Below, piece by piece: positions 1 through 64,000 of a DNA stretch of 64,000 nt. The notes below the pieces were generated by a model. The model did no database searches and was not told the origin of the DNA. It saw only the letters and a list, made by a program, of their open reading frames with translations. Within the stretch, counting starts at the first letter, position 1, and every line of letters begins with the position of its first letter. A program made the position numbers and the translations under genes. The stretch spans positions 1-64,000 of the forward strand of contig JAGXSU010000008.1 in NCBI GenBank assembly GCA_018333785.1, given 5' to 3'. Source of the DNA: Methylomicrobium sp. (GTDB taxonomy: Bacteria; Pseudomonadota; Gammaproteobacteria; Methylococcales; Methylomonadaceae).

Positions 1-1
1 C

Positions 2-235
2 AACGTAGTCGGATACATCAAAGGCAAAAGTGCGATTTCAATAGCTCGGAACTTTAGGGGCAAGACCAAGAATTTCACAGGTGAAAATTTCTGGGCGCGG
101 GGTTATTTCGTATCAACAGTTGGCCTTGATGAAGAAATGGAGAGGAATTACATCCGCGAGCAAGAACGTGAAGAAGAACGTTACGAGCAACTGACGCTCT
201 TTGGGCAACCAAATCCGCCTTTAGGCGGTTCATGA
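2..235 (+). mobile_element. tnpA: IS200/IS605-type transposase TnpA, C-terminal part (left end outside window)
   Basis: Reading frame 2 is open from the window edge to a TGA at 233-235 and encodes about 77 residues. The pattern (VVGYIKGKSA, then FWARGYFVSTVG, then a YIREQ block) is that of the C-terminal half of Y1 HUH transposases of the IS200/IS605 group. The YxxxQ in the last helix matches the usual position of the catalytic tyrosine. The HUH metal site would lie upstream and is not visible, so I cannot say whether the gene is intact. The charged tail after the Tyr helix is common in this family. Two GC-rich hairpins follow at once, as expected for the right end of such an element. Confidence 0.85.
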
Positions 236-240
236 ACAAG

Positions 241-288
241 CCCCTTTGAGGGGCTAACAGATATAAGCCCCCGGCTTTGCCGGGGGTG
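241..288. mobile_element. Right-end hairpins of the IS200/IS605 element
   Basis: A CCCC-TTTGA-GGGG hairpin lies at 241-253. It is followed by an 8-bp perfect stem with a TTT loop (CCCCCGGC/GCCGGGGG) at 268-286. IS200/IS605 elements carry subterminal hairpins recognised by TnpA as single strands, and the position just after the transposase stop fits. The second hairpin could also act as a terminator, although no T-run follows. The exact cleavage site cannot be fixed from one copy. Confidence 0.6.
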
Positions 289-544
289 ATTTAACTGAAT
301 TGCAGAGTGTAAGTCTTGTAGATTCATAATTCTTGTAGCGCAAGCATAATGGCAGTTCGATTTTGAAAAATTTCAGCTTGTCAATTTAAGCAGGATTAAA
401 TGCAGATTGATTTTTTAGCAATGACAATCTGTGTGGCATTTAGCTTAATTAATGGCTGTTATTTAACATAGATTAATTAATAAATAATTGTGTGCCCCAT
501 GAATATCAAGTTTATAAGATTGAATAAAAGGGCTTATTTTTAAA

Positions 545-561
545 TTGGCATAGAATCTGTA
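545..561 (+). promoter_or_regulatory. Candidate sigma-54 promoter for the riboswitch/PEP-CTERM transcript
   Basis: TTGGCATAGAATCTGTA matches the -24/-12 consensus (YTGGCACG-N4-TTGCW), with GG at 547-548 and a G at the -12 position after exactly 10 nt. The usual C of the -12 GC is T here. Transcription would start near 570-575, just ahead of the predicted riboswitch. A similar site precedes the second PEP-CTERM gene at 4703-4720. No enhancer-binding site was identified. Confidence 0.45.
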
Positions 562-624
562 TGCGGCAGTATGTGTGATGGGTTTTGTTAGCCATTCCCT
601 GGAATGGTAAATTTCATGATCCAG

Positions 625-702
625 TTCGCATAGCCACACTCACCGCGAGGTGGGGCCGGAAAACCACGGTTCTTGGTGGATGCAAGAAGGCCGGGTTGCC
701 TC
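625..702 (+). promoter_or_regulatory. Candidate cyclic-di-GMP-I (GEMM) riboswitch
   Basis: The segment has the landmarks of the GEMM aptamer in order. A GCATAGCC block stands where GCAAACC is usual. A P1b-type hairpin CTCACC-GCGA-GGTGGG (640-653) has a GNRA tetraloop and is followed by GGCCGGAAAACCACGG, comparable to the consensus GGGACGCAAAGCCACGG. A second arm follows, then GGCCGGGTTGCC (689-700), the nearly invariant 3' block. It lies about 115 nt upstream of the PEP-CTERM start at 818, in the same direction. The 5' strand of the closing helix is weaker than usual. The short open frame across it is taken as spurious. Confidence 0.65.
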
Positions 703-817
703 CTGATAGCGATGATTGCTTAGTGATGGGGGTGTTCTGTTCGATGTCTTTGAGTCGGCAGCGCAAATATCACTGTTAATTTTAGCTTTTAACAGTAATA
801 AATAAAGAGGGTACATA

Positions 818-1630
818 ATGAATAAAATTTTAACGTCTTTTGTTGTTTTAACGAGTCTGCTGTTTGGCAGCCAAGCTTATGCGCATGTCGGTTACAGAAG
901 TCTGGATGTCAATAATCCCTTTACTGCTTCCGTAACTTCGGACTTCGGCTGGTACGAAGGAACTACACCCGATTTGGCCAACAGCCATGATTTGCGCTGG
1001 TTTTCCTTTACTGTGGCCGAAGACGGTAACTACGATATCAACGTTAAAGCATTAGGCGAGGGTGTTTTTAATAGCTCCAGCCGGACTGTTGCTGGTGAAG
1101 TTGATGCTAACCCGTTTACCTCTGTCGGCGCTTTAGATGTCGCGTTCAGTTTGTTCAGGGGGCTTGTCCCGGCTGGTTCGGTTGAGTCACTCACTCGGAC
1201 CGGAACTAATCCGGATGGTACGCCGATCTTAGGCGGATTTGTGGTTACCGGTCAGGGCATTACTACAGACGGAATTCAACACTCACCCTCGAGTCTTTTC
1301 GCAGGCGATAATACCTTAACCAATAGAGCCGGCTTAACCGGTACTATTACCTTTATGACTGCGGTTAATGAGAAGGGTGCCGGCATAACTGAATCGCTGA
1401 CTAACTATTTCTTTAACGCCGGCAGCTATTCGTTGCTGGTGGGTGGTGCTTCTCAAAAGCTGTTCGACACAGATGGAATTACCATTTTAAATGATGGCGC
1501 ATACGGCATTACTGCGAGTCTCACTCCCACTACTTTAAATGCTGTTCCCGTTCCTGCAGCCGTATGGATGTTCGGTAGCGCTATAGTAGGTCTTGTTGGC
1601 TTTGGTCGTCGTAAACAACTGGCGGTTTAA
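818..1630 (+). CDS. Exported PEP-CTERM (VPLPA-type) sorting-domain protein
   Basis: This 270-residue protein has a signal peptide (residues 1-22, cleavage after AYA). Its C-terminal tail (243-270) carries VPVPAAVW, then a hydrophobic helix, then GRRKQ. That is the layout of PEP-CTERM sorting signals, in the VPLPA variant frequent in methanotrophs; such tails are processed by an exosortase, which is not in this window. The body is Gly/Thr/Ser-rich with no domain I can name. A GAGGG ribosome site lies about 9 nt before the ATG. The gene sits behind the candidate sigma-54 promoter and GEMM riboswitch and ends before a strong terminator, so it looks monocistronic and possibly c-di-GMP-controlled. 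A surface or matrix role is inference. Confidence 0.85.
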   Translation: MNKILTSFVVLTSLLFGSQAYAHVGYRSLDVNNPFTASVTSDFGWYEGTTPDLANSHDLRWFSFTVAEDGNYDINVKALGEGVFNSSSRTVAGEVDANPFTSVGALDVAFSLFRGLVPAGSVESLTRTGTNPDGTPILGGFVVTGQGITTDGIQHSPSSLFAGDNTLTNRAGLTGTITFMTAVNEKGAGITESLTNYFFNAGSYSLLVGGASQKLFDTDGITILNDGAYGITASLTPTTLNAVPVPAAVWMFGSAIVGLVGFGRRKQLAV

Positions 1631-1732
1631 TTTTATAGATGGACAGGTACTCATGGATTGATTCTCCTTAGATTAAGGACAGGAAAGGCGAGAACCGGTA
1701 AAGGAAGCCCGTAGCATGGATGCTGGATAGTC

Positions 1733-1774
1733 ACCCCCGATATGCAAATGGAAAGCGTGTCGGGGGTTTTTTAT
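1733..1774 (+). terminator. Rho-independent terminator after the PEP-CTERM gene
   Basis: ACCCCCGA (1733-1740) pairs with TCGGGGGT (1760-1767). The stem can extend inward by G-U pairs, and a run of T follows. It closes the transcript of the 818-1630 gene. Confidence 0.85.
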
Positions 1775-1817
1775 GAGAGTATTTTAAGCCTCATTTTCAT
1801 CTTTCTTGTAATTTAAC

Positions 1818-3395
1818 ATGAAAAAAACATCTCCAAAGCCATCTCTCAAAAGCACCTCGAATTTGCAAGCACCTGCTTCTTTTAACAAGTTCTGGCTTTT
1901 TTTCACCGTAACGCTAAGCGGCGGAAGCGTAATGATACTGGAGTTGCTGGGTACGCGTATCATTGCGCCCTACTATGGGGTTAGTCTCTATGTCTGGTCT
2001 TCATTGATTGCTGTGACTATGATAGCGTTAGCTCTAGGCTACTACTTGGGTGGTTTTCTGGCGGACCGTTATACAAAATTTCGCCTGGCTCATATTTTTA
2101 TGCTGGCTTCAGTGGCGATTGTGCTGATTCCTTTTGTCAGCGGCCCGATTATGCAATTAACCAATCCGCTGGGTATTCGAGGTGGCGCATTTTTGAGTGC
2201 TTTGTTACTTTTTACGGTGCCTTTGACGGCATTGGCCATGGTCGGGCCCTTTGTGATTAAGCTGGCTACTCATGATTTACAAGGCGTCGGTAGGGTGGCA
2301 GGTTCGGTTTACGCTGTCAGCACCATTGGTAGCGTGATAGCAACATTGCTATTGGGTTTTTATTTGCTGCCTATGCTGGGTAGCCGGAGTATCATTTTTT
2401 CATTGAGCATAATGCTGTTGCTGTTGGCTCTGACTTTGATGTTGCTGGATAAAACCAGTTTTAGGCAGGCCTCTTCCAGTTTACCCTTGTGGCTGGTTGC
2501 AATCCTGGTTGGCTTGCTGAGTTTCAATGGCTATGCCAAACCTCATGCGTTAGGTGGGGGATTTGAAGTTCAACATGAAGAAGAGAGCGTTTATGGCTGG
2601 GTGCGTGTCGTTGACGATTTGCGAAACGATAACCGGTTGTTACTTTCTGATGCCTCTGTGCTTAGCGCTATAAGCCTGAAAACAGGAAAAAGTCTGCTCA
2701 GTTATCAAGCTGTACTGGGAGGCCTGCCTTTATTTCGACCCGGCGCTAAATCGGCTTTGTTAATCGGGCTAGGGGGTGGGCATGTCGCGCTCGATCTTAA
2801 AGCTAAAGGTTTGGCAACCGATACCATTGAAATAGACCCGGCGGTTGCTGAGGCCTCGCTTCATTATTTTCACTTCAAACCTACCGGCGATTTCATCGTC
2901 GGCGATGCTCGCTACGAAATCAAAAAATTGCATAAAAACTACGATTTTATCATTCACGATTGCTTTACCGGCGGTTCGGAGCCGACACATCTCTTGACGG
3001 TAGAAATGCTGAGCGAACTACGAAGCTTATTAACAGCGAGAGGTGTGCTAGCCTTAAATTACGTCGGATTTACCGAGGGTGAGGGAACTGCTGCGGTTGC
3101 CTCGGTCTATAAAACGTTGAGAGCCGTTTTGCCGAATGTCAGTGTGTTTATCACTGAAAAAGAAGAGTTTACCGATTTTATCTTTCTGGCTTCTAATCAA
3201 CCGGTGGTTCTGGACAGTGCTGATTCCGATCCGCGTGTGAAGTGGTTGCTTGATCATCAGTATGTCATCGATTATGCGGACGGCATACTGATTACCGACG
3301 ATTTTAATCCTATGGAAAGCATGCAAGTACGCAAATCCGAAGCCTATCGTAAAATCTTTATGCAGCGGATTGACCCAGAACTACTGGTTCTTTAA
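1818..3395 (+). CDS. Membrane-embedded spermidine-synthase-like protein (fused MFS/spermidine synthase family)
   Basis: The 525-residue protein has about seven predicted transmembrane segments in residues 25-245, including the GRIIAP-like block (GTRIIAPYYG) typical of the fused family. A soluble class I methyltransferase/aminopropyltransferase fold follows. The nucleotide loop LIGLGGGH is near residue 315, an acidic strand end (EIDP) near 338, and VGDARYEI near 360. The catalytic-site motif of true spermidine synthases (D-S/T-D-P) is replaced by HDCFTGG near 381. The fold is therefore clear, but aminopropyl transfer to putrescine is not assured; the relatives are mostly uncharacterised. No partner gene such as SAM decarboxylase lies nearby. 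The gene stands alone after a terminator. Confidence 0.85.
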   Translation: MKKTSPKPSLKSTSNLQAPASFNKFWLFFTVTLSGGSVMILELLGTRIIAPYYGVSLYVWSSLIAVTMIALALGYYLGGFLADRYTKFRLAHIFMLASVAIVLIPFVSGPIMQLTNPLGIRGGAFLSALLLFTVPLTALAMVGPFVIKLATHDLQGVGRVAGSVYAVSTIGSVIATLLLGFYLLPMLGSRSIIFSLSIMLLLLALTLMLLDKTSFRQASSSLPLWLVAILVGLLSFNGYAKPHALGGGFEVQHEEESVYGWVRVVDDLRNDNRLLLSDASVLSAISLKTGKSLLSYQAVLGGLPLFRPGAKSALLIGLGGGHVALDLKAKGLATDTIEIDPAVAEASLHYFHFKPTGDFIVGDARYEIKKLHKNYDFIIHDCFTGGSEPTHLLTVEMLSELRSLLTARGVLALNYVGFTEGEGTAAVASVYKTLRAVLPNVSVFITEKEEFTDFIFLASNQPVVLDSADSDPRVKWLLDHQYVIDYADGILITDDFNPMESMQVRKSEAYRKIFMQRIDPELLVL

Positions 3396-3439
3396 GGTTT
3401 TTTTCCGATTGGGTGGGTGTGCCGCTACCTTGAATTCGC

Positions 3440-4351
3440 TCAAGTAATTAAAGAACCACCTTGACGTCCTAAAACGTCAGTCCAAAGGTACGGCAAGCCC
3501 AGTTTTTCAAGCCAATCCGGGCCTTGTTCCGATTTAAGCATGGCAATGGTCGAGGCGCTACCCGCAATGACGCAATGTTCACTGATCACGGTTACCGAAG
3601 TCAAGTGCTGGACAGGCCAGCCTGTTTTGGGATTGAGAACATGGCTATAACGCTTGCCTTCAATGACAATGCAGCGTTCGTAATCGCCGCTACTGGCAAT
3701 CGCTCCTTGATGTAAGGCAAGGCTTTTCAATAAGGCCTGCCTATTGCGTGGATGAGCAATTCCTACACGCCACGGCTCGTTGTCAGGTCGAGGTCCAATG
3801 ATTTTGACATCTCCACCGAGATTGACGAGGCCATGCCTGCCTCCGGCTTGTCGGCAGAGTGTCACAACGCGATCGGCTGCGTATTCTTTGACGATACCTC
3901 CAAAATCGAGCTCCATACCCGGCGATGAAAAAACCAGATCAGGTGGCGACCAATTCACTTTATCCCAGCCGATCCGCTCCAATAGAGAAGTAATCATTTC
4001 CGGCTCGGGTAAGCGGGTCTGCTCAAAACGCCAGGCTTTACGCAAAATCCCTGAGCTGATATCAAACAAACCGCCGCTTTGGAGGTAACAAGCGTTAGCG
4101 TACTCGATCAGTCCGGCTGTTTCAGTGTCCAGTGTAATTCGGCCGCCATTATATGCAACCCGGTTAATGTCAGACAACAAGCTGTCTTCGCGGTAGCGTG
4201 AATATTTTTGCTCCAGGCGCTGTACGTCAGCGATAGCCAATTCGGCTATTTTCCGGGCAGAGTTGCTGTCGGTAGTAAATAACTGAATCTGACAAGGCGA
4301 GCCCATTGCTTTAAAGTTGAAATTAAAATGCTGCAGCTTTTTGGAGTTCAA
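3440..4351 (-). CDS. apbE: FAD:protein FMN transferase (ApbE family)
   Basis: The 303-residue protein matches ApbE flavin transferases, which attach FMN through a phosphoester bond to Thr/Ser of target proteins in the cell envelope. Visible family blocks are SRYREDSLLSDIN (about 50-63), the flavin-site signature DFGGIVKEYAADRV (149-162), VNLGGDV (176-182) and HVLNPKTG (237-244). Two oddities stand out. There is no signal peptide or lipobox, whereas many ApbE proteins are exported. The C-terminal AD-x-x-x-T block that supplies metal ligands reads AGSAST, so the usual Asp appears to be Gly. Either this is a divergent subfamily or catalysis is altered. DUF3570, DUF4266 and TlpA-like genes lie within 7 kb and often travel with ApbE in proteobacteria. 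Confidence 0.88.
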   Translation of the reverse strand: MNSKKLQHFNFNFKAMGSPCQIQLFTTDSNSARKIAELAIADVQRLEQKYSRYREDSLLSDINRVAYNGGRITLDTETAGLIEYANACYLQSGGLFDISSGILRKAWRFEQTRLPEPEMITSLLERIGWDKVNWSPPDLVFSSPGMELDFGGIVKEYAADRVVTLCRQAGGRHGLVNLGGDVKIIGPRPDNEPWRVGIAHPRNRQALLKSLALHQGAIASSGDYERCIVIEGKRYSHVLNPKTGWPVQHLTSVTVISEHCVIAGSASTIAMLKSEQGPDWLEKLGLPYLWTDVLGRQGGSLIT

Positions 4352-4702
4352 GGTGTGAAATTGAGCAATAGATTTTGAAATTCGAGTTGCATGAAATCAG
4401 GTAGGGTTTTTCAAAAAGAGTAAGTCAATACGGTATGGATATCAAGAGCTCAAGGTGGTGTTCTATTAGAAATTCCTGTCCCGGCAAAGGCAGGAGTGCT
4501 ATCCGAGGCGCGCTTAAATAAAGCTAATTAATTAAACTATGTTATTTAAAATAATTAAACTATGTCATATAAAGCAAAATATAAATTTCAATGTTCTAGT
4601 CTCAGGTTTTCGAACTTGTGCCTGTGTATTGTCTTAGTGATTAAGGGTCGTTAAGAGGCTTTAATAGGGGTCTTGATACTATTTTTGGATGAATGGATTT
4701 AT
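4352..4702. other. AT-rich intergenic region without a gene
   Basis: This stretch between the divergent apbE and second PEP-CTERM gene holds no plausible coding sequence. Near 4530-4575 there is an imperfect tandem duplication of an AATTAAACTATGTTAT-type unit. The 4475-4505 part carries a short GC-rich palindrome-like segment. I see no convincing riboswitch here. Confidence 0.5.
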
Positions 4703-4720
4703 TTGGCTTGGTCTGTGCTA
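4703..4720 (+). promoter_or_regulatory. Candidate sigma-54 promoter upstream of second PEP-CTERM gene
   Basis: TTGGCTTGGTCTGTGCTA has GG (4705-4706) and GC (4717-4718) separated by exactly 10 nt, the strict -24/-12 spacing of sigma-54 promoters. The -12 block GTGCTA is close to TTGCTA. The predicted start, near 4730, leaves about 50 nt of leader before the ATG at 4783. Confidence 0.55.
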
Positions 4721-4782
4721 GTTTTTTGACGATACTAAGCGGGTAAAGTTTTAGGTTTTTTACTTTAATCTTTGGAGATGAA

Positions 4783-5499
4783 ATGAAAATAAAAGAATTT
4801 GCAGTAGCAACTATTTTAGGGTTGTCGATGGGATCGGCTCAGGCGAATTTGTTAGAGTTTAATGGTACTTATGAAAGTGATGAGGATTTAGATCTTTATC
4901 ATTTTGATCTGTTGAGTGATGGACAGGTAAAAATATGGAGTGACACTTTAACTAATGGGTTGGACTCAAAGCTTACACTGTTCAAGAAAAACCAGGATAC
5001 CGGTGCTTATGAATGGAAATCCGGAATTGGAGGCTATGAAATACTGAATGCAAGGGAAGACCGGAATGCTAATGGAGTAACTTTATCAGGTGTCAATGAA
5101 TTCAATGTACCCCTGAAAAATGGTTGGGTGTTAAATGATCCGGATAAACTGGGCCTATCAGATGCAGGTGGTCTCCTCAATCTCACAATAGGATCTTATT
5201 TACTGGTCCACACCGGTTTTTTCGATATGTTTGTAGGTGAGGCTGAAGGACGCGACGGTACTTTTGACGAAGGCTTTGTAGACATGTGGTCTGATTTTGG
5301 TTTTGAAGAGTCCAATTCTCGCTGGAGTACTTTCGAATTTCGCACCAGTGATGCGCCGCATGCCTACAATGTATTTGTGGATGGCGATGTAGCTGCTGTG
5401 TCGGCTGTGCCTGTCCCCGGCGCGGTCTGGTTGATGGGTTCTGCTATTGCGGGTTTGACAATGGCTGCGCGTAGAAAAAAAGCGGCCATTGCGGCTTGA
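4783..5499 (+). CDS. Exported PEP-CTERM protein, DVUA0089-like pre-peptidase fold
   Basis: The 238-residue protein has a signal peptide (1-21, ending SAQA). Its N-terminal half resembles the DVUA0089/PPC-like beta-sandwich seen in secreted surface proteins (DLDLYHFDLLSDGQVKIWSDT, SKLTLF). The C-terminal sorting tail (209-238) reads VPVPGAVWL, a hydrophobic helix, then AARRKK. A GGAG ribosome site precedes the ATG. A sigma-54-type promoter lies upstream, as for the first PEP-CTERM gene, which hints at shared control. The next gene follows after 49 nt on the same strand. The function is unknown; surface or extracellular matrix placement is inferred from the sorting tail. Confidence 0.82.
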   Translation: MKIKEFAVATILGLSMGSAQANLLEFNGTYESDEDLDLYHFDLLSDGQVKIWSDTLTNGLDSKLTLFKKNQDTGAYEWKSGIGGYEILNAREDRNANGVTLSGVNEFNVPLKNGWVLNDPDKLGLSDAGGLLNLTIGSYLLVHTGFFDMFVGEAEGRDGTFDEGFVDMWSDFGFEESNSRWSTFEFRTSDAPHAYNVFVDGDVAAVSAVPVPGAVWLMGSAIAGLTMAARRKKAAIAA

Positions 5500-5548
5500 T
5501 TAAAGAGCACATTACGATCGCTTTAGTCACACTCCAGTCGATTTAACC

Positions 5549-6427
5549 ATGTTCATCAGTGGGCTTGGACATTTTAATTTCAGCCATTCTTCTCTTACTT
5601 GTTTTAGTATCGGTCAAGGGAAAGTTTGGCTGATATTTTTTTTGTGCGTTTTAATTTATTCGGCTTCTGCTTTGGCTAACGGGCAGACAAATCAGCAAGC
5701 GCCGGTTCGTTTGATGCGGACGGGTGCTGTCAACGCTGACTGGCAACTGCAGGTTAACGATGCGCCCCTCTTTCTAGCTTTACAGGAGATACAGAGGGTG
5801 AGTGGTTTGCGTATACATTATTCGGTGTTGCCTGAACAAGCGGTCAGCGCTACCTGTGTGAGCGACGAATTAACCCAGGTTTTGAAGTGCTTACTGGGCG
5901 CTTCGGTCAATCTGGTCTTTAGTGGATCGGGCGCTGCCTCTGACCCAACGTCGATAGGAGAAGTGTGGGTGTTGGGTAGCTCGTTAAATACACAGCGGTC
6001 GGCTGTTGACTGCAAACCACCTGGCTTGTCAGATACCGTGGCAACGGAAACCGGCCAGGGCGGCACTATTGACCGTTTACTGTTGGAGGTCAATGCTGAC
6101 GATACACGACAACGCGCAGATGCTCTTTTTGATCTGGCCAAACAGACCGAAGCGGATTCTGAAGAAGTGGATGCTCTGTTATTGAAGGGTTTGCACGACC
6201 CTTCCGCAATGGTACGAGGCCAGGCATTATCAGGCTGGGCGGAACGCCACGGGGATGGAGCATTACCGGAATTGCAACAGGCTATGCTGGACAGCGACAG
6301 TTCTGTGCGTTTGCAGGCCGTTGAATTGACGGATAATCCGCTGATGTTAAAAAATGCCCTGCAGGATGCCGATGCATTGGTTAGGCAACTGGCCGAGGCC
6401 AAGTTACAGGCGCTTAGTCCAAGATAA
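5549..6427 (+). CDS. Exported protein with STN-like domain and C-terminal HEAT repeats
   Basis: The 292-residue protein starts with a long n-region and a hydrophobic stretch (about 27-44) ending ASALANG, which fits a signal peptide. Residues about 70-125 (LQVNDAPLFLALQEIQ, then SGLRIHYSV, then a Cys pair) look like a secretin/TonB short N-terminal (STN) domain. The remainder (about 170-292) has degenerate alpha-helical HEAT-type repeats (ALFDLAKQTE, LLKGLHDPSAMVRGQAL, AMLDSDSSVRLQAV). It lies 49 nt after the PEP-CTERM gene and is probably cotranscribed with it. A periplasmic adaptor or scaffold role is plausible but unproven. No Shine-Dalgarno is obvious. Confidence 0.7.
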   Translation: MFISGLGHFNFSHSSLTCFSIGQGKVWLIFFLCVLIYSASALANGQTNQQAPVRLMRTGAVNADWQLQVNDAPLFLALQEIQRVSGLRIHYSVLPEQAVSATCVSDELTQVLKCLLGASVNLVFSGSGAASDPTSIGEVWVLGSSLNTQRSAVDCKPPGLSDTVATETGQGGTIDRLLLEVNADDTRQRADALFDLAKQTEADSEEVDALLLKGLHDPSAMVRGQALSGWAERHGDGALPELQQAMLDSDSSVRLQAVELTDNPLMLKNALQDADALVRQLAEAKLQALSPR

Positions 6428-6596
6428 AAGGGTGTTGGCGTTTCACAGAGGTATGCGCAGTTCAGTTTGCATTTGGTGAAAGCCAACCTGATGTTTCAAG
6501 GGCTTTGTGCTTTGGCATTAATTGTTGGGTCGCAAAAAGTTTGTAACCCAACCGAAGATTAAAAAACAATCAACTTTTTATAGAGTTTTAAACTCA

Positions 6597-6634
6597 TTGA
6601 CACAGAACACCTAGCTAATTAATTTATAACGGAG
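6597..6634 (+). promoter_or_regulatory. Candidate sigma-70 promoter and strong RBS for the 6642 gene
   Basis: TTGACA at 6597-6602 is a perfect -35. A TAATTT at 6620-6625 lies at 17-bp spacing and is only a fair -10. ACGGAG at 6629-6634 is a good ribosome site 7 nt before the ATG. If the promoter is used, the leader is extremely short. Confidence 0.35.
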
Positions 6635-6641
6635 TAAATGC

Positions 6642-7079
6642 ATGACCCTCAAAACAAAATTAACACTACTATTAACGGTATTTACACTGGGTGCGGTAGG
6701 TCCTGCAGCGGCGCACTCGATTAATAATAAAACTTTACGTCCTGCCTTTGGCGCTTCAGCAACCGATATTTGGCAAGCCACTTGCGGTGCCGGCAGTAGC
6801 CACATGTTTGCGCAGATCAGGGATCAGTCAGCTGATAATAACCTTGTTTCTTTGGTTGTCGTATCAGGCGTTAGGGGAGCCACGACCACTGATTTAACAG
6901 GTGGAGACCCAACATACAGCCCCGGTATTTCCGTCAATGCAGGCAATGCTACCTACACGATGTTGGTCAATCACACACGGACAGGCGGTCAGGCCTATAG
7001 CATTGAATACCACTGCGAAAACGCCTCAGGCGGACACACTGAAACGACCACACCAACTGCTGAATCGCAAAACAATTAG
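6642..7079 (+). CDS. Small exported protein of unknown function
   Basis: This 145-residue protein has a clear signal peptide (1-24, ending PAAA). The mature part is Gly/Thr/Ser-rich with only two cysteines (C48 and one near 125), which could form a disulfide. The C-terminus is hydrophilic and low-complexity (GGHTETTTPTAESQNN). I do not recognise a domain. It has its own strong ribosome site. Its neighbours are exported or envelope proteins, including the TlpA-like thioredoxin downstream, which could act on its cysteines; that link is speculation. Confidence 0.75.
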   Translation: MTLKTKLTLLLTVFTLGAVGPAAAHSINNKTLRPAFGASATDIWQATCGAGSSHMFAQIRDQSADNNLVSLVVVSGVRGATTTDLTGGDPTYSPGISVNAGNATYTMLVNHTRTGGQAYSIEYHCENASGGHTETTTPTAESQNN

Positions 7080-7248
7080 ACGCGGTCATAAAGCCTTGAG
7101 ACTTTACTATAAGGTATAACAGATGATCGTGGTTTCTTTTCTGATGATTATCGGTTGTTAGGAGCATTGACTAAGTGGTCACTTACCTTACGGTTAAGGT
7201 CTCAGTTATTTGATTAATGAATCCGCTATTTCTCTCGAACAAATTGCT

Positions 7249-7752
7249 ATGAAATTGTACAAAACACTTTGGGTGGTCCTCTTAAGCTTGAATATGGGAC
7301 AAGTCTTGGCCTTGGATGAAGGTATCGAGGTGCCGGATTGCGTGATGAAATCATTTGACGCATCAGATGCACAGGTTGATCTTAAAGACCTGCGCGGAAA
7401 AGTAGTGTATGTCGATTTTTGGGCTTCCTGGTGCGGTCCTTGTGCTAAATCGTTTCCATTTATGAATCAATTACACCGAAACCTAAAAGAGCGCGGTCTG
7501 GAGGTTGTGGCCGTTAATGTGGACGAGCAGATAGCGGATGCAGAAGATTTTTTAAGCAAGCAGCCCGCCGAATTTCGTATTGCATTAGACAGCCAGCAGG
7601 CCTGTGCTAAAACGTTTGATGTGCAGGCCATGCCGTCTACTTATTTGGTCGATCGTAAAGGCGTAATACGCCATGTTCACATGGGATTTCGCGCCACGGA
7701 TACCGATAATCTGCAGAGTCAGGTAGATCAGTTGTTATCGGAAACGCCCTAA
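7249..7752 (+). CDS. TlpA/ResA-like periplasmic thioredoxin
   Basis: The protein is 167 residues from the chosen ATG. Residues 1-21 form a signal peptide, so the protein acts outside the cytoplasm. The active site is WCGPC (61-65), preceded by VVYVDFWAS, with the cis-Pro loop MPSTYLV. This is the AhpC-TSA/TlpA fold that reduces or isomerises disulfides on exported proteins and cytochromes. A TTG start at 7210 would add 13 residues before the signal peptide and is less likely, though a better ribosome site lies in front of it. DUF4266 and DUF3570 genes follow downstream, an association seen with TlpA-like proteins and ApbE elsewhere. Confidence 0.88.
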   Translation: MKLYKTLWVVLLSLNMGQVLALDEGIEVPDCVMKSFDASDAQVDLKDLRGKVVYVDFWASWCGPCAKSFPFMNQLHRNLKERGLEVVAVNVDEQIADAEDFLSKQPAEFRIALDSQQACAKTFDVQAMPSTYLVDRKGVIRHVHMGFRATDTDNLQSQVDQLLSETP

Positions 7753-7780
7753 TTCTACTTTGTGAGATTAGTAGAAAGAC

Positions 7781-7899
7781 TGTCATACCCGCCTGGAAGC
7801 GGGTATCCAGTGCCATGGATGGCGAGCTTAGAACCTTCCATGGTGCCTGGATTCGCTTCGCGGTCTGACGGCTCCGGCAATCCATGCCGGAATGACGAC
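7781..7899. repeat. Dispersed intergenic repeat, copy 1 (MITE-like)
   Basis: A 119-bp palindrome-rich segment begins TGTCATACCCGC and ends CCGGAATGACGA, giving imperfect terminal inverted repeats. It contains CCATGGATGGCG and TGGATTCGCTTCGCGG. Related segments lie at 14624-14706, 19762-19890, 34452-34480, 42535-42615 and 63906-64000. It is non-coding and always intergenic. Confidence 0.7.
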
Positions 7900-8167
7900 C
7901 TTCGGTTATGTGAAACTGGAATTTAGTATTTTCATATAAAATTGCTGCGTCGGTCTGATGCTCTCATGGGGGCGGTAATGACTTTGCTAAATTAATAGGA
8001 CAATGGGTTTCTATCCCGGGCTAATGTAACTTTCATACCTGCAGAAACTGACGTAAAATGCCGCCTCTATTCAGTGGCTTAGGTTTAATAGCACTAAAGC
8101 CGAGCTCACTACTGATTTATTAACAGCATCCAAATCGACTGGATGGCATTTTGAATGATATCGCGCT

Positions 8168-8380
8168 ATGAACAAATGTGTACTGCTCATGCTGAGCCTG
8201 ACTCTCTTATCGTTATCCGGTTGCGCCGTAGCACCCTGGGAGCGGGGCATTCTTGCCAAGGCACAGATGGCGCTAGAGCCTCATCCGTCCCAAACCGAGT
8301 ATCGCGGACATACTTATGGCAGCCGTGAGGCTGCTAGTGGCAGTAGTTCCGGTGCGGGAGGCGGTTGTGGTTGTTACTAA
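8168..8380 (+). CDS. DUF4266-type small lipoprotein
   Basis: The 70-residue product has a lipoprotein signal (lipobox LSGC, Cys19). The short body begins APWERGILAKAQMA, and the Gly/Ser-rich tail ends GGGCGCY. This is the signature of DUF4266 proteins, which are normally encoded directly before a DUF3570 gene, as here. The C-terminal Cys pair suggests metal or disulfide chemistry at the membrane surface, but no function is established. The upstream intergenic stretch (7900-8167) carries no other gene I can support. Confidence 0.85.
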   Translation: MNKCVLLMLSLTLLSLSGCAVAPWERGILAKAQMALEPHPSQTEYRGHTYGSREAASGSSSGAGGGCGCY

Positions 8381-11282
8381 AACCCGCTTGAATCAAGTTG
8401 TCCGGTCACTGCTACGACCATCTTCTCGAGCCGCCGGTTTATCGGACAGAAATTTTTGTGACGCGTTGGCGTCTCGAAAGATCGATCTGCAATATGCGGT
8501 CGACAGGCCGACTATCAAGCGGGTTAATTCCAAAATAAAAGCACATCGTCCAAGCGCTTCGTCAGGCAGTCTGATCAGTCCCGCACTGCAAGCATTGACT
8601 ACCGCAGCATTAATGCTGCCCGGAGTTATGCCGGTGCAGGCTGCCGATGATGAGGTGACGATACAGTATGGGCATTATGAAGAATCCAGCCGGGATACAT
8701 TTGGACGTGTGCCGATAGGTGAAACTCCTCTTGGCAACACCGTTTTTGGCGAGCAAAAGCTACCCAGTAATTATACGCCTATAACAGTTGATACTATCCA
8801 CGCACAGTTCAAGACCACGATGCTTGATCGCTGGAAATTTACAGCCAATTATACGGAAGACACTTGGTCAGGTGCGACGCCCATTGCGACCGCTCCTGCG
8901 GGTTTTGGTGCTAACTTTGCATTTGAGCGTGATGGAGCGGATCACGTTGATGTTAATTCTGTAGGCCAAACCGTATCAGGTGCGTCTCCGCGACTGAAGG
9001 ATGGCATTTTCCCGGTCTTCGACAGCCAGTTAAATCCGGTTTTTAATGCGGGTGTTAATGATGATACTTTTGAACCTGTTTACCAAAAAGGCTCTCAAAA
9101 ACTGGCACACACAATGACCATGGCTTCTCCCGAAACCCGAAAACAAGGTGATTTCAGTTTGGGTTATGAATGGGACGAAGCGGCTGTCAATGTCGGTGGG
9201 GGTATATCCATAGAGAGTGATTATGAGTCTCGGTTTGTCAATTGGGGCGGGCGGCTGGATTTCAATAATAAATTAACAACGCTAAATTTTAACCAGAGTT
9301 ATACCAATAGCACTATCTCGGCTACGCTGGATCATGATTCTTTACCCTATCTCAGTACGGCCGGTTATGCGCTTAATGGTCGTAGCGACAACGGCTATGT
9401 CGAAGATGTGGGTGGGCCTGTTGTTGACGGGATAGGTGTTAACAAGAAACTCAGAGGGCTACGCGAGGATATTGCCACTAACTTCAGCCTAACTCAGGTG
9501 CTGACTAAAAGTGCTTTGATGGAGGCGGGTGTGGGATACACCCATAGCAGTGGCTTTATGGAAAATCCGTATAAAGCCACCTATGCGTTTTATGTCGATC
9601 CGGATGGCTTTGATGCTGTAAACAATGTATTTACCACTATCAGTACAACTGCATTCAGCGAGGAGCGACCCGACAAGCGGAATCAGATCAATCTCAATCT
9701 GCGCTATGTTCAGTATGTCGAGCCGCTGGATGCGGCGATGAACCTGAAGTACAACTATTTTATCGATGACTGGGGGATCAATGCCCATACCTTCGAAGGC
9801 AAATGGGTGCAGCCATTACCCTGGGGGCTAACCGTCACGCCTACTATTCGTTATTACAGTCAGAGTGCCGCCGATTTTTATCATCCGTTTTTGGCGCTGA
9901 GAGCTGCCGGTGATGGCACTATAAGTAATAGTGTCAACCCGGGCGCAGGTGAGCAAAACGACTATCGCATTTTGAAGCAAAACTATGCGCATTTCTCCAG
10001 CGATCATAGGCTTTCCGCATACGGTGCTTTGAGCGGTGGTGTTGTAGTGAGCAAACAATTTGCGCGTGGTCTGAGCCTGGAAATGGGTTTTGAATATTAT
10101 ACGCATCAAGGTGATTTGCGCCTTGGCGGTGGAGGGGAAGCCGATTTTGCTGATTTTTCGGCCTACTCGGCAAATGCCGCGCTTAAAGTGGACTTGGCTA
10201 CATTAGGTCGCGGCTTAGCCTACGGTAACGATTCTGCTCATCACCACCACCATCATCATCATCACGGCCCGCAACAACCTGCCGGGCTCATGTTCGGGCA
10301 TATGCTGGAAAAAGCCGGCGACTGGATGATCGGTTACAATTATATGTACAGTCGGCAGGCCGGAGACTTGTTAAAAGGTACCCGATCTATCGCCGATAGT
10401 GAGGTCATACTTAACAATACGGCCAATAACCCCAACTGCGCCGATTCTAAATGCTATGTTGCGCCTTCCGATATGACCATGCACATGCACATGTTTATGG
10501 TGATGTATGCACCTACCGACTGGATGAATCTGATGCTGATGCCAACTTTCATGGACATGAGCATGAACATGCGCAGTCTTGAAGGCGCTGATCCCTGTCC
10601 ATCGGGAACGTCAGGCATTGTCGGTGCGGCCTGCCAACATACCAATCATGAACATCAAACCGGCGGCATAGGCGACACCAATATTTCCGCCCAGTTCAAG
10701 CTTTACGGCGATCAAATCAATCATTTACATTTGACCTTAGGCGTATCGGCGCCTACCGGTGATGTAGGCATTAAGCTGAGACCGAATCATGGCTATGAAC
10801 TGGGTTTTATTCATTACGGTATGCAGTTGGGCAGCGGTACCTGGGATTTTACTCCGAGTCTGACTTATACCGGCCATTACGATAATTGGGGGTGGGGCGC
10901 GCAGGTGCAAGGCATCAAGCGTTTGGAGAGCCAAAATGAATCAGGCTATGCGCTGGGCGACATGTTTCAGACCACTGCATGGGGCAGTTACCAGATCCTA
11001 GAGTGGTTGGGAGGAACCGTAAGAGGTATTTACACCAGTCAGGGCGCTTTGCAGAACGAATATAACGGCCACCATGTGCCTGTAGGTACTATGGACGAAC
11101 CTGCTAACCATGGAGGACGTTTTTGGGACATAGGCCTGGGCCTCACCGCGACGATACCCAAAGGCGACCTCGCCGGTAATTCGGTTAGTGTGGAATGGAT
11201 TCAACCGGTACAGGACGATGTTAACGGAATTCAGATAGAACGAGAAGGCGCGCTGGCAGCCAAGTGGAGTTATATGTTTTAG
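8316..11282 (+). CDS. DUF3570 outer-membrane-type protein fused to a His/Met-rich second barrel domain
   Basis: The frame is 988 residues from the first ATG, which overlaps the DUF4266 gene by 65 bp. The first 80 residues look non-native. The signal peptide appears only at about 84-108 (ALQALTTAALMLPG...VQA), so a non-ATG start after 8380 (for example a TTG) is likely. Residues about 109-640 fit the DUF3570 family (beta-rich, probable outer-membrane barrel). A run of nine His follows near 643-651. The region about 655-988 begins HMLEKAGDWMIGYNYMYSR, is very rich in Met and His (MTMHMHMFMVMY, MDMSMNMRS), and resembles MetA/phenol-transporter-like barrels. The His/Met content suggests copper or other metal handling, as inference. 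Partners are DUF4266, TlpA and ApbE. Confidence 0.8.
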   Translation: MAAVRLLVAVVPVREAVVVVTKTRLNQVVRSLLRPSSRAAGLSDRNFCDALASRKIDLQYAVDRPTIKRVNSKIKAHRPSASSGSLISPALQALTTAALMLPGVMPVQAADDEVTIQYGHYEESSRDTFGRVPIGETPLGNTVFGEQKLPSNYTPITVDTIHAQFKTTMLDRWKFTANYTEDTWSGATPIATAPAGFGANFAFERDGADHVDVNSVGQTVSGASPRLKDGIFPVFDSQLNPVFNAGVNDDTFEPVYQKGSQKLAHTMTMASPETRKQGDFSLGYEWDEAAVNVGGGISIESDYESRFVNWGGRLDFNNKLTTLNFNQSYTNSTISATLDHDSLPYLSTAGYALNGRSDNGYVEDVGGPVVDGIGVNKKLRGLREDIATNFSLTQVLTKSALMEAGVGYTHSSGFMENPYKATYAFYVDPDGFDAVNNVFTTISTTAFSEERPDKRNQINLNLRYVQYVEPLDAAMNLKYNYFIDDWGINAHTFEGKWVQPLPWGLTVTPTIRYYSQSAADFYHPFLALRAAGDGTISNSVNPGAGEQNDYRILKQNYAHFSSDHRLSAYGALSGGVVVSKQFARGLSLEMGFEYYTHQGDLRLGGGGEADFADFSAYSANAALKVDLATLGRGLAYGNDSAHHHHHHHHHGPQQPAGLMFGHMLEKAGDWMIGYNYMYSRQAGDLLKGTRSIADSEVILNNTANNPNCADSKCYVAPSDMTMHMHMFMVMYAPTDWMNLMLMPTFMDMSMNMRSLEGADPCPSGTSGIVGAACQHTNHEHQTGGIGDTNISAQFKLYGDQINHLHLTLGVSAPTGDVGIKLRPNHGYELGFIHYGMQLGSGTWDFTPSLTYTGHYDNWGWGAQVQGIKRLESQNESGYALGDMFQTTAWGSYQILEWLGGTVRGIYTSQGALQNEYNGHHVPVGTMDEPANHGGRFWDIGLGLTATIPKGDLAGNSVSVEWIQPVQDDVNGIQIEREGALAAKWSYMF

Positions 11283-11669
11283 CCTTTTACCGATCTAATT
11301 TAATGCTTTGTATACGCATTTATGACCATGCAACATATCACCGATCAAATGGAAAGTTGGGTTAAAACTCGGTTGATTCAGGCTAATATGCTAACGGCAG
11401 CAAATATTTCCGGGACTTGGTTCGCCAGGATCAGGAAAATCGAGGAGCAGAAACCCGACTTGCCGGAAATAATGGTTGACTACAATTTATGCGTGGGAGT
11501 TATCATAGACCCTCAACCGAGGGATAAGCTCGCTCGGAATGTCTCAATGTCATTGATACATTCCGTTCGCGCGGTCACATTTGCGATTTTCTGACGCGCT
11601 TTTTGACCGTTTGCGGTGTAACCTTAAAGGCCGCAAACATGACCTCGCTAAGTCAATCGAATGTTATGC
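11283..11669. other. Intergenic region between DUF3570 gene and convergent PEP-CTERM gene
   Basis: A 90-codon frame (11322-11594, plus) lies here, but it has no recognisable domain, no ribosome site and poor coding character, so I do not call it a gene. GC-rich inverted segments near 11575-11640 (TTTGCGGTG...CCGCAAACA) could help terminate transcription from both sides. Nothing else is visible. Confidence 0.4.
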
Positions 11670-12416
11670 TTACTTGCTTCTGCGAAGACTTGCGCCCAGC
11701 AATCCCAGACCTGACATAAAAAGAAAGAACGATGCTGGCAATGGAACAGGGGTTGCACCGTATTGAAGGTGGTCTACCTCCCAGTTGTTCTTTCCGGGCA
11801 TAGAGATTCGTATCGCGCTGATGCCACTCAGGTTGACTACACCGAAGAACCGGTCCTCACCGGTTGTGCGTGAGATACTGGAATCTCCAAGAGAAAAAGG
11901 CCCGATTTCCCCCAATGAGTTTCCCAATTGGTCAAAGGCTTCGAACAGTGTGTTGTTGATTAGGTCGCTCGCAAAGGGTGTCCCGCCATTGTTTCGCCCA
12001 ACATCAGTCCATACAATTCCAGCATGAGTCGGCAAGGTGCCGCCAAGTGCGGAAGCCGAGAAGTCAAACGTGAAACTGCTGGTGGAGAAATTTGAATACA
12101 AACTTTTTGTCTGGCCGGTTGCAAAGCCATCTACTACACCATCATCTCCGTCCACGGAATCACTAAACGTAGTAGAAATATTTGTAGATGAGAACTCGCG
12201 AACGCTTACGCCCGGAGTATTGAGAATACCGTCTTCGAAGTCCTCAAGATAATAGTAACTGAAGGTTTGTCCAATGAATGGACTATCTGATGAACTCAAA
12301 TACGGTGTTGGTCCCAGGAACGTGGGAGCAGCGAAAACTGAGTAGGATGGTAGAGCAGTCATTAGAACGGCGACTGCGAATTTTCCGATTCCAGTAAAGA
12401 GTTTATTGTTTAACAT
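11670..12416 (-). CDS. Exported VPLPA-CTERM sorting-domain protein
   Basis: The 248-residue protein has a signal peptide (about 1-29, ending VFA). Its beta-rich body contains FYYYLEDFEDGILNTPGV-like and GDDGVVDGFATGQ segments. Its C-terminal tail (224-248) reads VPLPASFFLF, a hydrophobic helix, then LRRSK, the canonical VPLPA-CTERM form. An AGGAG ribosome site lies before the ATG. The body resembles uncharacterised DUF/PEP-CTERM proteins with a late HLQYG segment. The next gene upstream on this strand (13127) encodes another tail-bearing protein. The exosortase must be elsewhere in the genome. Confidence 0.85.
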   Translation of the reverse strand: MLNNKLFTGIGKFAVAVLMTALPSYSVFAAPTFLGPTPYLSSSDSPFIGQTFSYYYLEDFEDGILNTPGVSVREFSSTNISTTFSDSVDGDDGVVDGFATGQTKSLYSNFSTSSFTFDFSASALGGTLPTHAGIVWTDVGRNNGGTPFASDLINNTLFEAFDQLGNSLGEIGPFSLGDSSISRTTGEDRFFGVVNLSGISAIRISMPGKNNWEVDHLQYGATPVPLPASFFLFMSGLGLLGASLRRSK

Positions 12417-12566
12417 TTTTTATCTCCTCTTGATTCTTACGACAGAAAGGCGCCGCCTTCCACGTCCAACAAATTATTCTATAAAACAGGTGCATTTTTC
12501 TTATTTCTTGGATTTAATTGGTCTCGTTTAATGCCGAATTTATTTCACCTCTTGTCATCAAAGCCT

Positions 12567-13127
12567 TCATCGAATACGCCGACGGACTGCCAATGCCATC
12601 AGGCCGCTAATAAACAACCAAGCGGAAGCGGGAAGTGGAACCGGGGCAGCGGAGTAGGTCAGATTGTCAACAATGAAACCATCGGATGATTGGCCGTGGA
12701 ACTGAATTTTGTCGACCAAGCCGGAATAGCCCGATGCCAGCCAATATATATCGGACGGTTGATTGGCAGCGTCGAGCGGGGAGCTATAGACCTTTTGGTC
12801 TTGGAAGAATAGCGAAAAGCTGATTTCGGTGTCAAAGCCCCAATAGTTGTAATACATGCCTTGAAAAATCACCGGACCTTGATCGAAAGTCAACTCGCCA
12901 GCACGGGTATGCAGGCGATTCTCGCCCAATTCCGGGTTATGCGGCTCAAACTCCGAATAACTCGACACCTGACCGGCCATCGATTCCCAACCAGACAAAC
13001 CACCGTAACCGTCGATTAGATCCCAGTTAAAAATGCCTTCGAAATCAACCACGGTCGTTGCGGCATTGGCTACATTGCCGTTGAATATTGCAGCTGTCAA
13101 CAGACCAATCATCACATATTTTTTCAT
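12567..13127 (-). CDS. Exported VPLPA-CTERM sorting-domain protein, small
   Basis: The 186-residue protein has a signal peptide (1-22, ending VANA). Its beta-sandwich-like body contains TTVVDFEGIFNWD near the start and DGFIVDNLTYS near the end, a pattern common in PEP-CTERM proteins of carbohydrate-binding-like fold. The tail (163-186) reads VPLPASAWLF, a hydrophobic helix, then RRRIR. It is separated by 150 bp from the next sorting-domain gene downstream. Its ligand and role are unknown. Confidence 0.85.
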   Translation of the reverse strand: MKKYVMIGLLTAAIFNGNVANAATTVVDFEGIFNWDLIDGYGGLSGWESMAGQVSSYSEFEPHNPELGENRLHTRAGELTFDQGPVIFQGMYYNYWGFDTEISFSLFFQDQKVYSSPLDAANQPSDIYWLASGYSGLVDKIQFHGQSSDGFIVDNLTYSAAPVPLPASAWLFISGLMALAVRRRIR

Positions 13128-13235
13128 TCGCTTTCCTCAAGTTTTGTTAGATACAGGGGGGGCTTAAATCGGTTGGTATTGGCCAGTCGTCGATCCACTG
13201 GTATAAAGCAATCCCATCAGTGTTTTACCGAACAA

Positions 13236-13469
13236 TCAGGGTAAGCTCTGCAAAAAGGGTACCGGTTGCATGGGTGTGACTTCGTCGTAAACCCTCGATT
13301 TGGCGTAACTGGCGTCTCGCAACCAAGTAAGGTTAAGTACATCGACGCAGAGCAAGCCCGCGCCGCAATCGAACATTTGTGCTTGCGCAGCTTCAGCCAT
13401 CAGTTTGCAGCAGGCGGTTAGCGCACACCAGAATGTTTGACGTCTCATAGTTTTTCTCAATAAATGCAT
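13236..13469 (-). pseudogene. Truncated N-terminal remnant of an exported DUF1566/PEP-CTERM-type protein
   Basis: The frame encodes 77 residues: a signal-like start (through AEAAQAQ), then LLCVDVLNLTWLRDASYAKS. That closely resembles the opening of exported proteins that read DxVLNLTWLQDANYA and normally run to a few hundred residues with a C-terminal sorting tail. Here the frame ends soon after this motif, with no downstream continuation recognisable before the 12567-13127 gene. I read it as a truncated gene. A short functional peptide is possible but less likely. Confidence 0.55.
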
Positions 13470-13545
13470 TAACTATATTTTGCTCTAACAAATGAATTTT
13501 CATCTACTGTCAGATCTGACAGTGCAATGTTGTAAAACGACCGAC

Positions 13546-14334
13546 TTAAAATGGGTGAGGATGTATCAAGCCTAAAAGCGTTGCCTTAATCAAGGCATGT
13601 TGCCGGTTTGAAGCGTGCAGCTTTTGCGTAGCGTTATTGAGATGAAAATTGATCGTTCTCTCTGAAAGGTTAAGTAACCGGGAGATTTCCCATGATGTTT
13701 TGCCGTCCGCAGCCCATTTCATGCATTCTTTTTCACGCGCAGTCAGCAGTATTTCCTGATTTAAATCTTCCAGATTTAATACTCGACGCACAGCCTCATG
13801 AATGTAGCCCGCTAAAATTTGTATATAGGGCATGGCATGTTGTGTAATTTCGCGTGAAGTTGTTTCTGGACGGTTCAATGCAAAGCTCAATACACCCATT
13901 TCGCCGTGAGGGCTGTGCATAGGCATGGTAATTCCGGCCTTGAGACCAAACTCGCTCGCTTCGTTCATCATTTGAATACTTCGGGTAGAAGGTATTTTCG
14001 GCAAGTCATGCCACTGGATCGGCGTTACGTATTCAGTGCAATAAGCAATAATGGGATCTATTTCATAATAGGCATTGGTGAAGTAGTGATCTAACCATTG
14101 TTCTGGATAGCCTTTAAGCAAAACAAGTCTCGAGCTTGAGAAATTAGAAGGAATCCTCAACGCGTAAACAAACGTGTCAAAGCCCAGTTGATTCGCATGA
14201 AAACGACAAAGCTCAGTAATTTCCTCGATATTCTTAGCTGTCGAAAAGCGTTGTAATACGACATAAAATTCATCGATACTCAAAAAGAACCTCCAGCATT
14301 GTTGCATTGGGTCATTCAAATGCTCACGAACCAA
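13546..14334 (-). CDS. LuxR-family quorum-sensing regulator (solo)
   Basis: The 262-residue protein has an N-terminal autoinducer-binding domain and a C-terminal LuxR helix-turn-helix (about 195-255: LTAREKECMKWAADGKTSWEI, then SERTINFHLNNATQKL). The six residues that contact acyl-homoserine lactones in TraR can all be placed by spacing: W and Y in QWLDHY, D and P in EIDPI, W in PIQWHD, and G in GLKAGIT. It should therefore still bind an AHL or similar signal. No luxI synthase lies in the window, so it is a solo receptor. It stands next to the PEP-CTERM genes and could regulate them, as inference. The start at 14334 gives a full-length domain. Confidence 0.88.
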   Translation of the reverse strand: MVREHLNDPMQQCWRFFLSIDEFYVVLQRFSTAKNIEEITELCRFHANQLGFDTFVYALRIPSNFSSSRLVLLKGYPEQWLDHYFTNAYYEIDPIIAYCTEYVTPIQWHDLPKIPSTRSIQMMNEASEFGLKAGITMPMHSPHGEMGVLSFALNRPETTSREITQHAMPYIQILAGYIHEAVRRVLNLEDLNQEILLTAREKECMKWAADGKTSWEISRLLNLSERTINFHLNNATQKLHASNRQHALIKATLLGLIHPHPF

Positions 14335-14623
14335 CTTTGTAGCCTTATAGTTGATAAAGCGTGTGTCTGAGTCTTTTCATTCTCTGTAAAAGCCGGTTTC
14401 TGAGGCGAATTTTATAAAATTGTTTGTCACTACTCAGAGTGATTTATTCAAAAAAAATATTGCTTGACACGTATTTTCGCAAATAACCGTAATTTTAAGC
14501 CATTCATCGAAAGGCTTTAGGCTTGCTATTTATAGCCTCTAGCTCGTTCAAGAAAAGCCGGATAGCTTTACAAGCACCCGAGGTTACTTACCTATGTCTT
14601 TCGTGGTGCTTTGAGCGGCTGTT
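14335..14623. other. Intergenic region with a possible promoter and hairpin
   Basis: Plus strand: TTGACA at 14464-14469 and CGTAAT at 14488-14493 (18-bp spacing) resemble a sigma-70 promoter pointing right. About 80 nt further, AAGCACC (14572-14578) pairs with GGTGCTT (14605-14611). No open frame follows, so a small RNA is conceivable but weakly supported. Confidence 0.25.
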
Positions 14624-14706
14624 ACCTGGATTCGCTTACGCCGTCTAACGGCTCCGGCTATCCCTTTCGTAATGACGGCGTTGATTTACTTTCAACTATT
14701 AACACG
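14624..14706. repeat. Dispersed intergenic repeat, copy 2 (partial)
   Basis: ACCTGGATTCGCTTACGCCGT, then ACGGCTCCGGCTATCC and TCGTAATGACGGCGTTGATTTACTTTCAACTA, matches copy 1 and, in inverse orientation, the edge of copy 3 (TAGTTGAAAGTAAATCAAC). Its right edge overlaps the last codons of the neighbouring minus-strand gene, so insertion may have set that protein's C-terminus. Confidence 0.65.
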
Positions 14707-15258
14707 AACAGAGCCTTTTTTTTGAGGGTGCTCATAGAGGTTATCAAACAGTCGGATTACTACAAAAATCATCGCCTGAGTCATTTGAATCGCCGGCACT
14801 CTGGCGGTATTTTCCGAAGCAAAATCATCAATTGCGTCATTCATGAAATTCACGAGGCCGGTTTGCGGCTTATCCTCTTGCATTCTATGCACAAATCGGT
14901 CTTTAAGCTTGGCACTGATTTTTTCATCCATATCCCGCCCTTTGATCAGTGCTTGTAACTCCGTATCCAAAAGCACGGCTTGTTTTTCCAGCCAGTCAAC
15001 ATCAACTTCATGTTGTGGGGGCAGGGGACCAAACGCTTTTTGAAAGACGCAGAACACATCAAAACATAAATCCATAAAAAAGTAGGACATCTCTTGATTG
15101 TGTTCGGCAATGATGTTTGGAAAAACGCCGAAGAGGGTTTGGACCAGCGCCGGTTGATCGCTTTCAAATTGTTCCATCATTTTACGGCCAGTATCTTCGT
15201 CAATGCTTCTGGCGTATTCTAGGGCTTGATATAGCTCGCGGTCAGTGAGTTCTTTCAT
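14692..15258 (-). CDS. Conserved-looking hypothetical protein next to SNF2 helicase
   Basis: The 188-residue, largely alpha-helical, acidic cytoplasmic protein has no signal peptide and no motif I recognise. Notable segments are LTDRELYQALEYARSIDEDTG at the start, a Cys/Phe-rich helix (FFMDLCFDVFCVF, about 59-72) and a charged middle (KGRDMDEKISAKLKDRF). It is divergent from the SNF2-family gene, whose start is about 190 bp away, and the two could share regulation. Its last few codons fall in the dispersed repeat. The function is unknown. Confidence 0.6.
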   Translation of the reverse strand: MKELTDRELYQALEYARSIDEDTGRKMMEQFESDQPALVQTLFGVFPNIIAEHNQEMSYFFMDLCFDVFCVFQKAFGPLPPQHEVDVDWLEKQAVLLDTELQALIKGRDMDEKISAKLKDRFVHRMQEDKPQTGLVNFMNDAIDDFASENTARVPAIQMTQAMIFVVIRLFDNLYEHPQKKGSVRVNS

Positions 15259-15444
15259 GTGTTTATCGGTGTATGAGTCGCAAAAAAGGGCTCATTATGC
15301 GGATATAGGCGATCAATGCAAACGCCAACTTCGAGTAATCAGAAAGCATTTTAACTAAAGCAAATTGTAAATCCGGATTAGAGATACTGTTATGTATAAT
15401 AAGACGGTTAACTGCAAAGTACCTTTTTTCAATTTTAATTGCTC

Positions 15445-18400
15445 ATGCCATCAGAAAAACATTCTAAATTGCTTGCATCCTATCAAAGACTATCGGCTGA
15501 ACAACAGATGATCCTTAAACTGTTGGCAGTCTATTATGGTTATGCCTCGCCAACGTTTACTGCTGACTGTATCAAAGATACCGGTTTACGGGACGCAAAC
15601 GGTAAAGCTTTTAAACCTGCCGATATTCAGGGTTCTATTCAACAGTTGCTCAAGGACAAACTGCTTGAACAGTTGCCGAAACAATCTTCCTATCGTTGTC
15701 ACCGAATGTTGGTCGAACAGATAGCCAGACAGTTGATCGATGACAATGAATTCGAGCGTTATGCGAAGATTATCGAGCAGCATGCGCCGATCGGGACCGG
15801 TTATTACCGTTACATGAGGGTTGATGATTGTCTTCGGGATGCGCGAATTCAATATTACCGCCGTGATTTCAGTAAGGTCAGAGAGTGTCTGACGCTGGGC
15901 AATCGTTACGGGCAGATTGCAAGTTACTTTAATGTCTATCTTGAATGGCTACTTAATCCGTTCGATGCCGAGTGGTTTCTAAGCCACATCGAGTTTCTGC
16001 CTGATGAAATCAGCGGCTATATCGGCTTGCATCAACTGGTTTATCTTTATGCCGATCCTGAGATAGATCGGTTTCTGCAACAACAATGCCAGGCAGAAAC
16101 AACCAGCAACGACTCTCTTTTAGTCAGGACTTATGCTGAATTACAGTTGTTACGGGGCGAATGGGATGCTTTGAGTGACTTTCTTGTTAACAGGGAAGAT
16201 CCGGAATTATTGGCTATTGACGCAGCGTTGACGTTTTTCAAAGGCGACTTGAACGGTGCCTTCGTGCAATATGAAAATGCATTAAAGGCACTCAAAAAAC
16301 TAACCGGGAAACGGAACTGCTATTTTTTCGGGTTGGCAGGCATTTTTTATCCTTTGGTCATTTTAAAGTCCGATCAGTCAGCGCAGCGTGCAAAGTTACC
16401 CGCGCTTTTGGCCCAGGCTATCAAAACTCAGGGTTACTGGACCGAGGTCTACCGCTACTTAAACCAATTCCAGCAATTTATTCAAGGCGATGTAAAACAG
16501 CGCGATAGCTTATTGGCGCTTAACGCCCCCTACAAAACCCATAGGGGATTCTCTGATAAAGGTGAGCCTGAATCGGTATACGGTCCGTCATTGTTGTTGC
16601 AAGTCTTTCTTATACTGACCAAATTCTGGACAAAATCCGAACATTTTGCTCATGTCTCGGATCAGAGTCATGACCTCTATAAACAGTTGGATGATAACGG
16701 TTACCGCTGGCCTGCAGCCGAACTGGCGAAAGTGTTCAGTCATATCGACCCCAGTAAAGCAATACGTTGGGATACCGGTTTTTTTAACCGCAATCCACTG
16801 GCTTTGGCCGATTTGTTTGTCAGCCGGCCAGATTGGGATCTGGCTCTGGATGCCTTGCTTCATCTTAATTCAGTCGTCAAAAAACCAGGTGCTTTGCAGC
16901 AAACGGAAAAGCCGATTCGCTTAATCTGGCTGGTTACTTTTACGGAACAAACGCATGGACTGATAATCGAGCCCAGAGAACAAAAACAGCAGGCCAAAGG
17001 CGGATGGAGTAAAGGCCGGGCCGTTTCGTTAAAAAGACTCTATACGGAACGCAGCAGTTTCGATTACCTGACCGAATACGATCTCAAGCTGTGCAGCACC
17101 ATCAAGGAGTATCGCGATAATGGCTGGTACGCGAGCTCCTATATCGATTTCAGTCCGAAAATGCCATTGGCTTTGATTGGCCATCCGTTGTTGTTTTGGG
17201 CGAGTTCACCTGAGGTCAGGATAGAAGTCGTCAAAGGCGAGGCCGAACTGAGGGTCAGTAAACTGGCTAAAAGCGATAAAATCAGAATCAGCCTGAATCC
17301 GTTAGCGAGCCTTAATCAAACGGTATACATCACCAAAGAAACACCGACGCGCCTCAAGGTGATCGAGCTCAACGAGGATTACCAGAAAATTGCCTCGGTA
17401 TTGAGCTCAAAAGGTCTTGAAGTGCCTTTGTCCGCTCAGGAACGCGTTCTTCAGACATTGACCAGTATTTCCGGGGTGTTGACTGTGCACTCCGATATTG
17501 GCGGCAGTTCGAGTACGGCCGAACAGGTTGAAGCCGATGCGACACCGCGCGTCCATTTGTTGCCTCTGGGCGATGGGCTTAGGGTGGCCTTATTGATCCG
17601 GCCATTTGCAACCGAAGGTGCTTATTATCAACCTGGGCAGGGCGGTGAAAGTGTACTGGCCGAAATTGACGGAAAGCCGTTACAAGCCAAACGCAATTTA
17701 TCGCTGGAGAAAAAACGTTCGAAAGCCATTCTTGATGCCTGCCCGGGTTTGCAGGAAGCCGAGCGGGATGTCGCCGGCGATTTTTTGCTGGAAGAGCCTG
17801 AACAATGCCTGGAATTGTTGTTGCAACTGCAGGCGCTTCCCGAGGGTCAGGCCATACTGGAGTGGCCGGAAGGCGTTAAATTTCGTGTGCTGGGCCAAAA
17901 CAGCGGCAGCGGATTTACTATGCAAATCAAGCGCGATAATGACTGGTTTGCATTGCAGGGCGAACTAAAGGTAAACGAAGATACCGTACTTGAAATCCAG
18001 CATTTGCTGGGTTTGTTAAGTGGCAGCCAGGGCCGGTTTTTAAAGTTGAAGGACGGCCAGTTTATCGCCCTGACCGATGCGTTCCGCAAGCGTTTGGATG
18101 ATCTAAAAGCTTACGCCGACATCAGCGGTAAAAAAGTGCGCATCAATCCGCTGGCGGCATTGACTTTAGAGGATTGGGATGATGCAACCGGCACTGTTAA
18201 ATCGGACAAACACTGGCAGGAGCACCTGCAAAGGCTCAAAAACGCCCGCGATTACCAGCCGGTTTTACCTTCAACGTTTCAAGCCGAATTACGCGATTAT
18301 CAGCTGGATGGCTTTATTTGGCTGGCTCGTCTCGCGCAATGGGGCGTGGGTGCGTGTTTGGCGGACGACATGGGCTTGGGCAAAACAGTTCAAGGTCTGG

Positions 18401-19671
18401 CTTTATTGGTGGACAGGGCGCCAAAGGGGCCCAGTCTGATTGTCGCGCCCACATCAGTGTGCATGAATTGGGAAATTGAAGCCCGCCGTTTTGCACCAAC
18501 GCTGAACCCTCAATTACTGGGCACAGGCGACCGGCAAAAATTGTTGGATGATCTGGGGCCTTACGATTTGCTGATTTGCAGTTACGGCATGTTGCAACAA
18601 GAACAAGTGGCCGACATGCTGGCAAAAATCCGCTTTCAAACCCTGATCCTCGACGAAGCGCAAGCGATCAAAAACACTGCGACTCGCCGCTCGCAGGGGG
18701 CGATGAGCCTGCAAGGCGATTTCAAATTGATCATGACCGGCACGCCGCTGGAAAATCACTTGGGTGAACTCTGGAATCTGTTTCGATTCATCAATCCCGG
18801 TTTGCTGGGTTCGATGGAACAATTCAATCAGCGCTTCGCCGGACCCATTGAGCGTGACCGCAACACACAAGCCAAGCAACAATTAAAAAAATTGATCCAG
18901 CCTTTTATTTTGCGCCGCACTAAAACCCAGGTTTTACAAGAACTGCCGCCGCGCACTGAAATTCCAATCTATGTGGAAATGAGCAGCGAAGAAATGGCGT
19001 TTTACGAAGCCTTGCGCCGCGACAGTCTGGCGACATTGGTCAATACTGAAGGCCAACCGCCCGGTCAAAAGCATTTGCAAATTCTGGCAGCCATTTCCAA
19101 GCTGCGCCGCAGTTGCTGCAACACCCGTCTGGCCAATCCCGATATCAGTCTACCCAGCAGTAAACTGGCGGCTTTTGGTGAAATCGTCGATGAACTGCTG
19201 GACAACAAACATAAGGCGCTGGTTTTCAGTCAGTTTGTCGATCATTTACACTTGATTAAAGAGTATGTAGAAGGGCGCGACATCAAGTATCAATATCTGG
19301 ACGGCAGTACGCCGGCCAAGGAACGCCAAAAACGCGTCGATGCGTTTCAGCGTGGTGAAGGCGAGTTGTTTTTGATCAGCTTGAAAGCCGGTGGTGTCGG
19401 TCTTAATCTGACCGCAGCCGATTATGTGATTCATATGGATCCCTGGTGGAATCCCGCTGTGGAAGATCAGGCATCGGACCGCGCTCATCGCATGGGTCAG
19501 CAACGCCCGGTTACGATTTATCGGATGATAGCCAAACAAACGATTGAAGAAAAAATTGTCGCTTTGCATAGCCATAAACGAGATCTGGCTGATAGCTTGC
19601 TGGACGGTGCCGATATCAGCGGAAAAATGTCAGCCGATGATTTACTCAGCCTGATGAAAAGTGAAGGCTAG
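15445..19671 (+). CDS. SNF2/Swi2-family DNA-dependent ATPase (DEAD/DEAH helicase fold)
   Basis: The protein is about 1408 residues. The last 480 form a complete SNF2 motor: RDYQLDGFIWL (Q-like motif), Walker A DDMGLGKT (about 975), DEAQ box (about 1070), MTGTPLEN, LRRTK, then helicase C motifs FSQFVDHL, LISLKAGGVGLNLT, DPWWNPAVEDQASDRAHRMGQ. The first 900 residues are not a known domain to me. They begin with a possible winged-helix-like segment and alpha-helical repeats, and end with a beta-rich SNF2-associated part (GQFIALTDAF, KVRINPLAALTL). Bacterial relatives (RapA/HepA-like) remodel nucleic-acid complexes, and some act in phage defence. A TTG at 15439 is an alternative start. Translation signals are weak. 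Confidence 0.9.
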   Translation: MPSEKHSKLLASYQRLSAEQQMILKLLAVYYGYASPTFTADCIKDTGLRDANGKAFKPADIQGSIQQLLKDKLLEQLPKQSSYRCHRMLVEQIARQLIDDNEFERYAKIIEQHAPIGTGYYRYMRVDDCLRDARIQYYRRDFSKVRECLTLGNRYGQIASYFNVYLEWLLNPFDAEWFLSHIEFLPDEISGYIGLHQLVYLYADPEIDRFLQQQCQAETTSNDSLLVRTYAELQLLRGEWDALSDFLVNREDPELLAIDAALTFFKGDLNGAFVQYENALKALKKLTGKRNCYFFGLAGIFYPLVILKSDQSAQRAKLPALLAQAIKTQGYWTEVYRYLNQFQQFIQGDVKQRDSLLALNAPYKTHRGFSDKGEPESVYGPSLLLQVFLILTKFWTKSEHFAHVSDQSHDLYKQLDDNGYRWPAAELAKVFSHIDPSKAIRWDTGFFNRNPLALADLFVSRPDWDLALDALLHLNSVVKKPGALQQTEKPIRLIWLVTFTEQTHGLIIEPREQKQQAKGGWSKGRAVSLKRLYTERSSFDYLTEYDLKLCSTIKEYRDNGWYASSYIDFSPKMPLALIGHPLLFWASSPEVRIEVVKGEAELRVSKLAKSDKIRISLNPLASLNQTVYITKETPTRLKVIELNEDYQKIASVLSSKGLEVPLSAQERVLQTLTSISGVLTVHSDIGGSSSTAEQVEADATPRVHLLPLGDGLRVALLIRPFATEGAYYQPGQGGESVLAEIDGKPLQAKRNLSLEKKRSKAILDACPGLQEAERDVAGDFLLEEPEQCLELLLQLQALPEGQAILEWPEGVKFRVLGQNSGSGFTMQIKRDNDWFALQGELKVNEDTVLEIQHLLGLLSGSQGRFLKLKDGQFIALTDAFRKRLDDLKAYADISGKKVRINPLAALTLEDWDDATGTVKSDKHWQEHLQRLKNARDYQPVLPSTFQAELRDYQLDGFIWLARLAQWGVGACLADDMGLGKTVQGLALLVDRAPKGPSLIVAPTSVCMNWEIEARRFAPTLNPQLLGTGDRQKLLDDLGPYDLLICSYGMLQQEQVADMLAKIRFQTLILDEAQAIKNTATRRSQGAMSLQGDFKLIMTGTPLENHLGELWNLFRFINPGLLGSMEQFNQRFAGPIERDRNTQAKQQLKKLIQPFILRRTKTQVLQELPPRTEIPIYVEMSSEEMAFYEALRRDSLATLVNTEGQPPGQKHLQILAAISKLRRSCCNTRLANPDISLPSSKLAAFGEIVDELLDNKHKALVFSQFVDHLHLIKEYVEGRDIKYQYLDGSTPAKERQKRVDAFQRGEGELFLISLKAGGVGLNLTAADYVIHMDPWWNPAVEDQASDRAHRMGQQRPVTIYRMIAKQTIEEKIVALHSHKRDLADSLLDGADISGKMSADDLLSLMKSEG

Positions 19672-19761
19672 AGTTCACTTGTTTATGTAAGAAATAGCTC
19701 ATCTTCCAGGGACGACCGAAGTTAAATCGCCAAGGAGGGCGGTTTTTAATGGCTATGTCCG

Positions 19762-19890
19762 CGTTAGTAGTTGAAAGTAAATCAACACCGTCATTCCGGC
19801 ATGGATTGCCTAAATCCAGGTCACAAGGATGTGAAAGCCCAACGCCATCCATGGCTCCTGGACCCCGGCAATCCCTGCCGGGGTGCCCGT
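19762..19890. repeat. Dispersed intergenic repeat, copy 3 (longest)
   Basis: It starts TTAGTAGTTGAAAGTAAATC, runs through CGTCATTCCGGCATGGATTGCC and CCAACGCCATCCATGG, and ends CCCCGGCAATCCCTGCCGGGG. The end sequences are inverted relative to one another and palindromic, as in a non-autonomous MITE-like element. It lies between the SNF2 gene and the pst operon. No other gene is present in 19672-20010. Confidence 0.7.
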
Positions 19891-20010
19891 CAAAGGACGC
19901 CGTAAAACCATTCCTATAGGCTCTATGCCAGCATCCCTGCTGCCGAAATCCATGCAAAGCTTACGCATCCTTCTTTATTATCAAACTGGGAATTACTGGT
20001 TAAATCAGCA

Positions 20011-20030
20011 TTGTCATCTTTTTGTCATAT
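20011..20030 (+). promoter_or_regulatory. Pho box (PhoB operator) upstream of pstS
   Basis: TTGTCAT at 20011-20017 is repeated exactly 11 bp later at 20022-20028. This gives the TGTCAT-N5-TGTCAT arrangement of PhoB binding sites. It lies 125 bp before pstS in the correct orientation, so phosphate-starvation induction is very likely. phoB/phoR themselves are not in the window. Confidence 0.85.
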
Positions 20031-20153
20031 TAGGGATTTATGATGCGCGCGTTGAACATGATTTTTGGATTGCAGCTCACGAGCGTGAGAAAAACTCCCA
20101 AATACTGATTTAATCAGTTCAGTACTAATAGATTACCCACACCCAGAGGAAAT

Positions 20154-21200
20154 ATGAATATAAAGTTGAAATCTGTTGCCGTTGTTTTGCCACTGATGCT
20201 GAGCAGTGTGGTATCGGCTCAAAGCTCACGCGACTATATCAATATTGTAGGCTCTTCGACTGTTTATCCCTTTTCGACGGTCGTTGCGGAGCAATTCGGA
20301 AAGTCCAGCAAATTTAAATCGCCTAAGGTTGAATCAACCGGGACAGGCGGTGGGTTTAAATTATTTTGTAGCGGTGTGGGTGTTCAGTATCCCGATATCA
20401 CCAATGCATCGCGGGCCATCAAAGCGTCCGAATTTGAAACCTGTCAAAAAAACGGGGTAAAGGACATCATCGAAGTCAAAGTCGGTTATGACGGGATCGC
20501 TATTGCCCAAGCCACTACCGGTAAGCCATTCGAATTGTCATTGAAAGAATTGTTTCTGGCGCTGGCTAAAAAAGTGCCGGATCCTAAAGGCGGTGATCAG
20601 CTAGTCAATAATCCCTATAACAACTGGGTTGAAATCAATCCTTCATTACCGGCAACCAAAATAGAAGTCTTGGGACCGCCTCCGACTTCCGGAACCCGTG
20701 ATGCGTTTCTGGAATTGGCTATGGAAGGGGGATGCAAGGAGTTTCCCTGGATCAAGGCGCTGAAAGATAAGGATGAAAATGCTTACAAAGAAATCTGTCA
20801 CGCCATTCGTGAAGATGGCGGTTATATCGAAGCCGGCGAGAACGACAACCTGATCGTGCAAAAACTGGAAGCCAATCCTAAAGCAATCGGTATTTTCGGC
20901 TACAGCTTTCTGGACCAGAATGCCGATAAAGTGGTCGGTCTGAAAATTCAGGGTGTATTGCCTGAATACGATGCAATTGCGTCAGGTCAGTACCCTATTT
21001 CGCGGCCCCTGTTTTTCTATGTAAAAAAAGCCCATGTGGAAGTCATTCCCGGTATCAAGGAATTTCTGGAAGAGTTTACCAGCGAAAAGGCCTGGGGTAA
21101 TGAGGGCTATTTGACTGACAAAGGCTTGATCGCGATGCCTGATGCCGAACGTAAGCAATTTGCCGATGATGTTAAAAATCTGAAATTACTCAAACTCTAA
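20154..21200 (+). CDS. pstS: Periplasmic phosphate-binding protein PstS
   Basis: The 348-residue solute-binding protein of the high-affinity phosphate ABC transporter has a signal peptide (1-22, ending VSA). The family start NIVGSSTVYPF follows, then VESTGTGGG (phosphate-coordinating region), DITNASRAIK, VGYDGIAIA and GPPPTSGTRDAFLEL. It belongs to the PstS type that carries the SSTVYPF signature. An AGAGG ribosome site precedes the ATG. It is first in the order pstS-C-A-B-phoU, behind a Pho box. A GC-rich hairpin between pstS and pstC could reduce read-through, giving more binding protein than permease. Confidence 0.95.
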   Translation: MNIKLKSVAVVLPLMLSSVVSAQSSRDYINIVGSSTVYPFSTVVAEQFGKSSKFKSPKVESTGTGGGFKLFCSGVGVQYPDITNASRAIKASEFETCQKNGVKDIIEVKVGYDGIAIAQATTGKPFELSLKELFLALAKKVPDPKGGDQLVNNPYNNWVEINPSLPATKIEVLGPPPTSGTRDAFLELAMEGGCKEFPWIKALKDKDENAYKEICHAIREDGGYIEAGENDNLIVQKLEANPKAIGIFGYSFLDQNADKVVGLKIQGVLPEYDAIASGQYPISRPLFFYVKKAHVEVIPGIKEFLEEFTSEKAWGNEGYLTDKGLIAMPDAERKQFADDVKNLKLLKL

Positions 21201-21264
21201 TTCAGACAAACCAAGATAGAGTTTGGGCCTGTGATGACTCGCATAGTTAAGCAGGCACACGCGG

Positions 21265-21291
21265 CGGGGGAATGCTTAGGCAGAGCCCCCG
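21265..21291 (+). terminator. Intercistronic hairpin between pstS and pstC (possible attenuator)
   Basis: CGGGGG (21265-21270) pairs with CCCCCG (21286-21291) across a 15-nt loop and is followed by TATTTTTA. It is placed to terminate part of the transcripts or to protect the pstS mRNA 3' end. One possible ATG for pstC (21272) lies inside its loop. Confidence 0.5.
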
Positions 21292-21316
21292 TATTTTTAC
21301 CCAGGATACACAGCTT

Positions 21317-22699
21317 ATGTCTCCATCGATTCTTCTGATCATATTGTTGATACTGGCCTATGTCGGTTTCTATGCAGGAAAAAAGCGCGCAGTTGCTTGT
21401 GTGGAAGGCAAAGTAAAATTTCTGCACTCGTTGCCTGGATTCTATGGTTTTTATGTAAGCTTATGGAGCGTCATTCCTGCGCTGTTGGTCACGGTGATCT
21501 GGTTGATCGCTGAGCCTGTATGGATGAATCATGCGGTAACGGCACAATTGCCTGAAGAAATGATCAATCTTCCGCCGGAGCGCTTGAATCTGGTCCTCAA
21601 TGATGTGCGCAATGTCGTGAACGGTTCAACGTTGGCGACCCAGAGCGATTCGGTCATTCTGGATGCAGCGGGGCATTATCAAGATTTGCAGTCATTGAGC
21701 CACTGGTTGTTGGCGTTTGTCGCCATAGGCCTGTCTCTGATTTGTATGTGGATTTCCTGCCAGCGTATTCATCAACATTACCGGGCACGCAATGCGGTTG
21801 AAAAAGCCGTTACGGGCGGCATGGTCATCTGCTCTACGATTGCCATATTTACCACCGTGGGCATTGTCAGTTCGGTGGCTTATGAATCGTTCCTGTTTTT
21901 TAAATCCGTGCCAGTCTTTGATTTTTTATTCGGTCTGGACTGGAGCCCGCAAACGGCCATGCGTTCTGATCAAGTGGGATCATCCGGTGCTTTTGGCGCG
22001 ATTCCGCTGTTTACCGGTACTTTGCTGGTGTCGTTGATTGCGATGCTGGTTGCGGTACCGATTGGCTTGATGTCTGCCATCTATTTGTCGGAATTCGCAG
22101 GGCCCACTTTTCGTGCAACAGCCAAACCAACGCTGGAAATTCTGGCCGGTATTCCTACCGTGGTTTACGGTTTTTTTGCGGCGTTGACCGTCGCTCCTTT
22201 TATTCGTGAAACCGGCGAAGCAATGGGTTTGTCAGTATCCTCGGAAAGTGCTTTGGCAGCTGGCCTGGTGATGGGGGTGATGATTATTCCGTTCGTTTCA
22301 TCGTTGTCGGACGATGTCATTAATGCGGTGCCGCAATCGCTGCGGGACGGGGCTTATGCCTTGGGTGCCACCCAAGCCGAAACCATCAAGCAGATTATTT
22401 TTCCCGCTGCTTTGCCCGGCATTGTCGGCAGTATTTTACTGGCGGTTTCAAGGGCCATCGGTGAGACGATGATTTTAGTCATGGCGGCAGGACTCTCGGC
22501 CAATCTGACCTTTAATCCTTTCGAAGCGGTGACGACAGTAACCGTACAAATAGTGACATTGTTAGTCGGCGATCAGGAATTTGACAGCCCTAAGACTTTG
22601 GCGGCATTTGCCTTGGGATTGGTGTTGTTTGTCGTCACGCTGATGCTGAACGTCTTTGCTTTGTATATCGTCAGAAAATACCGGGAACAATATGAATAA
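21317..22699 (+). CDS. pstC: Phosphate ABC transporter permease PstC
   Basis: The inner-membrane permease is 460 residues from the chosen ATG. It is longer than the E. coli protein because of an N-terminal extension with two or three extra membrane segments (PSILLIILLILAYVGFY, GFYVSLWSVIPALLVTVIW). The conserved permease core begins near 210 (SGAFGAIPLFTGTLLVS). It includes LEILAGIPTVVYGFFA and the EAA-type loop that contacts PstB (LRDGAYALGATQAETIKQIIFP). I preferred 21317 because the protein then begins at a membrane helix and avoids the hairpin; 21272 is an alternative. pstA overlaps its end by 8 nt. Confidence 0.92.
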   Translation: MSPSILLIILLILAYVGFYAGKKRAVACVEGKVKFLHSLPGFYGFYVSLWSVIPALLVTVIWLIAEPVWMNHAVTAQLPEEMINLPPERLNLVLNDVRNVVNGSTLATQSDSVILDAAGHYQDLQSLSHWLLAFVAIGLSLICMWISCQRIHQHYRARNAVEKAVTGGMVICSTIAIFTTVGIVSSVAYESFLFFKSVPVFDFLFGLDWSPQTAMRSDQVGSSGAFGAIPLFTGTLLVSLIAMLVAVPIGLMSAIYLSEFAGPTFRATAKPTLEILAGIPTVVYGFFAALTVAPFIRETGEAMGLSVSSESALAAGLVMGVMIIPFVSSLSDDVINAVPQSLRDGAYALGATQAETIKQIIFPAALPGIVGSILLAVSRAIGETMILVMAAGLSANLTFNPFEAVTTVTVQIVTLLVGDQEFDSPKTLAAFALGLVLFVVTLMLNVFALYIVRKYREQYE

Positions 22700-24008
22700 T
22701 CTAGCCACTGCTGCAGATTTGGGGGCTGAAAATAAGCCGTCTACTTTTGATATTGTGCAAAAAAGCCTGGCTAAACGGCGATCCGCCGAACGCCGCTTTA
22801 AAGCCTATGGCTTAACCGGCATTATGCTGGGCTTGATGTTTTTACTGGTGCTGTTTACCAGTATTATCGGCAAAGGCTATACCGCCTTTGTGCAAACGCA
22901 AGTCAAACTGGATATCTATTTTGATGCGGAATGGCTGGATCCTGAGCATGGCGGGGATGATGCCCTAGCCAAGGCCGACTATAACGGCTTGATCAAAAAA
23001 TCGTTGTCGACGGCTTTTCCTGAAGTAACGCAACGCCGCGACAAGCGCGATCTTTATGCCATGGTCAGCAGCGGAGCGGGCTTTTTGTTGAGAGAAATGG
23101 TGACGGCCGATAAGTCTTTATTGGGTAAAACCGTCCCTGTGTGGTTACCGGCAGATGACGATATCGATATGCTGATGAAAGGCCATATCGACCGTGAACA
23201 GGATCAGGCCAATCGTCGTGTCAACGATAAGCAACTGGCATGGATAGACAGACTGAGCCAGGAAGTGCGCATCGAAAAGCACTTTAACGCCTTATTCTTT
23301 ACTGCCGGTGATTCCAGAGAGCCGGAAATGGCCGGTATACGCGGTGCCTTGATGGGTTCCTTGCTGACCCTGGTAGGCACATTTTTATTGTCTTTTCCCA
23401 TTGGCGTAGCGACTGCGGTATATCTGGAGGAATTCGCCCCCATCAACAAATTTACCGATTTTATCGAAGTGAATATCAACAATCTGGCAGCCGTGCCTTC
23501 GATTGTGTTCGGTTTATTGGGGTTGGCCATGTTCATCAACTTTTTCGGATTACCGCGCAGTACGCCCGTTATCGGCTGTCTGGTGCTGACGTTGATGACT
23601 TTGCCCACGATTATCATCGCCGGTCGAGCTTCATTAAAGTCCGTACCACCCTCGATTCGGGAGGCTGCTCTGGGAATGGGGGCATCCAAACTGCAAACCA
23701 TAACGCATCATGTGCTGCCGCTGGCGATGCCCGGCATGATGACAGGCTCGATCATCGGTATGGCCAGAGCATTGGGAGAAACTGCGCCTCTGTTAATGAT
23801 TGGTATGGTGGCGTTTATCGTTGATGTACCGACCAGCTTTACCCAGCCTTCGACCGTCTTGCCCGTACAAATTTATCTGTGGGCGGACAGTCCCGAAAGA
23901 GCTTTTGTCGAACGCACTTCTGCAGCAATCATGGTATTGCTGTTTTTCCTTATTTCCATGAACGGACTGGCAGTTTATCTACGCAGACGCTATGAAAGAC
24001 GCTGGTAA
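22692..24008 (+). CDS. pstA: Phosphate ABC transporter permease PstA
   Basis: The protein is 438 residues, well above the roughly 300 of E. coli PstA. A large periplasmic insertion (about 60-205, hydrophilic, with [19 protein letters not shown]) lies between the first membrane helix and the permease core. Core motifs are [43 protein letters not shown] and the EAA loop [17 protein letters not shown]. Such extended PstA/PstC pairs occur together in many proteobacteria. The ATG overlaps pstC by 8 nt, indicating translational coupling. It forms the membrane channel with PstC. Confidence 0.92.
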
Positions 24009-24021
24009 AGAGGGTAAACCC

Positions 24022-24900
24022 ATGAGTTATATTAGAGAATCCGTACCGAGTCACTCCATGAAAAGACAAACCTTATCGAATGTGCTGGGCATGAAAAAAA
24101 TAGACCGCGAATCCCGTGAGACAGTAGGCGCAATCACTTCATCCGATACCCGTATTTCTTGTAGAAATGTCAATGTATTTTATGGAGAAAAACAAGCCAT
24201 CAATGATTTGTCACTGGATATCGGCAATAACGAAGTGATTTCGTTTATTGGTCCGTCCGGCTGCGGTAAATCGACCTTTTTACGCACGCTGAACCGTATG
24301 AATGACACCATTCCCAGTTGTAAAGTGGAAGGTGAAATTAAAATCGATGATAAGGATATCTACCACCGCGATATGGATGTGGTTCCTCTGCGCGCTCAAG
24401 TCGGTATGGTATTTCAAAAACCCAATCCATTCCCCAAATCGATTTACGACAATGTGGCCTACGGTCCGCGTATTCACGGTCTGGCTGTGAATAAATCCGA
24501 ACTGGATGAAATTGTTCAAAATTCCCTGATTAAAGCCGGATTATGGGAAGAAGTAAAAGACCGTCTCGATGAGCCGGGAACCGGTTTATCGGGCGGCCAG
24601 CAACAGCGTTTGTGCATTGCCCGCACAATTGCAGTCAATCCGGAAGTGATTTTGATGGACGAGCCCTGTTCTGCTTTGGATCCTATCGCCACCGCAAAAA
24701 TCGAGCAACTGATTGCCGAACTCAAAGAACGCTTCACGATCGTTATTGTCACTCACTCCATGCAGCAAGCCGCGCGGGTTTCCCAGCGTACGGCTTATTT
24801 TCATATGGGCCATCTGATTGAAGTGGGCGATACCAACCAGATATTCACCAATCCTGTGCATCCGTTGACTGAAGATTATATTACCGGACGCTTCGGTTAA
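24022..24900 (+). CDS. pstB: Phosphate ABC transporter ATP-binding protein PstB
   Basis: The 292-residue ATPase energises phosphate import through PstC/PstA. It shows Walker [11 protein letters not shown]-loop [13 protein letters not shown], signature [13 protein letters not shown], Walker [14 protein letters not shown] and switch His in VTHSMQQA. The first 40 residues are an extension relative to E. coli. The start at 24022 has an AGAGGG ribosome site 8 nt upstream. An upstream ATG (23992) would overlap pstA. phoU follows 61 nt downstream. Confidence 0.95.
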
Positions 24901-24961
24901 GGCTTTCGGGATTTGATGCAATTACCGGTCATTTTTTACTTTTACCGATTGCCCACTTCAA

Positions 24962-25657
24962 ATGATTATGGCGACAAAAGAACATACCTCACGCATTTTT
25001 GACGGCGAATTGAACCATCTGCATTATCTGGTTTTGGAAATGGCCGGATTAGTGATCACTCAACTGGATCATTCGATGAAAGCTCTGGATGAGCGCGATA
25101 TCAAATTGGCTGAAAAGATTATCTTGCGCGACAGGGAAGTTAACTGTCATGAGAATAAAATCAATGAGGCGGCGCTTACTATTTTGGCTAAACGTTCGCC
25201 GGTGGCTAATGATCTGCGGATGGTGATGTCGGTTTCAAAAATAGTGGTCGATCTGGAATTAATCGGTGATGAAGTCGTCAAGATAGCCAAATTGATTCTG
25301 ACCTTATTTGACAGCAAAAGCGCCGACCCGAATCTTCAGTTGCTCAGAGACATTATGAAGATGGGGCAAATGGTTTCAGAAATGCTGGAGCAAGCCATTC
25401 GGTCTTTCGATACCTGTGATGTAAAAGGCGCCTACACCCTGGTGAATGAATATTGGGACTATGGCGATGAGTATCAGGCAGGCATCAGACGCCAGTTGAC
25501 CTTTGTTATTGAAGATCCCCGCATCATCAGCCGCTCTCTCAATATTTTCCAAATCATGAAGTCGCTGGAACGCTGCGGCGACCATGCGCGCAGCATCGCC
25601 GAATATCTTATTTTTATGATGGAAGGTAAAAATATCCGGCATCAGGATGCGGAATAA
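24962..25657 (+). CDS. phoU: Phosphate signalling protein PhoU
   Basis: The 231-residue helical-bundle protein has two PhoU repeats. E/DxxxD metal-binding helices are visible as LAEKIILRDREVNCHENKI and VVDLELIGDEVVKIAK in the first half, and as MKSLERCGDHARSIAEYL in the second. PhoU connects the Pst transporter to the PhoR/PhoB two-component system and lowers Pho-regulon expression when phosphate is ample. It is last in the operon. Two nearby ATGs (24962, 24968) are equally possible starts. Confidence 0.95.
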   Translation: MIMATKEHTSRIFDGELNHLHYLVLEMAGLVITQLDHSMKALDERDIKLAEKIILRDREVNCHENKINEAALTILAKRSPVANDLRMVMSVSKIVVDLELIGDEVVKIAKLILTLFDSKSADPNLQLLRDIMKMGQMVSEMLEQAIRSFDTCDVKGAYTLVNEYWDYGDEYQAGIRRQLTFVIEDPRIISRSLNIFQIMKSLERCGDHARSIAEYLIFMMEGKNIRHQDAE

Positions 25658-26176
25658 ATCCAACGCATTGGAAACAAGGACGTTAAAGCCGGCTTAACTA
25701 AAAATCGTAATACCGTCTGTATGAAGCAACCCGAAATTCGGGAAAGCCGGACACTACGTCAAAAACATCCATCCTCAAGACTTCAAAAATCATCAGCCTG
25801 AGTTTGCCGATAATGGTGACTCGATCACAATCCCATCCGCTTGGAGCAGTTACTTTATAACTGTATTTTAAAGATTCAGCCGGCTTAGCCCTATTCGCAA
25901 ATTCGGATAAACGCTGTCTTTTCTGCTATATCTATTTATCGACAGCAATACATTATTACTCGGTTTATAGCAACTGACTTAGGCCGTTTGTACTTGAATT
26001 GTGATGAGCTATCCGTTCGGTAATAAGTCCACGCCAGTTTTTGTTCATTCCTGCAAGAGAAACGGGCTAAAAACACCATCGGCTTATCTTTTACTTTTGG
26101 TTCAAAGGATTAGCCACAACTGTTTATCAAGTGATTATTTTGTGAATATCCGCGTTGGATTGAGGAGATACGAAAC
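25658..26176. other. Intergenic region without a gene
   Basis: There are 519 bp between phoU and the next gene. CCCGAAATTCGGG (25731-25743) is a small palindrome. No coding sequence, RNA or promoter is convincing apart from a GAGGAG ribosome site just before 26177. Confidence 0.5.
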
Positions 26177-26791
26177 ATGATTGCGCTGCTCTATTTTGTT
26201 TTCTTTTTTTTAATTTATTTGCCTATTTCCATTTGGGTGATTCGTAAAAGTTATTGCTTTGCGAAAGCCAAATATCAGCACGGCTGGGTAGGCGGAATAG
26301 TTGCGGCGTTAATCATGTATAACCTGGTGTTTTGGGATTGGATACCGGTGATCTTAATTCATAAACACCTTTGCGAAACTGAAGGCGGCTTTTGGGTTTA
26401 TAAAACGCCGGAGCAGTGGGTAAAAGAGCATCCTGAAGTCTTGGGTCAGGATTGGGGGGATTCAACTAAAACCAAATGGGAGAATATTCGAAAAGATTAT
26501 GGAAATGAACGGTGGAGGGTATGGTACGGGCCACATATGTACATTGAGTATGGACATAAAAATAAAATAGATTTTACAGATACGATTAGTCAATACGAGA
26601 CAAAAGCCGTAGATGGCAAAACAGGTGAAATTTTATTTATAAGTAAAAACTTTTTTAAAGGTGCACAAATTAAATTGTGGTTAGCTGAGCCAAGCCGAAG
26701 TGAAGGGCCAGGGTGCGGTGAATCTGAACATAGTGGATTTGTAAAAGAGCATAATAAATTAATGTTGTTGGTTAAAGGAGATATTAAATGA
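26177..26791 (+). CDS. Small membrane protein coupled to RTX lipase gene
   Basis: The 204-residue protein has two predicted membrane helices (about 3-22 and 36-58) and a C-terminal domain rich in Trp/Lys/Tyr (TPEQWVKEHPEVL, ERWRVWYGPHMYIEYG) with a Cys-containing segment near 175. No family is recognised. Its TGA overlaps the ATG of the giant RTX protein (ATGA at 26788-26791), so the two are translationally coupled and probably act together. Possible roles are an immunity or anchoring protein against the lipase, or a secretion accessory; both are inference. Confidence 0.7.
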   Translation: MIALLYFVFFFLIYLPISIWVIRKSYCFAKAKYQHGWVGGIVAALIMYNLVFWDWIPVILIHKHLCETEGGFWVYKTPEQWVKEHPEVLGQDWGDSTKTKWENIRKDYGNERWRVWYGPHMYIEYGHKNKIDFTDTISQYETKAVDGKTGEILFISKNFFKGAQIKLWLAEPSRSEGPGCGESEHSGFVKEHNKLMLLVKGDIK

Positions 26792-29700
26792 ACACTAATA
26801 TCAAATATGTTGCAGATATGGCAGCCCTTGCCGAGGCCAGTTACGCAGGACTTGACCGATTTAACAGTAATCAAAATGGTCTTAAGTCTGCCATTATCAG
26901 TAATGGATTCTCCGTAACCCAGGCAGACGATTTCATACAACACTGGTCAGTTATTCCCGGCAGCCACCAAGCCAATATGCCTAGCGGTTTTTCCGCGACT
27001 TTATTCAAAGGCATTGGCCAAGGTGATTTATCTGGTGAGTATGTATTGGCAATCCGGGGCACGGAAGAGCCTGATGTTGATCTTGCCGGTGCCGATGGAG
27101 GCGATATATTTTTGGATGGACTCGCAGTCGACCAAATTATTGATCTCTACAATTACACCCAAAAATTGACCCACACGGGTTCCTATCAAGCCGCCAAATT
27201 GACCAAATTGGATGGCATAGACGGAGCGCGAGGGCCCATCGATGTGCTTTATGCCAAAACTCATCGCTTGTTATTTCTTGACGGTGCTGAGAGAGGTATT
27301 TATCGGATTGACTTTGAACAACGCAATGATGGTAGCGGTCTGTTGCCTTCTGGTGCGCAAGTTCATGTCACCGGGCATAGCTTGGGCGGGCATTTGGCGG
27401 CGGCATTTTCGCGAATGTTTCCCAGCTTGACGCTTGATGCAACAATGATCAATGGCGCTGGTTTCGCGGATGGCTTTGCCCCCTTTACCGACACCTTTAT
27501 ACCTAATTTCAACGTCGATCACTTCTTCAGTATGATCGGCGGGGCCAGCCAATTCGATACCACTAAAATTACCAATTACATTGGATCGGCTGCAATGGAT
27601 TTTGTTGCCCAAGATTGGTTCATTGCTTTGGAACAGCCAGGCCAAATCGAACACGTTACGACGGAAAGTTTCAGTCTTTCCAATACCGTTGGACATGGTG
27701 CCGGGCAGATGACGAACACGCTGGCGATTATGGCTCTATTTGGACAGTTGAGTCAGGCAGGTTCGTTATCGTTTGCGGAAATAAACAGCTTGATGGAGAA
27801 ATCGTCTAATGTCAAAACGGAAACATTCGAGCAATTGGTCAATGGCTTATCCCGGCTATTCGGCATTTCTGAAATTGCCGATCTTAACTTAGACACCACA
27901 ACCGATGGACGCGAGGCGTTGTTTACCAACATCGTTGCCATTCAGAATTCTAATGGTTTTAAAAGTTTAATGGGTAGAGTCAGCATAGTGGCTCCTGCTG
28001 CAACGGCCAGCGAGGCCCGTAGCGATTTTGGTGCGTTTTTAAGCTTGGTTTATTTGACTCCATTTGCTTTAAAACCTGAGGGTAGTGAAGCAAAGGTTTA
28101 TCTGCAGACCGCACATCTTAACAATACCGAGTTGGCTTTAAAGTGGGAGGAAGATAATGATCTGACACCTGAACAAATCGCCAATGGTCAGGGGCATTAT
28201 TCGGATAGGTGGTTAAATGATCGGGCCCATATGCTCGCACAATTAATGCTTCGTAATGCGGCCGATTCGGTCACGGTTGTTGGCCGTGGACAAAATGAAA
28301 CCTATCAAGATATTGCCGCAGGTTTTCTATTTTCTACCTCTGATGTTTCTTACTTCGGGCCTGGACTGCCTCTAGATAGCCGACGTTATATTTTTGATGA
28401 TGATAACGATAATTCAGCTATTCATGGTGGAAGCCAGAATGATCGTTTATATGGCGGCGGCGGAAACGACAGTCTGCTCGGTAATGCTGGAGATGACTAT
28501 CTTGAAGGCGGCACCGGTGACGATATTCTCGAAGGTGGACAAGGCAATGACCGGCTTATCGGAGGTCAAGGTCACGACACCTATATTTACCATTCCGGAG
28601 ACGGTTTCGATACGATTGAAGATAGCGACGGCCTGGGAAGTATCATCGTTAAAGATGTCACACTTGACCTTACCGGCGGCAAAAAAATCGGCACCGATGT
28701 CTGGGAGTCGTCGGACCAAAATATTTTAGTGATTTTGGGTGCACCTGATCAGAATGGACAGCGGAACTTATATATCAACGGCAGCATTTTTGAAGGCGGC
28801 CGTATCATGATCAAAAATTTCCACGATGGTGATCTTGGCTTGACACTACCCCCTTTTTTAGAAGAACCGACCTCGTCGCCCGCCACTCTATTTCTGGGTG
28901 ATTCGCAGCCGGGCCAACCCGATAAGCTCATCGGTACTTTTGGGGATGATTATATGGTTGGCGGGGTGGATCGCGATATTTTGGAGGGCTGGAATGGTGA
29001 TGATGTCCTGTTTGCCGATCAGGCTGTGGATTTAAAAATGGTAACTGATTATCGTGATTTTGGCGGTGAAACAGCAAATGGACAGTACGGTGATTTTTTG
29101 TCGGCGGGTTCCGGTAATGACATTCTGATCGGGAGTACGCACAGTGATGCATTAATGGGCGGTGAAGGAGATGACCTTATTCTCGGCGGAGCTGGTCACG
29201 ACCTTATCTATGGTGATGCCAGCTACAGGACGTCTGATCCTGACTGGACTTACAAAGGTTTACCGGAAATGTACCAAGCCGCTGATTCATCTTACCCGGG
29301 ATGGAATAATGAAACGGGTTTAAGTCCGGTCATGGGATTATTCGATACTGGAGTAGGTGGGCGGGATGTGATTTACGGAGGTAGCGGAGGGGATTTGATC
29401 CTGGCCGGTCAAGGCGATGATATCGTATACGGCGAGAGCGGCGTGGATTCGATCGACGGCGGAGCCGGCCACGATATACTCTTTGGCGGCGAGGATGACG
29501 ACAGCATTAACGGCGACATAGGTACCGGCAGTTTGAATCAACACGGCAACGACTATATCGATCTGGGTTCCGGCATCATTCAGCAATACGCCAGAGGTAA
29601 CGGCGGCAACGACATCATCCTGGGCGGCGATACCGACGACACGCTGGAAGGCGACGATCTCAGGGGACTTGATGTGCCGGCCGTCTATCACGGGTCTGAC

Positions 29701-32700
29701 TTCATCGACGGCAAAGGCGGCAATGATACCATTTGGGGTCATGGCGGTGACGACACTATCTATGGCGGCGAGGGTGATGACTATATTGAGGGGGATGCAG
29801 GAACTGAATTTATCGCAGCGGAATACCAGGGTAATGATCACCTGTATGGAGAAGCGGGTCATGACACAGTATTAGGTGGGGGCGGTGATGATGTAATTTA
29901 TGGCGGCAGTGGCAATGATTTACTCATAGGTGATGGCAGTCATATAGATTCCGTTGCTCATGGTCATGATTTTATTGATGGCGGGGAGGGTAACGACGAA
30001 TTAAAAGGTGGCGGTGGTACGGATTATTTAGATGGCGGCAGTGGCGATGATAAGCTTTTTGGAGACGCCGGTGACGACATCCTCATCGGGGGCAGCGGCA
30101 CCAATTATCTGGATGGCGGTGAAGGAGAAGATACCTACAGAGTAGGTCAGGGACACGATGTTATAACTGATGCTGATACCAATAACCGGATTGTACTGAA
30201 TGAATCTACTCAATTACAGGCTATTTCATTAGCAACCGATGGAGCAGATCAGCAAGATCTATTGCTGATTTTTGCCAATGGTGCCCGAGTCAGCATAGCT
30301 CAAGGTTTTTTGGGCACCGTCAATTCATTTTTGGTTGACGGTGCAGAAAGAAATTTAAGCGATCTTTTATCTGTCTACGCGAACCAGAATCTTGCTTTAA
30401 CCGGCACCGGTGCAGCTGAACATATTGCAAGTGGCGCCGGAAACGATTTTATTAACGGTAATGCCGGTGATGATTGGCTTGACGGCGGTCGTGGAAATGA
30501 TGTTTTACAAGGTGGGGCAGGCTCAGATACTCTGCGCGGCGGAGAAGGAGCCGATGTGCTTGTTGGCGGGAGTGGCAGTGATGTTTACCGGTTTGATAGG
30601 GGTGATGGCGCAGATGTGATAAATGCAGCTAATGCCAGTGATTCAGCCGGTGACGTGGTTTATTTCGGCAAAGGTATTGAGGTCAGTGACTTAGGATTAT
30701 TTCAGTTGGCTAACGGAAGTCTCCTTTTGCGGATCGGAGACGGTCAAGATAGCATTTTGTTCGATGGCTGGTTTAATGAAGGCCCCAATGTGTCAGCTTT
30801 GCATTTTTATGATGATACACAGTTGCTTGCCTCTGAAATGACGATGTCAGCAGTCGATGTCTATGGGGGCACGGCAAACAATGATCGTTTGGTCGGTACT
30901 GAAGCGGATGATCGACTCGAGGGCTATGCCGGGAATGATGTTTTGTCCGGAGGAGCAGGCAATGATATTTTGGTCGGTGGTGCCGGCAATGACAGTTATC
31001 TCTTTGGCTGGGGAGCGCTTGGCAACGACGTGGCGGTGGAGTCGTCTGATGGTTCAAGCATTATCGCCTTGACAGATGGAACAAGCTTGAGAGATTTGAA
31101 GTACTCACGGATATCCAATAATTTGGTGATGTCACTAAAAGGTGGCGCATCAACCTTAACGCTAACAGACTATTTCTCCTCTACGCATCTGTGGACAATA
31201 CTTGATGAATCCGGTGTTTCAACGGGGGTTGCCGATTGGGTCACCTTGCCGCAAGCAACGGTGGATCTTGATCAAGTCAAGGCTGATTTTGTCGATACGG
31301 CCCTTGCCCAATGGTCGAGTGAATTACTGAGTAATGCCACATTCAATTATCTTCGTGTTGACGGTTCAAACTACCGCTCATCAATTGTGAGCGTTGATTC
31401 AACGATTATCCGCACAGAGCAATTTAAACAGATCGAATTTACCAGCGACGCGGCCGATATTCAACGCAGCTCGGAAAATAAAACGTACTCCAGCAACAGC
31501 GTCAATATCATTGGCACTTCTTCAATAGTTAAAGACAATAATTCCTCTGTGGGGCTGCGCTTTGTTAACATCAAAGACTGGACTGGTTTGTTAAATGAGT
31601 TGCGGATGGATGATGTCAATACCAGTCTTGATGCGGCAATGCCTGTTTTCAGCGGCTTCAATATTTTAGGTGGTTTTTTGATCGGTGCCAGCCCTTCGGC
31701 AATGACTCAATACTGGCAAACCAATCAAACCATTACTACTCAGGTTGAATTGATCCAAGGTGGTAACAGTGACAATACGATTAGAGGCTACCGGTATTAC
31801 GGGGACAACAGTATCTCAATGATCGATGGGGGTGGCGGTAACGACACTCTTTATGCGTCCGGCAGGCCAGGCCTCAATAACGAAACAACCTATCTTACCG
31901 ATAATGATACCTTTATCGGTGGTTTTGTTTATGGCAATTCCGGCAATGATAGCCTTTATGGTGGCTATTATCGGGATACTTTGGTGGGAGGTGAGGGAAA
32001 TGATTTTCTGGATGGCGGGTTTAGCCAAGATACCTATGTCGTATTTGCGGACGAGTCCGGCATCGATACAATCTGGGATACAGGAACTCAATTAAGACAA
32101 TCCATTGGTTATCGATTGGGATTTAACACACCCGGCTTAGTGCTTGAAGGTGGTCAGCAAATCTTCTCTTCGCCTGTTGATGAGCCTCAAACAATTCCTG
32201 AGGATACCTTACGTTTGATAGCCATTAATCCAAGTGCCTTAACTTTTTCCTGGGGGGAACGAGTGGTAGAGGGTATCCGCAATAACGGAACACTTGGATC
32301 AACCGGCACTCTGCTTAGAGGCGGCAATGCAGTCAGTAATCAGTCTGTTCATGCGGTGCTCTCTTTATTATGGGCGGGAGGTGGTGTCGATATAGTCTTG
32401 CCGAATTCTACCGATTTATCCGGCATGGGCTTGGAACGTATTGAATTTGGGGACGGAACAGTGATGACAATGGCAGAGTTGATCGAACTGGCAAAGCCGA
32501 CCGTCGCACTTAACCCGCAGGATGAGGATAATATTCTTTATGGGCTTTATGACAGCAACACAGTATACGGTGAGGCTGGCAATGACCAATTATACGGTGG
32601 TATCGGCAATGATTTTCTGAGTGGCGGCTCGGGCGATGATGCGCTTTATGGGGGAGACGGTCATGATGAATTAAACGGCGGTGCCGGTACGGATATCATG

Positions 32701-34386
32701 GCTGGTGGAGCAGGAAACGATTCCTATGTCTTTGGCAAAGGTTCAGGCCAGGATTGGGTCAATAGTTACGATACGACTGCTGGCAAAATTGATACTGTAA
32801 AGTTTGATTGGACAATACTACCTGATGATGTCCAGGTTCACCGGAATGGCAAAAATCTTGAGTTGTCTATTAAGGGTTCATCGGATTCGCTTACTATCTT
32901 TAACTACCTGGAAAATGACGGCATCACGCCTTACTCGGTTGAACGGATCAGCTTTTTTAATGGGACGGTTTGGGATTTGGCCGTGGTTAAATCCAAGCTC
33001 ATCAGTAACCGCCCACCGGAATTGTCTACAGCACTTTCGGATCAGCAGGTTTTTGAAAGTGAGGATTTCGTATTCACCATCGACAACAATGCCTTCAATG
33101 ATCCTGATGACGGTGATGCGCTGGCTTACTCTTCCGGACTGGCCGATGGCAGCGATTTGCCGCATTGGTTGGTCTTTGATGCTGAAACACTGACTTTCAG
33201 CGGTATTGCTGATAAAACTGGGACAATCAGCGTCAGAGTCACTGCGAAAGACAAGGGAAACTTGGGTGTCTCGGATATTTTTGACCTTACTGTTGCCCCA
33301 ATGCCTGGCTTGATTATCACTGGCAGTTCGGTTGCTGATAATCTGATAGGCGGGCGGGGTGATGATGTGTTTAATGGTTTGGCTGGCAACGATAAGTTGT
33401 ATGGAAATGCAGGTAATGATCTTTTAAACGGCGGAAGAGGTCATGATGTCATGGCAGGTGGAATCGGCGATGATATTTACATCATAGACAGCGCTGGAGA
33501 TACTGTTATCGAAAATGCAGATGAAGGAATTGATAGAGTAGAGTCCAGTATTACTTACAAACTCAGCTCCCATGTCGAGCAGTTACAATTGACAGGGAAT
33601 AACGCTATCAACGCGACCGGAAATGAGTTAGATAATCTGTTGATGGGTAATGATGCTGCAAATATTCTAAATGGCGGTTCCGGAACAGATACCTTGATAG
33701 GTGGGCGCGGCAATGACACTTACAGTGTGGATAACGCGAGTGATACCGTTATTGAATACTTTAATGAGGGCATTGATCTTGTCCAGTCCTCAGTATCCTT
33801 CATCTTGACCGATCATATTGAGAATCTGACGCTGACAGGAAATGCACCAATTGACGGTATAGGAAATGAACTCAATAACGTATTAAGGGGTAATATCCGT
33901 AATAACAAACTGATAGGTGGAGCTGGAAACGATATACTTTATGGGGGACGAGGTAATGATTTGCTTGATGGCGGCACCGGTGATGATTACCTGAACGGTG
34001 GAACTGGCTCGGACAGGTATTTATTCGGTCGAGGGTCGGGTAAGGATATTATTGATAACTATGATACGTCTGCCAATAGCACGGACACACTGTCATTTGG
34101 AAATGACATAAAGGTTGATCAACTTTGGTTTAAAAAAGCGGGCCGTCACCTTGAAGTCAGCATTATCGGCAGTAACGACAAGGTTACTATTCATAATTGG
34201 TATTCAAGTAAGGCTTTTCAGGTTGATCAATTTAGGACTGCTGACAAGCAAACCTTGTTAAGCAGTCAGGTTGATGCGTTGGTATCGGCTATGGCTGCGT
34301 TTGCACCCCCCGTAGCGGGCGAAACTGTGCTGCCTCCGGATTACCAAACTCAATTGACTCCCGTGATTGCCGCCAACTGGCAATAA
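26788..34386 (+). CDS. Giant RTX protein with N-terminal lipase-like domain
   Basis: The 2532-residue protein has no signal peptide, as expected for type I secretion. Residues 1-350 form an alpha/beta-hydrolase of lipase class 3 type: VLAIRGTEE, then the nucleophile elbow GHSLGGH with Ser198. Many calcium-binding RTX nonapeptides (GGxGxDxLxG) occur in blocks near 545-600, 720-1140, 1215-1265, 1365-1410, 1695-1760, 1915-1985, 2185-2310 and 2385-2420. A cadherin/putative-Ig-like domain lies near 2074-2172 (PPELSTALSDQQVFESEDF). Segments such as FGRGSGKDIIDNYD are of the haemolysin-related domain type. It probably acts as a secreted or surface lipase/phospholipase. No hlyBD-type secretion genes are in the window. 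Confidence 0.9.
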   Translation: MNTNIKYVADMAALAEASYAGLDRFNSNQNGLKSAIISNGFSVTQADDFIQHWSVIPGSHQANMPSGFSATLFKGIGQGDLSGEYVLAIRGTEEPDVDLAGADGGDIFLDGLAVDQIIDLYNYTQKLTHTGSYQAAKLTKLDGIDGARGPIDVLYAKTHRLLFLDGAERGIYRIDFEQRNDGSGLLPSGAQVHVTGHSLGGHLAAAFSRMFPSLTLDATMINGAGFADGFAPFTDTFIPNFNVDHFFSMIGGASQFDTTKITNYIGSAAMDFVAQDWFIALEQPGQIEHVTTESFSLSNTVGHGAGQMTNTLAIMALFGQLSQAGSLSFAEINSLMEKSSNVKTETFEQLVNGLSRLFGISEIADLNLDTTTDGREALFTNIVAIQNSNGFKSLMGRVSIVAPAATASEARSDFGAFLSLVYLTPFALKPEGSEAKVYLQTAHLNNTELALKWEEDNDLTPEQIANGQGHYSDRWLNDRAHMLAQLMLRNAADSVTVVGRGQNETYQDIAAGFLFSTSDVSYFGPGLPLDSRRYIFDDDNDNSAIHGGSQNDRLYGGGGNDSLLGNAGDDYLEGGTGDDILEGGQGNDRLIGGQGHDTYIYHSGDGFDTIEDSDGLGSIIVKDVTLDLTGGKKIGTDVWESSDQNILVILGAPDQNGQRNLYINGSIFEGGRIMIKNFHDGDLGLTLPPFLEEPTSSPATLFLGDSQPGQPDKLIGTFGDDYMVGGVDRDILEGWNGDDVLFADQAVDLKMVTDYRDFGGETANGQYGDFLSAGSGNDILIGSTHSDALMGGEGDDLILGGAGHDLIYGDASYRTSDPDWTYKGLPEMYQAADSSYPGWNNETGLSPVMGLFDTGVGGRDVIYGGSGGDLILAGQGDDIVYGESGVDSIDGGAGHDILFGGEDDDSINGDIGTGSLNQHGNDYIDLGSGIIQQYARGNGGNDIILGGDTDDTLEGDDLRGLDVPAVYHGSDFIDGKGGNDTIWGHGGDDTIYGGEGDDYIEGDAGTEFIAAEYQGNDHLYGEAGHDTVLGGGGDDVIYGGSGNDLLIGDGSHIDSVAHGHDFIDGGEGNDELKGGGGTDYLDGGSGDDKLFGDAGDDILIGGSGTNYLDGGEGEDTYRVGQGHDVITDADTNNRIVLNESTQLQAISLATDGADQQDLLLIFANGARVSIAQGFLGTVNSFLVDGAERNLSDLLSVYANQNLALTGTGAAEHIASGAGNDFINGNAGDDWLDGGRGNDVLQGGAGSDTLRGGEGADVLVGGSGSDVYRFDRGDGADVINAANASDSAGDVVYFGKGIEVSDLGLFQLANGSLLLRIGDGQDSILFDGWFNEGPNVSALHFYDDTQLLASEMTMSAVDVYGGTANNDRLVGTEADDRLEGYAGNDVLSGGAGNDILVGGAGNDSYLFGWGALGNDVAVESSDGSSIIALTDGTSLRDLKYSRISNNLVMSLKGGASTLTLTDYFSSTHLWTILDESGVSTGVADWVTLPQATVDLDQVKADFVDTALAQWSSELLSNATFNYLRVDGSNYRSSIVSVDSTIIRTEQFKQIEFTSDAADIQRSSENKTYSSNSVNIIGTSSIVKDNNSSVGLRFVNIKDWTGLLNELRMDDVNTSLDAAMPVFSGFNILGGFLIGASPSAMTQYWQTNQTITTQVELIQGGNSDNTIRGYRYYGDNSISMIDGGGGNDTLYASGRPGLNNETTYLTDNDTFIGGFVYGNSGNDSLYGGYYRDTLVGGEGNDFLDGGFSQDTYVVFADESGIDTIWDTGTQLRQSIGYRLGFNTPGLVLEGGQQIFSSPVDEPQTIPEDTLRLIAINPSALTFSWGERVVEGIRNNGTLGSTGTLLRGGNAVSNQSVHAVLSLLWAGGGVDIVLPNSTDLSGMGLERIEFGDGTVMTMAELIELAKPTVALNPQDEDNILYGLYDSNTVYGEAGNDQLYGGIGNDFLSGGSGDDALYGGDGHDELNGGAGTDIMAGGAGNDSYVFGKGSGQDWVNSYDTTAGKIDTVKFDWTILPDDVQVHRNGKNLELSIKGSSDSLTIFNYLENDGITPYSVERISFFNGTVWDLAVVKSKLISNRPPELSTALSDQQVFESEDFVFTIDNNAFNDPDDGDALAYSSGLADGSDLPHWLVFDAETLTFSGIADKTGTISVRVTAKDKGNLGVSDIFDLTVAPMPGLIITGSSVADNLIGGRGDDVFNGLAGNDKLYGNAGNDLLNGGRGHDVMAGGIGDDIYIIDSAGDTVIENADEGIDRVESSITYKLSSHVEQLQLTGNNAINATGNELDNLLMGNDAANILNGGSGTDTLIGGRGNDTYSVDNASDTVIEYFNEGIDLVQSSVSFILTDHIENLTLTGNAPIDGIGNELNNVLRGNIRNNKLIGGAGNDILYGGRGNDLLDGGTGDDYLNGGTGSDRYLFGRGSGKDIIDNYDTSANSTDTLSFGNDIKVDQLWFKKAGRHLEVSIIGSNDKVTIHNWYSSKAFQVDQFRTADKQTLLSSQVDALVSAMAAFAPPVAGETVLPPDYQTQLTPVIAANWQ

Positions 34387-34762
34387 ACGTTAATAAGGCA
34401 CTGTTTGCGTTAAAAGCTGTTGTCCTCGGTACCGATTATTGGAACCCTAAAGCCATGGATGGCGTTGGGTTTTCACCTCGCCTCTTGATCGAAAACAGAA
34501 GTTTCTCCATTCTGCTCACCGCCTCGTGGCTCATCTGAGTAAATCAGAATATTAGAAACCTGAAACTTTATCAGGTTTACCCGTTCTATTTTCTCGCATC
34601 AGAAACTAAACTATCACTTAGGATTTAACGAATTTTAAGTCTACGGTTCATTAAAATCAGATTTAAACAATTTTTTATATTTTAGAATATTGAGCCGCTT
34701 AACTCGACGCAAAGTAACCATTGATTTTACAGTTAGGGATAACGATCAACCCAGGAGGGGCG
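34387..34762. other. Intergenic region with a repeat fragment
   Basis: Positions 34452-34480 (AGCCATGGATGGCGTTGGGTTTTCAC) match an inner part of dispersed repeat copy 3 in reverse orientation. The rest is AT-rich with no gene. AGGAGGGG at 34753-34760 is a very strong ribosome site for the gene that follows. Confidence 0.6.
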
Positions 34763-37093
34763 ATGACAAATAAGACTGTGAATAGCAAAGCCTTAACCCG
34801 TTACAGGGATTTTTATCCGGCTTTTATTGTGTTGTTGATTTCGCTGCTGGCGTTATTCATGGTTACACGTCAGATCAATGAACGTTATCACCAGCGGTTG
34901 ATTGATCATTTTAATTTTGAAACGGAGCGCGTTACCACTATTATTCGCGAGCGCATGGCCTTGCATGGAAATACCTTGGTCAGTGCTGCCGGATTGTTCG
35001 CGGCCAGTGATAACGTCACTCGTCAAGACTGGAGTCAGTTTGTCGGAATGCTGGGACTGGAACAGAACCACCCCGGCTTGCAGGGCTTGGGGTATTCAGT
35101 ATGGATTCCCGGCGGGCAACTGCAGCAACACCTTGAGTTCATCCGGCAACAGGGTTTTCCCTATTATGTGGTCAATCCGGTAGGTGACCGCGAAAATTAC
35201 TCCAGTATCATCTATCTCGAACCTTTTTCCGGACGTAATCTTCGGGCGTTTGGTTATGACATGTTTACTGAGCCAGTTCGAAACAAGGCGATGGAGCGTG
35301 CGCGCGATCGGGCCGAATTGGCCTACACAGAAAAAGTCACTCTTTTACAGGAAACCAGCGAGGATGTTCAGGCCGGGATGTTGGCCTATTTTCCTGTGTA
35401 TCGTAATGGCACTGTTCCTCAAACGTTGGAACAACGCCGTGCCGCATTAGCCGGTTGGGTATACAGTCCTTACCGGATGACAGATCTTCTGGATGCGATA
35501 CTGGGCAAAAAACTGTTTGGCCTGCATCTTGAAATTTTTGATGCTGATAATCTCAGTATCGACGGCTTGCTCTACGACAACAGGCAAATTTTGCAACCGT
35601 CTGAAGTGTCAGCCTTGCAAGAGGGTGCGCCCAGCCGAATGCTGCGTCTGGATTTGGGTGGGCATTTCTGGACGCTGCGCTACACGGCGCTGCCTGAATT
35701 TGAAAAAAACGCGCAATTTTCATCTCCCTGGGTAGAAATATCGACGTTATCACTGGTCGGAGTATTACTTTTTTTCATTACCCTGGCCTATATGAGTGCT
35801 CGTCGCAACGCTGGAATTGCGCAACATTTATCAAAGTCATTACAACAAAGCGAACGCAGGTTCCGGCGCCTCTTCGAAAATACGCCTGTTGCTTATCTGG
35901 CGCTCGATATTCAGGGATGTATGCTGGATTTCAATCCTCAACTTTGTTCATTGTTAGGCTATACAGCCGATGACTTGCGGGGTAAAAAGCTGTTTGAATT
36001 AATGACCTCTGAGAATCGGGAAGCGTTCGAGCTCAAACTGCAGATGCTGGATCACTACGGCATCATGGAAACAGAACTGTCACTGTCGAGAAAATCCGGA
36101 CACCTACTTACGGTTATTCTCGATGCCCGCCTGCAGAAAAATAAATCCGGCCAAGGTATTGTTCATTGTATTCTGACCAACATTACTGAGCGCAAGCAGG
36201 CCGAAATCAAGTTGCAGCTGGCGGCCAGGGTATTCAGTGAAGCACATGAAGGCATTACTATCAGCGATGCCGATGGCACCATCATCGATGTCAATCCTAC
36301 CTTTAGCGCGATAACAGGCTATCCGCACGATGAAATGATAGGGCAAAATCACCGCATCATGAAATCAGGCCTACACGACAGGGCCTTTTATAAGGCACTG
36401 TGGCACAGGCTGAAAACAGACGGGCATTGGCAAGGTGAGATCTGGGACCGTAAAAAAAGCGGGGAACTCTACGTCGTCAATTTGACCATTTCTGCAATGC
36501 GTAATCAGAATGGAGAAATTGTTAACTATTTAGGGTTGTTCTCCGATATCACCCAAACCAAACTTCAGCAACAAAAGCTGGAAAAACTGGCGCATTACGA
36601 TGCTTTGACAGACTTACCCAACCGTATTCTGTTTTCCGACCGGTTTAATCAGGCGCTGGCGCACTGCAAACGTGAAAAGGCTATGCTGGGTGTGGTTTAC
36701 ATGGATCTGGACGGCTTTAAGCAGGTTAACGATAATTTGGGCCACGAGTCGGGCGATCAACTGTTGATTGAAGTAGCCGGGCGCTTGAAATCCTGTCTGC
36801 GGGAAGGTGACACGGTCTCAAGGTTGGGCGGTGACGAATTTGCCTTGCTAATGAGCGGTATCGAATCCAAGGCGCATTGCGAACGGGCGCTGCAACGCAT
36901 TCACCACACCATCAGTCAGCCTTATAATATTGGCGGGCAAAGTGTAACAATCGGCATAAGCAGCGGTGTAACTTTGTATCCACTGGATAAAAGCGATCCC
37001 AATTTCCTGCTGCGCCATGCCGATCAAGCGATGTATAAGGCCAAACAGCAGGGCACTAATCATTTTGTGTTCTTTCAGGCTAATGAAAATTGA
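34763..37093 (+). CDS. Membrane diguanylate cyclase: CHASE-PAS-PAS-GGDEF
   Basis: The protein is 776 residues from an ATG with a near-perfect ribosome site; the in-frame TTG at 34721 is not needed. The order is transmembrane helix (about 20-38), periplasmic CHASE sensor (about 60-280, with QGLGYSVWIPG and a DRENYSSIIYLEPFSGRN block), second helix (about 325-345), two PAS domains (about 365-480 and 490-605), then GGDEF (about 610-776). The active site RLGGDEF (about 687-693) is intact. An inhibitory-site RxxD (REGD) lies five residues upstream, so active and product-inhibited c-di-GMP synthesis is expected. There is no EAL domain. It could feed the candidate c-di-GMP riboswitch at 625-702. Confidence 0.93.
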   Translation: MTNKTVNSKALTRYRDFYPAFIVLLISLLALFMVTRQINERYHQRLIDHFNFETERVTTIIRERMALHGNTLVSAAGLFAASDNVTRQDWSQFVGMLGLEQNHPGLQGLGYSVWIPGGQLQQHLEFIRQQGFPYYVVNPVGDRENYSSIIYLEPFSGRNLRAFGYDMFTEPVRNKAMERARDRAELAYTEKVTLLQETSEDVQAGMLAYFPVYRNGTVPQTLEQRRAALAGWVYSPYRMTDLLDAILGKKLFGLHLEIFDADNLSIDGLLYDNRQILQPSEVSALQEGAPSRMLRLDLGGHFWTLRYTALPEFEKNAQFSSPWVEISTLSLVGVLLFFITLAYMSARRNAGIAQHLSKSLQQSERRFRRLFENTPVAYLALDIQGCMLDFNPQLCSLLGYTADDLRGKKLFELMTSENREAFELKLQMLDHYGIMETELSLSRKSGHLLTVILDARLQKNKSGQGIVHCILTNITERKQAEIKLQLAARVFSEAHEGITISDADGTIIDVNPTFSAITGYPHDEMIGQNHRIMKSGLHDRAFYKALWHRLKTDGHWQGEIWDRKKSGELYVVNLTISAMRNQNGEIVNYLGLFSDITQTKLQQQKLEKLAHYDALTDLPNRILFSDRFNQALAHCKREKAMLGVVYMDLDGFKQVNDNLGHESGDQLLIEVAGRLKSCLREGDTVSRLGGDEFALLMSGIESKAHCERALQRIHHTISQPYNIGGQSVTIGISSGVTLYPLDKSDPNFLLRHADQAMYKAKQQGTNHFVFFQANEN

Positions 37094-37259
37094 TCTTTAC
37101 GCGCCTCCATTTTCACCGATGTTCAAGTCTATGTTAGCGTTAAGCGTTGGTGTCGCCTAGGCATGGATTCAGTCCAAGCATAATGGCAGTCTGTTTTTGA
37201 AATAATTGGAAAACCTCAGTCAACCTATCCCTTGCCGTAATTACTAATCACTTGAAATT

Positions 37260-38450
37260 ATGAACAATAACGCTAAATTCTCACTTCCGGATGACTTTTC
37301 CCTGGTTTTGGGTGGGCCGCTCTATCAGCTTTTTATCCGCGCTCACTTGACTACCCAGACACTTGATTTGGTCAAGCGCAGAGTGATCACCATATCCCTA
37401 TTTTCCTGGTTGCCGTTACTGATTCTTTCCGCGTTGGCTGGCGATGCACTGGGCGGCGCCATTAAAGTCCCCTTTATTTATGATGCGGATGTACATGTTC
37501 GTTTTCTTCTGGCCTTGCCCTTGATGTTGGTCGCTGAAATCTTAGTTCATAAGCGCATCAGGTTGACTATTCAGCAATTTATCGAGCGCAGAATCATTAT
37601 GCCGCCAGTCCGACCGCAGTTCGATGCCGTTATCAACTCAGCAATGCGTTTGCGCAATTCGGTGGTGATCGAAGTCATGCTGATTGCCCTGGTGCTGACC
37701 GTTACGCATCAGCTCTGGGCAAGTCAGATAGCCCTGGAGTCAGCGACCTGGTATGCGTCCGTCAAGGACGGTCAACGCCACTATTCTTTGGCAGGTTATT
37801 GGTACGGTTATGTCAGCATTCCCGTTTTTCAATTCTTATTAGCACGCTGGTTTTTTCGCATTTTCATCTGGGCGCGGTTTCTCTGGCAAGTTTCCCGGTT
37901 GGATCTTTTCCTGGTTCCTACGCATCCTGATCGTGCCGCAGGACTCGGTTTTCTAGGGGGAAGTGCTGCGGCCTTTATGCCCTTGCTTTTGTCTCAAGGC
38001 TGTTTGCTGGCAGGCTTGGTCGCCAATCAAATTTTTTATGAAGGCAAAACACTGCTGGACTTTAAACCCGAGATTCTGGCCAGCGTGGTTTTTTTCCTGA
38101 TACTCGTGCTCGGTCCTTTGTGTGTGTTCGCGCCCCGTCTCGCGCAAGTCAAAAGGCAAGGATTGCTGGAGTATGGCGCACTGGCGAACCGGTATGCGCG
38201 TGAATTTGATGATAAATGGCTGCGCGGCGGTGCACCGCAAGATGAGCCACTGGTCGGTAGCGGCGATATTCAATCCTTGAACGATATGGCCGGAAGTTTT
38301 GAGGTCGTGCAGACGATGCGTCCTTTTCCATTCAGTAAAACGATTGTTCTACAAACCGCGATTACAGTTCTGGCGCCTTTGCTGCCGTTGACCTTGACGT
38401 TGATTTCTTTGGAAGATTTGCTTAATCGCTTACTGGGCGTTTTATTATGA
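37260..38450 (+). CDS. Polytopic membrane protein of unknown function
   Basis: The 396-residue protein has about seven hydrophobic segments (ISLFSWLPLLILSALAG near 45; LLALPLMLVAEILV near 82; VVIEVMLIALVLTVT; YVSIPVFQFLLARWF; AAAFMPLLLSQGCLLAGL; ASVVFFLILVLGPLCVF; and a final helix near 365). Conserved-looking hydrophilic blocks are FIERRIIMPPVRPQFD and VPTHPDRAAGLGFLG. I do not recognise a transporter or enzyme family. It lies 166 bp after the diguanylate cyclase on the same strand, so joint expression is possible but not shown. Confidence 0.7.
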   Translation: MNNNAKFSLPDDFSLVLGGPLYQLFIRAHLTTQTLDLVKRRVITISLFSWLPLLILSALAGDALGGAIKVPFIYDADVHVRFLLALPLMLVAEILVHKRIRLTIQQFIERRIIMPPVRPQFDAVINSAMRLRNSVVIEVMLIALVLTVTHQLWASQIALESATWYASVKDGQRHYSLAGYWYGYVSIPVFQFLLARWFFRIFIWARFLWQVSRLDLFLVPTHPDRAAGLGFLGGSAAAFMPLLLSQGCLLAGLVANQIFYEGKTLLDFKPEILASVVFFLILVLGPLCVFAPRLAQVKRQGLLEYGALANRYAREFDDKWLRGGAPQDEPLVGSGDIQSLNDMAGSFEVVQTMRPFPFSKTIVLQTAITVLAPLLPLTLTLISLEDLLNRLLGVLL

Positions 38451-38540
38451 TCCGGGCGACCTCATTTTAATTATTCAACACGGCAACAAAACAAAGGTTA
38501 AGCACCATGTTGATAGCGGTTGGCGATAGCCAACCTAACA

Positions 38541-38715
38541 TTTCATGAAAGTCCTGCATTCGCCCCGTCAAATGAAATTAAGGAGAAAGAGAGCGGTCAC
38601 TCGCCCGACAGGACGCCGTGAATACGTCCATGTAAGCTTGACGGCGGCTCCCTGCCGCCGACACCTGTCGATCGAGTAACCGCTCCCTCTTCGGTTCATG
38701 TACTTTCACGGTAAC
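38541..38715 (+). repeat. 175-bp intergenic repeat, copy A (inverted partner at 60945-61116)
   Basis: The sequence from TTCATGAAAGTCCTGCATTC through AGGACGCCGTGAATACGTCC to CTTTCACGGTAAC recurs in reverse complement at 60945-61116 with only scattered differences. The ends are imperfect inverted repeats (TTCATGAAAGT against ACTTTCACGGTAAC). Internal inverted segments such as GGCGGC...GCCGCC are present. No frame codes for a recognisable protein, so a MITE-like element is likely. The surrounding 38451-38820 holds no gene. Confidence 0.85.
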
Positions 38716-38856
38716 ATTTCAAGGTCATAGCACTAATTGTTAGATTGCGAAAAGCATGCGACCCAACCTACCGCAAGCCTCATAACCCTTATTAAATGTT
38801 CAAACCGGCAATTGTCGTTGTTAAACCCCGGGTAGGAAAAAATGCCGTTAGGGCGC

Positions 38857-38888
38857 TATAATGCCCGGGTTTAAAAAATTAACCCGGG
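38857..38888 (+). promoter_or_regulatory. sbcC promoter -10 box with overlapping operator-like palindrome
   Basis: A perfect TATAAT lies at 38857-38862. An 8-bp inverted repeat begins two bases later: CCCGGGTT (38864-38871), 9-nt AT spacer, AACCCGGG (38881-38888). It covers the expected transcription start. A third half-site-like AACCCCGGG lies upstream near 38824-38832. The geometry suggests repressor control. No good -35 is visible. The protein that binds is unknown. Confidence 0.5.
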
Positions 38889-38910
38889 TGCCGGACAAAG
38901 CCGCCAATCA

Positions 38911-41900
38911 ATGAAAATACTTACACTTCATTTCAAGAATATAAATTCCTTAGAGGGTGAAAACCGCGTTGATTTTCAGCGCTCGCCTTTAAGTGAGGCG
39001 GGGGTATTTGCGATAACCGGGCCTAACGGATCAGGCAAATCCAGCATCCTGGATGTGATTACCTTAAGTCTGTACGGTGAAACTTTCCGATTTGACCGGC
39101 CTGCACAGCATGTGATGACCCGTCACACGGGGGAATGCTTCGCATCGGTTGAGTTTTCAGTGGATCAAAAAATTTATAAGGCGACATGGACAGTTGAGCG
39201 GGAGCAGCAAGACGCGGTAGGCCGCATAATGGCGCCGGCAATGAAGCTGATACGCTATGACGAAGAGCAGGAACAGCTTTTGGCGGAAACGCAGCATTCG
39301 GTGTGTCAACAGGTGGCTGAAATCACCGGAATGAATTTTCGCAACTTCACCCGTTCCATCATGTTGGCTCAAGGCGATTTCGCCGCTTTCCTCAATGCGC
39401 TGGATAATGAGCGTATGGATATTCTCGAGAAAATCATCAGTGCCGATATCTATACCGATTACAAAAACGCTATTGTCAATAAAGCAGAGCAGGAACAAGC
39501 GACACTGGCGTTGCTTAACGAGGATATTTCAGCGCTTGATCTGTTACCAACCGAAAAGCAGGAAGCGTATGAACACGATTTACAGGATTTCAAAGACCAA
39601 TTGGGTGAATTGACAGAACAGCAATCCGATTTGAAAAAACAGCAAGCCTGGCTGCAATCTTTGGCATCCTTTGAACAACGCATGGAGCGGTTAAGTGTTG
39701 ATAAGGAAAAACTCACTGTCCAGCTGGGTGAGCAGCAACAACTATTAGAGCAAATAGAACAAAACCGGGCCGTTTCAGTTTACAAAGATGCATGCACTGC
39801 GATTGAGGCGCAGCAAAAGGCAATTGAATCGTGTCGCAATGCAATTTCCGCCTATGATCAGGAAATTAAACAACTGTCTGACCTACTTGCCACTGCATCC
39901 GTTGACGCTGCCCGTTTGGGCGAGAAACAACAGGTGTCTTTCGAGGATCAACAAGCGGCAATAGCCGAGGAACGGGCCGCTATCGAGCAATATAGGCTGG
40001 AAAAACAATCCGAAGCCTTGCAACTGGATGCCTTGAATCTTCAGTTGACCGAGAAGCAGACTGCTCTGGTCACGGTCGATAACTGGCTGGCTGAGCATGC
40101 CGCCGATGTCAATCTGATCGATAATTTTCCGGAAACGGGTAAATTGAAAAATCTTAGAGCTCAGCTGAGCTCAGTGAATGACAAGTACAAATCCTCAGCA
40201 AAACTGACGGCAAATTCCGCCAAGCAGCTGGGTAAAAACAAACAGGCAATCGATTCCACTTCGCGTGCGGTTGAAAAATTAAAAGTCAAACTCCAAAATT
40301 ATGAAAGTCAATTGGAGAAAATTGCCGCCGGTTACGATGTCACTCAACTGGAGGAGCTGCTGGCGGATCAACGCGAGCGGATTCAGGATTTTGGCGAGTT
40401 ATACAAACTCAGTCAGGAACACGCTCGTCTGACGCGCTCCGGTTTCAGTTTGTTCGGCTTGTTCAGGATCAAGGAAGAACAATCCTCAGATGAACTTGAA
40501 CTCGAATTGCAAAAATACCAGGACGATCTGCAACGAGAAGAGAATATCCGTAAAGCCCTGGAATCTGCCGTTACCAATGAGGCACTGGTTGCAAAAATGG
40601 CGTTCGATAGAGAGCATTTGGTCGATGGTAAACCGTGCCCGCTTTGCGGTTCTATCAATCATCCTTATGCTCACAAGCCGCCCGTTTATGGGGATTCAAA
40701 AAAAGCGCTGGCTGATCAGCGCGCCAAAATTCAGGCTTTACTGGCAGGATCGGAACGTCTCAGCCAGCAAATCAAAGCCGTAACCAAACAAAACGAAAAC
40801 AGTAAAGTCAACCGCGAAAGAGTCAGGCAAATACGAGCCAGCTGGTTGACGCTGTGTAATCGCCTGAATGCGGCCAGCGAAGATTTGAACATTGATAACA
40901 GCCGTGGCATCAGGCGTTTGCTAAAGACGGAAGTCACAGAGTTAAAAAATATCAACGCCCTGTCTGCAAACTACCGCCGTCAACTCAAGCAGATTGAGCA
41001 AATCAAAACGCTGATTGCCAAGCGTGAAAGTTTTATTGAACAAATGCAGCAAGGTATAGAAAGTCTTGAAACGGAGCGTCAGAACCGGCCTCAGGAAGTC
41101 GTGGAACTGGAACAGACTTTGGAACAGCTCAAGGCAGACGAGCAGGCGTTAACCGCAAAAGTGCTGGAACAACTCGCCTTAGTCGGAGAGGCTATGCCTG
41201 GAAAGGGTAAGGAAGACCTGTTTTTTGATCGTATGAACCAGCGCCGTCAGGATTATCAAAGCTATACGTTGCGTCAGAAAAGTCTGCACAATGAAATAGC
41301 CGATTTGACCGGAAAAATCACGCTTTGTCAGGCCAAAATAGCCGAACTTGCAGATAAACTGGAACGCTCATCAAACCGCTTAAAGTTTGAAGAAGCCGCC
41401 GGGCTGCATTTGGCCCTGGTGGAAAAGCAAAAACTGAGAGCTGAAAAAGAGCGTTCATTAACACTGTTGAGTGGGCAGATGACCGATCAAATGAATCAAC
41501 TGCAAAATGAACTCGCAGGAACAGCTTATAACACGATTGCCGAAGTGATAGAGCTTCAGTATTTATTAGCTCGCAGACCCGAAATAGACCAGCGGCTAAA
41601 TGCCTTGTCAATGGAATTGAGTCAGAAAGAAGCCGAGTTGATTCGTTTTCAGGAACAACTGGATGCTGAACGAGCCTATGCAATGACCGGTTTAACAGAG
41701 ACTGAGTTGCTTCAGGAGTTGTCCAATATCACTGAGAAAATCGATATCACTGGACACGAAATAGCGCATCTGGAAAAAGTGTTGGGCAGACAGCTTCAAA
41801 TGATGCAAAAGTATGAGGTTTTATCCTCCAAACAAGTTGCCCAGGAAGAGATTGTCAAAGAAAGTCTGGCCGAATTAAAGTTGCTGGAACAGGAGCAAGG

Positions 41901-42378
41901 TTCCGTATTCAGGCGCAAAGTTCAGAATAAAATGGCCGAACAATTGTTGACCCGGGCCAATCTGATGCTGGAAAAAATCAGTGGTCGTTTTTATCTGAGG
42001 CAAATGCCCAGCGAGCAAGGGTTGGCGCTGGAAATTGAAGATACTTATCAGCAAAACGCCCGCCGCGCACCCAAAACGCTTTCCGGCGGCGAGAGTTTTG
42101 TTGTCAGTTTGGCTTTGGCGCTGGGCTTATCTGAACTGGCGAGTAACGGACGTTCGGTTGAATCGCTGTTTTTGGATGAAGGCTTTGGCAGTTTGGATGC
42201 CGAAACGTTGTATATCGTCATTTCGACCCTGGAGAGTTTGCGAACCCAGGGCAAAATGGTCGGTGTCATTTCCCATGTCGAAGCCGTTCACAAACGGATA
42301 AAAGCGCAATTGCAAATGGTTAAAAAACCTAACGGCATGAGTGTAATGCAAAACGTGTTTGAGCCGGAAGCCGTGTAG
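38911..42378 (+). CDS. sbcC: Exonuclease subunit SbcC (Rad50-like SMC ATPase)
   Basis: The 1155-residue protein has Rad50/SbcC architecture: N-terminal Walker A GPNGSGKSS (about 37-45), long coiled coils rich in Gln/Glu/Lys, a central zinc hook CPLCG (about 576-580), a second coiled-coil arm, then signature LSGGES (about 1057) and Walker B SLFLDEGFGSLD (about 1086). SbcC works with the nuclease SbcD to cut hairpins and process DNA ends. No sbcD lies next to it in this window, which is unusual because the two are commonly adjacent. It has its own promoter region with a palindrome. Its length is close to family norms. Confidence 0.93.
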   Translation: MKILTLHFKNINSLEGENRVDFQRSPLSEAGVFAITGPNGSGKSSILDVITLSLYGETFRFDRPAQHVMTRHTGECFASVEFSVDQKIYKATWTVEREQQDAVGRIMAPAMKLIRYDEEQEQLLAETQHSVCQQVAEITGMNFRNFTRSIMLAQGDFAAFLNALDNERMDILEKIISADIYTDYKNAIVNKAEQEQATLALLNEDISALDLLPTEKQEAYEHDLQDFKDQLGELTEQQSDLKKQQAWLQSLASFEQRMERLSVDKEKLTVQLGEQQQLLEQIEQNRAVSVYKDACTAIEAQQKAIESCRNAISAYDQEIKQLSDLLATASVDAARLGEKQQVSFEDQQAAIAEERAAIEQYRLEKQSEALQLDALNLQLTEKQTALVTVDNWLAEHAADVNLIDNFPETGKLKNLRAQLSSVNDKYKSSAKLTANSAKQLGKNKQAIDSTSRAVEKLKVKLQNYESQLEKIAAGYDVTQLEELLADQRERIQDFGELYKLSQEHARLTRSGFSLFGLFRIKEEQSSDELELELQKYQDDLQREENIRKALESAVTNEALVAKMAFDREHLVDGKPCPLCGSINHPYAHKPPVYGDSKKALADQRAKIQALLAGSERLSQQIKAVTKQNENSKVNRERVRQIRASWLTLCNRLNAASEDLNIDNSRGIRRLLKTEVTELKNINALSANYRRQLKQIEQIKTLIAKRESFIEQMQQGIESLETERQNRPQEVVELEQTLEQLKADEQALTAKVLEQLALVGEAMPGKGKEDLFFDRMNQRRQDYQSYTLRQKSLHNEIADLTGKITLCQAKIAELADKLERSSNRLKFEEAAGLHLALVEKQKLRAEKERSLTLLSGQMTDQMNQLQNELAGTAYNTIAEVIELQYLLARRPEIDQRLNALSMELSQKEAELIRFQEQLDAERAYAMTGLTETELLQELSNITEKIDITGHEIAHLEKVLGRQLQMMQKYEVLSSKQVAQEEIVKESLAELKLLEQEQGSVFRRKVQNKMAEQLLTRANLMLEKISGRFYLRQMPSEQGLALEIEDTYQQNARRAPKTLSGGESFVVSLALALGLSELASNGRSVESLFLDEGFGSLDAETLYIVISTLESLRTQGKMVGVISHVEAVHKRIKAQLQMVKKPNGMSVMQNVFEPEAV

Positions 42379-42534
42379 GGGTCAATAAATCACCCGTCAA
42401 ACACCAGCTTCCTGTCATCGAGGCGCCGTATCACGACGAAAAACAAAGATAAAAAGTAGGATGTGCTTTCAAACTCCTATTTGATAAGCGGTAACACTTT
42501 AGTCTTCCTTTGAAAAAGGCACTGCTCGTGTTAT

Positions 42535-42615
42535 TAGTTGAAAAGTTATTAACTCCGTCATCCCGGCAGGGATTGCCGGGATCTAGATTACATGGACGTG
42601 TAACATCCGTTGAAA
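42535..42615. repeat. Dispersed intergenic repeat, copy 5 (partial)
   Basis: TTATTAGTTGAAAAGTTATT, then CCGTCATCCCGGCAGGGATTG, then CCGGGATCTAG matches the outer part of copy 3. It lies between convergent sbcC and the nitroreductase gene and may help terminate both. Confidence 0.6.
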
Positions 42616-42638
42616 TAGACGTGACCCATTAACATCTT

Positions 42639-43241
42639 TCAAAAAGTATCCGTAAAAACCACCTCTTCCCTGCTTAATTGTCCGCCTCTGGGTTTGGCCG
42701 GTTGGATGGCTTTGCCAATGGCTACGAACATCGCGATAACATGGTCGTCGGGTAGCTTGATGAGCTTGGCGGCCTGATCAAAATCGAATCCGTCCATAGG
42801 ACAGGAATCATAACCCATGGCTTTCGCGGCCAGCATCAGCGTTTGTGCTGCAATGCCGCAGGAGCGCATCGCCTCATCGCGCTGGACTTGCTCTTTGCCT
42901 CGATAGTAAGTGTCTATTGCGGGAATCAGATAATCCTGAACTTCTTTGGGTGCATTGGCCCAATACCGCTCCGGCTGTTTTTCCCAGGCTTTTAAATCGG
43001 CACATAACACAATCAATAAAGAAGCATCGGTCACCTGCGCCTGATCCCAGGCTATCGCCCTGATTTGGCTGCGCAATTCAGGATCTTTGACGACAACGAA
43101 ACGCCAGTGTTGAATATTAAAAGCGGTGGGTGAGAGCATGGCCAGGGACATTAAGCCGCTAATTTCATCATCGGTCATACAATGGTTCGCATCATAAAGC
43201 TTGACCGCTCTTCGTTCTTTGATCGCATCTACTGTGTTCAT
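42639..43241 (-). CDS. Nitroreductase-family FMN oxidoreductase
   Basis: The 200-residue protein matches the nitroreductase fold. It has the N-terminal FMN-phosphate motif IKERRAVKLYD, a conserved SPTAFNIQHWRFVVVKD block, a middle helix with DEAMRSCGIAAQTLMLAAKAMGYDSCPM, and the late GxP-like AIGKAIQPAKPRGG. Such enzymes use NAD(P)H to reduce nitro compounds, quinones or flavins; the true substrate is unknown. It is likely monocistronic, with a spacer of about 130 bp to the modification operon upstream. It is not obviously connected to that operon. Confidence 0.88.
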   Translation of the reverse strand: MNTVDAIKERRAVKLYDANHCMTDDEISGLMSLAMLSPTAFNIQHWRFVVVKDPELRSQIRAIAWDQAQVTDASLLIVLCADLKAWEKQPERYWANAPKEVQDYLIPAIDTYYRGKEQVQRDEAMRSCGIAAQTLMLAAKAMGYDSCPMDGFDFDQAAKLIKLPDDHVIAMFVAIGKAIQPAKPRGGQLSREEVVFTDTF

Positions 43242-43368
43242 AATTAACCCGCTAATGGCTGTGATTTTAAAATGGGGGATTGTAAATCAGGGCTTTGATG
43301 CTGAACAGGTGCTCGCTGTGTCTCTTATGGTGATGAAGTTTTTTTAGTTTACTTGTGCGCACGATGTT

Positions 43369-44454
43369 TTAATTCGCACTTTCACCATTAACAGCTTGAT
43401 AGCCTTTTTTTGCCAAGTGGGGAATCAATAACTTAAGCGGCATCTTGAGCCAATGTGAGCGGATGAATAATAGCCAACGAGCCAAGCCGGTCCAGATATC
43501 CTCGCAACTGGAATGCTCAGGCATTAATACTCTTAGAAACAAAAAATCCATCAATTTAAGCTTAATTCTGTTTGGAGTGTAGGGCGCAATGCCTTTTAAT
43601 GCGTCTTCTGATAAGGGTGTTGCCAGGATGATCGATGCGTATCGTAAAGCATAAACCAGGGGTATTTGTTGTTTTAGTTCAATAGACCGATTGACCAATT
43701 GAGTCCAAAAGTTCTCCTGGCTTGAGAATTGGCGCAGAAGTAAATCGATATCGGAAATATCTCTCAACCCGTGTTTAAATTCACTTTCATGAAACAAGTG
43801 GGTGGCACTATGCAATAGTCTGTCTTCAGGCGCTAAAACCCAAAACGGCGAGTTTTCAATCTTGACAATATTGGCGAATAGTTTTTTGGGGTTGGGGCAC
43901 GTTTTGCAGGTTGTCGGCAAAATGTTGTGGTGAACATCCAAGGTCGTCTGTCTTTTCAAATGGATCATTGGCGGCAGTTCATGCATCCATTCCCGATAAT
44001 AGCGTTGGTCGTAATCATTTTGATGAGTTCCTACCCACAAATGTTTTTTTAACGCGCTTTCCACTGCTGATAAATCATTTTGATTGACCAAGATGTCAAC
44101 ATCCGAAAAAAGCCGACCCTTCTCCGCATGATCTGATGCAAGTACATAGGCAGATCCTTTTAGGAAAATTACCGGGATAGCCAATTCTGCCAGAGCTTTA
44201 TCAATACAGCGAAATTCCCATTGCAGTGAATGATTCAGTTTGTTCGAGTAGGCTGTGGCTGAAATAAAATGATTTTTGATGTTATCAGCCAGATTATCGA
44301 TTAAGCCGTTCTCTTGCAGCACTAGATAAAGCCGGACTAAAAGCATTGATTGTCTGGCCTGACGAATCAATAAATCCCAGTCCTTAGGTGTATACGCGCA
44401 AACGGACGAGGGGTTTTTAAGAACTTGGGCGACACGGTTTTTTGTTAAATCCAT
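43369..44454 (-). CDS. Nucleotidyltransferase-fold protein of HPr-kinase-related modification operon (PF14907 type)
   Basis: The protein is 361 residues from the ATG at 44454, 4 nt after the kinase stop; the frame extends further upstream but would overlap the kinase. Family signs are FLKGSAY (about 97-103), LFSDVDILV with the metal-binding Asp pair D118/D120, HELPPMIHLKRQTTLDVHHNI and LLHSATHLFH. This is the uncharacterised nucleotidyltransferase family also found beside HPr-kinase-like enzymes in some lasso-peptide clusters, where it is thought to act in peptide tailoring. Here it is last of four co-oriented, tightly packed genes. The substrate is most simply the exported protein encoded first in the operon, as inference. 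Confidence 0.8.
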   Translation of the reverse strand: MDLTKNRVAQVLKNPSSVCAYTPKDWDLLIRQARQSMLLVRLYLVLQENGLIDNLADNIKNHFISATAYSNKLNHSLQWEFRCIDKALAELAIPVIFLKGSAYVLASDHAEKGRLFSDVDILVNQNDLSAVESALKKHLWVGTHQNDYDQRYYREWMHELPPMIHLKRQTTLDVHHNILPTTCKTCPNPKKLFANIVKIENSPFWVLAPEDRLLHSATHLFHESEFKHGLRDISDIDLLLRQFSSQENFWTQLVNRSIELKQQIPLVYALRYASIILATPLSEDALKGIAPYTPNRIKLKLMDFLFLRVLMPEHSSCEDIWTGLARWLLFIRSHWLKMPLKLLIPHLAKKGYQAVNGESAN

Positions 44455-44458
44455 AATT

Positions 44459-45316
44459 TCAAGAAACCAGGTTGTCCAAAGACAGGATTGCTTCTTCCAA
44501 TCGGCTGTAACGCAAATCATAGCAACCGCTAGTTTCCACCAATTGGCTTAGAGCATTGAATCCGGTAAGAGCAAGCACGTTGTAATTAAACGATAACTTG
44601 GCGAGTTCCATAAAGGAAAGACCCTTTGTTTTATCATTTAACAGGCATTCGGAATCTGCTTGATATTGGGGAAAGACAACCCAAAGCGGAGTTGCCGGAA
44701 TATCCACTTTATCAATGCTTTCATTCGGTGCTTTGACATGGGTTACCGAGCCTTTGACGGTATCATGCACCACATTTCCGAAGACGGCTTCAGGAGCAAA
44801 TTCCTGAATGACCTTGATGGATTCATTTTTAAGGCAAACCGGTCTTGCTAGGGGTGAAATTAAACCGGTAGATAAAGAGAGCAGCGTAAGTTCATCAGAC
44901 AGCAATCGCCAGCCACTATGAACAAGGGCAGCGCATAAAGTGCTTTTTCCAGCACCGGGTTGGCCGGGCAATACTAAAGCCTTATCGTTTTTGGCAACGA
45001 CTGCGGCATGAATGATGAGGTATTGGTGACAATGTTGACTGATACACCAGTTCAATCCCCATTCAAACATCGGAAAAGCTTGGTCAAGCGGTAACGGTTT
45101 GAACGGTTTTTTGCCGTCAAAAAAGAATACCACCTGAGGTTTTAACCAGCGGCGTATTGTTTGTGGAGTTGAAAGCTTGATATGGAAGTCGTAAAAATCG
45201 TCTTGATAGTCAGTGATCATGCCTGGATAGAGTAATTCCAGGCTGGTAATGACGGAGGATAATGACGTGCTTAGACAGGAATGGAAGGGACCTGTTTTGA
45301 CGGAATAAGTTTTCAC
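44459..45316 (-). CDS. HprK-related kinase A
   Basis: The 285-residue protein is related to the catalytic domain of HPr kinase/phosphorylase. It has Walker A GQPGAGKST (118-126), the preceding HAAVVAK strand (103-109), and LLSDELTLL (138-146), which fits the Asp/Glu of that fold. The N-terminal 100 residues differ from HprK and carry FFFDGKKPFKPLPLDQAFP, typical of the HprK-related A group. No PTS HPr gene is nearby. It is flanked by a PqqD-like gene (17 nt upstream) and the nucleotidyltransferase. In paeninodin-type lasso clusters a related kinase phosphorylates a Ser of the precursor, so it may phosphorylate the exported protein of this operon; this is inference. Confidence 0.85.
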   Translation of the reverse strand: MKTYSVKTGPFHSCLSTSLSSVITSLELLYPGMITDYQDDFYDFHIKLSTPQTIRRWLKPQVVFFFDGKKPFKPLPLDQAFPMFEWGLNWCISQHCHQYLIIHAAVVAKNDKALVLPGQPGAGKSTLCAALVHSGWRLLSDELTLLSLSTGLISPLARPVCLKNESIKVIQEFAPEAVFGNVVHDTVKGSVTHVKAPNESIDKVDIPATPLWVVFPQYQADSECLLNDKTKGLSFMELAKLSFNYNVLALTGFNALSQLVETSGCYDLRYSRLEEAILSLDNLVS

Positions 45317-45333
45317 GCTAACGAGTTAATTTC

Positions 45334-45630
45334 TCATTCATTAGACTGCACTTCGACCACGTCAATTTGTAAAAGGCTGTTTACAAAATTAATCATAGCT
45401 AAAGAACAATCACTATCGTTTGGAAAGAGATTCTCGCGGATAGCCGATTCAGTTAACTCATCAAGAGTCAACGAAGCATACTTTAGCTTCTCAAGAATCC
45501 AGTCAACCGGTTTAGCGAGCAAATGAGTATCTTGAGTCAATTGGTTAAATAGCACGATTTCATGTTCCCAAACATTTACGCTAAATTCTGATTCAGGAAC
45601 CAATGACCATTTGTCTTTGGACTTAAACAT
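45334..45630 (-). CDS. PqqD-family recognition protein (HPr-rel-A system)
   Basis: The protein is 98 residues from ATG 45630 (a GTG one codon earlier is the alternative). Sequence features are WEHEIVLFNQLTQDTHLLAKPVDWILEKL followed by LTLDELTESAI, the pattern of PqqD/RRE winged-helix proteins that bind leader segments of peptide or protein substrates and present them to modifying enzymes. It starts directly at the stop codon of the upstream exported-protein gene, which implies tight coupling. It probably recognises the N-terminal region of that protein and recruits the kinase and/or nucleotidyltransferase. I see no radical-SAM partner, so it is not a PQQ gene. Confidence 0.82.
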   Translation of the reverse strand: MFKSKDKWSLVPESEFSVNVWEHEIVLFNQLTQDTHLLAKPVDWILEKLKYASLTLDELTESAIRENLFPNDSDCSLAMINFVNSLLQIDVVEVQSNE

Positions 45631-45633
45631 CAC

Positions 45634-46299
45634 TTATGGGTTTCTGTTGATTGCGCAACTACTTGATGAATTAGCCGTGGAATAGGTCGTTTTTAAAGTA
45701 TTGACTGCTGTCATATTTAACGAAAAATTACTTCCATTAGTTGAAATGGTTAAAGCACCCTTAACATTATCTACTACGGTAGATAAATTATCTGGGAAAT
45801 TAATTTTTGTCGCTGTATGGCTGGCATTGAGATAAGCAGTTACAAATTGGATAAATGCGTTGGTTAAGTCGGTTTTAGCGGTATTCGTGGCATTGGCGTT
45901 TCCGTTGGTAAACACGCTATCTATGCTGATCGTTCCCATTAAGGCGGCTCCAATAGTTCCTGTTATTATTGGTCTTGGGGGGTTGTTCCCTGGCGGGGTA
46001 AAATTTGGAATGGCAAATAGGGTGCCGATGCTGTTCGTAAGAACAATGGGTATCGAACTCAATTCCGCTTGGGTCGCTTTAGTCCATTGGAGAGGAGAGC
46101 ATGCTCCACAAGTCAATTTATCAACAGGATTCGATAAGTTACCAGAAGCCAAGGCACTACCGGAACACTGCGTAGCAAAAGCCGGGCGACTCAATAAGGA
46201 TGCGATGACCGGCGTTGTGAGGCCAATTTTTGTCAGTGAGCGTCTTTTCTTATCCACGTCACCAGATTCATTTTCAGTATTCAATTCTTTATCGCTCAT
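45634..46299 (-). CDS. Exported candidate substrate protein with Tat-like leader (SGNLS-type)
   Basis: The 221-residue protein has a hydrophilic acidic start (1-16). A twin-arginine-like signal (KKRRSLTK, 17-24) leads into a moderately hydrophobic stretch, with an AFA cleavage site at 40-42. The mature start contains TQCSGSALASGNLSNP with C45, then CGAC (64-67) and W72. The rest is Thr/Ala/Asn-rich and beta-prone, with one late Cys in SSSSC. It is first in the four-gene operon with PqqD-like, HprK-like and nucleotidyltransferase proteins. The Ser-rich conserved-looking SGNLS segment just after the cleavage site is the likeliest modification target, though this is unproven. It is not a small peptide precursor and matches no enzyme I know. 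Confidence 0.75.
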   Translation of the reverse strand: MSDKELNTENESGDVDKKRRSLTKIGLTTPVIASLLSRPAFATQCSGSALASGNLSNPVDKLTCGACSPLQWTKATQAELSSIPIVLTNSIGTLFAIPNFTPPGNNPPRPIITGTIGAALMGTISIDSVFTNGNANATNTAKTDLTNAFIQFVTAYLNASHTATKINFPDNLSTVVDNVKGALTISTNGSNFSLNMTAVNTLKTTYSTANSSSSCAINRNP

Positions 46300-46441
46300 A
46301 CAATTTCCTCCGTTAAGTTAACGGTCAAATTATTAATGGGTGAAATGCTAACAAAACAATGCGATAAAGTATATTGAACTTTTGTGCAAGTTTAATGACA
46401 ACTCGGTTTAATGTCACGCTAAGGTCCTGTTTTCGTGTCGA

Positions 46442-48508
46442 TTAGAAAGCAACCCTAACACCCAATTCAACCGCTCTTCCCGCATCCGGGGCCGTATTGC
46501 GTAGATAGGAAACGGAGTGGCGAATGGTTTGGTCCAGTAAATTATTCGCTTTTACAAACAGCAGGAAGTCTGTCGTTTCGCCTGCGGCTATTTTGTAGCT
46601 GGTCGTCGAATTTAATAACCAGTAGCTGTCTGTTTCCGTCTCGTTTTCGCCCGGTTTGTCCTGTTCTTCCGCGCGCGTGATGCGAACGTTAGTATCCCAG
46701 ACAGGATGGGTCCAGCCGACTTGCATGCCGTAACGCAAGGGTGGCATTCTCGGTACGTCCGAACCATCGGTAAAGCGTCCGCGTGTGTAATCGCCGAAAA
46801 ACTGCGTATCCAGACTGCCGTAATGCGTTTCCAGCAGCGGTATTGTCAGTTGCGCTTCAAAGCCCTGAAATTCTGCATCGCGCTGTCCGGCCCGGTAAAC
46901 CGGTAAATGGTCTTGTTCTTCGCCGGTATTGATTCGGGCAATGTAATCCTGAGCCCAGTTTTGATACAGGTTAAGATCCAGTTTGGCCCATTCGCGATCG
47001 ATATGAAACCCCAGCTCCAGATTGTGCGCGGTTTCTTCAATCAGGTTCTCGTTACCGATATCATAGCTTTGCGTGGCCAGATGGGGGCCGTCAGAGTAAA
47101 GCTCCTGAACATCGGGTGCGCGTTGTGCGCGGGTAAATGACAAACTCACCGAATCCTGATCCGTTATGTCCCAAAGCGCTGAGGCAGAGCCGCTGACGGG
47201 GGTATGTGATGAGGATTTGCGGCCGTCGGCGTCAATAAATTGCTGCTCTACTCTGGCGCCAAATTCAAAGGTAAGCGGGCCGGTATGAATGTCCTGGACG
47301 GTAAAAATGCCGTAGCCGTTGATATCCGAGCGGGGCACAACGGCTTCTTCGCCTATTGCTTCAAACTCGCTGTTTTTGGTTTGTGCGCCAACAACCCCGT
47401 GATCAAAAAACGCCCAGGGCTTTTGTATCAATTCCATACGGCTATCAAAGCCTCTGTTGGTATAGACCGTGCCGGTTTCTCCGTTTTCCAGTTCGGCATG
47501 TTCGTAATCGTTATAACCAAGACGCAAACGCAAGCTATCGGCGAATGCAAACGGGTCTTTGATTTCGCTTTTCATGTCATAACGGGTTTGTTGTAGATCG
47601 ATACGCACGGATTCAGGCCCTTCATCAGCATGTTCTTCAGGGTCGCCATCCTCTTCTTCATGATGTCCATGAGCGCCGGGAGGAACACCGTAATTGTTAT
47701 CCAGATAATTGACCGAAAATCCGATAAAGCCATTTTCTCCTATCATCGAGAAACCGGCTGTGCCGCTGTAAGTCCGGCTGTTGGTGTTTAATAACCGGCC
47801 CGAGCTGTTGAAAACGTCTTCATCTGCATCATGATCATCATGGCTATCGGCTTCTTTTGATTCATCGATGGCAAGACCTGGAATCTGCATAGGGATAGTT
47901 TCTCTGAACATGCCGTCAAAATGAACCGCGAACATGTCTTTACCCCCGTCTAGCCGAAAGGCGCTGGTTTTGCCTTCGTTGACAAAGTTGTAGCGTTGCT
48001 CGGCGGCACCTTCAATTAGCCGTTCCGGTACTTTGTCGGGGATACGATTATCGATGACATTGACTACGCCGCCTATCGCGCCGCCGCCATACAATAAAGT
48101 CGAAGGGCCTCTTAACACTTCAATGCGATCCGCCCAAAACGCTTCGGTACTGTTGGCATGATCAGGACTCAAAGCCGAAGCATCGAGACTGCCCAGGCCG
48201 TTTTGCAAGACTTGCGCCCGGGATCCGCTTTGGCCCCGAATTACCGGTTGGCCTACGCCGGGTCCAAAAGATTGGCTATGAATGCCCAGTTCATTTTTTA
48301 ATGTATCGCCAACCGTGCTGCCCGCTTTGAGTCTTAAGTCATCGCCCGATAAGACAGTGACGGGCAGGGCGGTATTTGAAGTTGACTGCGGCAGAGGCGT
48401 ACTGATGATCATTTTGCCGAAATCAAGCGGTTTATGGTCATCTGCTTTAACTGGAATGCTGGCAGTTCCGGCAGATAAAAATAAAATGGCACAGGCTTTA
48501 GGATTCAT
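46442..48508 (-). CDS. TonB-dependent receptor, ZnuD-like (probable zinc)
   Basis: The outer-membrane receptor is 688 residues from the ATG at 48508, where the signal peptide begins (MNPKACAILF, cut near KADD); the longer frame uses a TTG. The plug domain (about 35-150) contains IISTPLPQ, GDTLKNELGIHSQSFGPG and IRGQSGSRAQVL. A 22-strand barrel ends in a terminal Phe. Extracellular loops carry metal-binding clusters (SHDDHDADED, GAHGHHEEEDGD, EEHADEG), as in ZnuD zinc receptors. A Zur-like palindrome lies about 120 bp upstream. Zinc or a related metal is the probable ligand, inferred from the His/Asp loops. Energy comes from TonB, which is not in the window. Confidence 0.88.
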   Translation of the reverse strand: MNPKACAILFLSAGTASIPVKADDHKPLDFGKMIISTPLPQSTSNTALPVTVLSGDDLRLKAGSTVGDTLKNELGIHSQSFGPGVGQPVIRGQSGSRAQVLQNGLGSLDASALSPDHANSTEAFWADRIEVLRGPSTLLYGGGAIGGVVNVIDNRIPDKVPERLIEGAAEQRYNFVNEGKTSAFRLDGGKDMFAVHFDGMFRETIPMQIPGLAIDESKEADSHDDHDADEDVFNSSGRLLNTNSRTYSGTAGFSMIGENGFIGFSVNYLDNNYGVPPGAHGHHEEEDGDPEEHADEGPESVRIDLQQTRYDMKSEIKDPFAFADSLRLRLGYNDYEHAELENGETGTVYTNRGFDSRMELIQKPWAFFDHGVVGAQTKNSEFEAIGEEAVVPRSDINGYGIFTVQDIHTGPLTFEFGARVEQQFIDADGRKSSSHTPVSGSASALWDITDQDSVSLSFTRAQRAPDVQELYSDGPHLATQSYDIGNENLIEETAHNLELGFHIDREWAKLDLNLYQNWAQDYIARINTGEEQDHLPVYRAGQRDAEFQGFEAQLTIPLLETHYGSLDTQFFGDYTRGRFTDGSDVPRMPPLRYGMQVGWTHPVWDTNVRITRAEEQDKPGENETETDSYWLLNSTTSYKIAAGETTDFLLFVKANNLLDQTIRHSVSYLRNTAPDAGRAVELGVRVAF

Positions 48509-48626
48509 GGTTCTGGATATTAAATTAATTGAAGCTATTAACTGGAATACGGATCTGAGCTTGTTTAGCTTTAATGCGACGTGTGCCAATTAACAAGGAA
48601 GTGGATGAAGTTCGGGTTGATTCATG

Positions 48627-48650
48627 ATTTTGCAATATTATAACATATTA
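48627..48650 (-). promoter_or_regulatory. Zur-like operator upstream of the TonB receptor
   Basis: ATTTTGCAATATTATAACATATTA contains one good Zur half-site (TATAACAT) and a degraded opposite half (TGCAATAT against the expected TGTTATA). The position, 120 bp before a His-rich receptor, supports zinc control, but the palindrome is imperfect and the region is AT-rich. Confidence 0.4.
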
Positions 48651-48698
48651 CAATTTTTTTATGTCTGCGGCTTACTGATGCTTTCGTTCCAAATGGTG

Positions 48699-51600
48699 CT
48701 AATTCAAATCCTGGCTTAGCAGCCCGGTATTGCCTCCGACCGCTGCCGTATTGATACAAAGCGTTTGCTCGCAGGCAAAGCGTTTCAAATAGTCAGGGCC
48801 TCCGGCTTTTGGCCCTGTTCCGGATTGTCCCATGCCGCCAAACGGTTGAGATCCCACAACAGCCCCTATGATGTTGCGGTTGACATAGACATTGCCGACT
48901 TTGGCCTGTTGAGCGATGGTTTGAATAGTCTCGTTCAATCTGCTGTGTATGCCCAGCGTAAGACCATAACCGCTTGCATTGATAGCGGCTATGACTTGGT
49001 CAAGCTGGTCGGTTTGATAGCGGACGACATGCAATATCGGGCCGAATACTTCCTGTTTTAATAAGTCCATGCTTTGCAGTTCGACCAGTGCCGGCGGAAA
49101 AAAATGACCTTGGCGGCTCAATTCGTCGGATAAATGCAATTGGTGCAGCAGTTTTCCCTGTTGCTTTATCTCAGTCAGATGGCTATAAAGCCGATCTTTA
49201 GCGCTTGAATCGATGACTGGGCCGATATCGGTATCGAGATGGGTAGGGTTTCCTAGGACCAATTGGTTCATTGCGCCAATAATCAAGTCAATGACCCGTT
49301 CGGCAATGGCTTCAGGTAAAAAAAGAACGCGTAAGGCAGAGCAGCGCTGTCCGGCACTATTAAATGCCGAGTAGATAACATCTTGAACCAGCTGTTCCTT
49401 GTGCGCAGAGCTGTCGGCAATCAGCGCATTTTGACCTCCTGTTTCGGCTATAAGCGGCACAATGGCAGGAACCTCCAGCAGTTTGCGCGCGATCTGCCTG
49501 GCTGTTGCTGTGGAACCGGTAAAAACGACGCCGGCGATACGATAATCTGAAAGTAATTGTTCGCCAATTTCAGCGCCGGAACCCGGAAGAAAATGCAGCA
49601 CCGCTTCCGGAATTCCCGCTTCATATAACAGCCTGATGCAAAAAAATGCGGTTAATGAAGTTTGCTCCGAGGGTTTTGCAATCACGGTGTTACCGGATGC
49701 CAACGCGGCGGCGATTTGACCGATGAAAATAGCCACAGGAAAATTCCACGGACTGATGCAGACAAAAACGCCGCGACCGGTATATCTCAGTGTGTTTTGT
49801 TCACCGGTAGGGCCGGGCAAGTTGATGGGCTGGCCAAATTGTAGGGTGGCTTGTTGTGCATAGAAGCGGCAAAAATCAACAGCCTCTCTAATTTCTGCCA
49901 AGGCATCTTTAACAGTTCTACCGCCCTCATAAACACACAAAGCCATCAGTTCAAAGGCGTTGGCTTCCAGGAGGTCTGCGGCTTTATTCAAGGCGGCAAC
50001 ACGCTTGTTGACCGGGGTTAACCGCCATATATCGCGATGTCGATAAGCACTTTCAAGAGCTTGCTCGACCGCATCTGCGCGGCTGAATACCGCTCTACCC
50101 AGTTGTAAGTCATGATCGAAAGGGGCGTAAATCGGATTGTCATCACCGGAAAATGTCTGGCCGTTAACAACAGGGTGAGCATAATAGATTTTGTGTTTTC
50201 GCGAATCCAGATAGTGTTGGATTTTATCGAGAAAAAGCGGATCAGCCAGATTAAAACCTGCCGAATTGAGACGCGCCGGCAGGAACAGGGCGCAGGGTAA
50301 TGCGACACCGGATTTTTGGGATTCCTCTATCGACCGCCAAAATGCAACGGGGTCTCGGGTCAGTGTTTCGATTGCAAAATCCGGATTTTCAACCTGATTG
50401 ATGAACGAAGTATTTGCGCCGTTTTCCAGCAGTCGCCTCACCAGATAAGGCAGCAGTTCCTGGTAAGTGCCGACCGGCGCGTAGATTCGGCAGCGAATAT
50501 GCCATGGCTTGCTGATAACCATTTCATGATAAAGCGCGTCCCCCATCCCATGTAGCCGCTGAAACTCAAATGCCGGGTGTTCTTCGCCCAGATGATAAAT
50601 TGCTGCAACCGTATGAGCATTATGAGTTGCAAATTGCGGGTAAAAAGTGTCCGGATGAGTCAGTAAAAAATTGGCACACGCCAGATAAGAGATATCGGTC
50701 GCCGATTTACGGGTAAACACCGGATAATGGCTTAAGCCGTTTTCTTGAGCGCGTTTAATTTCGCTGTCCCAATAGGCGCCTTTGACCAGTCGAACAGGAA
50801 TTTTGCAGTGATGAAGTGATGCCAGCGCGTCAAGCCAGGCCAAAACGTGAATCGCACGTTTCTGATACGCCTGCACTGCGAGGCCTAATCCCTGCCAGTC
50901 GCTTAATGATGGATGTGTCAATGCCGCCGCAAATATATCCAGCGTCATTTCCAGTCTATCGGACTCTTCTGCGTCAACCGTTACACTGATGCCATTTGTC
51001 TTTGCGCACTGAGCCAGATAAATCAGTTTGCCGGTCAATTCCGTAACTGCGCGATTTCGTTGCAGCGGCTCGAATCGAGGGCATAATGCGGATAATTTGA
51101 TGGAAATACCGGGTTTTTCAAACAAATTAACCGTTTGAGGGCTTTGTCCGGCTTGTTGAATTGCAAACAGGTAGGCCTGATAGTAGCGTTCCGCGTCAGC
51201 AGCGGTTATCGCGGCCTCGCCCAGCATATCGAATGAATAGCGGTAATCGCTTTGTTGACTGCTTTTTCGTAATGCAGGCCCCATCGCTTCAGCCATGACG
51301 AACTGTGAACCCAGCAGCTGCATTGACTGTTTGACGGCTTTACGGATTAAAGGCATGCCCAATCGGGCCAGCAGCGAATTCAAATGGAACTGGTGCTGCT
51401 CATAGCTCGGCTTCAGGTGTTTTTCAAATTGACCGGTTAACAGAAGGGCATCAGTGGATATATTGACCAGCCAGGAATCACTGTGATGCAAATGGTCACG
51501 CCAATTGGCAGCGGCCAGTTTTTCGGCGAGAAACTGGTCCTGTGTTCGCTGGTCAGGAATACGTAACAAAGCCTCGGCAATGCTCATCAAGACTATCCCT

Positions 51601-51821
51601 TCGGTGCTGTTGAGCTGATATTCGTGCAAAAATGCTTCAGTGATCGATTGCTTGGGTTTTGCTGCTCTTATCGCGCTGACCAGTTTTTCAGCGGTTCGAC
51701 GGGTTAGGTCTGGATCATAATTGCCCAGCGAGCCCAATAAACGATGAACTGCGTCCGTTTCATCGCATAACCAGGCCGAGTTGATGGCTTGACGTAATGA
51801 TTCCAGTGTAGGTTGAGCCAT
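48699..51821 (-). CDS. putA: Bifunctional proline dehydrogenase / pyrroline-5-carboxylate dehydrogenase PutA
   Basis: The 1040-residue enzyme oxidises proline to glutamate in two steps. Its N-terminal 480 residues hold the FAD-dependent proline dehydrogenase barrel (GISIKLSALCPRFEPLQ, VRLVKGAYWDSEIKRAQ, FATHNAHTVAAI). The aldehyde dehydrogenase part follows at about 530-1020: ISPWNFPVAIFIGQ, the NAD site FTGSTATARQI, catalytic Glu in ETGGQNALI, and the nucleophile Cys in FNSAGQRCSALR. The start resembles short PutA proteins, with no ribbon-helix-helix DNA-binding domain, so it should not autorepress as in E. coli. The polyphosphate:AMP phosphotransferase gene lies 41 bp upstream on the same strand. 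Confidence 0.95.
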   Translation of the reverse strand: MAQPTLESLRQAINSAWLCDETDAVHRLLGSLGNYDPDLTRRTAEKLVSAIRAAKPKQSITEAFLHEYQLNSTEGIVLMSIAEALLRIPDQRTQDQFLAEKLAAANWRDHLHHSDSWLVNISTDALLLTGQFEKHLKPSYEQHQFHLNSLLARLGMPLIRKAVKQSMQLLGSQFVMAEAMGPALRKSSQQSDYRYSFDMLGEAAITAADAERYYQAYLFAIQQAGQSPQTVNLFEKPGISIKLSALCPRFEPLQRNRAVTELTGKLIYLAQCAKTNGISVTVDAEESDRLEMTLDIFAAALTHPSLSDWQGLGLAVQAYQKRAIHVLAWLDALASLHHCKIPVRLVKGAYWDSEIKRAQENGLSHYPVFTRKSATDISYLACANFLLTHPDTFYPQFATHNAHTVAAIYHLGEEHPAFEFQRLHGMGDALYHEMVISKPWHIRCRIYAPVGTYQELLPYLVRRLLENGANTSFINQVENPDFAIETLTRDPVAFWRSIEESQKSGVALPCALFLPARLNSAGFNLADPLFLDKIQHYLDSRKHKIYYAHPVVNGQTFSGDDNPIYAPFDHDLQLGRAVFSRADAVEQALESAYRHRDIWRLTPVNKRVAALNKAADLLEANAFELMALCVYEGGRTVKDALAEIREAVDFCRFYAQQATLQFGQPINLPGPTGEQNTLRYTGRGVFVCISPWNFPVAIFIGQIAAALASGNTVIAKPSEQTSLTAFFCIRLLYEAGIPEAVLHFLPGSGAEIGEQLLSDYRIAGVVFTGSTATARQIARKLLEVPAIVPLIAETGGQNALIADSSAHKEQLVQDVIYSAFNSAGQRCSALRVLFLPEAIAERVIDLIIGAMNQLVLGNPTHLDTDIGPVIDSSAKDRLYSHLTEIKQQGKLLHQLHLSDELSRQGHFFPPALVELQSMDLLKQEVFGPILHVVRYQTDQLDQVIAAINASGYGLTLGIHSRLNETIQTIAQQAKVGNVYVNRNIIGAVVGSQPFGGMGQSGTGPKAGGPDYLKRFACEQTLCINTAAVGGNTGLLSQDLN

Positions 51822-51862
51822 AGTGAGATGGGCAGTTAACAGCGAAAAACAGGTGCAGTCCG

Positions 51863-53353
51863 TTATTTAGGAAGCTGAAGCGAGGATTCCAGTTTTTCGC
51901 AGTAGGCCTTGAGGATTTTGATCCGTGCATATTTTTTGTCATTTCCTTCCACCAGTAACCAAGGCGCGCTGCGGGTGCTGGTACGGGTAATCATTTCATT
52001 TACCGCATGTTTGTAGTCGTCCCACTTTTCTCTGTTCCGATAATCGTCCTCGGTTATTTTATATTTTTTATAGCTGATTTGTTCCCGCTCATGAAATCGT
52101 TTCAACTGTTCATCTTTATCAATGTGCAGCCAAAATTTCAGTAAAAGAATGCCGTGACGAACTAATGCCTCCTCAAAATTGGCTATTTCAGAATAAGCGC
52201 GCTGCCATTCATTAACCGACGCAAAGCCTTCGACACGTTCGACCAGAACCCGTCCATACCAGCTTCTATCGTAAAGTGTCACTTTACCAGCACGTGGAAT
52301 ATGGCGCCAAAAACGCCACAGATAATGATGAGAGCGCTCTTCATCAGTGGGCGCCGCTACCGGAATAACCCGGTAATTTCTGGCGTCAACGGCATGGGTG
52401 ATTCGCCTGATTGCGCCGCCTTTACCGCCAGCATCCCAGCCTTCAAAAACCAAAATACAGGACCGCTTTTGCTGTTGGGCGATTCTGGCCAGATTCTTAA
52501 GTTTGCTCTGATAATAATCGAGTTGTTCGTTATAGGATTTTTTGTCAATTTTTAAAGATAAATCCAGTGAGTCCAACAGGCTTTGTTGATTGGGATTGAT
52601 ATAAGGGGCGCCATTATTTTTTGCGCTGCTGACTTTAGCAGTCCGTTCTTCGATGTGTTGTTCAATTCTATGCAAAACATGCTGACCTACCGTTAAGCTG
52701 CTGTACCGTATATCGCTGCCATCGACGATTAGCCAGGGTGCGTCGCCGGTACTGGTTTCAGTCAGGGTCTTTTCCGCCACGCCAATAAAGTCATCATAGA
52801 GTTTTAAATGTTTTTTATCCCGCTCGGTGACTTGCCAATTGGTATCAGGGTTTTTTTCGAGATTTTTTATCCTCTTTTTTTGCTCGTCTTTTTTTAGATG
52901 TAGCCAGCATTTGATAATCAACGCGCCGTCGTCGAATAAAAGCCGCTCGAGTTCCTTGATATTCATCAATTCGATTTGCAACTGATTGTCATCAATTTCG
53001 CCATAAACGCGTTGCGAGAGAGGGTCGCTGTACCAGGAGCCGACAAAGATACCGATACTGCCTTTGCAGGGTAACGTCCGCCAGAATCGCCAGAATTTGG
53101 GGCGTTCTTTTTCTTCATCACTGGGTTCGTCAAAAGCAATTGTTTGCATGTAACGCGGATCCATCCATTCGTTGAGCAGATTAATAACTTCGCCTTTTCC
53201 TCCGCCATCAACGCCGGAAATCAAAATGATCACAGGGAAGTCACAAGCCATTAATTTTTGCTGTGCCAGAAGCAATCGGGTTCTGAGTTCCGGGACTTGT
53301 TCGTTATAATCGGATTTTTTTAAGGTGTGACCTAGTTCGGCAATTTCAAACAT
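51863..53353 (-). CDS. pap: Polyphosphate:AMP phosphotransferase (two-domain PPK2)
   Basis: The 496-residue protein has two fused PPK2 domains, the layout of class II polyphosphate:AMP phosphotransferases, which make ADP from AMP and polyphosphate. The first domain has Walker-like GVDGGGKGEV (about 47-56) and WRFWRTLP. The second has GWDAGGKGGAIRRI (about 310), YLWRFWRHIPRAGK and YDRSWYGRVLVERVEG. The second domain keeps the full catalytic pattern, while the first is more degenerate, as usual in this family. It functionally complements the phosphate genes of this window (polyphosphate use), though no Pho box was found upstream. putA follows, so cotranscription is possible. Confidence 0.93.
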   Translation of the reverse strand: MFEIAELGHTLKKSDYNEQVPELRTRLLLAQQKLMACDFPVIILISGVDGGGKGEVINLLNEWMDPRYMQTIAFDEPSDEEKERPKFWRFWRTLPCKGSIGIFVGSWYSDPLSQRVYGEIDDNQLQIELMNIKELERLLFDDGALIIKCWLHLKKDEQKKRIKNLEKNPDTNWQVTERDKKHLKLYDDFIGVAEKTLTETSTGDAPWLIVDGSDIRYSSLTVGQHVLHRIEQHIEERTAKVSSAKNNGAPYINPNQQSLLDSLDLSLKIDKKSYNEQLDYYQSKLKNLARIAQQQKRSCILVFEGWDAGGKGGAIRRITHAVDARNYRVIPVAAPTDEERSHHYLWRFWRHIPRAGKVTLYDRSWYGRVLVERVEGFASVNEWQRAYSEIANFEEALVRHGILLLKFWLHIDKDEQLKRFHEREQISYKKYKITEDDYRNREKWDDYKHAVNEMITRTSTRSAPWLLVEGNDKKYARIKILKAYCEKLESSLQLPK

Positions 53354-53669
53354 TATTATTCCTTCATAGGTTGGTCTGGCTTACTATAGCTTAAACCCTC
53401 AGTGGGACTGGTTAAAAAAGCGATGGATAGCCGCTAAAACAGATCATCGCCTTTTGCGATAAAAGATCCAATTTTAGCCTCAATCGGAAGCTCTTGCTAA
53501 TAAGCAGCAGACTTTCAGAAACTGGTAAATTGAAAGAGTGTCAGTTATTTTTACAGCTCATGACGAACAGAGACTGATCGTTAGCGGCAATCTATTGAAT
53601 ATTAAATTTAAAATAAAAATGGCCCTATTTTTGCTAAATAAATGTTGTGTTTGCCAAGGTGTGAGTGAT
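53354..53669. other. Divergent intergenic region
   Basis: The region between the divergent phosphotransferase and transglycosylase genes contains promoter-like AT-rich sequence and a small ATCGC-CTTTT-GCGAT hairpin near 53448-53462. An in-frame extension of the downstream gene covers 53538-53669, but it lacks coding character and precedes the true signal peptide. Confidence 0.4.
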
Positions 53670-54554
53670 ATGCGCGTATTTAACTTAATGACTGTTGTGC
53701 TGATATTGTTGTTTTCAACGGCCATCAATGCCGATGAAGCCAAAATGAATGCTGCCGGTTTACGAAAAATGGCTCAATCCTATGAACATGGGCATGGCGT
53801 TAAAAAAAGCTACGATCAGGCTTTTGGGCTTTATTGCAAGGCTGCCCTGATGGGTGATGCGATGTCGGCTTACAACATGGGTTTTATGTATTTCAATGGA
53901 CGCGGTGTAGCCCGTGATATACCGCTGGCTATTTATTGGTTTAAGAAATCAGCAGAAACAGGCGATATTTATGCCAAAAGAATGTTGGTTAAATTTCGCG
54001 GTATTGCGGCCAGAAAAGATGAATCCTGCCAGCCGGACCCGATTATTGAAGCGAGCGCTGAGCCGGTTAATCAGGTCAAATTGGTCGCAAATCCCAAGCG
54101 GGATAAAGTTATTGCCTGGGTCAATCAAATTGCGCCGCATTACGGTATCGATCCTCAGTTGGTTATGGCCGTCATTCAGGCAGAATCAGCTTTTAACACC
54201 CAGGCACTGTCCAATAAAAATGCCCAGGGCCTGATGCAGCTAATACCGGCTACAGCAGAGCGCTTTGGCGTTAAAGACAGTTGGAATCCGGTTCAAAATA
54301 TCAAGGGTGGAACGGCCTACCTGCATTGGTTGATGCGGCATTTTGCCGGGAATGTTGAGCATGTTCTTGCGGCATATAATGCGGGGGAGGGCGCAGTTGA
54401 AAGATACCAAGGCATTCCGCCTTACCAGGAAACCCAAAATTACGTAAAACGCATCTTGTCCAATTATCAAAAAAAATCTCATCCTATCCCACCGGAGCAT
54501 CCCGAAAAGTTTGATCTGGCCAATGTCAATACACTACAAGTTTCCAATTTGTAA
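53670..54554 (+). CDS. Lytic transglycosylase with N-terminal Sel1-like repeats
   Basis: The protein is 294 residues from ATG 53670, where a signal peptide starts (MRVFNLMTVVLILLF...INA) behind AAGGTG. Residues about 28-105 hold two Sel1-type TPR repeats (MAQSYEHGHGVKKSYDQAF, YNMGFMYFNGRGVARD). The C-terminal half is a soluble lytic transglycosylase (SLT) domain: IAPHYGIDPQLVMAVIQAESAF with the catalytic Glu in QAES, then NAQGLMQLIPATAERFGV and VLAAYNAGEGAVERYQGIPPY. It cleaves peptidoglycan in the periplasm with anhydro-muropeptide formation. The Sel1 repeats probably bind a partner protein. It appears monocistronic. Confidence 0.92.
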   Translation: MRVFNLMTVVLILLFSTAINADEAKMNAAGLRKMAQSYEHGHGVKKSYDQAFGLYCKAALMGDAMSAYNMGFMYFNGRGVARDIPLAIYWFKKSAETGDIYAKRMLVKFRGIAARKDESCQPDPIIEASAEPVNQVKLVANPKRDKVIAWVNQIAPHYGIDPQLVMAVIQAESAFNTQALSNKNAQGLMQLIPATAERFGVKDSWNPVQNIKGGTAYLHWLMRHFAGNVEHVLAAYNAGEGAVERYQGIPPYQETQNYVKRILSNYQKKSHPIPPEHPEKFDLANVNTLQVSNL

Positions 54555-54785
54555 AAGTTTTTTACAGTCAGTCATTTTTGCCTCAAATTTGGAATATTCG
54601 AGGCCCCCGCGAATAAAAATCTTGTAACTATTCAACATTTTTTATCGGATTGGCGCAGGCAAACCCGGTAAATAATTAGTATGCGTGATTTAAGAGTCTC
54701 ACTGAATTGTCATAAATTTTTACAGTATCAGTTTTGATTCCCGTTAAAATGATCCGTTTTTCTTGCTTCGGTACTGCGGACATCC

Positions 54786-55484
54786 ATGGCCAATTTTAAA
54801 ACACATCTTTCAGTCGCTACGTTTGCAAGTACTGCCTTTGCCGGTGGTTTGTTCCAGATTTCAGCGGTCGATGCCGTTGATATCCCGAGATTGATCTTTT
54901 TTGGCGTCATGGGCGGCTTATTGCCTGATGTTGATGCCGAAAATTCAGTACCGGCCAGACGCCTTTTTAATAGTTTGGCATTTTTAGCCGCAGGATTGAT
55001 TTTATCCCGGCAAACGAATCAGATGCCTGCAGAGCAATTGTTTTCTTATGCTCTCATTGCCGCGTTGCTGGTTCGATATCCTTTATTTTATGTATTTCGG
55101 AAAACAACCAAACATCGGGGCGTTTTTCATTCTTTGTTGGGGGCGCTTTTTTTCGGCTTTCTGGTTACCTGTCTCAGTCATTGGTTTTTGGATTGGGACA
55201 ACCTGCAGTCCTGGTATAACGGGATCTTTATTGGTTTTGGTTTTATTGTTCATTTATGCCTGGATGAAATTTATAGCGTCAATTTATCCGGATTAAGAAT
55301 GAAAAAGTCATTTGGCACGGCTTTAAAGTTATTCAGTTATAACGATATGCTTGCATCTGGTTTATTGCTGGTGGCAGTGATTGCTTTAATGTCTGTCACG
55401 CCTTCAGCCGAGTCTTTAGGCCAGGCGTTTACAAAGTCTGACTGGAAATCGGTGGGACGGATTGGACATGGACTGTTCAAATAG
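54786..55484 (+). CDS. YdjM-like inner-membrane metal-dependent hydrolase (DUF457)
   Basis: The 232-residue protein has four or five membrane segments and the DUF457/YdjM pattern: N-terminal ANFKTHLSVATFAS, GGLLPDVDAENS (about 47-58), TKHRGVFHSLLGALFF (about 110-125) and FIVHLCLDEIYSVN (about 155-168). The His and Asp residues in these blocks probably coordinate metal in the membrane. E. coli YdjM is LexA-controlled; I see no clear SOS box here. The actual substrate is unknown. The AT-rich stretch upstream shows no gene. Confidence 0.85.
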   Translation: MANFKTHLSVATFASTAFAGGLFQISAVDAVDIPRLIFFGVMGGLLPDVDAENSVPARRLFNSLAFLAAGLILSRQTNQMPAEQLFSYALIAALLVRYPLFYVFRKTTKHRGVFHSLLGALFFGFLVTCLSHWFLDWDNLQSWYNGIFIGFGFIVHLCLDEIYSVNLSGLRMKKSFGTALKLFSYNDMLASGLLLVAVIALMSVTPSAESLGQAFTKSDWKSVGRIGHGLFK

Positions 55485-55500
55485 GGGACTCGGACAAGTC

Positions 55501-55965
55501 TCATTTGCCGTTCCAGGGCATGATCGGAACCGTTGAAATGCTATTTGCCGGGGCACCATCAATTAACAAGCGGCTGATGGCGACATAGATCAGCGTATTT
55601 CTTTTTGAATCATAGAGACGATTCACACGGGTTTCCTTAAACAGGATGGACGTGTTTTCGCTGAAAGCCGTTTCATTTTCCGGCAATTTTCCATTGATAA
55701 CGATGGGCCCCACTTGACGGCAGGCTATCGAAAATTGAGAAGGATCTTCAGCGACCCCCAGTGTTCCTGCAATACCTCCGGTTTTCGCCTGACTGATATG
55801 GCAAGTCACGCCTTGTACTTTAGGGTCATCAAAAGCCTGTATACAGACTTTGTGGTTAGCTCCTATAAGTTTCCACGCCGTTGTGACACAGCCGATTTCT
55901 TCCGATTGAACTGTTGGTGATAAAAAACTGAGAACTAATGTTAACGATGCAAGCGCTTGTTTCAT
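55501..55965 (-). CDS. creA: CreA family exported protein
   Basis: The 154-residue protein has a signal peptide (about 1-21). It carries the CreA blocks EEIGCVTTAWKLIG, HKVCIQAFDDPKVQGVTCHISQAKTGG, SQFSIACRQVGPI, FKETRVNRLYDSKRNTLIYVAISR and a final STVPIMPW. CreA is a conserved periplasmic protein of unknown activity. Four cysteines could pair. It is convergent with the YdjM-like gene. Confidence 0.9.
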   Translation of the reverse strand: MKQALASLTLVLSFLSPTVQSEEIGCVTTAWKLIGANHKVCIQAFDDPKVQGVTCHISQAKTGGIAGTLGVAEDPSQFSIACRQVGPIVINGKLPENETAFSENTSILFKETRVNRLYDSKRNTLIYVAISRLLIDGAPANSISTVPIMPWNGK

Positions 55966-56381
55966 AGAAATGACGAATGAGTGGAAAGAATAGGTTGGAT
56001 TGTATCAATAAATATTGAGATCAGGTATTGGATCACAGCGATCTTAATAAGGATCACATTTAAATCAGATTTGCAATTGTTGGGAGTCGGTTAGTTGAAA
56101 AGGATTCTGAAAAAAAGAAATACCGGAAAGCTACGGGAGGGTTATTGACGCGTCCTTTAAAATCAAGCAACGGCTGTCTCAATTCAAAGACGGTTTTATT
56201 TTGGCTGATTATGAGCTATGGTTACCTCACTGTCAGCATGCTTATTTGCTTGATGAATATTATTAAGTTATTGAAATAATAAAAGTAAAGTTGCATTTAA
56301 CGGATTCCGGTCAGCAAGTTGGATAAATAGACGCTTTGGAATTTTTTACAGGCATAAAATACGGGAAACAACCCTGCCCAC
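55966..56381. other. Intergenic region without a gene
   Basis: This AT-rich region of 416 bp lies between divergent creA and motA. A 45-codon open stretch (about 56130-56267) ends at a TAA without a convincing start or ribosome site; it may be the remnant of a gene but matches nothing I know. Confidence 0.35.
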
Positions 56382-57143
56382 ATGGATTTTGCTACTATTT
56401 TCGGCCCTTTTGTTGCTGTAAGCGCCATCGCAATCGCCTTTGTACTGGATGAAGGCAATCCGGTATCGTTAATCAATTGGCCGTCTTTTATTTTGGTCAT
56501 AGGCGGAACGCTGGGTGCTACTATGGTCGCTTACCCGTTAAAACAATTTGTGATGCTGCCGATTTTTTTCTGGCAAAACTTTAAAACTGATCCACTAAAT
56601 CCGCAGGAACATATCGATCTTTTTGTGAATTTGGCCGATAAAGCGCGTAGGGGAGGCATGCTGGCATTGGAAGAAGAGTTACCGTCGATTGATGATCCCT
56701 TTATTCGCAACGCATTAATGCTGGTTATAGATGGCGTAGATATGGATGGGGTTAGGCAGGTGCTGGAAAACGATAATGACATTACGTCCCAGCGTCATCA
56801 TGTCGGTATTGCCATGATGTCAACCATGGCAGGAGTTGCTCCTGCGATGGGAATGATAGGCACTGTGGTCGGTCTGATTGGCGTCATGGGCCATCTATCC
56901 GATCCTTCCCAATTAGGGCCTTCAATTGCAGTGGCATTTTTAACGACGCTATATGGCTCTTTGATGGGTAATCTCATTTTCAGTCCGATGGCAAACAAAC
57001 TTAAACAGAAAGATAAAGAGGAAATATTTATCAGAGAGTTAATTATTGAAGGTATTTTAGCCTTACAGGAAAGCGAGAATCCCCGAATGATCAGACAAAA
57101 ACTGGAATCGTTTTTGCGCCCGAGTCTGCGTTCCCAAAATTAA
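56382..57143 (+). CDS. motA: MotA-type flagellar stator protein (orphan)
   Basis: The 253-residue protein has four transmembrane segments and the MotA/PomA pattern: VSLINWPSFILVIGGTLGATMV (helix 2), a cytoplasmic loop with LADKARRGGMLALEEEL, then MMSTMAGVAPAMGMIGTVVGLIGVM (helix 3) and SIAVAFLTTLYGSLMGNLIF (helix 4). The PAMGMIGTVVGLI block is that of PomA-like sodium/proton stators. MotB should be directly downstream, but here the next gene is on the other strand and overlaps the stop by 4 bp. No flagellar gene is in the window. Either motB is elsewhere or the protein pairs with another partner. Confidence 0.88.
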   Translation: MDFATIFGPFVAVSAIAIAFVLDEGNPVSLINWPSFILVIGGTLGATMVAYPLKQFVMLPIFFWQNFKTDPLNPQEHIDLFVNLADKARRGGMLALEEELPSIDDPFIRNALMLVIDGVDMDGVRQVLENDNDITSQRHHVGIAMMSTMAGVAPAMGMIGTVVGLIGVMGHLSDPSQLGPSIAVAFLTTLYGSLMGNLIFSPMANKLKQKDKEEIFIRELIIEGILALQESENPRMIRQKLESFLRPSLRSQN

Positions 57144-57724
57144 AGTTTCGTTTCCTCCCGGATTGATTTCAGTACGTTCAAAAGTGAACGCACATTGGAT
57201 CGAGGCTCAGTCAAGAAAAAGGTTATCGCCATCTCTTCGATGGCTGCAGTAATACACAGGATCGCGGCAATTCGAAAAGGCCAGATAGGGCCGTCCAGAA
57301 ACATCAGAAATAAACTGCTTCCCATAGCCGCCGCTGCAGCTTTTACCGTCCAGGTGTGATAACAGGTAAAACTGCCGAATTTGATTAACCCAAAAACGGT
57401 AGGCAATAAACAACTGGCAATAACCAGCGCAACATAAAACCACTCCTGTTCGACAATTTCAGGCCATAGCCACCAACAGCAGACAGCGATGGTCAGATAA
57501 TTCACCACATCCGCACAACTGTCCAATATGGCGCCAAATTCCGAGACTTGCCCCATCATTCTTGCGACCCAGCCGTCCAATAAATCGGTTAAAAAGGCAA
57601 GGGCCAACAAGCCCATAAAAGCCAATCCGTATCCGTGCCATGCCAGCCATAATAAAGCGGGTGCAGCAACAAATCGAAAGCCGGTCAGTAAATTGGGTAA
57701 TGTTAATCGGGATGGCTTTTTCAT
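57140..57724 (-). CDS. CDP-alcohol phosphatidyltransferase family protein
   Basis: The protein is 194 residues from ATG 57724, which overlaps the TGA of the upstream gene (ATGA); the frame extends further but that part is shadow. It has the CDP-alcohol phosphotransferase signature as DLLDGWVAR, then G-A-I-L-D-S-C-A-D (DG-x2-AR-x8-G-x3-D-x3-D), with about six membrane segments. Enzymes of this family join a CDP-activated lipid to an alcohol such as glycerol-3-phosphate, serine or inositol. The acceptor here is unknown. It sits in an operon with an EEP-type hydrolase and a CarS-like CDP-lipid synthase, which suggests a dedicated lipid pathway. Confidence 0.85.
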   Translation of the reverse strand: MKKPSRLTLPNLLTGFRFVAAPALLWLAWHGYGLAFMGLLALAFLTDLLDGWVARMMGQVSEFGAILDSCADVVNYLTIAVCCWWLWPEIVEQEWFYVALVIASCLLPTVFGLIKFGSFTCYHTWTVKAAAAAMGSSLFLMFLDGPIWPFRIAAILCITAAIEEMAITFFLTEPRSNVRSLLNVLKSIREETKL

Positions 57725-58473
57725 AGTTCGAATAAGCCGGCTAAGGGTGCATGGTCGGAAAGAGCATGCCATGGAGAATGGGCCAGCCGATTGCAAGAAA
57801 GTGGCGTTAAGCCCCGAAAATAAATCCTGTCCATGGTTAAAACCGGTAACCATGCCGGATAAGTTTTCGCGTAACGGCCATGAGTCGTTTTGAAAACCTC
57901 TTTAAGTCCCAGGTACTCATAAAAATGGCGATCAGCGTGGCCCAGCCAGTCATTAAAATCACCGGCAACGATCAAGGGCGCGTCATGAGGCACATGAGAT
58001 TCTATCCGCTGACAAAGGCGTTCAAGTTGAAGGCGGCGTTCTTTTCCGGTTAATCCGAAATGAATGCAAACCACATGCAAAGGCTGAACATCAGGTTTAA
58101 CCCGGATTACGCCGTGTAACAAGCTCCGACTGGCCCAGGAGAAAGGAGAAACATTGATGTTTTCGAAGCTTTCAAAGGGGTATTTACTTAATAGGGCATT
58201 GCCGTGGTGACCGGCAGTATAGATCGCATTTTTACCGTATGCATAATGAGGCCAGACGCCCTCTGCGATAAATTCGACCTGCGGACGGTCCGGCCAATCC
58301 GGAACGTGTTTTTCTTTATGTGCATGTTCACCCTGCATTTCCTGAAGAAACAGCAAGTCTGCATCGGCTTCAATCAAAGCTTCACGGATTTGATGCAAGA
58401 CAAAGCGCCGGTTTCCAACATTGAAGCCTTTGTGGATGTTGTAGGTCAATACGCGAAAGGTGTTGTCAGTCAT
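57721..58473 (-). CDS. Endonuclease/exonuclease/phosphatase (EEP) family hydrolase
   Basis: The 250-residue cytoplasmic protein has EEP-fold motifs LTYNIHKG (8-15), LLFLQEMQG (about 41-49, metal-binding Glu), the active-site His in VCIHFGL, GDFNDW (about 170) and LSDHAPLAG near the end. The family includes nucleases, sphingomyelinases and lipid phosphatases. Its place between a CDP-lipid synthase and a CDP-alcohol transferase favours a phospholipid or phosphodiester substrate over DNA, as inference. Spacing is 9 nt from the upstream gene and overlapping downstream. Confidence 0.85.
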   Translation of the reverse strand: MTDNTFRVLTYNIHKGFNVGNRRFVLHQIREALIEADADLLFLQEMQGEHAHKEKHVPDWPDRPQVEFIAEGVWPHYAYGKNAIYTAGHHGNALLSKYPFESFENINVSPFSWASRSLLHGVIRVKPDVQPLHVVCIHFGLTGKERRLQLERLCQRIESHVPHDAPLIVAGDFNDWLGHADRHFYEYLGLKEVFKTTHGRYAKTYPAWLPVLTMDRIYFRGLTPLSCNRLAHSPWHALSDHAPLAGLFEL

Positions 58474-58482
58474 GGGGTCATT

Positions 58483-58986
58483 TCAATAAGGACGTTTGCG
58501 AATATGCAGCCGGTATAGAATCGGCGAGAGAAATTCTTCGATCATAAAAAAAAGCACCATGACAACCGTAATGTCAGGCCAGTCCAAACCCATGGATAAT
58601 CTTAAAAACCATAAAGGTATCAGTGACTCGGGGACTGTGTCGAGTCCTCTCGCCCGGCTGCTTTCGATCAATCCGCATCTTCGCTTGATAAAGCTTGCCA
58701 ATAAATCGCCGCTCATCGTCAATAAGCCGAACAGCATTCCGGTCCAAAATCCAAATCCTAAAAGCAACGATGCGCAGCCGCCCAAGCCGGATGAAAATAC
58801 GATACCGCGCCAGGTTTTTGAACGGCCGAACACAGGCCGCCCATCACCTAAACACAGGCCATTGTCCACCGGCCATGCAAAGCGTTTTCCCATAAGCTTG
58901 GAAGCTATAACCGGTGCGCCGTTGGCTGCCAGCAAAAGAATTAATGCGTGAATTATACCGTTCCAATGAAATGCGGATGCAGTCAT
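58483..58986 (-). CDS. CDP-archaeol synthase-like protein (CarS/DUF46 family)
   Basis: The 167-residue membrane protein has four or five helices and the family block DGRPVFGRSKTWRG (about 48-61). It also has LTMSGDLLASFIKRR (about 90-104) and ESLIPLWFLR. In archaea this family transfers CMP from CTP to archaetidic precursors. Bacterial homologues have no established role but resemble CdsA. It is first in a three-gene operon with an EEP hydrolase and a CDP-alcohol phosphatidyltransferase, which would use a CDP-activated lipid. The promoter should lie in 58990-59090, shared with the divergent ABC exporter. Confidence 0.83.
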   Translation of the reverse strand: MTASAFHWNGIIHALILLLAANGAPVIASKLMGKRFAWPVDNGLCLGDGRPVFGRSKTWRGIVFSSGLGGCASLLLGFGFWTGMLFGLLTMSGDLLASFIKRRCGLIESSRARGLDTVPESLIPLWFLRLSMGLDWPDITVVMVLFFMIEEFLSPILYRLHIRKRPY

Positions 58987-59119
58987 TTAAAAAGTCTCTT
59001 CAACCTCTGTTATTGAGCCATCTTAACCGATTTTAAATGGCGACCTAAACTTTAGCGAGCATGAGCCGTCCTGTATTAAGTATTGCTATATAATGCCGGT
59101 CCTAAGATTTGATAAAAAG

Positions 59120-60937
59120 ATGATGGCAAAAAAAATACCCGGTTCCACATTTAACAGGGCGGCTGAAGCGCCGCCACTGCCCGTCCACACGTTCAGTTTT
59201 ATCCTTTATTGTCTACGACAATTCAAGGCCTGGCTGGTGTTGATGATGGTGCTTGAAGCAGGACAGGCGGCAGGCAGCATTATGGTGCCCTACGCAATCA
59301 AAACACTCATGGATACGGTTGCCGCTCAACCTGCCGGTGCAGGATTGTGGGATGCTTTCCAGCAACCATTGTTACTCCTTGTGGGTTTGAATCTGGCGGA
59401 GATTGTTTTCAGCCGAAGCAGCGGTGCCGTGCTGATTATTGTGGGCCCTCGCTTGCGGCAACGCACCAGCCAACTGTTGTATGCCTATCTGCAACAGCAT
59501 GCGCCGCGTTATTTCGGAAATCATTTTGCCGGGGGACTTGCGCATCGCATCAGCGAAACGTCTATGAGTGTTAATCACACAACCTGGTCGGTATTGTTTG
59601 ATTTCTGGCCGATCATGATTACATTCACCGTTTCGGTTTCACTGTTGTTTCAGACCCATATAGAGTTAGGCGGGTTTGTCGGCGGCTGGATGTTGCTCTA
59701 CGTGGCCATCTCTTTTTGGCTTGCGACGCGTTGTCAGCCTTATGCGCAAAACTACGCCGCTACACGCAGTATGGTCAACGGTAAAATTGTAGATGCGGTA
59801 ACCAACATACTCAATGCCAAGTTGTTTGCTCGCCTTGATTTTGAACGCGAGTATCTGAACGGCTTTCTGGAAACCGAAGTTCAGGCAGGGCGGCGGACAT
59901 TCTGGTATATGGAACGGGTGCGCTGGTTTCAGTTTATCGCCGCTGCGTCATTAAAAATCGGCACTATCGGTTATGCGCTGATGCTCTGGCGCGAAGGTGC
60001 CATCAGCGTCGGTGATTTTGCGATGAGTACAGGTTTGGCCTTGTTGATTATCGGCGATGCGCGCAATCTGACCCGGCGATTTCTGGAATTTTTTGAATAC
60101 ATAGGCAATGTCGCCAACGGGGTAGAAACGATCATTAAGCCGCACGAAATAGTCGATGTGCCGGATGCCAAACCCATGCAAATTTCCCGTGGACGGATAG
60201 AGTTTCGTGATGTGTGTTTTGCCTATGAGTCCAACCGGCCTGTATTTGAGCATCTGAATGTCGTGATCGAATCAGGGGAACGGGTCGGATTGGTCGGCTT
60301 TTCAGGGTCGGGAAAATCGACGTTTGTCAGTCTCATATTGCGTAATTTTGAACCGCAGTCAGGGCATATTTTGATCGATGACCAGGACATAGGCCAGTCG
60401 ACTCAGGATTCTCTTCATCACCAGGTCAGTTTGATTCCCCAGGACCCTAGTCTGTTTCATCGCAGTTTGAAAGAAAATATCGGTTACGGCCGTTTGCATG
60501 CGAGTGATGCCGAGATACAGGAAGCTGCACGCCAAGCCAACGCCGATAATTTTATAGAGGCTATTCCCGAAGGCTATGATTCATTGGTCGGCGAGCGCGG
60601 TGTCAAGTTGTCCGGCGGTCAGCGTCAACGCATCGCAATAGCGAGAGTGATGTTGAAGGATGCGCCCATACTGATTCTCGATGAAGCCACATCCAGTCTG
60701 GATTCGGTCACAGAAAAAACGATTCAGGATAATCTGGACAGTGCGATGGGGCGAAAGACCGTAATCGCCATAGCACATCGTCTATCGACTATTGCGCATC
60801 TGGACAGGATTCTGGTGTTTGATCAGGGGCGTATCGTTGAAGACGGTACGCATCACGATTTGATGGCGCTAAAAGGCTTTTACCATCGGCTATGGACCAT
60901 GCAAGCCGGAGGCTTTCTACCGGATGGTCAGGATTAA
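59120..60937 (+). CDS. ABC exporter (fused membrane and ATPase domains)
   Basis: The half-transporter is 605 residues from ATG 59120; the ATG at 59093 overlaps a TATAAT and is less likely. The six-helix membrane domain spans about 30-330 and the nucleotide-binding domain about 355-595. The ATPase has Walker A GFSGSGKST, Q-loop SLIPQDPSLF, signature LSGGQRQRIAIAR, Walker B ILILDEATSSLD and switch His in AIAHRLST. It works as a homodimer exporting lipid, peptide or drug substrates. There is no C39 peptidase domain and no HlyD partner, so it is not obviously the RTX secretion pump. The lipid-type operon runs divergently, so lipid export is plausible. Confidence 0.9.
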   Translation: MMAKKIPGSTFNRAAEAPPLPVHTFSFILYCLRQFKAWLVLMMVLEAGQAAGSIMVPYAIKTLMDTVAAQPAGAGLWDAFQQPLLLLVGLNLAEIVFSRSSGAVLIIVGPRLRQRTSQLLYAYLQQHAPRYFGNHFAGGLAHRISETSMSVNHTTWSVLFDFWPIMITFTVSVSLLFQTHIELGGFVGGWMLLYVAISFWLATRCQPYAQNYAATRSMVNGKIVDAVTNILNAKLFARLDFEREYLNGFLETEVQAGRRTFWYMERVRWFQFIAAASLKIGTIGYALMLWREGAISVGDFAMSTGLALLIIGDARNLTRRFLEFFEYIGNVANGVETIIKPHEIVDVPDAKPMQISRGRIEFRDVCFAYESNRPVFEHLNVVIESGERVGLVGFSGSGKSTFVSLILRNFEPQSGHILIDDQDIGQSTQDSLHHQVSLIPQDPSLFHRSLKENIGYGRLHASDAEIQEAARQANADNFIEAIPEGYDSLVGERGVKLSGGQRQRIAIARVMLKDAPILILDEATSSLDSVTEKTIQDNLDSAMGRKTVIAIAHRLSTIAHLDRILVFDQGRIVEDGTHHDLMALKGFYHRLWTMQAGGFLPDGQD

Positions 60938-60944
60938 TAGACGG

Positions 60945-61116
60945 GTTACCGTGAAAGTACCGAACCGAAGAGGGAGTGGTTACCCGATCGACAGGTGTCG
61001 GAGGCAGGGAGCTACCGTCAAGACTACATGGACGTATTCACGGCGTCCTGTCCGCTCTCTTTCTCCTTAACACCTATTACTTTCATTTGACGGGGCGAAT
61101 GCAGGACTTTCATGAA
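60945..61116 (-). repeat. 175-bp intergenic repeat, copy B (inverse of copy at 38541-38715)
   Basis: The reverse complement of this segment matches copy A over nearly its whole length, including TTCATGAAAGTCCTGCATTC, AGGACGCCGTGAATACGTCC and CACCTGTCGATCG. Small insertions and deletions occur inside, for example near AAATGAAAGTAATAGGTG. It lies between convergent genes (ABC exporter and PRPP synthetase). Confidence 0.85.
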
Positions 61117-61144
61117 CGGTTAGGTCAAAAAGATCAGGTGATCA

Positions 61145-62020
61145 TCATAAAATAGATCTGACCGCCTCAGCCAATAAGGCATCAAGTCTGATACAAGAAG
61201 TGGAATGCCGGATACTGTCCGTGCACCAGATATCTTTGACACCTGCTGAGCGGATGGCGGTTTCAGCATCGTCACAGAATAAAGGATGGGTGATTGCCGC
61301 ATAGATTTCTGTCGCACCCGCTTTATGAAGTAAGTGAACCGTTTGGGTTAACGTTCGTCCGGTGCTGGCCATGTCGTCGATGATGACGACAGGATGGCCG
61401 CTAAAATTTCTGTTGGGCAAGGTGATTTTGACATCATGGTCACCGCGCCTGATTTTTTTTGCGATGCCATATTCGAAACCTATTTCTGTCGCGATATTTG
61501 CCACCCATTGCTCGGATTCACTGTCCGGTCCCAGCAAAACAGCATGATCCAGCTGCGATTTGAGATGGCTTCCAATGACACCGGAAGCAGAAAGGCTTAT
61601 CGCATTTTGCAACGGAATGGCTTGGTCCAAACGGGAAATGCGATGTAAATGAGGGTCGACAGTAATCACATCGTCGAACAGGTCGGCTAAAAGCTGGCCG
61701 ATAATCCTCTGACTGATTGCTTCGCCGGGGTTATTGGCAATATCCTGGCGCATATAACATAAGTATGGCGCGACCAGTGTGATGCGTTGGACGCCCTGCT
61801 TTCGGGCTGTTTTGGCGCAAAGCAACAGTTCGATCAGCTTATCGTTAGGATGGTCCAGACTCCGGAAAATGATGATATGGCGGGGCAACGCCGGTGGCAG
61901 CCGAACCAGACTTTCGCCGTCGGGAAAACGATGCAGAAACGTTTGAGAAATCGGAACATTAAGCTGGGTTGCCAGTCTTTGAGCCTGTTCCAGGTAATCG
62001 GGAAAAGCGAGTAGCAACAT
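61145..62020 (-). CDS. Ribose-phosphate pyrophosphokinase-like protein (PRPP synthetase family)
   Basis: The 291-residue protein is a little shorter than canonical Prs (about 315). ATP-site motif HRFPDGE is at about 30-36, the TLVAPYLCYMRQD flexible-loop start near 80, TVDPHLHR near 120, and the PRPP/ribose-5-phosphate loop IIDDMASTGRT near 215. The loop resembles archaeal or divergent Prs. It begins 5 nt after the stop of the phosphorylase gene, so the two form one operon. It could make PRPP from ribose-5-phosphate, or phosphorylate the ribose bisphosphate-type product of its partner in an unexplored way. It is probably a second copy, with the housekeeping prs elsewhere, as inference. Confidence 0.85.
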   Translation of the reverse strand: MLLLAFPDYLEQAQRLATQLNVPISQTFLHRFPDGESLVRLPPALPRHIIIFRSLDHPNDKLIELLLCAKTARKQGVQRITLVAPYLCYMRQDIANNPGEAISQRIIGQLLADLFDDVITVDPHLHRISRLDQAIPLQNAISLSASGVIGSHLKSQLDHAVLLGPDSESEQWVANIATEIGFEYGIAKKIRRGDHDVKITLPNRNFSGHPVVIIDDMASTGRTLTQTVHLLHKAGATEIYAAITHPLFCDDAETAIRSAGVKDIWCTDSIRHSTSCIRLDALLAEAVRSIL

Positions 62021-62025
62021 GGTAT

Positions 62026-63561
62026 TTAGAAAGCGACCAGCGGTTTAAGGATATGTTCTTCGGTGCCTATCATATAGCCGTTATTGACGGCAGCCAGCTT
62101 TTGAGCGAATTTAAAATCGGCAGGAAACTCGGCATAAATACGGTAAATCGGCTCGCCTTTTTGAACGCGTTCGCCCAGTTTTTTCAGCAAGTCGACGCCT
62201 GCCTTTTTATCCAGCGGTGCTCCGGCGATGCGGGCAATTTTAGCCATTTGAAAATTATCAATATGTGTCACGACGCCGTCTTGTTCGGCTGTGACTTCCC
62301 GGCAAAGAGATCCCGGACTCAGGTCAATGGATTTGGCCCCCTGAGCCTGTATGATATCGTTCATCTTGGCAATTGCCCGGCCCGAATCCAGGATATCCCG
62401 GGCAATCGCATACCCTTGTCCGCCCCTGACATCAGGGTCGAATTCAATGATCCGTCCGGCCAGCTGTAGCGATTTTTGTCGCAGATCGGACGGCGCATCC
62501 GGATTGCTTTCAAGAACTTTCATAATATCCCGTGCTTCAAGCACAGGACCTATTCCCCGGCCTATCGGTTGGCGGCCATCGGTAATCATGACTTCAAGAT
62601 GGATGTTGAGCCTGTCACCGACAAATTCGAACAGCTTGCGCAGTGCCAGTGCCTGGCGCATATGCCGAACCTTAGCCGTAGGCCCAACCGGAATATCAAT
62701 AATCAAATGGGTAGAACCGGCCGCCAGTTTTTTTGAGAGTATAGAAGCGACCATTTGGCCTTGTGAGTCAATGCCCAGCGGGCGTTCAACTGAAATCAAG
62801 ATGTCGTCCACAGGCGCCAGTTTGGCGGTCCCGCCCCACGCGAGGCAACCGCGCTCCTGCCGGACAATGTCATGCAGACGTTCCGGAGACAGGTTGACCT
62901 CCGCAAGAACTTCCATCGTATCGGCGGTTCCTGCAGGCGAGGTGATCGCGCGACTGGATGTTTTTGGTATCAGCATGCCGTGCGCGGCGACAATAGGCAC
63001 TACCAGCATTGAAGTTCGATTACCCGGTATGCCGCCTATACAATGTTTGTCGGCCACCAGCGATTCGTGCCAGTTCATGCGTTCGCCCGAATCCAGCATC
63101 GCACGGGTTAGATAAAGCAATTCATCGCGGTCGAGATTGTTTTGTCCGGTGGCCACCAGAAAAGCGGCCATTTCCATTTTGGAATAACGCGTTTCGACAA
63201 TATCCCGGGTAATGCTGCGGAAGTCGTTTTGATCCAGTCGTTCGCCGTTGATTTTTCGCCGGACGGCGTCCATGGACTCGGGATTCTCGGCATGATCGAC
63301 AGTAACGAACGTGCCTTCACCAATGTTGAGCTGACTGAACGCCTGTTCGGAGAGTCCCAGTTCGCCTGGCTGAACAATGGAATTGTCATCGACCACATTC
63401 AAGACTGCAAAAAGCTTGGTGCCGTTTGCGCAAACCTTGATCTTGGACAATGCCTGAAATCCTTCAGCCCGGTAAATGGCGCAATCCCGGTTAAGATAGG
63501 CCACGTTTTCATGATAGGTATCGATGCCTATACGGCGAATTTGCAGCGTGTCATTGCTCAT
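62026..63561 (-). CDS. AMP/thymidine phosphorylase family protein (archaeal AMP phosphorylase-like)
   Basis: The protein is 511 residues from ATG 63561; the upstream extension of the frame to 63798 looks like shadow. An N-terminal domain of about 90 residues precedes the glycosyl phosphorylase core, as in AMP phosphorylases (about 500 residues) rather than bacterial DeoA (about 440). Core motifs are [24 protein letters not shown], the phosphate/nucleoside block [20 protein letters not shown], the sugar-phosphate region, and a C-terminal domain with [17 protein letters not shown]. It would split a nucleoside monophosphate with phosphate to a base and ribose-1,5-bisphosphate. The PRPP-synthetase-like gene follows 5 nt downstream. 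No RuBisCO or ribose-bisphosphate isomerase is in the window. Confidence 0.85.
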
Positions 63562-63905
63562 ACTTGCGGGGCGATTGAAAAATGATACGCGATGATGCGT
63601 GTTGCCGGACGAGATGTCAAATGAGCGGCTCAATTTATAATCGTCATAAATCCGTTCGTGAGGCTTGATGTCATAAGTCGTGCTGTTGATATCCTCGCCA
63701 AACACCCCGCCATTTTCTGGAAACCAGACGTTTTTTTGATCAGATAGGAGTAATATCAGAACAATGATTTGATCTACGAAATTGGCAAAATGATACAAAA
63801 GCGTAGACCTTTACCCAAAATATCAATGGTTTTCGACACACTTTAATTTTTTAATTGAAGTTTCCCAGTTTTTTAGGGTTGTCCACGCTTGTTAGAGAGC
63901 GTTGT

Positions 63906-64000
63906 TTGCACTAATAGTTACCGTCGTTCCGGCAGGGATTGCCGGAAACCAGAAGCCATGGATGGCGAGGGCTGTAGCACGTCCTTGTGTCCTGGATCCC
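63906..64000. repeat. Dispersed intergenic repeat, copy 6 (continues beyond window)
   Basis: ACTAATAGTTACCGTCGTTCC, then GGCAGGGATTGCCGG, AGCCATGGATGGCGAGGG and TGTCCTGGATCC align with copies 1, 3 and 5. The right end is cut by the window edge. Confidence 0.65.

Follow-up and report, generated by a model that had tools for sequence, protein, structure and literature searches.

What do an HprK-related kinase, a PqqD-like protein, and a nucleotidyltransferase act on when their genes follow that of a small exported protein? This question is raised by a four-gene operon found in the 64,000-nucleotide stretch of Methylomicrobium sp. DNA analyzed here (the window). The answer that we prefer, with a probability of about 0.72, is that the operon encodes a leader-guided system for the modification of a Ser residue in one dedicated exported protein, and that this system belongs in a surface polysaccharide setting.

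Organization and distribution of the four-gene cassette

The genes for the exported protein, the PqqD-like protein, the kinase, and the nucleotidyltransferase follow each other in this order on the minus strand (Table 1), with intergenic gaps of 0, 17, and 4 nt; this arrangement, described earlier in a sequence-only reading, is confirmed by both the ORF calls and the family profiles. The kinase and the nucleotidyltransferase clearly pass the cut-offs of TIGR04352 and PF14907, respectively, and these identities can be considered secure. A longer ORF of 383 residues for the latter enzyme begins within the kinase gene. The kinase stays under the cut-offs for HPr kinase/phosphorylase (16 bits against 240 for TIGR00679 and 15.6 against 33.3 for Pfam Hpr_kinase_C), and its profile matches HPr kinases among the PDB sequences weakly (1jb1, E 0.039), while a search of the PDB sequences with the nucleotidyltransferase returned nothing significant. 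The PqqD-like protein scores under the cut-off of TIGR04353, with a relative from the same slot scoring 48.8 bits. The exported protein matched no Pfam or NCBIfam family in the profile search, and scans for promoters and terminators performed no better on the window than on shuffled sequences.

Table 1. Positions of the cassette genes and of the predicted functional segments of the exported protein in the window
Feature	Position	Strand	Basis
Exported protein, presumed substrate, 221 aa, type A	45634-46299	minus	ORF with GGAGG-type ribosome site ahead
Leader, residues 1-43, with R19 R20, hydrophobic core, and LSRPAFA; presumed Tat signal and PqqD recognition sequence	46171-46299	minus	R19/R20 invariant in 58 sequences
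Type A Ser motif, residues 45-56, CSGSALASGNLS; S48 at 46156-46158, S52 at 46144-46146	46132-46167	minus	Candidate modification site
PqqD-like protein, presumed leader-binding element, 99 aa	45334-45633	minus	TIGR04353, 24.8 bits (cut-off 35); position and family conserved
HprK-related kinase A, GTG start, 285 aa; catalytic H103, K124 (Walker A), D141, E142	44459-45316	minus	TIGR04352, 382.5 bits (cut-off 200)
PF14907 nucleotidyltransferase, 361 aa from ATG at 44454; K99 G100, R114, D118-x-D120	43369-44454	minus	Pfam, 176.8 bits (cut-off 31.2)

The flanking genes encode a nitroreductase and a ZnuD-like TonB receptor. They are outside the conserved unit, since the cassette occupies quite different places in other genomes. 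Elsewhere, the window encodes a 2532-residue protein (26788-34386) in which 14 stretches match RTX calcium-binding repeats, as well as a 988-residue protein with DUF3570, a domain of unknown function (8316-11282, 398 bits).

Kinase loci were gathered from relatives of the source organism, from its class and phylum, and from named GTDB genomes (at least 581 confirmed GTDB stretches, with 80 kept); the culturable relatives Methylobacter marinus and Thiobacillus thioparus are among the carriers of the cassette. In 171 of the 178 loci with enough upstream sequence, the leader profile recognizes an exported protein that shares the leader of the window protein and is encoded directly upstream of the kinase; the other seven have none in this position. 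A profile built from the same-slot PqqD homologues finds a PqqD-like gene in 171 of 182 kinase loci, and a PF14907 nucleotidyltransferase is located nearby in 167 of 179. In the other 12 (about 7%, for example L065, L124, and L185) this enzyme was not detected nearby, so it would not be essential everywhere; 10 of these 12 loci keep the leader protein and the kinase. The kinase itself is present in 61 of the 398 genomes of the phylum sample. Recurrence of the full arrangement at well over 100 other loci excludes its origin by chance, and the four-gene set is widely distributed rather than peculiar to the window. The comparison of neighborhoods suggested in the earlier reading as a check turned out in its favor, with the kinase, the PqqD-like protein, and the exported protein in fixed linkage.

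Several loci show additional features. In one of them (L288), the kinase is in two pieces and the nucleotidyltransferase is split, with transposase-like ORFs nearby and the leader protein intact. In 37 loci, among them L063, L069, L072, L075, and L103, an HtrA-like trypsin-type serine protease of about 250-285 residues is encoded near the cassette, often directly upstream, and might possibly be a processing enzyme. Apparent fusions of the kinase with the nucleotidyltransferase in L103, L104, and L107 are not claimed here, as the sequences in L103 and L107 are out-of-frame artefacts of high G+C content.

Leaders, Ser motifs, and catalytic residues

The 174 exported proteins examined all fit one of two types, A (122 proteins, including the one encoded in the window) or B (52 proteins). 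The leaders of both types have in common the motif RR-(R/K)-(L/F)-x-K, followed by P-(V/A)-(I/V) and then by (T/S)-(L/V)-x-S. In the window protein, the leader includes the sequence KRRSLTK and an AFA site resembling those cut by signal peptidase, and thus has, at the sequence level, the features of a Tat signal; one relative of this protein matches TIGR01409, and the source genome encodes TatC (241 bits). When 61 genomes of relatives were searched with the substrate profile, matches covering the leader region were present only in genomes that have the kinase, with 19 of 20 adjoining the kinase gene and the remaining one located on a separate contig fragment, and there were none in the 37 genomes without a kinase above the cut-off. 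Four more matches to this profile, in other proteins, span the C-terminal body alone, from about position 69 of the profile. Two of them, in L278 (1109-2017) and L280 (498-1391), share with type A the C-terminal body domain of the GYW type but have neither the leader nor the Ser motif. The body domain thus occurs outside the cassettes, and it is the leader that accompanies the enzymes. A conserved leader separable from a variable body, with the bodies differing between types A and B, is the arrangement expected of RRE-dependent RiPPs in the wide sense. We saw no PEP-CTERM signal in these exported proteins.

In type A, the motif C-x2-3-S-x3-S-G-N-x-S is placed right after the signal sequence, and the columns of S48 and S52, like those of R19 and R20, are invariant in the alignment of 58 members. 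In the larger set, S48 is conserved in 117 of 118 proteins and S52 in 118 of 119, values that are partly due to construction, as Ser is part of the pattern by which type A was sorted. Since two or three Ser residues are conserved in type A, the acceptor in this type is ambiguous. In type B, the motif C-x-x-S-[FIL] is found near the C terminus, with Ser present in all 51 motifs and Cys in 47 of the 51. Two minimal precursors of type B, L100 (74 residues) and L245 (82 residues), consist of little besides the leader and the motif, suggesting that the motif is the part that is acted on.

The AlphaFold model of the exported protein from the window has a modest mean pLDDT of 68.8. In the model of a type A relative (L145), a confidently predicted helical part spans residues 76-209, whereas the leader and the Ser motif are predicted with low confidence, and the stretch carrying the motif is presumably disordered. 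Fold searches with the latter model gave no meaningful match, with the best Foldseek hit at E 1.6 and the best VIA hit, a designed helical protein, at Z 4.0; these results do not show that the fold is new.

The type of the exported protein co-segregates with the kinase. In the tree of 168 kinases, the split between types A and B requires a single change, compared to 43.6 expected in shuffles, with none of the 500 shuffles reaching this value. The branch that divides the types has low support (22), so that in this tree the two substrate types are not intermixed, without each of them being thereby a proven clade. Descent of the species would not by itself account for the split, since the bacterial family to which the window belongs includes both types. 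The catalytic residues H103, K124, D141, and E142 of the kinase are conserved in 168 of 168 sequences, as are K99, G100, R114, D118, and D120 of the nucleotidyltransferase in 170 of 170; judged by these residues, the active sites of both enzymes are intact. Residue 143 of the kinase, located beside D141 and E142, is mostly Leu or Met in type A and Phe in type B.

Association with a polysaccharide amidotransferase

The cassette had been regarded as a stand-alone system, a view that is probably wrong. TIGR03108, an Asn-synthetase-like polysaccharide amidotransferase homologous to the lasso cyclases, is encoded in 24 of 24 kinase genomes compared to 6 of 37 others among the 61 relatives, and in 58 of 61 kinase genomes compared to 10 of 337 others in the phylum sample of 398 genomes (Fisher p 3e-55, a value not corrected for phylogeny). 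Its gene lies within 6 kb of the kinase on the same contig in only 22 of the 58 pairs, so that linkage does not fully account for the co-occurrence. In the source genome, TIGR03108 is found away from the cassette, on contig C106, where its neighbors are polysaccharide genes of the XrtA type that encode TIGR03019, TIGR03006, a TviB-like dehydrogenase, and glycosyltransferases TIGR03087 and TIGR03088. This co-occurrence with an XrtA/PEP-CTERM-type exopolysaccharide locus (TIGR03108, TIGR03019, TIGR03006) speaks for a probable link between the cassette and a polysaccharide pathway, although, unlike in the XrtA/PEP-CTERM systems, its exported proteins have no visible PEP-CTERM signal. Exosortase was also considered as a partner and fits less well than TIGR03108, as it is above the cut-off in 22 of 24 kinase genomes and in 16 of 37 others; it was not found in kinase genomes G010 and G017, the latter also the source of L288.

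In Porphyromonas, the enzyme WbpS is responsible for the synthesis of a uronamide linking sugar, which forms an amide bond with secreted proteins; relatives of WbpS from PEP-CTERM loci match TIGR03108 (PMC7468200). In a cell-surface polysaccharide cluster of Sphingomonas, an exosortase-associated amidotransferase was represented by 12 transposon insertions (PMC11340318). It can be tentatively imagined, although we consider it rather unlikely, that the exported protein serves as an anchor or carrier of a uronamide-type surface polysaccharide, with a Ser-phosphate attachment point built in the cytoplasm and the glycan joined to it after export. Such an attachment would correspond, with phosphate as the link, to the sugar linkage known for the cargo of type IX secretion.

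Proposed modification and its relation to known systems

The kinase is a clear member of the HPr-rel-A system of NCBIfam, which consists of the TIGR04352 kinase and the TIGR04353 PqqD family peptide chaperone, whereas the PqqD-like protein is a relative below the cut-off and the exported protein is covered by no model. The names given by NCBI show that curators had seen the kinase and PqqD together, so that this association had already been named. Our literature search found no publication on the substrate or chemistry of HPr-rel-A. The present analysis adds the putative substrate, two motifs as its candidate targets, and the connection with TIGR03108.

The closest parallels are found among the enzymes that tailor lasso peptides. 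In the biosynthesis of pseudomycoidin, the C-terminal Ser is phosphorylated by PsmK, and the presence of one or two hexoses on the phospho-Ser is due to PsmN, which carries a nucleotidyltransferase annotation, with true nucleotidylation not excluded; the lasso kinases are reported to need a His-Lys-Asp-Asp set (PMC9266682). Like the cassette kinase in the reading preferred here, PsmK and the kinases PadeK, ThcoK, and SyanK act on a leader-bearing precursor, and PsmK is likewise paired with an annotated nucleotidyltransferase. They share with the cassette kinase the His-Lys-Asp-acidic catalytic set, in which the second acidic residue is Glu here and Asp there. The acceptor Ser is C-terminal in the lasso peptides and would be near the C terminus in type B, whereas the Ser motif of type A adjoins the leader. 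In contrast to lasso precursors, most substrates of the cassette would be complete exported proteins with a twin-Arg leader and a length of about 130-320 residues. Neither the leader peptidase B2 nor the Asn-synthetase-like cyclase C is encoded in the operon or by its immediate neighbors, which sets it apart from the loci for lasso biosynthesis; gene calls and profile searches bear out the absence of both enzymes, postulated previously, for the window as a whole. The cassette is a real, widespread, and largely undescribed variant of a module comprising a kinase, a nucleotidyltransferase, and a leader binder.

The analogy with PsmK and PsmN suggests an order of steps. The PqqD-like protein would bind the twin-Arg leader and present the precursor to the HprK-like kinase for phosphorylation of a Ser in a short unstructured motif, either that with S48 and S52 close to the leader in type A or the Ser of C-x-x-S-[FIL] in type B. 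The nucleotidyltransferase might then attach a second group to this phosphate, as PsmN is reported to do. The modified protein would leave the cell by the Tat pathway, with the leader removed by signal peptidase, and would work alongside the surface polysaccharide whose locus encodes TIGR03108. The sequence-only reading had proposed that the exported protein is phosphorylated or nucleotidylated, and of these its phosphorylation, on a Ser residue, is likely.

HprK proper has a regulatory role with HPr as its target, and the polysaccharide genes with which the cassette co-occurs are a setting where regulatory kinases are common, so the kinase might be aimed at some other housekeeping or polysaccharide-regulatory protein, with the exported protein being its partner or sensor. 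We consider this unlikely, as no other neighbor is linked to the kinase as tightly as the exported protein (171/178), whose type follows the kinase phylogeny; in addition, the conserved Ser is located in an unstructured stretch or near the C terminus, also in the two minimal precursors, and a PqqD partner suits a leader-bearing substrate. Somewhat less probable is an order in which the nucleotidyltransferase acts first or alone, by AMPylation or UMPylation of Ser, with a small molecule or the nucleotidyl group as the target of the kinase. The D-x-D site of PF14907 is intact, the chemistry is not established, and the review of the work on PsmN leaves true nucleotidylation open; however, phosphorylation comes first in the lasso systems (PMC9266682), and the 10 loci that keep the leader protein and the kinase are among the 12 of 179 without a detected nucleotidyltransferase.

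The presence of Cys two or three residues ahead of the conserved Ser in most proteins of both types could also mean that phospho-Ser is an intermediate, eliminated to dehydroalanine to which the neighboring Cys adds, with the second enzyme assisting in the formation of a lanthionine-like thioether. This pathway is ranked lowest, as very improbable, because Cys is dispensable in type B, being absent from 4 of the 51 motifs from which Ser is never missing. The cassette also has no gene for a lyase or cyclase, and the nucleotidyltransferase retains the residues for nucleotidyl transfer.

If leader-guided modification of Ser is indeed the function of the cassette, enzymes of the RiPP type would not be limited to peptides but would modify whole exported proteins in a sizeable fraction of proteobacteria, and a likely substrate and acceptor Ser would be named for a kinase family that had none. 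The two substrate types would provide built-in classes for work on specificity, and the tie to surface polysaccharide may bear on how biofilm polysaccharide stays on the cells.

A second, divergent system is present in the source genome on contig C169 (L109, 679-6009), where a PqqD-kinase fusion (3379-4638; 121.7 bits for TIGR04352 and 21.7 bits for PF05402, both below cut-off) adjoins a PF14907 nucleotidyltransferase (2256-3482) and is accompanied by a 112-residue Tat-type protein with PTP/ASPTPDAP repeats (4783-5121). Short Tat-type proteins adjoining PqqD-kinase fusions and PF14907 genes are also found in L283 (5012-5284) and L284 (2850-3065), with nearly identical leaders (RRxFLKKAGKFAVYTPPAxMxLM). 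Judging by their predicted proteins, these loci repeat the theme of the cassette with different putative substrates, and we count the combination of a fusion, a nucleotidyltransferase, and a short Tat-type protein in L109, L283, and L284 in favor of the modification of the exported protein. L109 also encodes a 2OG-oxygenase/fucosyltransferase-like protein and a sulfotransferase.
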